From Galerina marginata (taxonomy: Eukaryota > Basidiomycota > Agaricomycetes > Agaricales > Galerinaceae), in assembly GCA_023014335.1 (NCBI GenBank), contig JAECYW010000023.1:1132785-1196784 (forward strand): a DNA stretch of 64,000 nt. The letters run 5' to 3'. The notes beneath the pieces were generated by a model that saw only the letters and a list, made by a program, of their open reading frames with translations, had not been told where the DNA came from and ran no database searches. Within the stretch, counting starts at the first letter, position 1. Each line of letters begins with the position of its first letter. Positions 1 to 64,000 of the stretch are shown here, piece by piece. The translations under genes and the position numbers were made by a program.

Positions 1-132
1 TCCTGCCCTGAACAATTCTGGTTCTTTCTCAGACCACGGTGCAACATAAAGCTGTAATCAGAACGACGGAGACCAAGTATCCACCAAGTAAGGGCACATA
101 CAAATAAAACATTATTACACCATGCCTATCCC

Positions 133-2144
133 TTATTCTACAACCTGGACAGAATCATCGTCTGAAGCTGTCTGATCAGCCTTCTCCCCCCCTTCGCCAC
201 CAATGTAGTCGTACAGTGTCCGTACGAATAGGGAAAGCTGGTCTCTTTCAAAAGTAAATTTACCACCCAAGAATCCAAGCGATTGGACAAATTCCGGGGA
301 TTCATGTTCCAGTTCGTGAGGTATATAGTGCACCGCCTGTGCGAGCTGCTTCTCGTCTACGATAGGTTCTTGGACGCCAGGCGCTGGTTCCCAGCAAAGG
401 CGCAAGGTAAAACTCAGGCCTTGATTGAAAATCCAGTGTGTTGAGGGGAAGTTGATCAATGAACAGAAGAGTGAAAACTTACTCTTTCCTGTTGAACCTG
501 CATCTTTGTTGACGACATCCTTATGAGTATAGCAGCAGCCTAGTGCCCATTCGTCTTTGTTGAGGTATTTCCCTGGTTGGTTTTTCATGGTCGGTACAAT
601 GACGTTGGTGAGATCCTCGTAGAAAGAGACGATTATTCCATATTTCGGGTCAGAACTGGGGCCTAGAGCGTTCCACACAGTGCGAGACCGAGAAGACTGG
701 GCTGATTGACGCTGTTGTTGGTTCAACAGGATTCTCCCCCGGCCAATTTCCTCTTTCAATTCTAACTTAGTAATACTTACTGTAGAAAGTAACGGAACAG
801 GTGAGCCAACAACTTGGCAAAAATGTAAGAGACACACCGTCTTCTTTCAAGGACTTAATTTGTTCATCTTGCTCTTGAAGACGCTTATCCTTGTCACGGA
901 GGGCCTCTTGCAGTGCTTTGACCTGCTGTTGAAGGGCTTGTGTCTCTTTATCCACCTCGTCTCTTGTCAATAATTCAAACATAACCGTCTTGCCGGTGCG
1001 ACCATGGCCGTTATTCTTCGAGCTTTGCGACACGTAGTCTTGGAGCAAAGAATCGCGCGCTAAAAAAAAGGGTGATGCGTCAGAACATGGTTGAGCAAGG
1101 AGATTGAAAATAGATACCATGCAATTCCGCTTGGTGTTGAACCTCCATCCTTTCCAGTAGTTGTTCGGGCTCAGTCAGACGCACTTGACACAGTTCCTTC
1201 AGTTGTTGCGACAGATCGTCGTTGTGCTTTTGCACCTGGGATACATCGTCAGAATGCGAATCATGAATACTAACATGTTAAGGAACATTTACCTGGCGTA
1301 GTTGCTCCTTCAGACTTGCTACCTCCTCATTCTTCCTCGGCGATGACGGAGGCTGGGCCAGCACGACCTTGCCCGTCCCAGGCTTCACCCTCCCCGACCG
1401 TGCCGCCGTATTAATAGCCTGCACCAGGTTCTCCTCCAACACCTCCGGTTCCATATCCTCCCCATCGACCTCGTCGTGCGGCACCTCGATAGCATCAACA
1501 TCCATAGCCTCGGCATCCTCCGCTGAGTACCTGTTAGGCGCCCGTCCTGTCGTGGTAGCTTTAGCCTTTTGCTTGCCTTTACTCTTTGCAGCAGCTGCCG
1601 AGCTCTGTGCGTTCGCCCTTGCTTTCGAATTTCCGTTGAGCCCGCTAGACTCCGGTTTCCCTCCTGAACGAGACGCGGGCTTTCTCGAGCCACCACCTTG
1701 CTTCATTGGTGGCGGAGGGGGATCAATTTCCAGAACATCGTTCGTTCCGCTCTCCTTTCCTTCATCATCCTCTTCCTCAACTGCTTCCTGTTCCACCTGC
1801 TGCTGCTTCCGCCGTCCGCGTGCGTTCGCTTGACCGTTGCCCTTAGAACTTTTCACCGCGATCTCCTGGACCTCATCCTCGTCAGAAAGTTCCTCTACCA
1901 CGCTCGCCGCTTTCTTCCGCTTGTTCGAGGTACCAGCAGCCATGCGCGACGGCCCTGCCTCTGCTGCCGCTGCCGCGCGACTACCGTTGGGTTTTGAGCC
2001 AATCGTTCTCGGGATGTTTGGTGTGTTAGCAACCAAGGGACCTATAGAAACCAGTGTAAAAGAAGTGATTCAAATTCATCAGTCAGTGCGCTACAAGATA
2101 TGGCTCATAGTGGTGGACACACCGAAATCATCAGAGTCTGACAT
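133..2144 (-). CDS. pcs1: Monopolin subunit Csm1/Pcs1-like protein
   Basis: Six exons read right to left: 2144-2123, 2041-1293, 1235-1118, 1059-838, 779-483, 419-133. All introns are GT-AG and the exons total 1,695 nt, exactly 564 codons plus a stop, which supports the model. The protein begins MSDSDDFG. A long low-complexity acidic/basic region (rich in E, K, A, with a PNRYSAEDAEAMDVD stretch) follows. Exons 3-4 encode a coiled coil (repeated QQQVKALQEAL-type heptads). Exons 5-6 encode the globular domain, with FYEDLTN, a SLSFTLRL strand, ESPEFVQSLGFLGGKFTF and an acidic tail. This matches the C-terminal domain of the Csm1/Pcs1 family, which bridges kinetochores or clamps microtubule sites at centromeres (family knowledge). 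The first exon is only 22 nt. The gene looks intact and single copy, and marks the conserved chromosomal edge of the window. Confidence 0.9.
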
Positions 2145-2981
2145 GGTGGACTTTCGGAGAGTGACATAAACGGCTGTGACGAATTGGCGACGCGGCGGCA
2201 CGTGCGAATGTAGACGCGTTGTTGATTGTTGCCCCTTTTAGCCACAACTTTGAGTGGTGTGCATTGTGCGGTGGACCAACAGTTCTGTTCTGTTGACATT
2301 TATAACTTTATATTCTGAGATTTGAACTACTTATGGTCCAGAGAATGGAAGGAACAAAGTCGCGAAATTGCAAGGCGAAAAGGAAAGAATCGAAGGACCA
2401 TTGCAGGAACCGAATTAAGTATGTTACAACATGGGATGTGGGTTGAATGAAGAATTGGAAAAGATTGTGTGGAGCGTATAACAAGTGATATACTCTTATA
2501 GAGTCCGTACAAAAGTTAATCATAGTAGTAGCCAATGGGTGGAAGCACTATCTGCAAATTAAGACTGGGAATATGATGTGGTGGTAATATGATATGGGTG
2601 GCTTGATAAAATAGAAATAGGTTGTACAATATCATAAGTTAGGAAACTGGGTTCAGTTTCAGTCAGGAGAATCTTGGGAGGAAGTCGATGCCAAATGAAG
2701 ATGTAAAAGATATGATGCGTTTGATAAAGAGTTGACTCGACCCAATGTTATGTTGGAACCCGAAAATGATAGAGTACTAGCCAGGTACTCAGAGATCAGA
2801 AGCGAAGGCGCGAATGGAAGAAACGTTGGTGAGCATGGAAAGCCCAGAAACGAAGCGAATATGAACATGAAAAACTCGATTCGTGGGTGTCAACACCAGG
2901 AGCGATCAATGGCAAAGAGGCGGGCAGCAAGCGCTCGAAGAATCTAGGTTGTAGTTGTTCGTCGTTGGTCGTAAAATGTCG
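2145..2981. other. Intergenic region with no supported gene
   Basis: About 840 bp between the monopolin gene start and the arrestin gene end. Only short overlapping ORFs occur on both strands, and none has a recognisable domain or a splice model. It presumably holds the monopolin promoter. Confidence 0.5.
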
Positions 2982-4791
2982 TTAAGGGGTACTGGAGGCA
3001 ACATCTTGCACTAAGACCGGCGTATGTCTTTTCTCGCTATCGCCACCGAGCCTATCGCGGTATACGTTAACGTTTGCCAAACTCTGCGACTCTGAGGTTG
3101 AAAGGGGTTCAGAAGTCTCTGATGGAGCAGGAGGAACGAGCAAGCGAGGTGTATAAAGAGGAAGAGGGGTCGAGTAATCGATTTTGCGTTCACCGCTGGA
3201 GTCGTAGAGTTCTGAATATGCAGGAAGGTTCATAGGAGCAGGCGTATTCACGCCGGCGAGAGACCTCGACGGATCCACTGACGGTTTCGGAGCCACATTT
3301 CCAAATGTCAGCGGAACCCTGAAGCTCAGCCTTTCCGTCGCGACTTTGCCACCCTCCAGGTCGTACGTGCAAGTCAAAGAGACTGCCACCTCGTGCAACA
3401 CGCTATACAGCGGACTGTGGGCAGTAGCCCTCAAATCCTTCATACCCGCCCAGTCGACCGTGCTGTCAAACTCGTCTGATCTTGATGTATCGCGGTGAAC
3501 AAAAGGGATAGTGGTGTCCATGGTATACCACGTAGGCGGGGTGTCTGTGCGAGCGTCATTGGTGAATACGTAGTTTTCGGGAGCGAGTTTGTACCGGCCA
3601 GATTCTGGGGAAGGGAGGAGGGAGAAGGTGCGGCAGACAGCCTCGGAGAATTCAGCAGAGATGTAGAGGCCAACATCATAAATGGAGCTGGCGGGATGCG
3701 GGTCAATAAGGGGGACGTTAGGAGGTTGCATCGCTTGAGGTGGGAGCGGGTATCGTGAAAGGTACGCCGCTGAGGGCCGATATCTAAATTAATTAAACGT
3801 CCCAGTTAATCTTCAAAACGTAGACACGAAGTCAAGGCGGTTTTGCGTACCTGCACTTCTCTTGCTGATAAATGTCAACAGCGACGTTTGTCACTTGCAA
3901 CTTCTTGCAATCCTGTTCGCACAGGTCCTTTGTGCGGAGACGCAGAGTCAACGGTAATAAATAATCGTTGACGTCAACGTATTCTGGCACGGACGCGAGG
4001 ACCTGGATTTTAGAGAGGACTTCCAGGGGAATTCTTTCCTTATCCAAAGGCTGGTCGGAGGAAGAAGGTGTCGAGTTGACGAGATAGTTTAAATTAGATA
4101 TGGGGGTAATCTCAGGTTTTGGTGCTGAGATAAATCGGCGGAGGGTAATCGGCTTTCTCGCCTCAACGGCCTTGACGCGAGACCGGAAGGGTGCACAGAG
4201 CGAGGCGATAACCCAAGACGCGTGTGGCTCCTCTTCAACGGAGGCGAACTTGGCTGTGGCGTACAAGCCATAACGAACGCCGATCTCCTCAGCACCCAAT
4301 AACGTCGTCGCAGGCAGCCATCCGGGAATTGGGAGATTAAAAGTGATATTCCAGACACCTGTATAATTAATAGTTGAGGAATTGTACCCCCCGCCTAATG
4401 GGCGCAATTAATCAGACGTACATGGTTCTGTGTCATCTTCGTGTCCTTCGTTAGAGAGCTCGATGGGGACGGAGGGGGCTAGTTCGCGTGTGATTGAACA
4501 GAGGCGCAAGGACGAGTAGCCCGTGCTTGGGGTAAAGATCTCGGACTGGCCCTCAAATGTGAGGCATAGCGATTGCAAGAGCAAACGTGCTGTCCGTCGA
4601 GACTCGAAGAGAGAATAGGGCGACGAAACAGCTATTGAAATGTGACCTGAAAGAGAATAGGCAGAACTGGAGCAAAAAAACGCGTCAGTGAACAATGCCA
4701 ACCTAGAGTACTCGAAAGCCTACCCTGGATCCAGGTCGCCGTACATATGGAGGTCGTTGGAGAAAGGGTGTATTGTGATAGACATGGACAT
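2982..4791 (-). CDS. Arrestin-like domain protein
   Basis: Four exons: 4791-4724, 4666-4422, 4394-3851, 3783-2982. They sum to 1,659 nt (552 aa) with GT-AG introns of 27-67 bp; the 27-bp intron (4421-4395) is unusually short, but removing it keeps the frame. The start MSMSITIHPFSNDLH is the first of two in-frame ATGs. The N-terminal half has arrestin-type beta-sandwich features: an SLSGHISI strand, SLCLTFEGQSEIF, then VWNITFNLPIPGWLP and EEIGVRYGLYA. The C-terminal half is a second sandwich-like region followed by a proline/serine tail. Fungal arrestin-like proteins are usually cargo adaptors that link membrane transporters to ubiquitin ligases or endocytosis; that role is inferred. I see no lesion. 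The gene is tail-to-head with the monopolin gene, about 840 bp away. Confidence 0.75.
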
Positions 4792-4859
4792 GGCTGGGGG
4801 AAGAGACAATACGACGGGGAGACAAAGGAATAGGCCATTATTATAAGCAATTAAAAGAG

Positions 4860-5700
4860 CTACTTGTCTCCAAATAGGTAAATCCAATGTAACGCAAACG
4901 CGGGGAATTCGTTTGTTCTTACGTCATGGCACTGCTGACAAATCACTGTCAAAGAACAAGGATGACATTCACAGCTGGGCTGGAACTATTTTGATGGGGG
5001 ATCAAAATGTTGGATAGGTTGTTAGAATTTTGGTTTGTGAGATAAACATGGTCAAAATTTTTCCTTGTGCCTCAAACAAAATCAGGGGAAAAAATTAGAT
5101 TGTACCAAGATTTAGCCCATATCTAGATTGAATATTTTACCTACTGGCTAAAGATGGACAAAAGAGCAGCATTTGTTGCTCATTTAAACTCACTGAAAAT
5201 ATCATTGTTTGCAGAGGTCAGAAGTCCAGTCAAAATACAATATCCTGCTTAAATTTTCAGCCCAGCAAAATCCCTGCTTTAGTTAAGAAGTAAAATAACA
5301 AATTTATCTAAAATATTGCATAGGTCAAAATATGTCATTTTGTATTTAATATCAAAGGGCAAGTTGTTAACATTTTGACCTGTAGTCAGAATACTATCAT
5401 TAATGCTTTGCAAAATTATGGCAGGAGTTCAGATTTTGATAAAATTTGACTCATGTCTGATTTCATTGTTTTGCTTACCTACCAAAAAATGACAAAACAG
5501 GCTCTTTGGCCATTATTTTGTGCATGACAAAATCCCTTTTTGGGCAAGTCAGAAGGCACGCGGAATAGTTGGCATTTTGCTTAGTTTTCGGTGTAGACAA
5601 TATTCTTACTTAAGCCAACAACTAAATAAAGTATATTACCTGAAATTTTGTCTAGGTTAAAATATGATGTTTTGCTCAATATTTTGCTTCTAACCAGATG
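4860..5700. other. AT-rich gene-free stretch
   Basis: Visibly richer in A/T than its flanks, with many short runs such as AAAATTTTG and TCAAAATATG in both orientations. No ORF of note is present. It separates the two conserved genes from the repeat-dominated remainder and may be old decayed repeat. Confidence 0.6.
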
Positions 5701-5721
5701 TCAAGTCAAATATATCGCACG

Positions 5722-5850
5722 CTGGGCGTGTCGCTAAGCGTGTCGCAATCGTGCACTCAGCGTGTCACAATCGTGCACTCAGCGTGTCGCAATCGTGCAC
5801 TCAGCGTGTCACAATCGTGCACTCAGCGTGTCGCAATCTGCGCTGAGCGT
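5722..5850. repeat. 22-bp minisatellite
   Basis: Roughly five tandem copies of a 22-bp unit of the form GCGTGTCRCAATCGTGCACT followed by CA. The R position alternates between G and A in successive units, so a 44-bp dimer may be the amplification unit. The outer copies are degenerate. The overlapping short ORF (5698-5946) is a by-product of the repeat. Confidence 0.85.
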
Positions 5851-6122
5851 GTCACTAGACTGACCTCCGAGTTACTAGCGAGCAGATGCAAGGACGCGGT
5901 TGTGAACGGGTGCGGCAGATTCTATGACAGCTTCACAACAGTCTAATGATTCAACTAGAAGAGATCAGTCTCGAACCTGAGAGTCAGCGAAGCAGACGAG
6001 GTAACTTACGTCTTGGCCAGGGAACCCCAATCCGGCCAAAGGGGAGTTCTTTGTAACCAGGAAGGTGAAGTTCGACTTCGTCCGCTAAGGATTTATGGAA
6101 AGGGAAAGGAGAAGACAGTGAT

Positions 6123-6442
6123 TAGGCAATGGCACGGGTAAACCCGCGGGTATCGCGCCAGCAACCCGTACCCTACCCGTGGAGCAACCCTACCCGCAAC
6201 CCCACGGGTTTACCCGTCAAAACAAGCCCAAAAACGTCCAAAACGGCCCAGAAATGAAGGAGATACAGCCAATTTCGATGAATTTTGCGAATTTGGCTGT
6301 ATCTCCCTCAGTTTTGGTCCAAAAAATATGTTTTTGGGCTCGTTTGAAAGCTCGCGGGTAGGGCTATCGTAACCCGTACCCTACCCGTGCGATACCCCAA
6401 CCCGCAACCCGCCGGGGTTACCCCAACCCCTGCCATTGCCTA
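6123..6442. mobile_element. hAT-type foldback MITE, complete with 8-bp target duplication
   Basis: The left end TAGGCAATGGCA (6123-6134) and right end TGCCATTGCCTA (6431-6442) are perfect 12-bp inverted repeats. They are flanked by identical 8-bp copies of ACAGTGAT (6115-6122 and 6443-6450). The 8-bp duplication and a terminus beginning TAGG fit the hAT superfamily. Inside are GGGTA/TACCC-rich subterminal repeats and a central inverted repeat: AGGAGATACAGCCAA near 6260 pairs with TTGGCTGTATCTCC near 6294. Nearly the whole element could fold back. It has no coding capacity. Confidence 0.88.
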
Positions 6443-6450
6443 ACAGTGAT

Positions 6451-6960
6451 GTAAAGCTACCTGACGGTTGCAAGCTCTGGAAGTGTGCATGAGGGTGAGG
6501 AAGAGGGGAAGAGGACCGCAACGTACGAGGCGCTGCCGCCCCGTGGCGCTGTGGCACACGGAACTGCTTCGGGGTAAAGCCCCTAGTTGGCATGGTCTTT
6601 GAGGACAACAACCATGCGTTCCCGGGGGCTGCTGACATGAGGGAGCCCGTGAGCCTGGTATGTCAACGAGGATCAGCACTTTGGACGGACAGCAGGGATC
6701 TTGAGTGCCTCTGATTGGACCCATGCGAATAGGGTGAAAGAGGAGATGGGGTCGAGATCTATGGAGAGTGACTAGTGACAGGAGAGAGGTAAGCTTTGAG
6801 TGGGTAATATAAAAATTTAACAATGTACCAGTTAGCCACTGCTGTCGCCGCTAATCTTCAGGTAGAGAGTAGTCACACTGATCACAGATCATGGCAAGCC
6901 TGGAAATTGAGCCGGATTGTTCTTGGTTTTGAGACCGAAGTCCAAGTGGGTACCTTTAGT
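6451..6960. other. No supported gene
   Basis: Short ORFs on both strands, none with a recognisable domain or splice model. GC content is near the local average. It may contain remains of whatever gene lay downstream of the degraded leader at 6960-7470. Confidence 0.4.
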
Positions 6961-7470
6961 GATCAAGCTTCAAGTAGAATTGTTGCAGCAGTATGGTGGA
7001 GTTGGTAACGGGACACAAGGGAAACGTACCTCCACAAAAGCACCAACTCACAATCCTGATAGGCGATCCCTCCACAATGTGGACATTAAATGGAACAAGA
7101 CCAGCAACACGTGTACCTGCACAAAAGCACCAACTCGATGTGTGCAATAAGCGTGTTGCGGAATAATAGATTGACGCTGAGCGGTGCGAGCTGCTATGAC
7201 TCCAAGGGCGAGCGACCAAGCATCCGTTGAATTCAACCCATCCCATACGGTCGTGAGAAATACCACGTGAATTCCGCAAAAGGCTGTCACGGGCTCACGG
7301 CTGGACTAGAGGCCAATGTAAATGCGAGTCGCGTTCTGTCGCGTTCTACACACGACTTGTGCTGCACTGTCTGCTGCAAGTACTTACTACATAATTATCA
7401 GATGGTGTTTGACGGAGGAGTGGAAGTGATTCGTGTTGATTGTTTGGCCACGAGGATGGCGCCAAACAAA
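6960..7470 (-). promoter_or_regulatory. Degraded promoter and leader remnant downstream of M-A
   Basis: On the minus strand this holds a 28-bp element (7441-7468) with ends TGTTTGG and CCAAACA, the same length as in the other units. Downstream are two imperfect copies of a GAGTTGGTGCTTTTGTG unit (near 7130 and 7045), resembling the leader-hairpin units of S-D. No convincing start codon or S-family coding follows, so the gene it served seems lost. The assignment rests on similarity to the better preserved units B, C, D and E. Confidence 0.4.
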
Positions 7471-7522
7471 AAGACCTGAACACATTTCTAAGTCCTTTCC
7501 CTTCCTACAAGCCACGTTCGAA

Positions 7523-7825
7523 TTCATTTGGATCGCTCTGATGAACTGGTTCAACTGGCCCCGTCTTTGGCCGAAACCACCAAGCGCCCTTCATCTGGAC
7601 AGGTCTGATGAACGGATTTCCCTCCTCCAGACCAATAATCCGTTCTGGACCGCTCCGATGAACTGGCTCTTGGCCAATGTTTCCCGTCGTCTGCTGACTT
7701 CTTCCTCCTCTCTTAGGCTCTCTGTCTCGGGTTTTACGTTGATAAATATCACTTGGACAGCTCTGGTGATACTTATTCCGTACCACTGGTGCCATCGACA
7801 ACGGTGATCACTCCGGTGATGATTC
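7523..7825. repeat. Hairpin array, TTCAT and TATCAC arm classes (M-A side)
   Basis: Imperfect palindromes at 7523-7545 and 7590-7612 (arms TTCAT/ATGAA) and 7747-7771 (arms TATCAC/GTGATA). A degraded one lies near 7640-7665, and a GGTGATCA/TGATGATTC remnant near 7803. All share an asymmetric core close to TGGACNGCTCTG. The array lies between the end of M-A and the 28-bp element, the same place as in unit C. Confidence 0.75.
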
Positions 7826-7908
7826 GGACTCTAAATTCATTCCATGGTCAAGCTTTACAGCAGGTATGTTTAATCTCTTCACTGTATATCGCCCAAATAC
7901 CGATTATT

Positions 7909-10900
7909 CTACCACATCCTTCCTAAAAGCTGCTCCGCCTCTGCGTCGGAGTTTCCTGACGTGGAACTCATCCTTTCGGATCTGAAGTTGGGCCTTTCGT
8001 TTATTCGACAGAGCAGCGAGCCAGGTTTTCTCGTAAAGGGACTTAGGGAGCTCTGGAGCCGGTCCCCTTCCAGAATTCTTCCTTCCGTCCCGTATCCTCC
8101 TCCCTGGCTTTGCTCCCTTGTTGGAGAACAGCTCCTTGTCCTTGCGCCGCTATCGGTCGACGATCTACAGTTCCGCCTCAATGTTGCGCCGCACGGCATT
8201 GCCATGACGTAGCAAACTTCGTTTCCGGCCTCATCCACGTCACTCTCGTTCGAGCTCATACCCTCATCTCCAAGCCGCTCGCAATATTTCTCCATATAGT
8301 CCCAGAGTTCGATATCTGGGTCACCTCGCTCTTTTTTTCTCGCAAGGGTCTTCCCAATAATTTTGATGCGACGTGCGTATCTCTGAAAAAATGCGTCAGC
8401 TTCGCCGAAGAAGAGGCCGAAGCATTCCCACTTCCTCGCAGCCATCCTCTGTTCGACCTCGTTCACGGTTTCGATCTGTTCATCCTCTTTGACTTTTGGT
8501 TGGGCGTCCTTTCAAACTGTCCTTGCACGTTGCCTTGGTCGTAGATAAGGTCGCGAAGATAGGCCTCTGAACGTCGGGGAAGTGATTCCCAAGCCTCAGT
8601 CGGCAACTTGGTACGCATGAGGTCAACCATGAGGTCGAGCACTTGGACATTTCATTTAAACGAAATCTTTGCTTTCATGTCGATGCGAAGATCTGTTGCG
8701 TCTGGCCCTGGGTCTCTCCGTCGTTGTAGAGACACACAGCATCTTTCTCGGGTGGGTCGTGCAGAGCAAAGTCTTCGAATGCGTTGACGCTGAAGCAGTC
8801 ATCCCTGACTTGTCGGGCGAGATTCTATATTCGTTGTAAGTAATTCGCTGACTAGATAAATCGAGAAATTACTGACAAGATAATTTTTCCTTTCAGAGGC
8901 TCATCGTTATCCTTCTCCTCTTCCATTCGTTATTTCGCCAACTTTTGCGAGAGGCGCTGGTGGGCTTTTTAGAGTTCTGGGGACCTTTGGTGAATTTGGC
9001 CTTCCAGATCGATTTCCCGGTCAACCTTTTTGCAAGGTCGTTCATAAAGCCGCCAATCATCGCCTGGAATTCTTCCTTTGTCCTGCGTGACGATTGTTTG
9101 TTGCTATCGTCATCGTCGTCGCCATTATCTTCCTCATCTCCTTCTCCACCGTCGTTTCTGCCCGTCTGCTTGCGTTTGCCGTGCCATTTGCGGCGTCTCT
9201 CATCAACGTTGTCATTATCTTCGTCCTGTTTTCTGTCAACAACACAGGATAAGACGATAGAATGATGACGCCCACAGAGACTTCAACCAACACAGTCGAT
9301 GTTTTGGCCCCCTCCTTTTAATTTCCTTCCAGCTTGCTCCAGTCGATTTATGGGCCGATTTGGATGGATTCTGTGCCCTGGATGATGTGGCCGAAGATTG
9401 TCTTCGTCCTGCACCCGCTTCAACGATTTCGTCTCCCATATGCGTAGCACTTGCCATTTCCTGATCGGTATGGACTGCAGGTTCCCTGCCAGGATTTGCA
9501 TCGGTCGGTTTCTGGCCTTCGGGACGTGCGTTCTGCGCAGATTGACCTGTTTGAGTTGTAATCCCGGGCCCCTTCTGAGAATTTTCATTCAAGTCAAAGG
9601 AAAGGCTCGAGTCACCCACTCGTTGCCCATGGAGTCGCTCTACTTTTTGTACCTTTGAATCAATGCCGCCATTTGGAGCTCGCTATCTGCCTGCATCAAG
9701 CATCAGCTATCATGTTCAAGATCGGTTCAAGCCGGAATAGTCACCCGAAGACGCTCAAATCCGTCTGTCCACTCTTTCTTCAGCTTCTTAGCCTCCACTC
9801 TCCGTTCCTCCTAACCAGGTTGTCACTCTCCATCCGAGTACGGAACTATGATTAAAATCACCTCCATGCGTACGATTGCTGCTTTTGCGGCCTGTTCATG
9901 TCGTTCAGCGATGGCGACCATATCCACAACCTGATCCTTCCCTCGCTATGAAGGTGTTAGTAAAGGCTGAGCAAATAACTTTAATTTGACTCACTTCAAT
10001 TTGCTGGATTCTCGCCTCTGCTTCCGCCTCCCTTTTCTGGGCAAGCACCGCCTGTCCTCCCTTTTCCTTAGCTAGCTTGGTTGCTTCAAGAGCCTCAGCC
10101 TCGCTTTTCCGAGCAAGGGCCGCCCCTCATTCCTTTTCCTTCCAGGCCAGGTCAGCGGCCTCAAACGCTCGTTGTTTATCATACAGGCTGGAGATAAATT
10201 GACATTGTCTGATCAAACCCGACGAAACGCACCTCTATCTGGTCTAATTTTAACTGAAAGTCCTTTTCCCTCTCACTACTCTCCATCAAGCTTGCGGATC
10301 GCGCTTCCCACTTCTTCAGCACTCCTCGATACTTCTTGAGCATTGTTTGTCATCTCTTCAAGCGCTGCTTTCTTAGCGTCCAATTCTTGTGTCCTCGCGT
10401 CTTCCCATTGACGCGCTCGCGTTTCTAGCACTTCCTGGAATTGTTCGATCTTCTTCGTCTGCTCCTTTTGGAGGTCTTCTTGGAATACCCGCATCCGCAT
10501 CTCCTGTTGGAGGAGCTGCTCCTTTGAGTCACCGTTATGCAATTTGTTGTTTGGTGGCCCATCCCTTCTTACGCGCATTTTTTTAATTCTTGGATGATGG
10601 GTCAGATTTGAAGGTCCAGTGGAAGCCTCTCCACCGGCTTGCCTCGTCATTGGAGCTGCTGCCCCGCCTTTGAACCAATGGGCCAGGGTCTGGAATAGTG
10701 TCGTGATCAAGTCGGAATTTAAAAACAGTCCTACTGGGTACGGTATTGGCAGCGTGTCGCTCGTCGTATCTAGCCGTCCTGGTGCTCCAGAAGACGAAGG
10801 TTCCACGCCAGATTGCTGCGACGAAGCAGCAGGATCAGGAAATTGTGCAAAGTTTGGACGAGGGGTAGTGACATCCATGTCTTTGTCACTGTCGCTGTCG

Positions 10901-10971
10901 CCGTCGCACTCCAGACATTGTGTTTCGGCACTAGAGGAATCACCGGAGTCGACTTCATCGGTGGGCGTCAT
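7909..10971 (-). pseudogene. M-family coiled-coil protein, copy A (frameshifted)
   Basis: Multi-exon minus-strand gene. The likely start is the ATG at 10971 (MTPTDEVDSGDSSS). A disordered N-terminal part, a long coiled coil (KEQLLQQEMRMRVFQEDLQK and on) and a basic/acidic linker follow. Last comes the family's C-terminal domain: RRIKIIGKTLARKKERGDPD, an ELWDYMEKY helix, GDEGMSSNESDVDE and VMAMP. Relative to copy C, one G is missing just after VMAMP (near 8198), shifting the frame through the conserved end, so this copy looks dead. Further small shifts are likely around 8560-8760. I do not know the family's function. The coiled coil and charged linker suggest a scaffold or nucleic-acid-associated protein, but that is a guess. 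Confidence 0.7.
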
Positions 10972-11297
10972 TATCGTTCTGAGTGGCGTGGCGTCGATAA
11001 CCAGTGGGTGCAGATGAATATACTCCACGATTCGAGAGGAATGAAAGGACTAGTAGCCACTACTACTCGAGTATCGGCACGTTTTCAATCCTAGTCATCA
11101 TTGCCGTCCAATGGTAAGCCTCGCTGAGCTTTGCCTTTTTACACCTCGAGGTGTAACCGTTCTGGGACAGGACCCTATTCGTCGGTCGCCATTTATTAGA
11201 GGGCGACTTCGTAAATTCTTCCTCCATCCTCCTTTTCTTCGCCCACCATCTCCACCCGCTTCTCTACCCCACTTTCTCCGCCCACTTCTCTCACCTG

Positions 11298-11720
11298 CTT
11301 ATCGCCCAGATGGCAAGATGTCAGGTGGCCTTGTTCCTGCTTCCATCGAGTACATTGTCGCATAACGGAATGGTCAACTTGACTATGTCGTATCCCATTA
11401 TGCTCGGTGGAAATTAGATGATACAAAAACTGTCGTTCTTACCCTTTCCCGTGTATGTATTTCACTTATTTTCTTTTGGGATATAAACTCATTCTTCTTA
11501 GGACTAACGACACCAGTGGTCCGTGTCATTCTTGCCTTGGTACCCAGCTGTGTGGTTCTATCTAAATGTACTGTTACTCTGTATACAATTTTTTTTCTAG
11601 TACCAAGGGCACTCTATCTGTTTGTCAACTGAATACATTATAAGTTTTGTAGTCTACCATTGAGCAGCCATAATACTACTGCCCGCAACTGAGTGGTCGA
11701 GGCCTCTATTACGGAGACCA
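11298..11720 (+). mobile_element. 3'-terminal fragment of a CACTA/Plavaka-type transposon (P3-like)
   Basis: On the plus strand this matches the C-terminal exon and 3' end of P3 (50740-51300 on the other strand). It has PDGKMSGGLVPASIEYIVA, then a jump to LDYVV and ARWKLDDTKTVVLTLSR, the same 3' intron (GTATGTATTT to TTCTTAG) and a matching tail to the ATTATAAGTTTTGTAGTC block. An internal deletion removes about 130 bp relative to P3. The left junction is near 11298. No transposase function remains. Confidence 0.7.
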
Positions 11721-11941
11721 AAATAGGTTCGGTAGGTCACTACAGCTTTGTTATTAACTCTGTAGACTGTAGACTATGTGATCGTATAGATTTTTTCTCT
11801 CTCCTAGTTGCTATTGAAGGGTGGCCAATACAATAATAATACATCAATTAATTATAAATTATCTAGACATATACATGAGTGATGTTTGAGGTCGAAGTTC
11901 TGAATAGTTAGATACTGGTTCAAAATGAAAGACTTGCACTC

Positions 11942-14480
11942 CTAGAGGGCTGTGTCGCTATCCCACTTGGCAGGATGATACTTAGCACTGAACATGGGGA
12001 TGAGGTAGCAGCTGGAAACAATTGAGTCGAGCGAAATAATCTCTGACTGGTCCGTTGTTCCGTGAAGCGCGAGTAAAAGGATAGGGGCCCGAAAGGCTGT
12101 AAACATTCGACGCAGGCTAGACGATTTGGTAAACGAGCGTGACGGAGGTGCTCTGGAAGGATTGCTCAAAACTGTGCAACGCGAAGTCCTACGGATTGCA
12201 TTAGATATTTGAACGAGAGATTCCAGGATGAATAACTGACCTTCCAAGCAGGTCCCTTTGGTATGTTGATATTGATTCTCGTTAGCATTCGCCATGCGTA
12301 CGAACACAGTATCGAAATGTGCGGGTAGTGGTTTAGGTCGACCTTCGGCTGGAACTAAAAGGCGTCGCTCGAAGTCGTTCAACGGATTTCGTAAATCCAG
12401 CTGCCGGATTTGAAGGTTGAAAATTTGTGATACGGTTGTAAACATCAAAACACTTCAAGTGGCGAGCAACGTGAATGAAAAATTTCTATTTTAAGTGAAA
12501 AGGATCTTGGAAAGTTTCCTTACACGGTGAATTTCATTTCAAATATAAAGTCCCTTTCCAGAATGCGCCCGCTCATTGTGCGCTCGTCAGCCACTCATCG
12601 GGTATAGAGAGTGTGATCGTTTTAGTCCTATAGTTTAGATGATTAGACGACATCTTTATCAACAGGTAATACAAGAACTTACACGGGAAAGTGTCAGAAC
12701 AACCGCTCTATCCGAGTCCATGTTCCAACAGGCATAATGACACATGACCCATTCAGGAGAGATAAGTTCTAGGGTGTTAGATAGGGAGGGTGAATAGATA
12801 GTTGCACGGAAATGAGGATAAGCGATGAACGGATCAATTGTTCCAGGTGCGGAGGAAAGTCGTCGACGAATGGCGTATGCAATAGAAGAGTCTTGTCGGA
12901 CAATGATGTATTCTATAGTTCCCGGGAATGGAGACGCGGCAAGATTGCCGCGCGGATAAAACATGACTTGACTGTTTCCGACGTGGGTGCTTCGGCGTGA
13001 ATAAAAGACATTGTCGAACTTATGGCGAGCCCGAAGAGCCACTTGACGATCTGATATGATAGCTTGCAAAGCGTCAGGCACTGGACCAAAAGCTGAAGAG
13101 GCGATATCTTCTTCAAGGTCAGTGTTCGATAAGATACCAAGGGCCTTATTGAACACAGTCTTGCACTCCTTGAGGGCCGGAGGGCAATCCGGGCGAGAAA
13201 GCCAGTGCTTTAATCGAGCTGTGCGTGAAAATGATGACAGCATGGAGCCCTCTAAGTCACCTAAGGATATTATCAACAAAAGACTGCGTTGATGCATCAA
13301 GAAACAACATACCAAATTTATGATTACTTGGAAGTCGTTGGAGCTGCCCAATCACACGTTCAAAAGGGAAACACCACCATGAGCGTACCGTCAGGATGCA
13401 GAGCGGTTAGGTCTTCCATCCAAGACAGGATGTACCTGTGCAGGTCGTATCAGGGTCTGGATTGTTGGTGCACTCTTCGGGGTAGATGGGCCTATCAGAT
13501 CCTGGAATAAATTTAGGGGGGGTATGTACAATGGCAGGCTGGGCAAACTGCATGAATCTCTGTCTTGCCATCTAGATTGAACCTCTTCAACACCGTATTG
13601 AGAGTGACCGGAACTTGATCAACAACAAATTGCTGGTGTGCGTCCAGCTTCCCAGAACGACCGTAAACAGACCAAGCCAGCATGACTGTGAGGAGGCCGA
13701 CAATGAGATCCCCAAGACGGCGGCTCGCACCGATCATCACGTTGCAAACAACAGCAATGAGCATGGCGATCTGAGCAAAAGGATCATTGGCATTGATTGG
13801 CAAGTCAAAAAGATGATCTGAAGAATAGATCAGGAGTAAGATAAAAGAAGCATAGATTCGAGGCGAAATCAAATTCACCTGTATTGTAGAGTTCCGGTCT
13901 TTCAGGTACAGGATGTGCGGTACAAAACTCGCTATAGCTGCTCTGAAGGTGGGCAAGACGTTCGCCAACAATGACTTTGCGGGCTGATTAACTGTGGGTA
14001 CGTCGCGCTTCACAGCATCGAAAGACTTCTGAAGTTGGCTAATTTCCTGACGCAAGTTTGTGAGGTCGGCAAGTGAGAACGCAGGAGAACTAAGTGCTTG
14101 GCGGCATTCTTGCGACCTACGCTCGACGACATCAAGGATCTTGTGGGCTTTCGCGGTGCGGCGGTCTCGCTCGCGCTTGTCAAGCTTAGCCTTGCTGCCC
14201 GCAGGAGGGGAGAGAGGCCCAGAGGGAAGAACCTCTGGACGAGCACGGGGAGTCGAAGCCGATTGCGAGGGACCTCGGAGAATAGAAGAAGTGTCCAGTC
14301 GCTGCTGGCTAACCGTGGCTTTACGGACAGCCGCCTCAGCTTGCACACGCCTGAGATGGGGGATGCGCTGGGCTAGCGGCAGGGTTTTCCCCAGAGGTGA
14401 ACCATCAGGACCATGCCCACAATCCAGGATGCACTGTTCGCAAAGACAGTTGTATGTCGTTGCTGCGTTTCTAGAAGGAA
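11942..14480 (-). pseudogene. CACTA/Plavaka-type transposase P1, internally deleted
   Basis: The N-terminal part (14480-13513) has NCLCEQCILDCGHGPDG, a GKTLPLAQRIPHLRRVQ block and VCPACHCTYPP. These match P3 (QCLCQECTSSGPVGPDGRS onward) and the same region of P2. Near 13385-13440 the sequence jumps from YPEECTNNPDPDT straight to RSWWCFPFERVIGQLQRLP, so about 1.5 kb of transposase core is gone. The later exon 13351-12659 has CRLVLTLSR-type strands (VVLTLSR). The most C-terminal domain (12448-11942, FDVYNRI, ERLRATP, FDTVFVR) carries an extra T that shifts the frame near 12357. Where P3 has ATG, this copy has ATT. It lies directly downstream of hairpin leader B. Confidence 0.8.
12478..12608. 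repeat. Short dispersed repeat inside P1 (copy 1)
   Basis: About 130 bp near-identical, inverted, to 39432-39560. It contains an internal inverted repeat (TGGAAAG facing CTTTCCA). It sits between two transposase exons of P1 where P3 has only intron. I could not define a target duplication. Confidence 0.6.
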
Positions 14481-14639
14481 TAACATGGATAGACGAAGAG
14501 AGGTTGTTGAAGGATAGGAAATGCCTTGAGGTCGGCAGTCTCGGCTTCCGGGACAACTCAGTCTCAATGGATCATACACAAAAGAGAGGAGTATCCGGGA
14601 TAAAGATCCTGGCGTCGAAGAGTGCGGTCAACTGCGATG

Positions 14640-14998
14640 GTCTGTTGAAGAGCCCAACTCAGTGCGTATCAGCGCGAAGGAGTTACGGGGGCAACGGTGA
14701 TCCAACGGGGAGGATGCCATTGTTCGCAATGCCAACTCAGTGTGTATCAACACGAAGGAGTGTGGCAACGGTAATCCACGGGGAGGACGGTTTGCAATGT
14801 CGGGAAATCCAGCTCAGTGTCAGCGCGAGAGAACCCAATGTTCGGAATGCCAACTCAGTGTGTATCAACACGAAGGAGTGTGGCAACGGTAGGACGATGG
14901 CGAGCGACCACGGCGGTGAGGGTATCTGAAAGAAAAGAAAACGGTAAGGAAAATAATTCAAGACAAAAGATAAATAAAAATAACGATGGAAACTTACC
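14640..14998 (-). promoter_or_regulatory. Hairpin leader B with 5'-UTR intron, upstream of P1
   Basis: On the minus strand: a 5'-UTR intron 14997-14926 (CTG/GTAAGTTTCC to CTTTCAG), then a leader exon with three hairpins at 14879-14852, 14761-14734 and 14684-14656. Each has outer arms ACTC/GAGT (AACTC/GAGTT in one) and an inner GTGT/ACAC collar (GCG/CGC in the third). A fourth degraded copy lies near 14585-14555, just before the P1 coding start. Between hairpins there are spacers repeating ACCGTTGCC. The same order is seen in unit D, upstream of an S-family gene. Confidence 0.7.
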
Positions 14999-15150
14999 AG
15001 GTGATAGTGGGATTTGTGGCTGGAGTGGACGACAGTGGAAGTGACTTTGACTTGGAAGTGGCGATCATGAATGTCGTTTCAAGTTTGTATCTCATGGTCG
15101 TGCCAAATAGAGCGGGCACTGAACTGAGCGGGCACTGAGTCAAGTGAACT

Positions 15151-15178
15151 TGTTTGTGTGGGACGCCTGTGCCAAACA
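15151..15178 (-). promoter_or_regulatory. 28-bp inverted-end element of unit B
   Basis: On the minus strand it starts TGTTTGGCAC and ends ACAAACA, exactly 28 bp, matching the length in units A, C and E. It lies 153 bp upstream of the UTR intron donor. It could be an operator for a dimeric regulator or an upstream activating site (inference). Confidence 0.5.
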
Positions 15179-15234
15179 TGCAGCCGTCGTTTTCATCTCC
15201 CCAGTCCATTCTCACCCCTCACCCTGTAGTGCCA

Positions 15235-15702
15235 GTCCTCGAGATGCTCTTGAGGACTGTCAAGCGGCACTTTTTCGGCCAACTCTCCACCTTTAGCCTT
15301 CCCCTCCATCTTAACTGATCTGTCGCGTAACTTCAAGGCGGGTTCCATGGCCATTACTCGACCTCAACAACATGCAAGTCCCGGTCCTTCATGATACTCT
15401 GAGGACCGTCAAGCAGGACCGATCTGCGGCCTGATTTCAAGAAGAATTTTATGGCGATTACTCAACGTCAACTACACGCATTGGTCTCGGTCCTCGTGAT
15501 GCCCCGAGGACTGTCAAGCAGGACTTCTCTTCGCACTGGTCCTACAGATAGCTCTGAGGACTGTCGCACGAGCTCGTCTCGTTCTCTCCTGGCCACGGCC
15601 CTCAACGCTCCACGACGAAGACGGTCCTACAGATAGCTCTGAAGACTGTCGGCCCTCAACCCTCCGCGACGAAGACGGTCCTACAGACGGCTCTGAGGAC
15701 TG
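15235..15702. repeat. Hairpin array, GTCCT/AGGAC arm class (unit B)
   Basis: At least six imperfect palindromes with GTCCT and AGGAC arms about 23 bp long: 15235-15257, 15384-15406, 15490-15511, and near 15539, 15622 and 15679. The last three have core ACAGATAGCTCTG or a close variant; the second is followed by ACCGTCAAGCAGGACC. The left edge of the large inverted repeat (15405) falls within one of these hairpins. Confidence 0.8.
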
Positions 15703-15940
15703 TCGCATTAATTTTATCTCTCCTACTAACTACGAACTTCTCCATCTGCTGCTGCGTTTTCACCACTCCCTACCCTCTTACCGTGAGTCACTTTCCGCCC
15801 TTATTTCATTTGAAAAGTTGTGCTTACTTTTTCTCTTCTAGTCCCTTCTGACGTCTTACTTTCCGTTATGCGCTTATCTTCATCGTAAATCCCGATGTAT
15901 TCAGGGTAAGTATCGACTTAGGCAAATACAAAGCTCGAAC

Positions 15941-18900
15941 TCATTTCCTTAACATAGAATGGACTCCGATGTTGAGCCATTGCAGATTCTCGCCGTCGCC
16001 CTTCTTCAGCTTCAGGTTTTTCACGTTCTTGTGATTGGCCAAATAGTGCTTGTCGAAGAGGCTCTTGGATTTTCCTTTCGGCGGGTTTCGCCCGGTATTC
16101 CCATGTCCGGACTTCCGCAGCCGAAGAGTGGGTTTGCTACCTTTATTGGAGAACAATTTCCTGTCGGTTCTCCTTTGCTTGTCGATGAAATCCATTTCCT
16201 TTTCGGCACTCCTTCGCCAATTGAGGGATCTGACATAGAGGACCTCCATGCCGCTATGTCGCTTTCGTCAGAGCTCATACCTTCGGGGCCGAGTTGCGTA
16301 ACCAGTGTTTCCAACCATTCCCATATCGCTATGTCGGTTGCCCCTTCATCCCTTTTTCTCTCAATCGTGCGCTTGATTGTTTCAACCCTACGGTCACGTC
16401 GCTACAACGGCCTTCAGACACTCCATAGGACATGAAGAATCGAAAACCTTACGTGGATGCGCCTCATGTTCGCTCGTTTCATCTTTTCCGTGACCTCCTT
16501 CGATTCTATCATCCTCTTTTCAACCTCATTCAAGCTCTCAACCTCGCCAGATTCCAGGAGTTTTGGTTGAGCATTCCTCCAGGTTGTCCGGGCGCGTTCT
16601 ATTTGATCCTGGATTATCTCCATCAAATAATCATCGGAACGGTCTGGGAGATCGTCCCAGGCTGTTGCTTTCCTCTTTCCTTCTAACACGGCATCAAGGA
16701 GGATTTCCATCACTCTCGTATTCCAGGCCGATGAGATCTTGTCTCTCATCGATTCGGAGGTCATCTTTATCAGGCCCATTTTGTTCTTCTCGATCAAAGT
16801 GCCGGACATGTGTGGATTCAGGTGGTTCGTGGACGGCGTACTCCTCCACGGATTCAATTCCAAACATCCCTTTCATGACTGTTCCAACCAAGCGCTATAT
16901 ATCGGTCAGGGTCAATGGAGGTTTCAATGGCCGAGGGGAACACGAACGCAGTAGCTGGCTCTTTCCCACTTTTCATCCATTTTCTTTTCCTCTTCTACGG
17001 GGTTTACCTTGGATCGTCGGCCTCTAATGGTATCGGATTTGCGGCCACCGCGTTTGGTTTGTCCTTTAAGGACTTCTCGCAATAATTTTTTCAGTGCTCC
17101 CAACGTTAGCGGTGCCTCGTCGTCATTGTCGGATTCGCCGTCGTTGGATTCGCCGTCGTCGGTCTCGTTGGATTTTCCTTCTGGTTCACTCATGTCAACG
17201 TCTTCGTCGACTGCTTCCTGCAATATTTTATCTAGCAGGCGCCATTGAAATTTCAATACGACGTACCGATGCCTCAAGGACCGGTCGCTCCTGAGCGTAC
17301 TGCTTTGATTTTTTGCTCTTGATAGAAGCCCAGCTTAGGCCCTGCGTTCGGCGGCGCTGAAGTTTTGGGCGTTTGTCTTATACCTCGTCTTCAGATGGTT
17401 CGCAATCGTCCACGCCTTCAGGACGGCTTTCTCCTGAATCGGGTGGTTGTCAGTTCTGATCTCGAGGCGGAGGTTTAGTCGACGCTGATTTGTTGGAGGG
17501 CGGCCCCTCATCACTCTGTGCACGACATGAGGCAATGCAGAAGACAAAACATGAACACATACCACTTCGCGCTCTTTCCCTTTGTTGGCCTGTCCATTGG
17601 TCCCCATGGATGATGATGCCTTATTTTTTTCCTACAAAAAGATAAGAAGACGACGGTAGCGGAAATTTGAGCATGGGCGAACCTTTTCGGAATTCATTCG
17701 GTTTTGCCTTTGGATGGCGGCAGCTATCTCCTCATCCTTTTTGGCCTAAGTGAGTTGTCAGTTTTTGCCAGTCCTCACAGCCACTATGACTGACCTGGAG
17801 CTCTTTCAATCTATCAGTCAATAAATTTTCTGTCTGACGCTTCGTGCGCCGGGTCTCTTCAATTTCTTGCTCCAATTCTACGCGTCTCCTTTCTTGGTCT
17901 GCGTTCTGCAAGAAGTTTGAATGGGCTCGGTAACGATCACAGTTGGAAATCACGCGTACCTTCGCGTTCGCTTCTTCGAGCTCTTGAGCAATGCGCTCTT
18001 TCGCCTCTTCGACCTGTCGAACAATGAGGGCCTTCAACCTTTCGACCTCTTGTGCACCACGCAAGTCTCTCCTTGCAAACGGATTTATCAACAAGACCCA
18101 TCCAGAACGATCAACATTGGCCCACCTGCTGTTCCCTCGTCGATACCTGCTGCTCCTGCTGCTCCACTTCCATCTTTGCCTCCGATTCGCGTTTCAACCT
18201 CTCTGCTTCCGCATGCAAGCTCTTTGCCTTTGCCTCCAAATCCTTCTCCCTCACCCCGTAGTCATGTTCCAACTTCTGCATGCGCTGTTCATGCTCTCGC
18301 TGAACGGTGTTGAGCATTGACTCGGCTTCCGCCCTGAATGTTGCCAGTAAACCTTTCTGAAAGGTTCCTGTCGGATCGAAGTGGTTATTCAGCTCCGTCT
18401 TATATTTCGAATTCATCTTCACCAGAGTCGCATTGGTCTGGCGAACTCTGTGTGTGGGATAAATCGGCACAGGTTCTAGCTCTTTGAATACCTTTGGACG
18501 CTTTGGAGTCTATAGGTGTTCGACGTCAGCCAGACAGGTTGTTAGGTCCTTTACAGCGGCTTACCGGCGTAACCAAGGCATTGGTTTGATTCAGTGGAGA
18601 ATCCGGATCTGGTAAAAACAACAAAGGCCTATCGTGCTCGACGCGCTTACCGAGAACGGACGACTCTTCCCAAGGATTGGAGCCGAGTACCATGTTCATG
18701 TCCATGTTGATATCAGGGTGGTGTTGCGTTATGGGTCCCAGGCGGGGAAGCCCGCTGCTGAAGGCATCTGAGAACGTACTCGGCCCAGGGCGAGCGCGCG
18801 GATCGAGTCTGGTGGGCCCAAGAAGGAGGATACGCCAAAATGAGAAGTTGTTGGCACTTGGGAATGGATTGGGTGCCTGGGGCCATTCCTGCCAGAGGAA

Positions 18901-19199
18901 AGGGCAAAGGCAGCTGGGTTGGTGGGGAGTTTACTATGAAGGGGTCGAGGTGTCGTTTGGGCACTCATGGGGCCGTTTTCAGACTTATCATCAGGGTCAA
19001 GACACACGCTTTCTGCCCGAGAGGCGTTCGAGTTGTGGTCGTCAGCGTCAAGATACACGCTTCCTGCCCGAGATGCGTTCGAGTTATGGTCTTCAGCGTC
19101 AAGATACACGCTTCCTGCCCGAGAAACGTTCAAGTTATGGTCGTCGTCTTGGTCGTCCATTGGGTCTTCCTGACGGTCAGCTTCCTGGCGTTCGTACAT
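15941..19199 (-). pseudogene. M-family coiled-coil protein, copy B (left arm)
   Basis: Minus-strand copy of the M family inside the left arm. The likely start is the ATG at 19199 (MYERQEADRQEDP). Three 51-bp in-frame repeats (DHNSNASRAGSVYLDA type) follow, then EESSVLGKRVEHDRPLLFL, a long coiled coil in several exons, and an acidic segment (SEPEGKSNETDDGESND). The conserved C-terminal block has LWEWLETL-like IAIWEWLETL, GPEGMSSDESDIAA and LFSNKGSKP. Compared with copy C, two bases are missing inside the DLRIDMR motif (near 16755), shifting the frame. A further frame change is needed near 18735. The gene therefore looks dead, and the right-arm copy shares these lesions. Confidence 0.7.
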
Positions 19200-20201
19200 A
19201 GTGGTCTGTCGCAAGAGGAATTTGGAATGCCTCGCGCCCCTTCTCGAAACCAAATCAAAGTCCTCAGGCGGTTCTGTGACGTGACTTTTCTTTCCGTCAC
19301 GATATTGGAATGCCTCGCGCCCACTTCGTCGCCCAAACTAGCCTTACATCCGACAAAGACCTTCATGTCTTCGCCACTCATTTTTTCCGATGCCAAATCG
19401 TTTATTAGGGAGCTTGTGCCCACTTGATCGCCCACCTCCATCGCCCACTCCCCCGACGCTCTGCCACTCATTCGTCAAGTCAATATGGGCAACGCTCGTC
19501 TTTATATTGCTCAAAGTCCAAGTGTAAGTCTTACACTCATCAGTTTCTCTTCAAGTCCCACTGATTCCGCCATCCAGACAAAGAACATCAATCTTCGAGG
19601 ACGCTTATACCCTGCTCGGTTGCGCCCATCCGTCATGCATCCCCTTGATTTGATTTTCGTCTCAATTCCCAGTGTTTGGTTTTGTTTGTCAGAAACCTCG
19701 GTGGATCCGTTTTCAGTTTCTCTATCTTCCTCCATCACCTTCGAGCGCTTAGCGTGGCCCTCCGCCGTGCTGGTGCTCTACTATCTTACTATCGACTGCG
19801 CTTGAGTGCACCTACGGGTCGCATACGGTGCTTACGTCGTAATATCTCCTCTGGCCTAAGTGAACTAGCCTACAGCTTGGAGCACCTCACTGGTTGCATC
19901 GGTTGTTCAGAGCGGTTCATCGAAGCTTGGAGGACTTCTTCTTCCAATAATCTATCCCTCATTTCCGGATCCTCGACATGTCCGCGCTCTCTCTTCGTGT
20001 TTTCACTATACCCCGACTCAAGAGCTTCCCCCTGTCCTTCTCGACACTTTAAACTACTTCCTACCCTGAGATAGGGATTCAAAGTAGACTATAACGCTGC
20101 GAGGTGTATGGCAGTCAGTAAGCCTATCGAATCGGCTGTGGAACAGACGTCTCATGTTTTTTCTTCATCCAGGTTCTACCGAACTCAACATTTTTTGAAT
20201 A

Positions 20202-20800
20202 ATGGACGAACGCTGGAGGCAGGGGCTAAGTCGGTTTGCACAGGTGGTAAGTATTATTAGGCCGAACTTCTCCATTTTGAAGAGATTCCTCATGTGTCTC
20301 GGTTTAGATGATCTCAGGCATGTCACCGCTATTTCGGGCGAAGTCAGACGGAGAGTCGGATGTTTATCTGGTTTGTGGCAGTTTTTCATATCTCGTGTCG
20401 ACCGCCATTCTCACTTTAGAGCTAGGATTTGAATTTCAGTTCCGATGGTTCTTCCATTTTCCTCATCTTTGACTTCGGGTACTTGTCAGTAATTTTTGCT
20501 TTCTCTTTTGAAGGTGATAGTCATGTCTAACTATACCTAGGTATCATATCAACTCAGAGTTATTGACGAAAACAACTCCTCGACTGTGGCAGAATGCACC
20601 AAGAAGTCGTCAAGACCGGCATTAACATCAGAAGCCTGTCTGCGTGGACATGAAGTGAAATGAAAATTGGCGTCGATGACGACACTGTTGCCGTTGGAAA
20701 TGTCGACGGAACTATCTGTGTTGCTACTTATGGTGTTTCTGAGGTCAAGCTTAGTGTTAAGTTGGATAAATTTGCTCGTGGTATGTAGGTTCATTCCCTC
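20202..20800 (+). CDS. Possible F-box-like protein fragment (left arm)
   Basis: A short ORF starts MDERWRQGLSRFAQ and continues IIRPNFSILKRFLMCLGLDD, LRHVTAISGEVRRRV, CLSGLWQFF. The spacing of L, DDLRH, S and LW resembles an F-box. Downstream, at 20660-20785, a second ORF reads MKIGVDDDTVAVGNVDGTIC, reminiscent of a beta-propeller strand. I cannot link them with a sure exon model and the region may be decayed. The same sequence exists inverted at 40845-41443. Confidence 0.25.
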
Positions 20801-21089
20801 TAGACAACCCTCTCACATAACCATAACCAGCTCCTCTATAAACACGGGTATAGCCTCTTCTGCCTCTTCTTGACACTGCATCTTCACTTTCTGACAAGCA
20901 AATACGATGAAAGACACATTCGGATTTTCTGGAGGGAAGCCCGTCATTTTTGGGATCATGCAGTGAGTGTCGCCTGCTTCAGCAAGAGGAAGGCACTCTG
21001 ATTCGTCAGTTGGTATAGGCCAGAGTCGCTGTTCCCAACAACCTCAACTCGCACGTTGCCCATCTCGACGTTCCTCCGCGATTTCTTTA

Positions 21090-21444
21090 GAGGTTTCAAC
21101 CCCAATATTGCGTTTCCTACGACAGAAACTTCGGCCTTAAATGCGTTTTTACCTCTCCCGAACCACCTCCAAGTTTGCGTGCGGCGGACCGTAAACGACT
21201 CCCAGCTCTGCCAGCGAGCTACGCGCTGGCCACGTCACCAGTGGAAGTGAGACCACAAGGGCCGTCTGACTCGACACTTCTTGTCGTACGTTCGCGAACT
21301 GGGATCGACAAAAGGCGCGACGAGTGGGTTTACGTTTTTGAGGACGTCTTGGACGAGCTCAGCCACCAGTTGAGCAGCGGGGACTGGTTGACGCTGGTCA
21401 AGAGGGCAAGCGGAAGCGCGACGTCAGACGACTTCAGCTTCTGA
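21090..21444 (+). CDS. Unrecognised ORF fragment at the left-arm border
   Basis: An open frame running out of the left arm, with SYDRNFGLKCVFTSPEPPPS and later DEWVYVFEDVLDELSHQLSS, ending at a stop at 21442-21444. It has no recognised domain. It starts just beyond the arm border (21078), so its 5' part may lie inside the arm or may have been lost. Confidence 0.3.
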
Positions 21445-21454
21445 GGGCAAACCG

Positions 21455-22285
21455 GTGGTAGAAGCTGCTGCTAATGGAGATGAAGCGAAATCACTTCCTT
21501 CGACGCCGACGTTAAACCACCCCCGAGATCTAGCCGTCCTGCTTTGGCGGGATCTTCTGGGCATCCTTTGTCAAGGTCACCAGCGAGCTGTCCCGGTGCC
21601 CTTAAATACCGCCGTCCTCAACATCCCTTTCTTCGTAGCTGGTCATCTCTACTGGTCTAGGCACAGAGATCACCATCTTGCCGGTCCTCTTTGTTGGAAC
21701 CCCGCTCATCCATTCAACTCTTCCATGATGACGCTCACAGTAGCGTTGGACCATTTTTACCGTCACAAGCGTGCTCCTTTTAGTATCGTTCGAGAACCGA
21801 TCCAGAACAAATACCATAGTCGAACTGTAGTACATCTTTTCCCTCGTCATTGTCGTAGTCAGAGATGATATATGAATACATTACAATCAGTGTACTCCGC
21901 CATGCATTGCTCAAGTGAATCATGGAAAATAAAAATAAAGATCACGTTAATATAGAGATTTAGAAAGGGAATTGGACTTGTAAATGCAATGGTACACAGA
22001 GCCAGCATGTGCTTTATACACACAGTGTTGTCCAATTGTTAAAATAGAAAAGTATAACTAAATGTAATGAGAGCGACGAAAGGTAAGCCAGTTTATTGGC
22101 GAGGTGTAACACAAAGGCCGGGACGGTGATTGGTGAAGGAAGGGTGTCAGAAGGCGCAACTCAGCCGGCAATCATGATGCTGACATGATCGAAGGGCCTA
22201 TGGTATCGTTCGTGTTCCCCATGTCTTCGGAGTCTTCACTTTCCGCACACCGATCTAGAAGTGGTGCTACCTGGGAAATGTGGGA
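21455..22285. other. No supported gene
   Basis: Short ORFs without recognisable domains up to about 21870, then an AT-rich stretch to about 22080. It probably includes the 3' flank or terminus of transposon P2. Confidence 0.4.
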
Positions 22286-22288
22286 TAA

Positions 22289-25200
22289 TCAGAAACGATT
22301 GGAAGGACTTTGGACATGTGCAAGGCTTACCCTGGAGAGAGACACAACAAGAACAACTTGTTGCCCGCGGATATCTGAAGCAAGAGACGCAAAGTGACAA
22401 TCTATGTCATGGACTTGGAATATTTCAAGGGTCCCAAGCTCTGAACTCCAGATGGATAATCCAAGCAAAGGATATTGATATCTAGTTTGTTTGTCCGAGA
22501 GTGTTGGCAGTTTCTTAAAACGGCGAACTGCGACTAGAGTCTGGATACTGTCACCATCTGGCGAATTTGGGATCCTGAAGATAGATTGGATAACCCCAGG
22601 AAATGATGAGGCCGCCATTGATGAGCCTCTGATTAAGACACAGGAATTCCCAAAATGTGTCTGAGAAGTGCTGAATCGTAATCCACGGAGAATAACATGA
22701 GTCAAAAACTGTGCCTTCTGCGTTTGGATGTTTGGGATGTGACGGAGAAGTGCAGTTCTCAACTCTGTGGACAGCTGAGTAGCACAGTGAGGGTTCCATG
22801 CCCACTCTGTTCCAGCTTCTTGTTCATTGAAGGCTGAGGCAAAACCAGCTATATCTGATGTAAGTGTACTGCGGATGCGTGGGTCAACTAGCCGATTGAA
22901 GATAGGTTGGCAAGCAACTATAACTTCTGGGCATTGGTTAGACTTGTAAACCAGGGCACGCAGGTTGGCAGAGCGAGTAAAACTTTCTGCAATTGTCTTT
23001 TCAAGTTGGCCTAAGAAGCATGTTATTATAACAGATAGAATAACCCAGAGAATGACGTACTAAATTTGAAGTTTGTTGGAATCCGTTCCAGCATGCCAAT
23101 AATTCTCTCAAAAGGGAATGTCCACCAGGAATGTACAGGTCCAAATAACAAAAGATAATCATGCAAGTGTAGTGACATATGATGATTTGGCAGAAATTTA
23201 TATTGCGGGAAGATCTGCTTGATACCCTGCATATAAGCTTTCATGTGTGATAGATATGCGGTTGCAATTGCAGGTGAGGAAGTGCGAGATGAAGCCAGAA
23301 CTACAGCTGAAATGAGGCTGATGGTGATGTCCAATATTTCTTTACACTTTTGAGACCGAGAGCTATCAGAACTGGATAAACCCCAAAGCTTGACAAGGAC
23401 CAGAGGAAGATGAGTGACACCCAGTGTGCGCCACTGATCTGCCTTAAGCTTTCCATGGGATGCAGCACCAAGGTTTGGTGGAATAGGAGATATCCATGTC
23501 GGTGTTGTAATTACTGATAAATCCGACCACAGTTGTTGAACTTCCTCCTCTGTTAAAACTTGCCGAAGTCGGGTAGAAGTATCTGCACCAGCATCACGTT
23601 GTTCCATTTGGTTGAAACGCTAAAGATATCAATCTATTCAACTATCTGAAAAAACTCATTAAGATCAAGATGCTCACCCAAAGCAATAGCTTCTCAGCAC
23701 AAGTCTTTTTTGACTGAATGGCCTTTCCTTCATCATCCATGAATATAGTGTCATCATCAACCTGGAGTTCTGAACAAGCAAAGGCAAGTGCTCTGTTATG
23801 CATTCGTGAGAACTTCTTTAAGACTTTCTCTGGTGAGGTTTGAATCTCTTCATTAAGGGGATTTTGGAGGAGCTTTTGAAGCTGCTTCACTGACTTCTGT
23901 TCATTGTCAGTGAAACCATGGGGAGGTTCAGACATATCAGCAAGGATAACTGCATCCTCGCTTGTCTTTGATTGACCAATGCCAATAACATTACGAAAAT
24001 GTTCCTTGATGAGGCCTAGGAAGAGATTATGCATAGCATCAACAACAACACATTGGACCATGTCAAAATATGGGAGCCTAGAAAGCTCGGAGTAGCGAAT
24101 GCCAGACATGTCAAATACTGCCCGTCGTGATGCCTCATCTGGAGCCTCAGCAAATGCCTTGGATGATTCTCTACATTCAGCATCAGTCCGCTTTTTCCAA
24201 TTTTCGTAGTCAGTAGCACCATAACCCTCCTTTGATTTTGTACAGTGGCAAACAGAACAAAAATGTTCATGTTTGAAGGAAGCAAAGCCTGCTATTTTCC
24301 GTGCACCAGGAAGGTCTGCAACAACAGCAATAACAGCACATTGGACCAGACGACCAGAGGGATATTTGCAGGTCTGTGAAAACCACACACCAGGTACCCA
24401 GAATTCAAGGAGGTCATCAACAAGTGGAGTCAGATAATGGTTCAGTGTATTCAGTGGAGGTTCATTTGGGCCAGGCACTAATCCAGCAAGGAACATGTTC
24501 TCTGGTTTGTAGCGTTCTTCTGGAGGAAGATTTAGGCAGACCAGGGATATGATCCCAACAGAAGCCTTTTTTCCTCCTTGCTTGTTGGAATATGGGTTGA
24601 AGAAATCCACACAGAGGGTGAATACATAGTGCCCTTCATCACTGGTAGTTTTGCTAAAGAGCTTCCCATTGGGGCCTTTAAAGTTACGAAGAAATGAAGC
24701 GCCAAAGATATCGTCTGTTTCTTCGGCATCTCCTCTCTTCCAAGAATTGGCTGTGCGTTCTTCAAACCCAGGTCTTGAATGCATTGCAGCAAGCCAGTCT
24801 TTAAAATCAAAAGAAACAAAGGTTTTAATAGGCACCTGAATTTCAAGATCCTGTACAATGCGGGGTCGTGTAAGGATAGTGCCACACACTGGGCCTTTTC
24901 GAAATCGCCGATAATTGCAGTACCGGGGGTATTCAGCTATAGGACAACCTTCCTTGAATGTTGGCTTGTATGTGTGATGGCAGTCAGGATTGGGGCAAAC
25001 AGCATAAATTGTTGATTTGCCATCAAGTTGAAATTGACTTGTTGCCCTATCAGGGTCAATAGGAAGATCATGCAAAAGTTTGGCTGATTGAGGGGTCATT
25101 TGAGACTGAGACCCAATAATGGCAAGTTTAACAATGTAACCAATCATCTCAAGCACAAAACGGCAAGCGGAACGGTTGGCCTTGGAGACAATTTGCAGTG

Positions 25201-26019
25201 CTGCGACAGTAAATATCATCGCTTGAATAATCGGGTTCACGCCTTCCAGAATGTTGCGGTGGTGATGGTCTGTGGCAGATAAGATTAGCAAATCAGTGGT
25301 ATAGGAACTGGACTTTTGATATTACCAGTATTGTATTCCGGAAAATCTACATCAGGAGCAGTAGATTTCTTGCATTTACTTGCTGCTAATTGCCATGAAC
25401 TTTGGGCATCCTTAAGCCTTTCGACAAGAATATCCAGACGCTCCATAATGCTCTCTTTCGAAGAATGTATTTCGACATAACTGGTCTTGATTCTCTGCAA
25501 TTCTGACTTCATATTTCGTGCCATTTGCAGCTGTGCTTCCAAAGGAAACGGTTGATCAATACTAGTCGGACTACCAATGGTGTTCATCTTCGCGTCCGTT
25601 GAAGAAGAAAGTTCTCCAATTCGCTGTTCGATCGCCTTCAAGTCATCAAAATGCTTCTGCAAGGCAGCAGGATGTCGCTTCTTATGGTTGGTAGATGCTG
25701 ACTGCCCTGGGTGCACCTTCTCTGATGCACCTGAAGCGATATGTGCATCCAAATGTTCCGTATCTGATTGACGTGGTTGATTCATTGCCCAAAGTCTTCC
25801 TCCAGATTGCATCATGGGGCCTGAAGCCTTGTCTGCGAGTGACATTGAGGTGACGAAAGACTCAACCACTTCATCCGTCCTTTGGAGTTCCTGGACTCGT
25901 AAGGCTTTCCCGTGGCTTCGGTAGTCAGCCACTGCATGTTTGTCGTATGTTCTCTGGTCTACGTCCCTTCCACCAGCGATGGTACCGCACTTAAAGGAAG
26001 TACAGTGGCACTGAGGCAT
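22289..26019 (-). CDS. CACTA/Plavaka-type (Tnp2-like) transposase P2
   Basis: Minus-strand, multi-exon. The 5' exon (26019 leftwards) starts MPQCHCTSFKCGTIAGGRDV, a CxC..C zinc-binding-like head typical of the group, followed by a coiled coil. The large exon 25291-23642 holds the transposase core, including CPNPDCHHTYKP, the VPGPNEPPLNTLNHYLTPLV block, ADLPGARKIAGF, FCSVCHC and VVDAMHNLFLGLIKEHF. These are hallmarks of tnp2-family transposases of fungal CACTA elements. The 3' exons (23607-23026, then to about 22289) contain HSWWTFPFERIIGML and the VVLVVSLSR strand. Long open frames separated by plausible short introns make this the best preserved transposase of its class here. It lacks the hairpin leader seen upstream of P1 and P3. 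I could not find its terminal repeats. Confidence 0.8.
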
Positions 26020-26499
26020 TTGCTAAGATGTGTTGTGGCAATTGGACGCTGAAGCGGGCTTCCTTGAAATCGTTGAAATGTAAAGGGCTATCCCGATACA
26101 AGTTCAGCCAAGACAAGACAGTGACCCGGGGCTAGGAACAGAACGGCAGGTGCAGAGAAACAAGCTGGAGGGAGCGAAAACGAGGATTGAGCAATTAGAA
26201 TATTGTAAAGGATGACCCCGATACAAATTCAGCACGATTGCGAATACACAAGATCCTAGGTCAGTCGTCTTCATGTCTGACTTGTTTGTGTGTTGTTGTT
26301 GTTTGCCGCTTACGAAGCAAGGGATCAAACATCTGAATTTGGTGCTGAACAAATTCCTTTTTTATTTTTTGAAATTTTTATTAACATGCAACAAGTAAGC
26401 TCAGGACTAAGACGCAGGGTACCAGAGTTCGAGGATCGCGGGCTGAACAAATTCAGATGCACTTCTAAACTAATTTGTTGCAAGTGTTTTTGGGTTTTT

Positions 26500-27392
26500 A
26501 AACATATACAATGATCTCTGTAAAGCTTTCGAATGCCACCAGTTTGTGCGGTTCGTCCCGATAGAATTGAGGCCATCGATGGGTTTATCTGTTCCGATAT
26601 GGCTGGAAGAAAAAGAGAGCAACGTCGCACCACTGTCAAGGATCTTCGTTAAGCCTGAACCTTTGACGACGTTTCTTATGACGGATTCCGCTTGCTTGTC
26701 CTGCAGGCATATTATTGAGTGACCAACAGTATGTCGACGGGAGAATACGAACCTTCTCAATGAAATCAACTTCCTTTACGACTCCTTGATCCAGTTGAAG
26801 GGTGGTGGATGACTAAAAAAAATGCCAGAATAAGATAATGCGGAGATACCAACCTATACTGACCATCAGGCAAATTGTTATAGATCTCATTGTCGATAGT
26901 TTTTTCTCTTGCCGAGGAAAGTTTGGCCAGGTCAAAACATTTCGCCATCTCGCCTAAGCATCCCTTTTGATCGTTCCTTTGAGATTAAGACGAGTCAGGC
27001 CAAGGGCCATGAGTGTGCTCTTAACGGCAACGTTGTTGTCCGAGAGGCCGTCGTAGAGCTTATGGTCGTTCTCGTCAATGATCATACTGAAGAAAAGTAC
27101 GACGACCCCAAGAGCGTTGATAATGTTGCTGCGTATGTTGGGATCTTTCGATGTCTCCAGGACCTTGAAGCAAGCAGTGGTTCCGGTTGCAGACGCATCA
27201 CATTAGGCAGGATGTCAGACTTGTCCACTCGCTTTTCATCCATTTGTCGTTTCCACTTTCGCTTAATCAATTCCAGGAATACAACCTGCTCGAAAGCCGC
27301 TTGGCCAATACGGAAAATGAGCTGGCTTAGCACGAACATTTCGCCCAGGTCCTTCTCCCCGGATGCCTTGAGTGGCTTACATGGCATATCTA
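26500..27392 (-). pseudogene. Condensin complex subunit 1 (Cnd1/Ycs4) fragment, decayed
   Basis: On the minus strand, successive frames match an internal part of condensin subunit 1. The pieces are VLSQLIFRIGQAAFEQVVFL-ELIKRKWKRQMDEKR, CFKVLETSKDPNIRSNIINA with a LGVVVLFFSMIIDEN-DHKLYDGLSDNNVAVKSTLM segment, GEMAKCFDLAKL, and EIYNNLPD. After two plausible GT-AG introns come DFIEK, DKQAES and QRFRLNEDP-stop-QW. Breaks include a frameshift before GEMAKC (near 26960) and a TGA where the family has arginine (RQW). Condensin is essential, so this is surely a truncated duplicate. It is joined at about 27390 to an S-family fragment. Confidence 0.8.
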
Positions 27393-27650
27393 TAGTAAAC
27401 AATATCTTCGATTGACTGAAACGGCGGCAGAGGGAGCTCAGTTTGCGTGGAGCGATTTACCGCAATAACGACGTCCACTGAGGTGCGGAGAGGGTCATGG
27501 CTGTCGTCGTCGTGTGTCGACCACGCAATACGAGCACCATTCGAATCGTACCCCCGTTCAGCCAACGAGTCAACTACTACATCAGGTGTTGTACGAGGAG
27601 GTGGAAGAGAAGTATGTGATGTCACTGGAGGAGGCGTTGGAGGACATAAC
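27390..27650 (-). pseudogene. S-family fragment fused to the condensin fragment
   Basis: The minus strand encodes TSHTSLPPPRTTPDVVVDSL, AERGYDSNGARIAWS, NRSTQTELPLPPFQSIEDIV and YYRYAM. It is closely similar to S-C at 60335-60600 (MTSHASLPP..., SIEDIVYYRYGFAF). It breaks off at YYRY, where the condensin fragment begins. Confidence 0.75.
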
Positions 27651-28270
27651 GTCCACCCAGCGATCCATAGCCTCGGCGTCCTCGACTGCGACTGCGTCTG
27701 GGTCTAGTCCAATCGTCCTATAGCGATGAACACCTTCTCGCCACGGAAATACCCTTGGCAACAACAGTGGGTGGAAGGTGATGGGTTTGATCGAACTCGT
27801 TTGGAAAATCCTTATGGTCGTTTTTGCTTGTGCATATTTCTTGGACTTGCAACCAAAGCTGCGAGGGACAGCGGCCATTCCAGGGGGGTCTAATTCCATA
27901 AGCACGGCTTCGTGGTTCGACGTAACGTCTTGGCTCAATGCGACGTCGGTCTTCGCTGGGAAGATAAGAAGGGACTGAGCGGTGGGGCTAGGGGACGGAA
28001 TTAGGATATACTTTTGGAGATTGAATATACGACGATGCTAACAGAAATGAAAGAAGTTAAGGGCGCCAACAAATTATCAAGAGACCGCCCAAGACTTGGA
28101 GTAGAAATGAGCAAAAAGACCAAAAACAAAAGACGAAAACAGCTTACGTTCACGGGCAAGACGGTCTATATAAAGCGCCAGAAGCATTGCAAAACGGAAA
28201 ACAATCCGAGGTGGAATTTGGCAGACACAACGGGGGCTCAGGGCAAGTCGGTGAATCAAGTGGTATCGTA
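27651..28270. other. No supported gene
   Basis: Short ORFs on both strands. A plus-strand stretch at 27770-27880 reads DGFDRTRLENPYGRFCLCIF but has no recognised relative. In the M-then-S layout an M gene would be expected about here (plus strand); none is recognisable. Confidence 0.35.
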
Positions 28271-28277
28271 GTCGAGC

Positions 28278-28616
28278 CAGTCCTCATGGCAATCCTGGAC
28301 CATCGGCGGCGGCGTGTATTGTTCATGCGATAGTCCTCAGAGCGATCTGAAGGACCATGGGCGGCATCGTGGAGTTTTGAGGGCCGTGTTTATGCGATAG
28401 TCCTCAGAGCAATCTGTAGGACCATCGGCGGCGTCGTGGAGTGTAGAGGCCTTCTTCATGCGACAATCCTCAGAGCGATCTGTAGGACCGTCGCGAGTGG
28501 AGCTTCGAGTACCGTCGGCGTTGCGCAGAGCAGTGGGCGTCGTGGAGGACAGTGAGCCAGTGGTTTGGTGAGAGAGGACCTCAAGCGACAGTCCTCAGAG
28601 CAATCTGTAGGACCGT
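28278..28616. repeat. Hairpin array, GTCCT/AGGAC arm class (unit D)
   Basis: Palindromes at 28333-28355, 28400-28422, 28466-28488 and 28591-28613 with GTCCT/AGGAC arms around core CAGAGCNATCTG, plus a divergent one near 28278-28301. They are separated by GTCGTGGAG-type spacers. These are the same class as unit B, in mirror orientation relative to the downstream gene. Confidence 0.8.
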
Positions 28617-28796
28617 CGCTGTCTTCGTGAGTTGAGTACTGGTGAGTGCCATCTAACTTGGGCGAAATAATTCCAAGGCCGCCAATGTTTGGCACGACCA
28701 TCTCTTCATCACAAATTACAAACAAACAAACGCGCCCCAAGTTTCAACTCTTAAGTCTCTAGCCACCAAGTCCAACCACCAACAACCCGCCTCAAA

Positions 28797-29241
28797 GTAA
28801 GTACCGTCGCCTGCCCTTTTTCTTTTACTGACGACTTTCTTCATTTCAGCCTCCTATAACTTCTCGCCGTCCGTCCGCCGTCCTTCCCATCTGGAGTGTT
28901 GCTGACAGCCACATCGCCCTCTCTTTTGTGTTGGTACACACTGAGATCGCGCTTCGCCAACGCCTGCCGCCCTCTCTTTCCCATCTGGAGTGTTGCCGAC
29001 AGCCCCATCGCCCTCTCTTTTGTGTTAGAACACACTGAGATCGCGCTTCGCCAGCTGCCTGCCGCCCTCTCTTTTGTGTTTGTACACACTGAGATCGCGT
29101 TGGCCGTGTTTCAACCTTTGGAGACTTCCCTGCCGCCCTCTCTTTTGTGTTTGGACACACTGAGATCGCGTTTCAAGCATCGCCTGTTGGCCCAGCTCGA
29201 TCTTCTACGCGCCGAACTTTCTGCTACTGCTCCAGTCCACC
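28797..29241 (+). promoter_or_regulatory. Hairpin leader D with 5'-UTR intron, upstream of S-D
   Basis: A 5'-UTR intron 28797-28849 (GTAAGTACC to TTTCAG) is followed by a leader exon containing four hairpins: 28920-28946, 29014-29040, 29068-29094 and 29139-29165. Each has TCTC/GAGA outer arms and a TGTGT/ACACA (or GTGT/ACAC) inner collar around a 4-nt loop that varies between copies. The S-D start codon is at 29242. A TGTTTGGCACGACC motif lies upstream (28685-28698) and is shared with unit B. Confidence 0.75.
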
Positions 29242-29469
29242 ATGTGTAAGTATACCACGATCATTTTGTTCAGTGACACCGTCTTATAACCTTTTTTCAG
29301 CCTTCTACGATGAAGCCAAGCCTCTGGAATACTATCACCTGTATTCCTGTCGCTCTGCTGATTTTTTTGTCGAGGATGATCGGTACACGTCCCCCACGAC
29401 GGATGCCCTCAGGTTGCCCCTCCCTCCTCGCGACCCACTTGCCCAGGGAGGACTTATCACTCCCCCACC

Positions 29470-29935
29470 TTTTCCATACGGATTCCATGGATCCACACAG
29501 ATCCACATGGAATCCATGGAATCCATACTGGTCCATGACCATTTTATTTTGGCAGAGAACACAGCCAAATTGGGAATTTTTTCCACGGATTTTCCATGGA
29601 TTTTTCCATGGAATTGTTGAATTTTGTGGTTTCCATGGACTTTTTCGAAGGATTCCACGGACATTCCATGGACAATCCACAGAATAAATATAAATTTAAT
29701 TTCCATTGATTTTCCACACCCATGTCCACGGATTCCACGGAATGTCCACAGAATTTCCACAGAATAAATATTTAATTTCCATGCATTTTCCACAACAATG
29801 TCCACAGATTCCACGGAAAATCCATGGAAATTCCATGGAATAAATATAAATTTAAATTCCATGAATTTTCCACATGAATTCCATGGATTACTAATAATTT
29901 ATCCATGGAATCCACGTGGAAATGTCCCCAATTAA
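29470..29935. repeat. Left subterminal repeat zone of the KDZ-type element
   Basis: Dozens of short variants of TTCCATGGA, TCCACGGA and TCCACAGAA in both orientations. Many are palindromic, and they alternate with TAAATATAAATTTAA blocks. The mirror zone is at 35800-36230. These are probably transposase binding sites. Confidence 0.8.
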
Positions 29936-29950
29936 TTATTTAGTGGCCTT

Positions 29951-30032
29951 AAAAAAAAGTGCACACAGGGAGAATTGAACCCACAGCCTCGGGCCGAAAA
30001 GACGGTGCGCCAAACCGTTGAGCCACGGAGCC
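29951..30032 (-). tRNA. tRNA-like Pol III unit inside the KDZ-type element
   Basis: On the minus strand, 30032-29961 has a box A (TGGCTCAACGG) and a box B (GGTTCAATTCT) at tRNA-like spacing, and then a run of eight T (29958-29951), a good Pol III terminator. The D-arm and T-arm can pair. The acceptor ends pair poorly and the anticodon arm is short with a TTT-containing loop. It is more likely a tRNA-derived pseudogene or SINE-like promoter than a working tRNA. It is conserved in the second element copy. Confidence 0.6.
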
Positions 30033-30220
30033 GATATATATGTTGGAAATTATAACTTACATATACGGATTTGGATCACGTGACGTTTCCCGCGCTACCT
30101 GCCAACAAACGTTGGCATCCTTTCTTCCTCGTTCCCACCCATTCCAACCACCCATCGCCACCTCCACCGCCATCGACATCCATCCGCCCCATCTCCGCCC
30201 CATCCATTTCCGCTGCCGCC

Positions 30221-33203
<2,983 letters not shown>

Positions 33204-33262
33204 TTTTTTGTTGTCATGTTCTATCTCTTTGCTCTCAGCTTGATATTTTTAAAATTTGTTGT

Positions 33263-35665
33263 ATGTCAAATAGTGCTGTCTATGGGTTTCTATCTATGCT
33301 TGTGTCGCCTGTCTATGCTTTGATGTTTCTCCAAACTTTGATAATGCGCTGTACCCTGCATATGCCATACCTGATCTGGTTGATCTTCATGATGCTATTC
33401 CTGCCAAGAGTTGCAGCTTCACCAGAGCAAGCACAATTCCCAGATATCACATTCAAGGCATTCTCTGCCTTTATCCAAGACACTTTCAGTTCCAAAGTTA
33501 CATTGGCAACTGTTCTACTTCTGTTATTTACAATGACAGATAATCCAGATCTACTGAGTCTTCATGCTCGCCAACAACATCCCAAATGTAAAGGGGAGAA
33601 CAAAAAAGAATTGTCAGCATGGATCAAATCTTTATCATCTGCGGTGATTGAACGACTTGGGAAGACAAAAAGCAAAAGGCTATTCAAGAAAAAGGAATCC
33701 ACCAATAACAAAGCAGAATCAGTAGCATTCAAACTTGATCGGATGGCCAAGCTGTTAAATTTGACTCCATATAACGACCAGGGCAAATTTATTGCAAAGT
33801 TGAAACCAGTTTCACGTGAAGAAATTCAACCAGTTCTTGTTATTTGTCCAAGTAGTATGGAATGTGAAGATATGGAATGTGAAGATCGTGGGATATTACT
33901 GTCAACAAAAGCAAGAGATATACCCAGGGTTACTCTAATAAAAGGAACACAAGTGCACAAGAATGTGATTGTTTTAGGAGGAAACTGTAAAAAGTGTAAA
34001 GCAACCTATCAAGCTGATCATGATCGAGTGGTCAAAAACGTAGTCAGTCCAACCAGAGTTTACGTCAATTCTGCCAAGTATCTCAAAATTGGACAGACAA
34101 CATGGGTAGATCGAACATTCGCAGGTGCTATTTTAAATGGAATGTACAGCTTTCATGCATCAGCTTCGGCTTATACAGAATTCTGGAATAACAGTTATGG
34201 CATCATTGATGGAGAAACTGTTGCCAAAATTACTCGGCGTCAAGTTTGGCAGGCTTTTATTCAAGAATCAATCAGAATGGTTGCTTCAGAATCTAAAGTC
34301 AATCTAGAAATGCCAGATGGGCTATCAATCAGTGATAAAACAAAGCAGGCATTTTATAAATTGGGAAACAATGGTATTTTTGCACTTGCCACAGGACATG
34401 CTTGTGCAGAATGCACTCAACCATTTAAAGATGCATCAGATTTAAATCTAAATTTAAATATTGATGATGCTGCAATTGTTGGACACGATGAAAACCGAAC
34501 TGTACCTCCATTGCCTGACAGGAATAGGGCTGAACCATTGAACTCGGATGAACCCCAAATCCAAGTTCCTATTGTTGATAATACAATAGACAATCAAATT
34601 CCAATGCCAGCAGAACCAAGTCAAGTTAATGATTCTATGGATGTAGATCAGCCATCTCAAAGAGATGTTACAATGGACATCCTTGATGGCATTGTTATGG
34701 GGCCCCAAATGTGTGCAGCTGATAATTGTATCGGAGAACTTAAAAATCATCGTGGTGGTGTATTCTGTGAATATCATGAACTGGAGTATGGTGCAAAATG
34801 TCGAATGCGTGACTGTCAAAATGATAAAATCAACCCAACTCAGGCATGTCAAGATCATCAAGCTGTATGGAGGAAACATTTATATGAGCATAGCCGTGTA
34901 AATCTCTCTGGAGTAAAGCGGATGTTACAGCGTCCAAATGAAACTGAGGATTGGCAAACTGCAACTCGAGGCACTGGTGTTCAAGCCCATGATGAAAATC
35001 CACCTCCAAAACGGGATCGATCACACTTTTTTAGTCCTGCACGCTTCTACTGTGTTGAAACAATGTGCAAGCCATGTGGTGTTGTTGTTGCATGGACTAA
35101 ATTTGCAAGAGCAGAGTCAGAAACAAACATTTTAAAGTTCTTGGAAACAGTATATCCCACTGAGGAGTCCCGACCACAGTATATCTGTATCGATAAAGCT
35201 TGCAGAGTCCTGAGAACAAGTATTGCCAATGGTTCTTGGTTACGCTGGAGAAATACTAGCCGGTTCATTGTTGACTCATACCATTACATCAATCATCGAG
35301 TCAAGGATCTTTTATGTCGCACTTGGTGTAATCCAGCACCATTAAATGGCTCAGCACCAAATCTAGTTGTAATTGAAGAGGATAAAAATGGAGTCCCTCG
35401 GCGCAAACGTGCTTTTAATACCCAAGTAAGTTTTATTTCAATTATAACTCAAAATAATTAAATAAACTAACTTTGATTTAAGGTATGTGAACAACTGAAC
35501 TCCTGGCTTGGTGGCTATGATTCAATCCTCAAGCGCATGACAATCAGTAACTTCAACTGGTTTTTGCACACAATGCTGTTCTTGCATACAAAACGAGTAA
35601 TACAAAAAGCTGGAAGGAAAGGAACAAATGAGGATGAATTTGATGATATGGATGAAGAAGAGTAA
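33263..35665 (+). CDS. KDZ-family transposase-like protein with CxC5/CxC6 cysteine clusters
   Basis: Two exons, 33263-35425 and 35483-35665, total 2,346 nt (781 aa). After a hydrophobic N-terminal part comes a CxC5-like region: CEDMECEDRGILLS, NCKKCKATYQADH, RVYVNSAKYLKIGQTTWVDR, FHASASAYTEFWN. A CxC6-like cluster follows (ADNCIGELKNHRGGVFCEYH, CRMRDCQNDK, CQDHQ). The C-terminal transposase-like block has RFYCVETMCKPCGVVVAW, YICIDKACRVLRT, RFIVDSYHYINHR, CRTWCNP, and in the last exon VCEQLNSWLGGYDSILK. The D and E residues in these motifs are candidate catalytic positions. KDZ transposases with such CxC modules are expanded in agaricomycetes and associated with TET/JBP genes. No such oxygenase is visible here. 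Confidence 0.85.
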
Positions 35666-35799
35666 AGTACTCATTGATATACCTATTGCTTATGATGTGT
35701 ATTTTTTTTACAAGTAGTACTGAATGAAAAACAATTTGAATGATTTATCTCATATTAAAATTATTTATAACATCTACTAATATTGAATTTTCCTAGAAT

Positions 35800-36230
35800 T
35801 TCATCCAGAGTCCATATGGAATCCATTCAAAATCCATGGATTTTGTCTGTGGACTACACATGGACAGAGAAAAAACACATAGAGTTGTAAAATTAAGTAA
35901 TAAAGTCCATATGGATTCCACAGAATTGTCCATGGAATCCACATATTTTTTTTGGGTGGGAACTTATGAATTTATAATCATTTGTGAAATCCATGGACTG
36001 TCCATGGATTTCCATGAGATTTCATAATATCCATAACACTGTTTCACTGAATCCACGGACAGTCCATGGAATCAAAATGAGATTCCATAACATCCATAAC
36101 ATTGTCCGTGGAATTATTCTGAATCCATGGAATCCATAGAGTCCACATAACATCCATAACACTGTCCATGGAATTATTGTGAATCCATGGAATCCATGCA
36201 GTCCATACGGATAAGGTGGGGGACTGTAAA
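35800..36230. repeat. Right subterminal repeat zone of the KDZ-type element
   Basis: The mirror of the left zone: repeated TCCATGGAATCCAT, ACATCCATAACA and TGTCCATGGAAT blocks up to the right terminal repeat. The downstream S-D frame is open through part of this zone only by chance. Confidence 0.75.
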
Positions 36231-39200
36231 GTACACTGCCCAGGAGCCTCGTCCTGTCAACATGTGCTTTCACTATTGGGCTGACGACAGATATCCGTAC
36301 CTCCCTTTCGTTCCCAAATCGCCCTTCATTGGTCCCCTTATGTCGCGATTCGCAAACTTTGATTCTCACAGGCTCGTGAAAGGTAGCGTCGGATGGCACC
36401 TCCCGCACGACACCGGGAAGGAGTGGAAAGTATTCGAGCGAACGTTATACTCCACGGCCGATGCTCTCCTGACACTTTTCAAGGAGCAGCATCCTGAGAT
36501 TAAATGCTTGTGGACCCCCCCAAAGAAGCCTAGTGCGTACGGGTACTTTGACACGCAGAAAACTGAGGAGGCTGCCTTGGCTGTGGCCAAGGACTCAATT
36601 GCTGGATTTGTCCTGTACATGGCCTACACCTCTTTTTTGATCGGCCTACTTCAGGCTTGTGGAAATTCTTGGGCCCCTCAAACCGTCGCCGACTTGCTCG
36701 AAGCTTCCAAGTCGAAGCCTCATCCCGCGTGGGCAGCAGAACTCGAAGAGTCCGGGGTTGGAGTATTCGATCATACCGTCGCTCGTAATGGAGCCATCAT
36801 TGATATCCCTCAATGCCGATGGCGCAATTTGATTCCTTACATGATCAAACTGAAACTTCCTCTATACTTTTACTGGGGCACCAAACCCTTCGCCAATGTT
36901 GCTGGCACCTGGGCTTCCCACTTCAAACCGAATCCAACTGTTAGAGATCCACGTGCACCACTGCCTCCAGTGCCTCCACCACCGGTAATACCACCAGGAT
37001 TCCCACCAGTTGAACCTCATAGTGGCCAGAAGCCGGGTGAAACCATGGAGGCTTTCTTTGCTAGGCGGGCTGCTGAAGCCAAGAAAATCGAGGCGACAGA
37101 AACGATCCAAGCCAAGCGGAGTCGTATAGCACGCCAAACTCAGAATCTGAAGAAGGAAACCCCGTCGAGAAAGGGTCCCAGGGCCTATAGATGGGTCAGA
37201 ATAGGCACGGAGCGCTTTCGCATAAGACAAGCAATCCTTCGCAATAAGATTGGGCTTGTCTGGGAAGACTACTCGTCAAGAGAAATCAAGTATAACTCAT
37301 TCGAAGACGAGTTTGACTTATGTTCTGACTTTGAGGAACCAGTTGAGTCACAGTCCGACTCTGACGACAATTCAGATATTTTCGGACCTTGCTCGTCGCG
37401 TCGTCGGAAGCCATCACCTTGTTGTCGACCTTCGCCTGCTCGCGAGCCATCGCCTCTTCGTCAGCCTTCGCCTGCTCGCAAGCTGTCGCCTGGTCGTCGG
37501 CCTTCGCCCGCTCACAACCAGTCGTCCCTTCGTCAGCCTCCTCGCGAGCCACCACCTCTTCTTCAGCCCTCGCTTCCTTGCCAGCCTTCTCCCTGCCAGC
37601 CTTCTCCCCCTCGCCAGTCTTCTCCCCCTCGCCAGCCTTCTCCTCCTCGCCAGCCGTCGCCTCCTCCTCGCCAGTTGTCGCCCATTTGCCAGCCTTCTCC
37701 TCGCAGGTCTCCTCCTCCCGACCCTTCACTTCCTCGTGAGCTGTCCCCTCCTCGCCAGATACCTCGTCAACTCTCCTCCCCCCCTCAGCCTAATCTGCTG
37801 CAATTGCTGTCTTCGCCAGTTGGGCGTGGACGACTTCCTGTAGTGGAAGACGACGACGACAAGATGGATACTGGGGACAGTGCCCCAGACGCTGAGATGC
37901 TGGACGAGGAGATGGACACTGGGGATGAAGACTTAGACTCAGACGACGAGACGCCGGTAATAGTGAGGCAGAGTCATAAGGAGGACGTCGAGATGGAATC
38001 TGATGAATTGTTTGAACTTTCAAAGCAAGATATCCTGAATCGCCTTCCCATCGTCGAACTCGAGGAGCGTCCGCCAGAGGATGAATTTATAGAGGACTTA
38101 GTGTATTACCGCTATGGGTACTCCTACGATAGCACGGACTACACGGGCAAAGTGATACCGGTGGTCATCAAGAATTGGACGACAGCGTGCCGTGCCGTGG
38201 GTGGCCAGCACCTGGATTCAGGGTCTCGGCGAAACAGGCAAAGCATCCAAGACTTCCTTAACTTGCTGAGCACTGCCAAGACCCCATTTCACGAAATCCC
38301 TCCTCACTATTGGGATATTAATCCAGCAAATTTTGAGTCGATTGGTAAAACTCTCAGCTCTCATTTTCGCCTCCAGGTAGTTCGCCTTGACCAAAAGGTT
38401 CACTGCCTGCTTCATCCTCGCAGGCTTGAACCCAAGAAGTGCCCTCCTTGGATTCTTGCGGTATCACCACAGATTGCCCTTGAATGTGTACGTCGGGGAT
38501 TTGGCCCTGATCCGTATGAGGTGGCTGAATACCTTGTGGTCCATGGGATAGAATTCCGCACTCTTCAGCGATTGGCATCGAGACCTCCTTGTCCGAGAAT
38601 TTCTTCTTGGAGAAGCCCACTTGGAAAGCGTCCAGCTGACTACAAGTATGATGCGGCAGACTATGCGCATTATGCTGATGTCAGGGACAGATATTTTGAT
38701 AGTCGCTGCAATGCCCGTCGTGCCCTCTCCAGTGGTGGTGTCATTGCACGTCTCGCTAGAGAAGTCATCCCTATCTCTGCTATCCTTGCTGGCCCTTCTC
38801 AGGATGCGCTTCAGGGCAATCAAGATGTTTTTCTCTGTGGCGAGTTTGGCAACGAGATCTATGTGGATGACAGCTTATCCCTGGAGGTTAGAGACTTCCT
38901 CGTTGGAACCTATGAGCAAGCTACTGGAACAAGAAGTGTGATTTTCAGGTTTTTCTTTTTTTGTTGTTATTCACCACCTTTTCTTTAGATCAAGTCGGTT
39001 ACTACTCCTGGTTCCCAGCCGAGCAAGCCTGGCTTGTCTCAGGCCTCAATGTAGGACATTGGAATCCTGAATGTGAATCTTGGTTTACTCGTCGGCTTAA
39101 GCAGGCCACGAGCGCATCTCGTCAACCACTTGCGAGACTCAAATGGCGAAAAAAAATCAAATTCACTGGAGCTGCCCCCCAGCTTGTACGTCAAATGAAC

Positions 39201-39431
39201 CATGCCATCGTCGATTTCCTCCAGTACTCCCCATCCACTTTTCTTCGAAATTGATTGCATGATCTGCTGGCCTCTTGCGCCTCCCCCGTGTACATTATTT
39301 TACGCCAACGCTACTCCCAGCAACTTAGATATCTTATGAAGGTTTTAATCTAGTCACTCTGTATATATTATATTTCTTGTAATATGTAAACCTTCCTTCT
39401 TGCTATTCCTGAGTGTCCCCAAAATGCGCGA

Positions 39432-39560
39432 TTGGTGGGTGATGAGTGGGCATTGAGTGGGTGCATTCTGGAAAGGAACTTTATATTTGGAATGAAATTC
39501 ACTGTGTAAGGAAACTTTCCAAGATCCTTTTCACTTAAAATAGAGATTTTTCATTCAGGA
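39432..39560. repeat. Short dispersed repeat (copy 2)
   Basis: Inverted copy of 12478-12608, lying just downstream of S-D. It has the same internal TGGAAAG/CTTTCCA foldback. Confidence 0.6.
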
Positions 39561-39564
39561 TTTA

Positions 39565-40150
39565 GGATTCAGGTTGCTGGTGACAGCTGGTCTGCCACTC
39601 TTGTTGTACATTACAGGGATTCTTAATCACAAACCTATTTGTTGCCTTGCCACACCTGCTACAGACTCTGGGATTAGTTGGCTGCCACACCTGTCTTACA
39701 TTAATATTTAGGATGACCATATTGGTCTCAGACCTGCCCACTGGTCTGCTACACCCAGTCTATTATTTTGACCCTGCTGGTTGGTCTGCCATACCAGCCA
39801 AACATTAGAGGGCTTGTTGCTCTTAGATCTTTTGGTTGGCTCACCATGCCCACTTTATATTTCAGAATTCACTGCTCTCTGCTAATTTCAACAGCCTGCT
39901 ACACTCATTACATACTCACAACTTCATTGCTTCATGCCCGCTCATGAGTCATTGCTGCTTTACATTTATGGGTTTATTGGTGTCAGACCTATTTGTTGGC
40001 TTGCTATACCTGTTTGCATACAGGGGTTGGCCCAAGACCCTTTCCATTGGGCCTACCACATTTCAGAGTTTGTTGATTTCCCTATTTTATTTATTTTATC
40101 TCTGTTCATTGGTCAATCAATTTACTGGGGCTCTTTGATCAACCCTGAGT
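39565..40150. repeat. Degenerate tandem repeat downstream of S-D
   Basis: Eight or so diverged units of about 60-75 bp around the phrase TTGGTCTGCCACACC, usually followed by an ACATTA or ATTTAGG block. No coding content is recognised. Confidence 0.6.
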
Positions 40151-40173
40151 TTATCAGTGCTTGCTACTAAGTA

Positions 40174-40566
40174 TTACATCTTCATCCCATCTAGACTCAC
40201 TGGGAGTAGTCTAGCAATGGCGTTGGCATAAAATAATGAACATGGAGCAAGTGGATTAGCAATCAATTTTGAAGGAGAAGCAGATGGGAAGAACTTGAGG
40301 AAATCAACAACGGCATGGTTCATTTGGCATACAAGCTGGGGGGCAACTGTAGTAAATCTGATTCTATTTCGCCATTGGAATCTCGAAAGTGGTTGACAAG
40401 TTGCGACCCTGGTCTCCTTAAGCTGACCAATAAACCAAGTTTCACATTCAGGATTCCAAAATCCAACATTGAGGCCTGAGACCAACCAAGCTTTCTCGGC
40501 TGGGAACCAGGAAAAAAGACCGACTTGATCTGGAGAAAGGGTGGTGAATAACAACAAAACAAATCA
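40174..40566 (-). pseudogene. S-family C-terminal exon fragment, cut at the right-arm border
   Basis: The minus strand encodes GLFSWFPAEKAWLVSGLNVG, FWNPECETW and QMNHAVVDFLKFFPS, very close to the last exon of S-D. The preceding intron (to TTCTCCAG near 40535) resembles the S-D intron but is interrupted at 40566, exactly where the inverted-repeat arm begins. The rest of this gene is absent. Confidence 0.85.
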
Positions 40567-40844
40567 CGGAGGAACGTCGAGATGGGCAACGTGCGAGTTG
40601 AGGTTGTTGGGAACAGCGACTCTGGCCTATACCAACTGACGAATCAGAGTGCCTTCCTCTTGCTGAAGCAGGCGACACTCACTGCATGATCCCAAAAATG
40701 ATGGGCTTCCCTCCAGAAAATCCGAATGTGTCTTTCATCGTATTTGCTTGTCAGAAAGTGAAGATGCAGTGTCAAGAAGAGGCAGAAGAGGCTATACCCG
40801 TGTTTATAGAGGAGCTGGTTATGGTTATGTGAGAGGGTTGTCTA

Positions 40845-41443
40845 GAGGGAATGAACCTACATACCACGAGCAAATTTATCCAACTTAACACTAAGCTTGA
40901 CCTCAGAAACACCATAAGTAGCAACACAGATAGTTCCGTCGACATTTCCAACGGCAACAGTGTCGTCATCGACGCCAATTTTCATTTCACTTCATGTCCA
41001 CGCAGACAGGCTTCTGATGTTAATGCCGGTCTTGACGACTTCTTGGTGCATTCTGCCACAGTCGAGGAGTTGTTTTCGTCAATAACTCTGAGTTGATATG
41101 ATACCTAGGTATAGTTAGACATGACTATCACCTTCAAAAGAGAAAGCAAAAATTACTGACAAGTACCCGAAGTCAAAGATGAGGAAAATGGAAGAACCAT
41201 CGGAACTGAAATTCAAATCCTAGCTCTAAAGTGAGAATGGCGGTCGACACGAGATATGAAAAACTGCCACAAACCAGATAAACATCCGACTCTCCGTCTG
41301 ACTTCGCCCGAAATAGCGGTGACATGCCTGAGATCATCTAAACCGAGACACATGAGGAATCTCTTCAAAATGGAGAAGTTCGGCCTAATAATACTTACCA
41401 CCTGTGCAAACCGACTTAGCCCCTGCCTCCAGCGTTCGTCCAT
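40845..41443 (-). CDS. Possible F-box-like protein fragment (right arm)
   Basis: Inverted copy of 20202-20800 with the same reading frames; see that entry for the motifs. On this strand the reading direction runs towards the S-family C-terminal fragment at 40174-40566, but I see no splice model that joins them. Confidence 0.25.
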
Positions 41444-42445
41444 TATTCAAAAAATGTTGAGTTCGGTAGAACCTGGATGAAGAAAAAACATGAGACGTCT
41501 GTTCCACAGCCGATTCGATAGGCTTACTGACTGCCATACACCTCGCAGCGTTATAGTCTACTTTGAATCCCTATCTCAGGGTAGGAAGTAGTTTAAAGTG
41601 TCGAGAAGGACAGGGGGAAGCTCTTGAGTCGGGGTATAGTGAAAACACGAAGAGAGAGCGCGGACATGTCGAGGATCCGGAAATGAGGGATAGATTATTG
41701 GAAGAAGAAGTCCTCCAAGCTTCGATGAACCGCTCTGAACAACCGATGCAACCAGTGAGGTGCTCCAAGCTGTAGGCTAGTTCACTTAGGCCAGAGGAGA
41801 TATTACGACGTAAGCACCGTATGCGACCCGTAGGTGCACTCAAGCGCAGTCGATAGTAAGATAGTAGAGCACCAGCACGGCGGAGGGCCACGCTAAGCGC
41901 TCGAAGGTGATGGAGGAAGATAGAGAAACTGAAAACGGATCCACCGAGGTTTCTGACAAACAAAACCAAACACTGGGAATTGAGACGAAAATCAAATCAA
42001 GGGGATGCATGACGGATGGGCGCAACCGAGCAGGGTATAAGCGTCCTCGAAGATTGATGTTCTTTGTCTGGATGGCGGAATCAGTGGGACTTGAAGAGAA
42101 ACTGATGAGTGTAAGACTTACACTTGGACTTTGAGCAATATAAAGACGAGCGTTGCCCATATTGACTTGACGAATGAGTGGCAGAGCGTCGGGGGAGTGG
42201 GCGATGGAGGTGGGCGATCAAGTGGGCACAAGCTCCCTAATAAACGATTTGGCATCGGAAAAAATGAGTGGCGAAGACATGAAGGTCTTTGTCGGATGTA
42301 AGGCTAGTTTGGGCGACGAAGTGGGCGCGAGGCATTCCAATATCGTGACGGAAAGAAAAGTCACGTCACAGAACCGCCTGAGGACTTTGATTTGGTTTCG
42401 AGAAGGGGCGCGAGGCATTCCAAATTCCTCTTGCGACAGACCACT

Positions 42446-45400
42446 ATGTACGAACGCCAGGAAGCTGACCGTCAGGAAGACCCAATGGACGACCAAGACG
42501 ACGACCATAACTTGAACGTTTCTCGGGCAGGAAGCGTGTATCTTGACGCTGAAGACCATAACTCGAACGCATCTCGGGCAGGAAGCGTGTATCTTGACGC
42601 TGACGACCACAACTCGAACGCCTCTCGGGCAGAAAGCGTGTGTCTTGACCCTGATGATAAGTCTGAAAACGGCCCCATGAGTGCCCAAACGACACCTCGA
42701 CCCCTTCATAGTAAACTCCCCACCAACCCAGCTGCCTTTGCCCTTTCCTCTGGCAGGAATGGCCCCAGGCACCCAATCCATTCCCAAGTGCCAACAACTT
42801 CTCATTTTGGCGTATCCTCCTTCTTGGGCCCACCAGACTCGATCCGCGCGCTCGCCCTGGGCCGAGTACGTTCTCAGATGCCTTCAGCAGCGGGCTTCCC
42901 CGCCTGGGACCCATAACGCAACACCACCCTGATATCAACATGGACATGAACATGGTACTCGGCTCCAATCCTTGGGAAGAGTCGTCCGTTCTCGGTAAGC
43001 GCGTCGAGCACGATAGGCCTTTGTTGTTTTTACCAGATCCGGATTCTCCACTGAATCAAACCAATGCCTTGGTTACGCCGGTAAGCCGCTGTAAAGGACC
43101 TAACAACCTGTCTGGCTGACGTCGAACACCTATAGACTCCAAAGCGTCCAAAGGTATTCAAAGAGCTAGAACCTGTGCCGATTTATCCCACACACAGAGT
43201 TCGCCAGACCAATGCGACTCTGGTGAAGATGAATTCGAAATATAAGACGGAGCTGAATAACCACTTCGATCCGACAGGAACCTTTCAGAAAGGTTTACTG
43301 GCAACATTCAGGGCGGAAGCCGAGTCAATGCTCAACACCGTTCAGCGAGAGCATGAACAGCGCATGCAGAAGTTGGAACATGACTACGGGGTGAGGGAGA
43401 AGGATTTGGAGGCAAAGGCAAAGAGCTTGCATGCGGAAGCAGAGAGGTTGAAACGCGAATCGGAGGCAAAGATGGAAGTGGAGCAGCAGGAGCAGCAGGT
43501 ATCGACGAGGGAACAGCAGGTGGGCCAATGTTGATCGTTCTGGATGGGTCTTGTTGATAAATCCGTTTGCAAGGAGAGACTTGCGTGGTGCACAAGAGGT
43601 CGAAAGGTTGAAGGCCCTCATTGTTCGACAGGTCGAAGAGGCGAAAGAGCGCATTGCTCAAGAGCTCGAAGAAGCGAACGCGAAGGTACGCGTGATTTCC
43701 AACTGTGATCGTTACCGAGCCCATTCAAACTTCTTGCAGAACGCAGACCAAGAAAGGAGACGCGTAGAATTGGAGCAAGAAATTGAAGAGACCCGGCGCA
43801 CGAAGCGTCAGACAGAAAATTTATTGACTGATAGATTGAAAGAGCTCCAGGTCAGTCATAGTGGCTGTGAGGACTGGCAAAAACTGACAACTCACTTAGG
43901 CCAAAAAGGATGAGGAGATAGCTGCCGCCATCCAAAGGCAAAACCGAATGAATTCCGAAAAGGTTCGCCCATGCTCAAATTTCCGCTACCGTCGTCTTCT
44001 TATCTTTTTGTAGGAAAAAAATAAGGCATCATCATCCATGGGGACCAATGGACAGGCCAACAAAGGGAAAGAGCGCGAAGTGGTATGTGTTCATGTTTTG
44101 TCTTCTGCATTGCCTCATGTCGTGCACAGAGTGATGAGGGGCCGCCCTCCAACAAATCAGCGTCGACTAAACCTCCGCCTCGAGATCAGAACTGACAACC
44201 ACCCGATTCAGGAGAAAGCCGTCCTGAAGGCGTGGACGATTGCGAACCATCTGAAGACGAGGTATAAGACAAACGCCCAAAACTTCAGCGCCGCCGAACG
44301 CAGGGCCTAAGCTGGGCTTCTATCAAGAGCAAAAAATCAAAGCAGTACGCTCAGGAGCGACCGGTCCTTGAGGCATCGGTACGTCGTATTGAAATTTCAA
44401 TGGCGCCTGCTAGATAAAATATTGCAGGAAGCAGTCGACGAAGACGTTGACATGAGTGAACCAGAAGGAAAATCCAACGAGACCGACGACGGCGAATCCA
44501 ACGACGGCGAATCCGACAATGACGACGAGGCACCGCTAACGTTGGGAGCACTGAAAAAATTATTGCGAGAAGTCCTTAAAGGACAAACCAAACGCGGTGG
44601 CCGCAAATCCGATACCATTAGAGGCCGACGATCCAAGGTAAACCCCGTAGAAGAGGAAAAGAAAATGGATGAAAAGTGGGAAAGAGCCAGCTACTGCGTT
44701 CGTGTTCCCCTCGGCCATTGAAACCTCCATTGACCCTGACCGATATATAGCGCTTGGTTGGAACAGTCATGAAAGGGATGTTTGGAATTGAATCCGTGGA
44801 GGAGTACGCCGTCCACGAACCACCTGAATCCACACATGTCCGGCACTTTGATCGAGAAGAACAAAATGGGCCTGATAAAGATGACCTCCGAATCGATGAG
44901 AGACAAGATCTCATCGGCCTGGAATACGAGAGTGATGGAAATCCTCCTTGATGCCGTGTTAGAAGGAAAGAGGAAAGCAACAGCCTGGGACGATCTCCCA
45001 GACCGTTCCGATGATTATTTGATGGAGATAATCCAGGATCAAATAGAACGCGCCCGGACAACCTGGAGGAATGCTCAACCAAAACTCCTGGAATCTGGCG
45101 AGGTTGAGAGCTTGAATGAGGTTGAAAAGAGGATGATAGAATCGAAGGAGGTCACGGAAAAGATGAAACGAGCGAACATGAGGCGCATCCACGTAAGGTT
45201 TTCGATTCTTCATGTCCTATGGAGTGTCTGAAGGCCGTTGTAGCGACGTGACCGTAGGGTTGAAACAATCAAGCGCACGATCGAGAGAAAAAGGGATGAA
45301 GGGGCAACCGACATAGCGATATGGGAATGGTTGGAAACACTGGTTACGCAACTCGGCCCCGAAGGTATGAGCTCTGACGAAAGCGACATAGCGGCATGGA

Positions 45401-45704
45401 GGTCCTCTATGTCAGATCCCTCAATTGGCGAAGGAGTGCCGAAAAGGAAATGGATTTCATCGACAAGCAAAGGAGAACCGACAGGAAATTGTTCTCCAAT
45501 AAAGGTAGCAAACCCACTCTTCGGCTGCGGAAGTCCGGACATGGGAATACCGGGCGAAACCCGCCGAAAGGAAAATCCAAGAGCCTCTTCGACAAGCACT
45601 ATTTGGCCAATCACAAGAACGTGAAAAACCTGAAGCTGAAGAAGGGCGACGGCGAGAATCTGCAATGGCTCAACATCGGAGTCCATTCTATGTTAAGGAA
45701 ATGA
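42446..45704 (+). pseudogene. M-family coiled-coil protein, copy B' (right arm)
   Basis: Mirror image of copy B, in the plus direction. Motifs in order: MYERQEADRQEDP, three 51-bp repeats (42509-42655), PKRPKVFKELEPVPIYP, a coiled coil through EQEIEETRRTKRQTENLLTD, and ALKKLLREVLKGQTKR. After these come IEIIQDQIERARTTWRNAQP-like MEIIQDQIERARTTW, GMSSDESDIAA and DKQRRTDRKLFSNKG. It shares the 2-bp loss in DLRID and the frame break near 42910 with copy B, so the lesions predate the duplication. The stop is at 45702-45704. The GTCCT hairpin array follows immediately downstream. Confidence 0.7.
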
Positions 45705-45934
45705 GTTCGAGCTTTGTATTTGCCTAAGTCGATACTTACCCTGAATACATCGGGATTTACGATGAAGATAAGCGCATAACGGAAAGTAAGACGTCAGAAG
45801 GGACTAGAAGAGAAAAAGTAAGCACAACTTTTCAAATGAAATAAGGGCGGAAAGTGACTCACGGTAAGAGGGTAGGGAGTGGTGAAAACGCAGCAGCAGA
45901 TGGAGAAGTTCGTAGTTAGTAGGAGAGATAAAAT

Positions 45935-46240
45935 TAATGCGACAGTCCTCAGAGCCGTCTGTAGGACCGTCTTCGTCGCGGAGGGTTGAGGGCCGACAGT
46001 CTTCAGAGCTATCTGTAGGACCGTCTTCGTCGTGGAGCGTTGAGGGCCGTGGCCAGGAGAGAACGAGACGAGCTCGTGCGACAGTCCTCAGAGCTATCTG
46101 TAGGACCAGTGCGAAGAGAAGTCCTGCTTGACAGTCCTCGGAGCATCACGAGGACCGAGACCAATGCGTGTAGTTGACGTTGAGTAATCGCCATAAAATT
46201 CTTCTTGAAATCAGGCCGCAGATCGGTCCTGCTTGACGGT
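45935..46240. repeat. Hairpin array, GTCCT/AGGAC arm class (right arm)
   Basis: Mirror of the unit B array: palindromes near 45944, 46000, 46084 and 46134. The arm identity ends at 46240 inside the last, so this array has lost the outermost hairpins that unit B keeps at 15235-15404. Confidence 0.8.
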
Positions 46241-46500
46241 AGTTGGATAGATTAAATGTTAGTATATACAAACAATCATTACATGGGCTGAATGAACCAT
46301 AAGCCATACGTTGACCAAAGAAGGGAGGAAAACTTACAGTAGTAGTAGCAATACTCGACGAGGACAAGATGAGATTTACCGCTGGTCAAACGACGGTAAT
46401 TGGATCAAGAACATTATAGATACATATGTATACCTGAATATAGAGAACCGTAAGACATAGATTTGAACGCAAAAAAAAGAGGCAAACCTACAGTAAGACT
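46233..46500. repeat. Two diverged copies of a ~130-160-bp unit
   Basis: Blocks starting ACGGTAGTTGGAT (46236) and ACGGTAATTGGAT (46394) both run through AT-rich sequence to AACTTACAGTAG and AACCTACAGTAAG. The unit starts right at the inverted-repeat border. The TTACAGTA ends resemble splice sites on the minus strand. Confidence 0.45.
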
Positions 46501-46512
46501 TCAAACCAACTC

Positions 46513-46970
46513 CTACAACACCGTAATCGAAAAAAAGCTCATGTTGAATTTACGTTTGCTCCACTTTTTCGCCTTCCTTCGCAAATGCGGCTTGAAACTC
46601 GGGGAGGTGGACAACTGAGCGGGGTACATATGGATACCGCCGAGGTATCCGTGCCCGTCCGACCCTTCAAATACGCGAATAGTGAAATGTGGTTCCGAGC
46701 ATGTGTCGGAGGGCGACGCGACAGCCCTAAAAATGGGAGCAAATGAGATAGGCCGAGGGAGAAAAGTAAGTCATATAGTCAGGCGTACCTTGTTGCCACC
46801 AGATGTACTCCTTCCATTCCTCCAAGTGCACTTCGAAGTGCAGTCTGCACGGCCTCTGTATTCATCGCGACAATGAGTGCATCCGCAAGGCTTTGACGGT
46901 TGTAGCCTTCGAGTCGAGTTGCGTCGTTCAGGACCCAAGCGAAAAATTCGATTTGTCGTGGTCGGCTCAT
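46513..46970 (-). CDS. Gene E, small protein of unknown function behind a hairpin leader
   Basis: Two exons, 46970-46789 and 46726-46513, total 396 nt (131 aa), separated by a 62-bp GT-AG intron ending TTTTTAG. The start is MSRPRQIEFFAWVLND. Further motifs are NRQSLADALIVAMNTEAVQT, HFTIRVFEGSDGHGYLGGIH and FKPHLRRKAKKWSKRKF. I do not recognise the family. The first half looks helical, the second beta-rich with a basic tail. It could be the remnant of a longer protein whose upstream exons I cannot see. The in-frame splice and coding-like composition support it as real. Confidence 0.5.
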
Positions 46971-48485
46971 CTGAGTGCTCGGTTGGGGTGCGTCAAGCGT
47001 GGAGCCGCGTGAAGGGAGAAGGTAGGAAGTAGCCAGAGGCCGGACGACAATACGGCTGTCCATGTAGGAAGATGGTGAGCAATGAAGTGCGAGTCTGCGA
47101 CGGTGTTTGGGAGAAATGAGAATCAGAACGCGAGAAAGCGTATGAGGTAATCGTCGAACGTTCAATTAAGCGTCGCAAAATACCAGCTTCGCCCAGAAAG
47201 AGGATTATACCATCGTTCTACGCATAGTCAAATAGTCGATGGAGGGAATAGATATAAATTTGAATCGCATTAACAAAGCGTTGCTGTGGGAGGACCAGAC
47301 GATCGGCCATTTGGTTTCTCAGTGACACATCGAGGGGTGGGACCTATGAAAGTAGAATTTCTACGTATCAAATACAAGAGAAATCCTTCGCGAATTCGAC
47401 ATGAAATTGGGCTTAATAAGCCTGGAGATAAAATCGGTGGATGAGTTGGGGTACTGCGAGGTTGATGGAAAGGCCTTGCCAGCATTCGATGTAGTAGATA
47501 CAATCGAAATACATACGCTGCCGACGAGGACAGTTCGACAGACGTTCAACGGCGGAAGCTGGGTTCAGCTTGTATTGATGAACAACGTGCAAGTTCGCCG
47601 CATTCAGTTACCTTCCAAAATAGCCAGCAGGAAAGGAGAATCATGTATTATATACAATGGTTCTCACCAAGTAGGAGGCTTAGTGGTTGGTTTCAATTAC
47701 CAAGACACCGCATGAAATGAAATCAGTGGGCGACCAGAGCGGGTTAAGGGAATAAACAAAAAGAATGGAAAAGGTCGCTGGCACGGCAAGCGAGCGACAT
47801 ATGCCTGAGGCGATGGGCAGATCCAGATCCAACAGTAATACGTGCGAATTTCTATGTATCATATACAACAGAAATCCAGAGTATATTCAATTTACAGGAT
47901 AAGATCGAATTTTGTGAGCATATGAGAACTGGGAGCAAGAGATTATTATAAGTAACAAAGTGTTCGAATGAAGACAAAATGTACGTCGAAATATTGCGTA
48001 ATTCCTGGCCAGTCTGCCCATGCGACCGCATTCTAGCCGTCAATAATGCCCTTGACGATAGCCAATAAGAGTAAGGTGGTTTGAACAGCTAAATTAGTGC
48101 AGAGTGCGATGGGTGAAGCCGGGCGGTAATGGTCGAATAGCTGGAACAACGAGTGGGGCAAGGTTTGCTGTGCATTGATACAACGAACATCCTGGTCGAC
48201 GGGACGCGCTTTCGATGTATCAGATACAAACGAACTCGACAAATAGGTAGGCCAGGTAGAAGCAAACCGAGTATCAATGCATGGGTTCTCCGGCTGGTCT
48301 TTGGGTGTAATTTCGCTGTATCAGAGACAAGCGAAAGACGTGGGCGACGACAGTGGGCGACGATAGCGGCGAAAAAGGAGGTAGACGGGCGCAGCTAAAA
48401 AAAAGAGCGAATAATGTCAAAAAGATAGGAAATAAATGGGAATAAGACAAAAACCATCGACGCCGACGGCGCGATGGAGACATAC
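46971..48485 (-). promoter_or_regulatory. Long hairpin leader E with 5'-UTR intron
   Basis: On the minus strand: a 5'-UTR intron 48485-48395 (GTATGTCTCC to TTTTTTTAG), then a leader of about 1.4 kb with six hairpins at 48336-48311, 48234-48211, 47875-47848, 47663-47638, 47510-47484 and 47384-47357. All keep a TGTAT/ATACA-like collar with a 1-5 nt loop. The outer arms differ (TTTCG, ATTTC, GAATC, ATTCG) but remain complementary within each copy. A plus-strand ORF (47401-47715) overlaps the leader and is probably fortuitous. Other introns in this long leader are possible. Confidence 0.65.
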
Positions 48486-48553
48486 CTACTCTGGTGGAGG
48501 GACATGGCGGTGGTACTTATTGATTGGGGAAAGAATCAAGCCAAGTTCATGTT

Positions 48554-48581
48554 TGTTTGGCCGCAGTGTTGTCGCTAAACA
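48554..48581 (-). promoter_or_regulatory. 28-bp inverted-end element of unit E
   Basis: Starts TGTTTGGCCGC and ends GCTAAACA as read on the plus strand. Same length and ends (one mismatch) as in units A, B and C, 69 bp upstream of the UTR intron donor. Confidence 0.5.
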
Positions 48582-48652
48582 AAGTGACGCCAACGCCCCC
48601 AATTGCAAGTCCCTCGGGCCCTTGAATCCCGTTTAGTGGGCTACAAGCCACG

Positions 48653-48762
48653 TTCATCTGGACCTCTCCGATGAACTGGCTTCCTCTCTGACCTCTCCGA
48701 TGAACTGGCTTCCTCTCTGACCGATCCTATCAGACAGCTTTCATCTGGACTGCTCCGATGAA
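48653..48762. repeat. Hairpin array, TTCAT arm class (unit E)
   Basis: Palindromes 48653-48675 and 48740-48762 (TTCAT/ATGAA arms around TGGACCTCTCCG and TGGACTGCTCCG). Between them is a half copy at 48681-48703 duplicated in tandem with its neighbour, and a GATCCTATCAGA variant near 48722. Confidence 0.75.
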
Positions 48763-48929
48763 TGGCTCCTTTGCTTCCCATTATGATCACCGACCCTCGC
48801 ACCCCGCACCCAGTTGTACCGAGCGAGCAACAAAAAAGAGTACGACAACGATGAGGAGGCAGCAGTCCATACAGCGCCGATCTGCCATCCCAACCCACTC
48901 ACTCTGCTGCCGTCAATCCCGTCTTCCCT

Positions 48930-49470
48930 CACACGGACATCAACACTCTCGCAACTAGTTTCAAAGCCGACAATTTTATTCTAACTCTCTCAACATATAT
49001 CCGTCGCCTCATCCCACCCCCTGCTCTTCCTGTATCTCCCAACATTGTGGACCGCTTTGATGTCTACAAGCGTATCACAATTTCTCAACCTTCAAATCCA
49101 GCACCTGGATTTACGAAATCCGTCGAACGACTTCGAGCGACGCCTTTAGTTCCAGCCAAAGGTCGATCTAAATCACTACCCGCATATTTTGATACTGTGT
49201 TCGTACGCATGGCGGACGCCAGGGAGAATCAACATACCCAAGGGGCCTGCTTGGAAGGTCAGTTAGTCATCCTGGAATCTCTCGTTCAAATATCCAATGC
49301 AATCCGTAGGACTTCGATTTTTGAGCAAGTCTTCCAGAGCACCTCCGTCACACTCGTTTACCCAATCGTCTAGCCTACGTCGAATGGTTTACACCCTTTT
49401 CCGCCCCGCATCCCGATTCTGTCCTCTATCCTTTTACTCGCGCTTCATGATCACGGAACAATGTACAACA
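48930..49470 (+). pseudogene. CACTA/Plavaka-type transposase C-terminal domain fragment
   Basis: On the plus strand: SFKADNFILTLSTYIRRLIP, DRFDVYKRITISQPSNPAPG, ERLRATPLVPAKGRSKSLPA and FDTVFVRMADARE. After a GT-AG intron (49259-49310) comes PNRLAYVEWFTPF, the signature of this C-terminal domain. It corresponds to 12448-11942 of P1 but with the frame intact over most of its length. No core domain lies upstream. Confidence 0.75.
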
Positions 49471-49702
49471 ACAACCACCACCACCTTACCCGCTGGTGCT
49501 GTTCCGGCCACCTGTCGAGCTCCGGGCCCTCGACAGTCGTCGTCAGCATCATCGTAAGCTCAGTACCATTAGGCCGTCCTAGTGAGGTTCCGTACACACA
49601 CTAAAATCCCATTTTCAACCACTCCAACATCGAAAAACCCCAGATCACTCTCTGCCACGTATACAATTCTCAGCTACTTTCAACATTCTATTAACACTGA
49701 TC

Positions 49703-50518
49703 ATGTTCTTTTGCCCACCATTTCAACCTCGTCTTCCACTTCCTGAACGCCGTTCGCCTTCGAGAACATGGAAATCTATACGTCGTATCAGTATCTTTCC
49801 TCACTATCGCCCAAACCTTCCAACATCCAACGCCTCATGTGCTCGCTTTCGCTTATGGAGGAAGGACTTTACAGCAAGGGAAAAGCAGCTAACTCAGTTC
49901 AAGGCCCTCGAGGAGAAAATGTATAGACTAACCGACGATGCTCACAAGATCAGAGAGCAACGATGTGCTTTGTTTGTTCTGCGCGCTGAGGTCCACAAGA
50001 TCTCTGTTGCACTTGAACAACTTAACAAGGATCCCCAACCAGTGTTGCTCACCCTAATGGTTCGAGAACCAGCTGTGAAATCCTCATTCAAACTTCGTGT
50101 TCATGTACACAACATTACCTCCGATTTCAATCCTACATATCTCGAGCTCGAGTCTCGCCCGTCTACACCTATTTCACCCCCTCCGACACCGAGTCTGACA
50201 CCTAGTACTGCACCACCATCCCGTCCCACCACTCCACCACCACTAATGGTCGAAATTTGCACTCATTTCCCTATTGACGAAACAGCAACACTTTATCATG
50301 GCCAAATCGAAGATGTTACAGACTCCTGCTACCGTGGAGGTTGGTGCTACAGAGCTCTTCGCAATTCTCTCAAAAAACGCAGACCCGGTCAACCCCCCGA
50401 ATCAGACGACAAAAACCCAAGCATTAGCTTTTCAACCCTTATTCACCCAGTATCACGGTCATATTATATGTACCCCAATGGTTTTCGCCCTTGTACCCCC
50501 TCCAGCCTCTCTTTTTGA
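49703..50518 (+). CDS. Hypothetical ORF with a helical region and a PT-rich linker
   Basis: An open frame of 271 codons. It has a coiled-coil-like segment (REKQLTQFKALEEKMYRLTD), a PPTPSLTPSTAPPSRPTTPP linker and a C-terminal piece. Another frame (50274-50525, MTKQQHFIMAKSKMLQTPAT) overlaps the 3' end, so a frameshift or intron is possible. No family is recognised. It may be an accessory ORF of a decayed mobile element. Confidence 0.4.
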   Translation: MFFCPPFQPRLPLPERRSPSRTWKSIRRISIFPHYRPNLPTSNASCARFRLWRKDFTAREKQLTQFKALEEKMYRLTDDAHKIREQRCALFVLRAEVHKISVALEQLNKDPQPVLLTLMVREPAVKSSFKLRVHVHNITSDFNPTYLELESRPSTPISPPPTPSLTPSTAPPSRPTTPPPLMVEICTHFPIDETATLYHGQIEDVTDSCYRGGWCYRALRNSLKKRRPGQPPESDDKNPSISFSTLIHPVSRSYYMYPNGFRPCTPSSLSF

Positions 50519-50898
50519 GTGTTAGGTTGTAGAAGGATGAACGTTTACACTTCCGCACCATATTCACACATATTCACTCAACCACTTGGTCTATCGAGGT
50601 TATTCTTTTTAGTGTAACCTGAGTCTCCTGTAGACGTAGATAGATGTCAAATCGTAACAATCGCAACAACGGACCAGTCAAGTCTATGACAACCTGCCGA
50701 GCCCTATGATGGACCAGCAGAACCCGTAATAAAGGCCAATACCACTCAGTTGCAGCCAGTTGTATGGCTGCTCAATTGTAGACTACAAAACTTATAATGT
50801 ACTGACTTGACATTTAGAACAGAGAATTCACTTAATAATCACACAAATAGAATGTCCTCGGTACTAGAAAAGAAATTGTATACAGAGTAATAGTACAT

Positions 50899-53800
50899 TT
50901 AGATAGAACCACACAGCTGGGTACCAAAGCGAGAATGACACAGAACCACCAATGTCGTTAGTCCTAAGAAGAATGAGTTTATATCCCAAAAGCAAATGAG
51001 TGAAAAACATACACGGGAAAGAGTAAGAACAACAGTTCTTGTATCATCTAAGTTCCACCGAGCACAATGTGATACGACCCACTCAGGACGAATACGGAAG
51101 AGCTCAGGCGATAGGGCTGGGGAATAAACCATTGCCGGAAAGTGAGGATAATGGCGAAATGGGTCGACAGACCCCGGAGCAGCAGGTAGTTGTTGGCGAA
51201 CGACATAGTCAAGTTGACCATTCCGCTGTGCGACAATGTACTCGATGGAAGCAGGAACAAGGGCGCCTGACATCTTGCCATCTGGGCGATACATGATAAG
51301 ACTGTTGCCGACATGTGTGCTTGAACGGGAAAAGAAGACGCCATTAGACTGGTGGCGGGCCCGTAGCGCTACTTTAGGATCATGGAAGATGTTTTTCAAG
51401 GCAGGGGGAACGGGCAGGTAAGCAGAGTCGGCAATGTCGTCGTTGTCGGATGTGCGCATAGCATTACCGGCAAATTTGTCGAATAGAGTCTTGCATTCCT
51501 TGATAAACGGTGGGCAATTTGGACGGGCGAGCCAGTGCTTCAACTTCGCAGCCTTCGAATAATAGGTGAGCATGGTGGCTTCCAATTCACCTACAAAAGA
51601 GTCAGGTTGATTCTTAATTGCGATAAAATAGACTTACCAAATTTATGGTTATGAGGAAGACGCTGCAGCTGGCCAATCAGACGTTCAAATGGGAAGCACC
51701 ACCAGGAACGTACAGGGCCAAACAGGCGTAAGAAGTCAAAGATATGGAGCACCATATGGCAGTTGACACGGGGTTTAGTGTCAGGATGAAGGACCGTAAG
51801 GTTGTGTAGCCAGAATTTCATGTGTGTCAGGTAGGCGTTCGATCGAGCTTCAGTCATCGTGCGCATACAAGCCAATGTGATGGCAGAGACCAGTGCCATT
51901 GTGTGGTCAAGGGCTTGACGCAACGACAAAGCAACCGAATGAACACTACCTTCTCCCCATGTGCTAATAAGAGCAACAGGAAGGTAAACAGTGGCCAAGG
52001 TTCGCCATTCATCCGCCTTTAGCGTACCCGCAGCTGGCAAGCCAAAGTTACGTGGGACAGAGGGAAGCCAAGACGGAGTAGCCATATCACGAATGACTGC
52101 TCGGATATGGTCCATGACTTCTGGAGTCCCGAATTTGACAGGTGCATTGAGCATTGTATATGGATGCATCTTCCGCTGAGAGATAACAGGGTTAGCTTGA
52201 ATCGAGACCACAACTTATGGGTACATACCCAATCCATCAGGAGCTTTACATAGGAAGCCTTACTCGCACGTATGGTTGTTGGCAGCTTTAGGCCAAGGCT
52301 GCTAGAAACAAATTCGAGTGCTTTGGAGTTTTTCGAAGAGAGACGGCGTTCCAAGGTCTTCAGATTGTCTTCTAAGGTTTTGGTATTCGGCTCATCTTGA
52401 CCCTCTATCGGTTCCAATAGGCGTCTGTGGATGTGAGGGATGTGCTTCAAATCGTTCTCAGATACATCTTTCCGATCCTTGAAATCCTTGCCTGGTTCTG
52501 TGAATTTGTGTTCGAAAGCAGGGACAAATTCTGCCTTTTCTGTTACTTCCCTCAGGCAAAGGACATCCCGAAAATGAAACTGGGCCAGGCCCAACAAAAG
52601 ACAGTGCATTGAGTCGACGACCAACATACGGGGTGGATCCCAATACGGAAGGCGCCATACTTCAGACCATCGGATACCGTTCGCTTGAAAAAGTTTTTCT
52701 TGGTCTCTGACAGTAGGGGCATCTCTCCAAGCCTCGACTTGACGACGAAGCTGATCCCGGTCTTTGGGTTTCCAATCAGCGGCTTCAACATCGGTCCTCC
52801 CGAGAGTATCTTGATGATAGCAGCGGCAGCGGCTGCAGCAATGGTTACTGCTGTGATTTGCCGATTGGTTGAATTTGCGTGCAGCTGGAAGGTCATTGAC
52901 GGACAAAGCTATTGCACAGCGAGTTAGTCTTCCATTGGGGTAGTTGGCCGTGCGTGAAAAGTGTACGCCGCGTTCCCAAGAAACCAAGAAATCGTCAATT
53001 ACCGGACGAAGGTAGTGGTTAAGTTCTGTATTGTGTGGTTCATTTGGGCCAGGGATAACACACGCGACATATATATTCTCGGGCTTGTAGCGAACACTGA
53101 AAGGGAGGCTGAGGCACACCGCCGATATTATCCCACAAGATGCAGAGGCTCCTCTGGGTGTCGAACCTTCAGCGCTGAAAAAATCAACATTGATTGCAAA
53201 AAGGTAACGGCCTTCAGTACCGGGCCTATCGACGAAGAGGCGGTTCCCATCCGGACCTTTGAAGGTACGAATGAATTCCGCTTGAGATATATCGGTAACG
53301 TAGGCCGGAACCGGTTCACCCCTATTGATCGACGCCATCAAGTCGTCATTGGTACGATCCGCCATGTTTTCCAGATCTCCCTGTGATATGAGTCCCCCGA
53401 GATAGTCGTGGAAACTATGATAGATAACAGTTTTCAAAGGTTTGGCGCCTTCGTCAGGTTCAGAAAGGGCCGTCTTGCAAATATCCGAGTCAGGAGTGGG
53501 GCGATTACTGCATTCACGAGGATATGAGGGGACAGCTGACCCTAGAGCAAAGGTGGGGGGTATGTGCAGTGACAACTCGGACAAACTGCGTTGGCAACAG
53601 TCATGGGCTCCAAGTTAAATCTAGCCAATGCGGGTTCGAGGGTAAGGGGTATTTGGTCGATAATGTACTGTTGATTGATGGTAAAACTTCCTGATGGATC
53701 CCGAAAGGCGCAGCGAAGCATTACTGAGAGCAGACCCAGGATAAAATCTCCCATGCGGCGACTGGCGCCCATGATGACTGCGCAGACGACTGAAATGAAC

Positions 53801-54686
53801 ATGGCTATCTGGGCGACCTGGTCATGACGATCAATTGGCATATTAAAGTGATGATCTGTGGAAGCACAAATAAGAAGAATTTCCAACCATGTCTGCAGGA
53901 AAACCTTACCAGACTTGAACAGAAGTGGTACGCTTTCATCCACAGGTATTGCCTTCCGAACTTCGACGAAGCGGTCGTGAAGATCGGCGACAAATTTAGT
54001 AACGGTGGCTTTCGCCGTGATGACTGAATGGACACTGCGCGTAACGCTCTTAAGAGACACTTGCAGTTGAATCAGTTCGTGAATCAGTTCGGCTTCCACG
54101 TGGGTCAGAGTCTCAGATGAGGGCGACAAAAGTTTGGCAGAACATGTTTCAGCGCGCTCCTGGATGGCTTTGAGGGCCAGGTGTGCTTTCTCGGTCTTGC
54201 GATTTCCCTCGCGTTTTTCCAAACGACTCTTCATCTTGATCAGAGGAGGGGGCTGGTCATCATTCTCGGTGTTCTGGGATATAATGTCGGGGGCAAGATG
54301 CAGGAGATCGCCAGCCTGGGGAGACGGGTCCGAAATCTGAAGATTCTGAATGCCGGCAAGAATGTCGTTGAGGGGAGGGGGTTCAGCAGCCGCAGGTACT
54401 ACTGGGCACGATCGTTGATATTCATCTCGTGAAACCATAGTTTACTGGGTTGTCTCTCGGTACTGAGGCCGCCGTCCGCTAAAGTATCGGCGAAAAGAGA
54501 CGACGCGGCTTCACGAACGGCCGCGAGGCGAGACTGCTCAGTTTCAAGCTTGACACGATTGAGGTGAGCGATACGCTCCGATGCTTTCAGCGTTTTGCCT
54601 AAAGATCTACCATCGGGTCCAACAGGGCCGGAACTTGTGCACTCTTGACAAAGGCACTGAAAAACTGCATTGCCTCGAGCAGGCAT
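50899..54686 (-). pseudogene. CACTA/Plavaka-type (Tnp2-like) transposase P3, nearly complete
   Basis: The start is MPARGNAVFQCLCQECTSSG at 54686. Next come FLEKREGNRKTEKAHL-type helical sequence (RLEKREGNRKTEKAHLALK), MGASRRMGDFILGLLSVM and CPSCHCTYPP. The core at 53584-52019 has AEFIRTFKGPDGNRLF, VIPGPNEPHNTELNHYLRPV, VNDLPAARKF, CCSRCRCYH and VVDSMHCLLLGLAQFHFRDV. Later exons hold VRSWWCFPFERLIGQLQRLP and VVLTLSR. One base appears to be missing in the run of C in the TYPP motif (near 53560), shifting the frame; a 1-nt homopolymer error could cause this. A break near 54430 may be an intron. The separate FDVYKRI domain is absent. Hairpin leader F lies directly upstream. Confidence 0.8.
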
Positions 54687-54699
54687 ATCGAGTTAAATA

Positions 54700-54932
54700 G
54701 TTAACCGCAGTACGAGTTTTGAGTTCTATGTACTGAAACAATAGAACTCGAGCCCAACTTCGACAGCGCAGCAGGATTTCTATGTATTTGATACAAAGGA
54801 AATGAAAGTCGTCCAAAGAAATTGCCTTAGCAAAGTAGAACCGTGTATGAATACAACAGTTCCAACTTGAGCGAATTTCGTTGTATGCGATACAGACGAA
54901 ATGGGTGGGCGACGACGGCGGGCGCTGCAGCT
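54700..54932 (-). promoter_or_regulatory. Hairpin leader F upstream of P3, truncated
   Basis: The minus strand carries four hairpins: 54902-54875 (arms ATTTCG/CGAAAT), 54861-54838 (AACCG/CAGTT), 54803-54776 (ATTTC/GAAAT) and 54749-54721 (perfect 9-bp arms GAGTTCTAT/ATAGAACTC). The first 100 bases match leader C closely (GCTGCAGCGCCCGCCGTCGT shared). The leader is cut at about 54932, where copy C of the M family begins in the other direction, so its UTR intron and promoter are missing. Confidence 0.7.
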
Positions 54933-54934
54933 AC

Positions 54935-57750
54935 CCAGCAGGACTGCGTTTAAATTCCGACTTGATCATGACACTATTCCTGATCCTGACCCGTTGGTTC
55001 AAAAGCGGGGCAGCTCCAGTGAAGTGGTAAGCTAGTGGAGAGGCTTCCACTGAACCTTCTAGTCTGACCCATCCAAGGAAATCACAAAGCGCATGAGAAG
55101 GGATGGTCCACCAAACCACAAATTGCATTCGGCAAATAGGGTCCTCAACCAGCTGACAGTGACTCAAAAGGAGCAACTCCTCCAACAGGAGACGCGGATG
55201 CGGGTATTCCAAGAAAAGCTCCAAAAGGAGCAGTCGAAGAAGATCGAAAAATTCCAGGAAGAGCTAGAAATGCAAGCACGTCAATGGGAAGACAAGAGGA
55301 CACGGGAATTGGACGCTAAGAAAGCGGCGCTTGATGAGATGACAAACGATGCTCAAGCAGTATTGAGGAGTGCTCAAGAAATGGGAAAGCAATGGGAGGC
55401 GCGAACAGCAAGCTTGAAGGAGAGTAGTGAGAGGGAAAAGGATTTGGAGTTAAAACTGGACCAGATAAAGGTGTGTTTCATTGAGCTTGATCGGACAATC
55501 TCAATTTATCTCCAGCCAGCATGATAAACAACGAGCGGTTGAGGCCGCTGAGCTTGCACGGAAGGAAAAGGAAAAAGAGGCGGCCCTTGCTCGGAAAAGG
55601 GAGGCTGAGGCTCTTGAAGCAACTAAGCTAGCTAAGGAAAAGGAAGAACAGGCGGTGCTTGCCCAGAAAAGGGAGGCGGAAGCAGAGGCGAGAATCCAGC
55701 AAATTGAAGTGAGTCAAATTAAATTCTCTGCTTAGCCTTTACTAACGCCTCGGTAGCGAGAGAAGGCACAGGCTGTGAATGCGGTCGCCATTGCTGAACG
55801 ACATGAACAGGCCGCAAAGGCAGCAATCGTGCGTATGGAGGTAATTTTAATCATAGTTCCATACTCGGATGGAAATTGACAACCTGGTTAGGAGGAACGG
55901 AAAGCGGATGCTGAGAAGCTGAAGAAAGAGTGGAAGGACAGATTTGAGCGTCTTCGGGTGACTACTCTGGCTTGAACCAATCTTGAACATGATGATTGAT
56001 GCTTGATGCAGGCAAGTAGCGAGCGCCAAATGGCAACATTGATACAAAAAGTCGAGCGACTCCATGGGCAACGAGTAGGTGACTCGAGCATTTGCTGTCC
56101 ATATCGATCAAGAAGTAGCAAGCGATAAGCATATGGGAGACGAAGTCATTGAAGAAGATGCAGGACGAGGACAATCTTCGGCCACATCATCCAAGGCACA
56201 GAATCCATCCATATCGGCCAATAAATTGGCTGGAGCCAACTGGAAGGAAATTAGACACAAGGAGGGGGCCAAAACATCGACTGTGTTGGTTGAAGCCTCT
56301 GTGGGTGTCATCATTCTATTGTCTTGTCGTGCGTTGCTGACAGAAAACAGGATGACGATAACGACCCCGTCAATGAAGATGTCGAAATGGACGACGTAGA
56401 TGAGAGACGCCGCAAACGGCACGGCAAACGCAGGCAAACGGGCAGAAACGACGGTGGAGAAGGAGATGAGGAGAATAATGGCGACGACGACGACGACGAC
56501 GATGACGATGATGACAGCAACACAAAATCGTCACGCATGACAAAGGAAGAATTCCAGGCGATGATTGGCGACGTTATGAACGACCTTGCAAAAAGGTTGA
56601 CCGGGATATCGATCCGGAAGGCCAAATTCACCAAAGGTCCCCAGAACTCTAAAAAGCCCACCAGCGCGTCTCGCAAAAGGTCTGCGAAAGGCCGACTGGA
56701 AGAGGAGAAGGATAACGATGAGACCTTTGAAAGGAAAAATTATCTCGTCAGTGATTTCCCGATTTATCTAGCCAGCGAATTACTTACAAGGAATATAGAA
56801 CCTTGCCCGACAAGTCAGGGACGACTGCTTCAGCGTCGATGCTCTCGAAGATTTTGCTCTGCACGACCCACCCGAGAAAGATGCTGTTTGTCTCTACAAC
56901 GACGGAAAAGGTCCAGGGCCAGATGCAGCGGATCTTCGCATCGACATGAGAGGAAAGATTTCGTCTAAATGGAATGTCCAAGTGCTTGACCTCATGGTTG
57001 ACCTCATGCGCACCAAGTTGCAAACTGAGGCTTGGGAATCGCTTCCCTAACGCTCAGAGGCCTATCTTCGCGACCTTATCTATGACCAAGTGCAACGTGC
57101 AAGGACAGTTTGGAAGGATGCCCAACCAAAAGTCAAGGAGGATGGGCAGATCGAAACCGTGAACGAGGTCGAATAGAGAATGGTCGCGAGGAAGAAGGAA
57201 GTGGGAATGCTTGGGCGCGCGACATCGAGGCGGATTAGTGTATGTGCTTCAATACCTCTTCTTCGGTGAAGCTGACGCATTTTTTCAGAGATACGCACGT
57301 CGCATCGAAATTATTGGGAAGACTATTGCGAGAAAAAAGGAGCGAGGAGACCCAGATGTCGAACTCTGGGAATATATGGAGAAATATTTCGAGCTGCTTG
57401 GAGATGAGGGTATGAGCTCGGACGAGAGCGACGTGGATGAGGCCGGAAATGAAGTTTACTACGTCATGGCAATGCCGTGGCGGCGCAACATCGAGGCGGA
57501 GCTGGAGATCGTCGACCGACAGCGGCGCAAGGACAAGGAGTTGTTCTCCAACAAGGGAGCAAAACCAGGGAGGAGGATACGGGACGGAAGGAAGAATTCC
57601 CGAAGGACACCGGCTCCAGAGCTCCCTAAGTCCCTCTACGAGAAAACCTGGTTTGCTGCTCTGTCGAATGAAGGAAAGGCCAAACTTCAGATCCGAAAGG
57701 ATGAGTTCCATGTCAGGAAACTTCGACGCAGAGGCGGATCAGCTGCTTAG
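54935..57750 (+). pseudogene. M-family coiled-coil protein, copy C
   Basis: The 5' end is truncated: similarity to copy A begins at the GGACTG at 54941. Coiled coil: KEQLLQQETRMRVFQEKLQK and AARKEKEKEAALARKREAEA-like repeats. An acidic Asp run (56483-56515) follows, then RMTKEEFQAMIGDVMNDLAK, LRIDMRGKISSKWNVQVLDL, IYDQVQRARTVWKDAQPK and NEVE-stop-RM. The TAG at 57174 replaces the CAG found in copy A. After it the conserved domain is intact: ARKKERGDPDVELWEYMEKY, GDEGMSSDESDVDEAGNEVY, MPWRRNIEAELEIVDRQRRK. The lesion differs from those of copies A and B. The hairpin array and S-C follow downstream. Confidence 0.75.
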
Positions 57751-57867
57751 GAAGGAGGTGGTAGAATAATCGGTATTTAGGCGATACACAGTGAAGAAAT
57801 TAAACATACCTGTTGTAAAGCTTGACTATGGAATGAATTAACAGTTCGAATCATCACCGGAGAGGGC

Positions 57868-58075
57868 CAGGTGATAACCGTTTGCCGATGGCACCAGTGG
57901 TGCGGAATAAGTATCACCAGAGCTATCCAAGTGATATTTATCAACGTAAAACCCAATCCAGAGCGACCATTGGTTTGGAGGAGGGAAATCCGTTCATCGG
58001 ACCTGTCCAGATGAACGGTGCTTGGTGGTTTCGGTCAAAGATACAGCCAGTTCATCAGAGCGATCCAGATGAACT
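57868..58075. repeat. Hairpin array, TATCAC and TTCAT arm classes (unit C)
   Basis: Palindromes 57912-57936 (TATCAC/GTGATA), 57993-58015 and 58051-58073 (TTCAT/ATGAA). They have the same core and order as the unit A array, in inverse orientation. A weaker CACCGGAGAGGGCCAGGTGA copy lies near 57856. Confidence 0.8.
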
Positions 58076-58124
58076 TGGCTTGTAGGAAGGGAAGACATCG
58101 AGGACTTGGCCAAATGCGTCGTTT

Positions 58125-58152
58125 TGTTTGGCGACACCCTCGTGGCCAAACA
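58125..58152 (+). promoter_or_regulatory. 28-bp inverted-end element of unit C
   Basis: Begins TGTTTGGCGAC and ends GGCCAAACA, exactly 28 bp, 93 bp upstream of the UTR intron donor. Confidence 0.55.
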
Positions 58153-58244
58153 ATCAACCCGAATCATTTCTATTCTCAGTTCAACTTCCTCCGTCAAATC
58201 CACCACCACCACCAAGTCCAACATCACATCACTGACACTGCTGG

Positions 58245-58580
58245 GTATGCTTCCATCGCGTCAATTTCTTTGTGTTTTACATCTTACTCACGTTGTTTTG
58301 CGTTTTCTTTCAGCCGTGCCCGCTTACCGCTGCAGCGCCCGCCGTCGTCGCCCGCTTAGTTCGTTTGTATCCCATACAACGAAATTTGCTCAAGTTGGCT
58401 AACGCTTGCAGCACCCGCCGCCGTCATTTTGTTTGTATTGCATACAACGAAACGTGCTCAAGTTGGAACCGTTGTATCCATACACAGTTCTCCTTCGCTC
58501 AGGCAATTCGCGTCCTATTGGCCAGGACTTTTCTGGTGTAGATAATCTGAAATTGTAGCTCCATCTCACAGTACTCAATT
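58245..58580 (+). promoter_or_regulatory. Hairpin leader C with 5'-UTR intron, upstream of S-C
   Basis: A 5'-UTR intron 58245-58313 (GTATGCTTCC to TTTCAG), then three hairpins: 58360-58383 (TTCG/CGAA arms), 58427-58452 (TTTTG/CGAAA) and 58466-58490 (GAACCG/CAGTTC), all with TGTAT/ATACA collars. Each of the first two is followed by GCTCAAGTTGG. The S-C start codon is at 58581. Confidence 0.75.
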
Positions 58581-61500
58581 ATGTGTAAGTACTCACATTG
58601 ATCTGACTACTTTATCAATTCTAACCTCCTCGATCTCTCCGTCTAGCCCTATCAACTGTCCCAAAACCGGCGTCATACTTTTTTCGCGATCGTTTACCAA
58701 ACTACCAGATGATGTGTGATGGCCATGTCTTTACCTCCCCAAACCAAGAATCTTTGCCACATCCGCTTCCCCTTGATACTGAACTTGGCCCAATGCCGTC
58801 TCCAGAAGAACTTCGATGTCGCGTTTTGGGCAACACCGACCACCCCATATACCGCGTTCATCTTCAAAACGCCCTTATTTGGTCCTATGATGGGTCGCTT
58901 TGACAAATACAAGATCGAGAACGATGCTCATAACTGGCATTTGCCCCGAAACACCTGCAAATCGTGGAAGCGGTTTGAGCACGGCATGCGTGATGCTGCG
59001 GCGAAGCTATCGTCCCTTTTCTTTTCTACACACCCTGACTTTCGACCCTTCTGGGATATCCCTCAAAATCCTAGTTCCTACGGCTATTTCGATACCCATG
59101 ATTCTGAACAAGCGGCTCTTGAAGCCGTCACTTCTTCAATTGACGGTTTCATCGTCTTTTCGGGATATCTATCCTTTCTTATCGCCCTCTGCCGGTTTTG
59201 TCCCCCATCCAGGGGCCCTTTACAAACCACAGCAGAGTTGTTTAAGTCTGCTGGCGTCGAAGTACACCCCGAGTGGATACAGGGTCTTCATGATTCGGGT
59301 ATCGGCAATTTCAGTGTGGACCAACGGTCCCGCATAGGATTAATCGTCAAGATTTCCGATTGCAATTGGATCAACCTGGTACCCATTGTAATCAAGGCCA
59401 ATGTCTCGGTTTGGCTCTTCTGGGGTAAACCGCCTTTCTCGATACCTCGGCAATCCTGGGTGTCAGACTTGGAACCAGCACCTTTTTGGACACCCTTGTC
59501 GACCCCGCCCGAGCATTCTTCCTCATCTGCGCCCAATCAACCCTCCTCGTCAATCCCAGGTGGCTTTCCTCCTGTTATACCTGGAAGCGGTCAGCGACCG
59601 GGGGAAACAATACGGGCATTTCTGGCGCGTCATAAAGAGAAAATGCACGAACCCTTTTAGAGGAAACGAGGCAGGAGAGGCAGATACGATTGAATCGTCA
59701 GCTCGCGAATGCGAATCATCACAAACCTGGTAATAATGGTGCCAGAGTGTATCGCTGGGTGGACGTTGACGGATTTCGCATTAGAAACCCTTCTTAATCG
59801 TGATTTGGTTGAGGAATACTGGTTCGAGTGGGGTAAATCGCAGCGGAGGTACGACGCTTTTTCAAACCAGTGGGACTGTTGCTCAGACCTACCGTCCGAT
59901 TCCGATGACGAGGACGATGTGTATCGGATGCTTCTTCCACAATATTGCCCATAAATACAAAACGAAGAGCACCTCAATTGAATCAAAGATCATCTCCCCC
60001 TGTTAAGGCTACATCTGATGTGACAGTCAACACATCGTCTGTCGTTTCGCCGGAGGTTTCACTATCGTCTTCTCAATTTAACCACATTGCCGCTCCGTCT
60101 GTCGAGTTCGGTTGCTCTGCAGACCTCCCGACACCTCTTTCCCGATGCCACCTCCAGCTTCCTCTTCACCTCCCAGAATGGCACCTGATATGTCAGTTGA
60201 TGCACCACCTGAGGTCTCAGTGGAAGATCCCCGGTACCTTCCGCACCGTGAGGTTCCTGGGCGAGTCTCGTTCTTCCAGTGGCTCTTCATCGAGAGTTCT
60301 TGTCAGTAATGCACCACACTCGCCAGGTGTGGCACAATGTCCTCCAGCGCCTCCTCCAGTGACATCACACGCTTCTCTTCCACCTCGTCGTACAACGCCT
60401 GATGTGGTACTTGAGCCGCTGGCTGAACAGGGGTACGATTCGAATGGTGCTCGTGTTGCGTGGTCAACAAACGACGACGCCGACAGCTATGACCCTCTCC
60501 GCAACCTCAGTGGAGGACGTTATTGCGGTAAATCGCTCCACGCAAACTAAGCTCCCACCGCCGCCGTTTCAGTCTATCGAGGATATTGTCTACTATAGAT
60601 ATGGCTTCGCTTTCAATGAAACTACATATGATGGTCTCCCACCATATTTTGATAAAGCCGAAAATCCCTTTAATCACTGGACAACAGTCTGCCATGCTGT
60701 TGGTGGATATGGTCTCTCCTCGTCGACTGCCAACCACCGACCTATAACGGATTTCCTGGTGGCTCTGCCTCAATTCCAAGCGTCCGTTCCATGATGTTCC
60801 TGGGATGTTCTGGGACTTGAGTCCTGCAAATGGCGAGCAGCTGAAGGATTTAGAGCCGAAGTGTCTTACTATTGAAGTCAAGGAGTTCCAAACCGGAGTC
60901 CTCTGCCTCCTCCACCCTCGTGCCTCAGACTCTGTAGAGAATCCGCCGTGGGTGGTTGCTGTTCCACCTATAACTGCCTTGGAGTGTATTCGGCGCGACC
61001 TTGGACCTTCTTCGATTGACATCGCCGAGTATCTGATGGAGCAAGGGATGCCATTTAATACGTTACTTCCTTTTGAGCGTTGCTCAGGCTCATCTCATCG
61101 TCCGCCTCAACCTCTGGAACGCCCACTCCTGGGGGACCGGTCAGCTGGGCACAACTTTGACCGTGCTGATTCCGCGGCATATGCAACACTTCGGGACTCG
61201 TTTTTACTTGCTCAGCATAACAGTCGTCGGGGCCCTTTCCTTGGTGGTATCATTGCTCGCTTGGCCAGGAATGTCCTGCCAGACTCCGATATTCTTGCCG
61301 GTCCCTCCTCGAGTGCACGCAGAGGGAGCAAATACTTTTTATAAGTGGGCAGGAGACCATGGTTGATGATCAACTCTCGGAGGAGGAACTGGATTTGATA
61401 TGTGGGACCTACAGAGTAGCAACTGGAAAGGGCGGTAGGTATCTCTATTACTGGCTGTCTCCCACCTGACTAATCCCTGCTGTTTATTAGCCCAGGACAT

Positions 61501-61638
61501 CTATGTGCTCTTGGTTTTCCTCGGGCTAATGTATGGGCATCCACTGGGTACAACGTCGGTTATTGGAATCGAGAATGCGAGGATTGGTACATCAACCGAG
61601 TTGATTCCATACTGGACGGAACAGCGAAGCCATTAACT
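58581..61638 (+). pseudogene. S-family gene S-C, frameshifted and interrupted by a KDZ-type element
   Basis: Starts ATG T/GTAAGT like S-D (intron 58585-58646), then MSLSTVPKPASYFFRDRLPN. A 1-nt frameshift near 58818 precedes the conserved frame FWATPTTPYTAFIFK, GPMMGRF, NWHLPRNT and YGYFDTHDSEQAAL. GQRPGETIRAFLARHKEK is followed by another shift near 59660. Conserved blocks then continue in changing frames (VYRWVDVDGFRIRN, SIEDIVYYRYGFAF, CLLHPRASDSVENPPWVVAV, GGIIARLARNV). The C-terminal exon after the intron near 61431-61491 holds NVGYWNRECEDWYINRV, and coding is cut at 61638 by the second KDZ-type copy. Confidence 0.75.
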
Positions 61639-62142
61639 GAGGACTTATCACTCCCCCACCTTTTCCATACGGATTCCATGGCTCCACACAGATCCACATG
61701 GCATCCATGGAATCCATACTGGTCCATGACCATTTTATTTTGGCAGAGAACACAGCCAAATTGGGAATTTTTTCCACGGATTTTCCATGGATTTTTCCAT
61801 GGAATTGTTGAATTTTGTGGTTTCCATGGACTTTTTTCGAAGGATTCCACGGACATTCCATGGACAATCCACAGAATAAATATAAATTTAATTTCCATTG
61901 ATTTTCCACACCCATGTCCACGGATTCCACGGAATGTCCACAGAATTTCCACAGAATAATATTTAATTTCCATGCATTTTCCACAACCAATGTCCACAGA
62001 TTCCACGGAAATCCATGGAAATTCCATGGAATAATATAAATTTAAATTCCATGAATTTTCCACATGAATTCCATGGATTACTAATAATTTATCCATGGAA
62101 TCCACGTGGAAATGTCCCCAATTAATTATTTAGTGGCCTTAA

Positions 62143-62221
62143 AAAAAGTGCACACAGGGAGAATTGAACCCACAGCCTCGGGCCGAAAAGACGGTGCGCC
62201 AAACCGTTGAGCCACGGAGCC
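62143..62221 (-). tRNA. tRNA-like Pol III unit, second element copy
   Basis: Copy of 29951-30032 with boxes A and B unchanged, and a terminator of seven T instead of eight. Confidence 0.6.
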
Positions 62222-62407
62222 GTATATATGTTGGAAATTATAACTTACATATACGGATTTGGATCACGTGACGTTTCCCGCGCTACCTGCCAACAAACGT
62301 TGGCATCCTTTCTTCCTCGTTCCCACCCATTCCAACCACCATCGCCACCTCCACCGCCATCGACATCCATCCGCCCCATCTCCGCCCCATCCATTTCCGC
62401 TGCCGCC

Positions 62408-64000
<1,593 letters not shown>

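Follow-up and report, generated by a model that had tools for sequence, protein, structure and literature searches.

Several genes of a tnp2 (EnSpm/CACTA-like) element of Galerina marginata share one class of small bulged hairpins, which covary in their outer arms, lie internally in the element and, in units C and E, occupy ATG-poor leaders. On balance, these arrays probably constitute a 5'-leader module common to the genes of multi-gene tnp2 elements, presumably transcribed and spliced, that would act post-transcriptionally at the RNA level via a putative factor. Control of eukaryotic DNA transposons is usually placed at the level of DNA, chromatin or small RNAs. If an element's genes have a covarying leader in common, and related genes carry a different class in its place, the element would have a post-transcriptional regulon of its own.

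Hairpin Inventory

All thirteen hairpins reported for units C, E and F in a preliminary description were recovered in the window, i.e., the whole 64-kb stretch of DNA analyzed. They had been said to share a TGTAT-loop-ATACA collar (class 1). The exact form, TGTAT-(2-3 nt)-ATACA, is present in nine (47644, 47855, 48216, 54783, 54844, 54882, 58366, 58434, and 58473) and is altered by one mismatch in three (47364, 47490, and 48317); the thirteenth, E4, has a long outer arm despite a degenerate collar and scored 21.9 bits with a model of the hairpins. Unit C (+ strand) contains hairpins C1 (58358..58385), C2 (58426..58453), and C3 (58465..58491), and unit E (- strand) contains E1 (54875..54902), E2 (54837..54863), and E3 (54776..54803), all identified by collar pattern and model score, together with E4 (54722..54748), identified by model score; C3 and E2 have GAAC/GTTC arms. 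The hairpins of unit F (- strand) were identified by the model: F1 (48310..48337), F2 (48209..48236), F3 (47848..47875), F4 (47637..47664), F5 (47483..47510), and F6 (47357..47384). F1 and F6 were also compared with the copy on contig C40, where F6 is deleted.

The pattern TGTATNNNATACANCGAAA has 29 matches in the 69.3-Mb genome and 0 in the reversed control. With a 28-base pattern and up to two mismatches, 54 matches were found against 0 in the control, confined to contigs C11, C12, C14, C16, and C40. A fourth class-1 leader, unit G, was found elsewhere in the genome, and a G-like unit on C11 (L001, 3 kb examined) has two model hairpins (40 and 17.2 bits). The model was trained on 12 of the 13 window hairpins, bulge included; its scores for the thirteen run from 21.9 to 40.8 bits on the gene strand and do not exceed 19.5 bits on the opposite strand, a contrast that arises partly by construction because the bulge was built in. 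In the register used, the extra base immediately 5' of TGTAT on the gene strand is T in 31 and C in one of the 32 distinct sequences, among which G2 of C11 misfits the inner register. The side of the bulge relative to the gene is constant across units C, E, F, and G. Among the 32 distinct hairpins, which are non-independent sequences, G, which would create an ATG, is absent from the first loop position, and C, which would give one on the opposite strand, is the last loop base in nine. The hairpins have modest folding energies, from -1.4 to -11.1 kcal/mol, which differ little from those of the opposite strand. No Rfam family matched the 64-kb window at gathering score, in agreement with the earlier statement that no described fungal leader family of this kind was known.

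Leader Position and ATG Content

The hairpins had been placed after a 5'-UTR intron and before the start codon, and hence in the mRNA. This arrangement, with a predicted GT-AG intron, was found for unit C and for unit E in its C40 copy; unit F does not fit the scheme. In unit C (+ strand), promoter- or operator-like palindromes (GTTCATC..GATGAAC, 57984..58085) are followed by a predicted 69-nt 5'-UTR intron (GTATGC...TTTCTTTCAG, 58245..58313) and a 267-nt leader with the three hairpins (58314..58580) that has no ATG (3.2 expected). Gene C, which encodes a long protein, extends approximately over 58581..61344, from a proposed start at ATGT|GTAAGT to the end of the last long ORF. Unit E (- strand) has a 245-nt, ATG-free leader with four hairpins (54687..54931), a proposed start codon at 54686-54684 and a gene of several exons (approximately 50899..54686). 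Its leader is cut on the 5' side at 54931|54932 in the window; the C40 copy retains the promoter, exon 1 and the intron, with similar palindromes upstream, and its leader has 0 ATGs against 3.4 expected. Segments 54907-54931 and 58329-58353 were considered as a TIR pair; this idea was dropped because GCTGCAGCGCCCGCCGTCGTCGCCC has an intact upstream part in C40, being the leader start right after the splice acceptor. The canonical donor GT is lost in the C11 copy.

Unit F (- strand) also has upstream palindromes (TTCATC..GATGAA, 48641..48765) and a predicted 5'-UTR intron of 91 nt (48395..48485). The 1,424 nt before its proposed ATG contain 20 ATGs, against 22.3 expected; the stretch is thus not ATG-poor and does not qualify as a clean leader.

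Covariation and Conservation of the Arms

The outer arms had been described as complementary within every copy, a mark of selected secondary structure. This is not exact for C3, whose AACCG/CAGTT arms contain a C·A mismatch, at a position that is C-G in the diverged C11 copy. The covariation itself is real. Across 18 hairpins, 95 of 108 outer-arm positions are paired when each arm is matched to its own partner, compared with at most 90 in 100,000 arm swaps, and the covariation score of 15 hairpins is 0.389 versus 0.145 after shuffling (0/500 reached the observed value). Compensatory double changes separate orthologous copies of F1 (C-G in the window, T-A in C40) and G4 (A-T to G-C). Pair-breaking changes between copies are also present (C3 of C11, G4, C2 of C40). 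By eye only about six outer-arm types can be told apart, and therefore few independent events are represented.

We weighed the possibility that no selection is involved, tandem duplication of one hairpin being followed by template-switch (quasi-palindrome) correction that copies arm changes and mimics compensation. Arm changes can indeed occur in blocks (TTT/AAA versus GAA/TTC), and correction would affect the two strands equally, in line with the stem intermediates of class 1 (8 G·U versus 6 A·C distinct events, terminal pair omitted). However, hairpins change more slowly than spacers (19 of 447 positions versus 39.2 expected; OR 0.40, p=0.00017), the extra base persists uncorrected, and a different hairpin class occupies the same place in two genes of contig C17 (see below). 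We therefore regard this explanation as improbable. The hairpin-spacer test pools four copy comparisons; a fifth, window unit C versus C40, was excluded because the window C leader had already been used, and it points in the same direction (1/83 versus 8/182 positions changed).

The level at which selection acts is a separate matter. G·U pairs are tolerated solely in RNA of the transcript strand, and the 8:6 ratio therefore gives no clear sign of RNA-specific tolerance; selection at the RNA rather than the DNA level is not proven by these sequences. The hairpins could instead be DNA palindromes, sites for an element-encoded DNA-binding protein with a TNPA-like effect that lie in a transcribed leader by chance, the collar serving as contact and the arms as cruciform or dimer symmetry. 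A fixed stem collar with a free loop resembles a dyad operator, operator-like palindromes lie upstream in the same units, the class-1 stem intermediates include about as many A·C as G·U, and the class-2 palindromes described below have the same pattern, possibly in a promoter. Against these points, the extra base by the collar disrupts the duplex dyad symmetry of the arms and leaves hairpin pairing intact, and ATG is avoided on one strand only. The bulge also keeps a constant side in C, E, F, and G, although cassette copies would inherit that. Palindromes acting as DNA are a plausible reading, on the unlikely side.

The Host Element

The hairpin units belong to a tnp2 (EnSpm/CACTA-like) element. 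Unit E encodes the tnp2 transposase domain (PF02992, E=7.4e-8, ORF at 52019-53614). The copy on C40 spans 23.2 kb and has 512-bp TIRs, internal hairpin arrays and a 3-bp target site duplication (AAA/AAA, in this single copy). Its TIRs begin with CACAT and those of a class-2 relative with CACTG; CACTA-type ends are CACTA/CACTG. Units C, E, F, and G of the C40 element all carry the TGTAT/ATACA class. On C14, C16, and C17, a tnp2 gene is accompanied by a gene-C homologue at a distance of 4-17 kb. No Pfam match was obtained for three ORFs of gene C or for its window paralogue, for which the best PDB relative was no better than E 0.59.

Repetitive subterminal motifs are a known feature of CACTA elements, and the hairpins might accordingly be transposase-binding repeats for mobilization in cis. 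In the C40 element, however, at least about 1.65 kb separates the arrays from either end, and the 512-bp TIRs contain no hairpin-model matches; two non-autonomous derivatives of class 2, in which the TIR is intact and a 3-bp TSD is present, carry 0 class-2 palindromes. This idea was rejected for both element types examined and is very improbable.

Other Hairpin Classes

As had been expected beforehand, contig C17 contains a tnp2 gene (56% identity) and, 17 kb away, a gene-C homologue with another hairpin class in common, GTGT/ACAC, at the same leader position in both genes. We infer that the two belong to one element. Here too the hairpins lie between a predicted GT-AG intron and the start codon, and the leaders have few ATGs (tnp2, 1 versus 9.6 expected; gene-C homologue, 0 versus 3.1).

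Upstream stretches of 15 other tnp2 genes were surveyed, out of at least 76 tnp2 match pieces in the genome. Class 2 was found in three (L034, L036, and L037) and class 3 in one (L028), the only one of the 15 with a comparable leader array. No array was detected in scans of the other 11; one of these, L039, has a single weak match to the class-1 model (20.5 bits, E 0.09). Five of the 15, including L028, were rescanned at a lower threshold. A class-3 cassette is also present in the window (- strand), with a predicted 72-nt 5'-UTR intron (14926..14997) and leader hairpins at 14664..14871 (collars 14860-14871, 14742-14753, and 14664-14675). This copy has 3 ATGs in 444 nt, against 6.75 expected, and ATT where L028 has its start codon. 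For transposase relatives in other fungi, 7996 candidates were scored and 481 passed, the best 120 of which were listed.

The class-2 TGGATNATCCA palindromes, from another CACTA family, likewise have a fixed collar and covarying arms (set A1 has 21 rows, one class-2 duplicate having been dropped from 22). A CT-rich stretch and a conserved intron-like piece lie downstream of them, and in C10 the first three palindromes contain ATG. Given this position and the ATGs, their status as a second leader class is doubtful; judged from the sequence, they are probably promoter elements. Their intermediates (about 8 G·U versus 4 A·C events by our own count) are uninformative for RNA versus DNA.

Proposed Function of the Leaders

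The post-transcriptional leader module that we favor would work as follows. In each of units C, E, and F, operator-like palindromes precede a putative short first exon and a predicted 5'-UTR intron, after which come several small bulged hairpins; in C and E these lie within an ATG-free leader ahead of the start codon. Within the spliced mRNA, the fixed collar and bulge may be recognized by a trans-acting factor, perhaps element-encoded, and pairing alone may be required of the outer arms. With one hairpin class per element (TGTAT/ATACA in the C40 element, GTGT/ACAC at the C17 tnp2 gene and gene-C homologue), translation or stability of an element's mRNAs could be set or coordinated distinctly from those of other elements. 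These features suggest a common, undescribed control of element genes by folded RNA. The repeated copies in one genome form a natural mutational series, and the idea is therefore directly testable with reporters.

A more speculative extension, which we consider doubtful, is that each element of the tnp2 lineage encodes an RNA-binding regulator of its own hairpin class and that both co-diversify, giving every family a private post-transcriptional regulon. If true, transposons would have an equivalent of the RNA operators of phages, with a code that can be switched.

Comparison with Known Systems

The element resembles EnSpm/CACTA (CMC) transposons in its tnp2 domain, inverted ends starting with CAC, 3-bp target duplication and long second gene, but differs in the hairpin leader cassette common to several of its genes. 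We know of no such cassette before several genes of one CACTA element. The words "hairpin," "subterminal," and "untranslated" are absent from the main text of a 2025 paper on fungal DNA transposons (PMC12730594).

Secondary structure in a transposase mRNA leader is familiar from bacteria. In IS10, fold-back inhibition operates at the transposase mRNA leader. For ISPpu9, a structured 5' leader of the transposase mRNA is reported to affect expression (PMC8450116). These bacterial leaders serve one gene, whereas here arrays of small bulged hairpins with element-specific collars precede several eukaryotic genes. The short stem with a bulge on the 5' side is also similar to RNA operators of the MS2 type. 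The MS2 coat-protein hairpin, with its short stem and 5'-side bulged base, is read by an element-encoded protein, and the reader in the present case is putative. In MS2 the loop and bulge of a single hairpin are read; the present hairpins occur in several copies and combine a free loop with a fixed stem collar. The Spm protein TNPA regulates its own element through repeated motifs carried by that element; those sites are subterminal DNA motifs, whereas the motifs described here are internal and located in leaders.

Hairpins and covariation of their arms

All 13 hairpins reported in the preliminary description were found where they had been placed in the window, in the leader-plus-gene cassettes called units C, E and F. 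The exact TGTAT/ATACA collar was present in nine, a single collar mismatch in three, and a degenerate collar with long arms in one. Searches of the 69.3-Mb genome returned 29 matches to a short motif-based pattern (0 in the reversed control) and 54 to a 28-base pattern with up to 2 mismatches (0 in the control), the latter on contigs C11, C12, C14, C16 and C40 only. Read along the gene strand in the register used here, a hairpin starts with an outer arm and one extra base, continues with TGTAT, a 2-3-base loop and ATACA, and closes with the other outer arm. Of 32 distinct sequences, 31 have T as the extra base 5' of TGTAT and one has C; G2 of contig C11, from a fourth unit, G, is the one among the 32 that does not match the inner register, and in computed minimum-energy folds the unpaired base is displaced in some copies. 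Outer arms include TTTCG/CGAAA, TTTCT/AGAAA, GAAC.G/C.GTTC, AAAGCA/TGCTTT or GAAGC/GCTTC, TTCAG/CTGAA, and AGTTCTA/TAGAACT. Under a covariance model the scores of the 13 window hairpins were 21.9-40.8 bits for the gene strand and did not exceed 19.5 for the opposite one, a contrast that is partly by construction because the model was made from 12 of these 13 with the extra base.

The covariation claimed for the outer arms held in both tests. With shuffle and arm-swap controls that ignore relatedness, and only about six arm types by eye, 15 aligned hairpins (12 from the window, E4 excluded, and three from contig C11) had 90.6% paired cells (75.4% shuffled) and a covariation score of 0.389 (0.145 shuffled; reached in 0 of 500 shuffles), and 18 representatives of the 32 paired with their own arms at 95 of 108 positions, against a maximum of 90 in 100,000 arm swaps.

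Host element

Gene E encodes a tnp2 transposase (PF02992); at least 76 tnp2 match pieces were counted in the genome, and the region around the window is made up of nested and inverted copies. The element copy on contig C40 (3575543-3598767, 23,225 bp) has 512-bp inverted ends, 96.9% identical, starting CACATCGGGGG and flanked on both sides by AAA. Such a pair was found once, in this copy; two further single ends match it with 3 mismatches, and ends of this type were not found on the window's own element copy. The C40 element contains units F, E, C and G, every one with a hairpin array (5, 4, 3 and 5 model matches, respectively). The two ends of the element are separated from the nearest arrays by about 1.9 and 1.65 kb; within the inverted ends the model found no hairpins. 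The tnp2 match in this element (L024) contains 2 TGA codons.

A 5,684-bp unit occurs twice in the window (40557-46240 and 15405-21088), inverted and with 99.9% identity, and contigs C12 and C14 carry more inverted copies of the region. The window also holds an ORF (33131-35461) that includes CxC5 and CxC6, cysteine clusters linked to KDZ transposases, and a second transposase ORF of 559 aa (23642-25321; Transposase_21 above cut-off, Plavaka below). Arrays of TCCATGGA / TTCCACGGA palindromic repeats (35780-36230 and 61770-62112) are found next to a paralogue of gene C (the gene of unit C) and at the window's right end.

Leader position and ATG content

The hairpins had been described as lying after a 5'-UTR intron and before the start codon. 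In units C, F and E (for E, the intact copy in contig C40), GTTCATC/GATGAAC palindromes and a TTTGTTTGG..CCAAACAA sequence lie upstream, and the first exon, which is short, leads to a GT-AG intron, predicted at 69-92 nt, and then to the hairpins; the canonical intron donor is lost in the C11 copy. A start codon follows the hairpins in units C and E, in line with the description. Unit F has the predicted intron but is an exception in showing no ATG depletion (20 ATGs in 1,424 nt, 22.3 expected). Counted from acceptor to start codon and compared with shuffles, the C leader contains no ATG in the window (267 nt; 3.2 expected; 1.8% of shuffles this low), in C11 (272 nt; 2.75; 3.6%) or in C40 (273 nt; 3.2; 1.7%), nor does the E leader in C40 (260 nt; 3.4; 1.2%) or, counted from the junction, in the window (245 nt; 2.9; 2.7%). 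The first loop base is G, which would make an ATG, in none of the 32 distinct hairpins; the mirror position would make an ATG on the opposite strand in 9.

Near the 5' splice site, the 5'UTR introns of units F (window), E (C40) and G (C14) each contain a CATCGCGCCGTCGGCGTCGATG hairpin in which bases differ from unit to unit. Another tnp2 gene is preceded by a lone weak match to the TGTAT/ATACA model (L039:921-952, 20.5 bits, E 0.09).

Change between orthologous copies

Double changes that kept pairing were observed in F1 (C-G in the window, T-A in C40) and G4 (A-T in C14, G-C in C40). The remaining stem changes went in both directions: F3 and F5 show changes of G·U type, C1, C3 and G5 are mismatched in one copy and paired in the other, and pairs are broken in C3 of contig C11, in G4, and in C2 of contig C40. 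Differences in hairpins and in the rest of the leader were 5/83 and 31/169 for C (window/C11, p=0.005), 1/110 and 6/135 for E (p=0.10), 7/143 and 88/1146 for F (p=0.15), and 6/111 and 90/667 for G (p=0.008), giving a pooled odds ratio of 0.40 (p=0.00017); the C window/C40 comparison (1/83 and 8/182, p=0.17) was excluded from the pool. Template-switch correction of palindromes is a possible alternative, but this lower change rate, the extra base and the one-strand avoidance of ATG argue against it.

Other hairpin classes

A tnp2 gene on contig C17 (L028, 56% identity) has an intron and, after it, a leader whose repeated hairpins belong to a different class: the collar is GTGT/ACAC or GCG/CGC, and the arms are TGCC/GGCA or GCCC/GGGC. 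This leader contains 1 ATG in 609 nt (9.6 expected). If leaders are common within an element, the gene-C homologue on C17 should carry this class and not TGTAT/ATACA; this was expected beforehand, and its leader indeed has GTGT/ACAC hairpins. The homologue lies about 17 kb from L028, putatively in the same element, and has the unusual start ATGT|GTAAGT in common with unit C. The kilobase upstream of it (L052) contains a promoter palindrome of L028 type, an intron of 53 nt and four GTGT/ACAC hairpins whose outer arms are CGC/GCG, and ATG is absent over 402 nt (3.1 expected). A cassette of this class is also present in the window (14664-14997, minus strand), with 3 ATGs in 444 nt of leader (6.75 expected) and ATT in place of the L028 start codon. 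Palindromes of GACAGTCCTC..GGACCG type occur at 45938-46107 and, upstream of this cassette, at 15245-15450; the same type lies upstream of L028 and L052.

In another CACTA family (TIR CACTGCTGGAAGGGG), four copies (L034, L036, L037 and L045, on C10, C25, C29 and C12, respectively) contain an internal array of TGGATNATCCA palindromes with covarying outer arms (score 0.410 vs 0.179; 0 of 500 shuffles reach it). Arm pairing was 104/108 in C10 and C29 together (permutation maximum 99) and 59/63 in C10 alone, equalled by 37 of 100,000 permutations. These palindromes may be promoter elements, given that a CT-rich stretch and an intron-like piece lie downstream of them. Two non-autonomous derivatives (658 bp and 5.0 kb) that have intact ends and 3-bp duplications lack the palindromes, which thus seem dispensable in cis for movement of this family. 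End pairs of the family, with the TIR CACTGCTGGAAGGGGAATATTCTGCG were seen 16.4-17.2 kb apart on C10, C29 and C4.

RNA or DNA

If pairing mattered in RNA alone, gene-strand G·U should be better tolerated than A·C. The TGTAT/ATACA hairpins gave 8 and 6 distinct events, respectively (terminal pair excluded), and this near equality, like the covariation of palindromes that may be promoter elements, is in keeping with the possibility that the hairpins are duplex DNA sites. The extra base, the ATG avoidance on one strand and the lower change rate speak against DNA sites as well. Most likely, the arrays represent an element-wide leader module that would act in mRNA via small bulged hairpins: the transcription and splicing that we infer would place the hairpins in the mRNA, where a putative factor would read them by recognising the element's own collar.

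The terms "hairpin", "subterminal" and "untranslated" are absent from the main text of PMC12730594. In a thin literature search, the titles and abstract openings surveyed described no such hairpin leaders. The systems with which the module may be compared are ISPpu9, reportedly a case of a bacterial leader (PMC8450116), and also IS10, MS2 and the TNPA of Spm.
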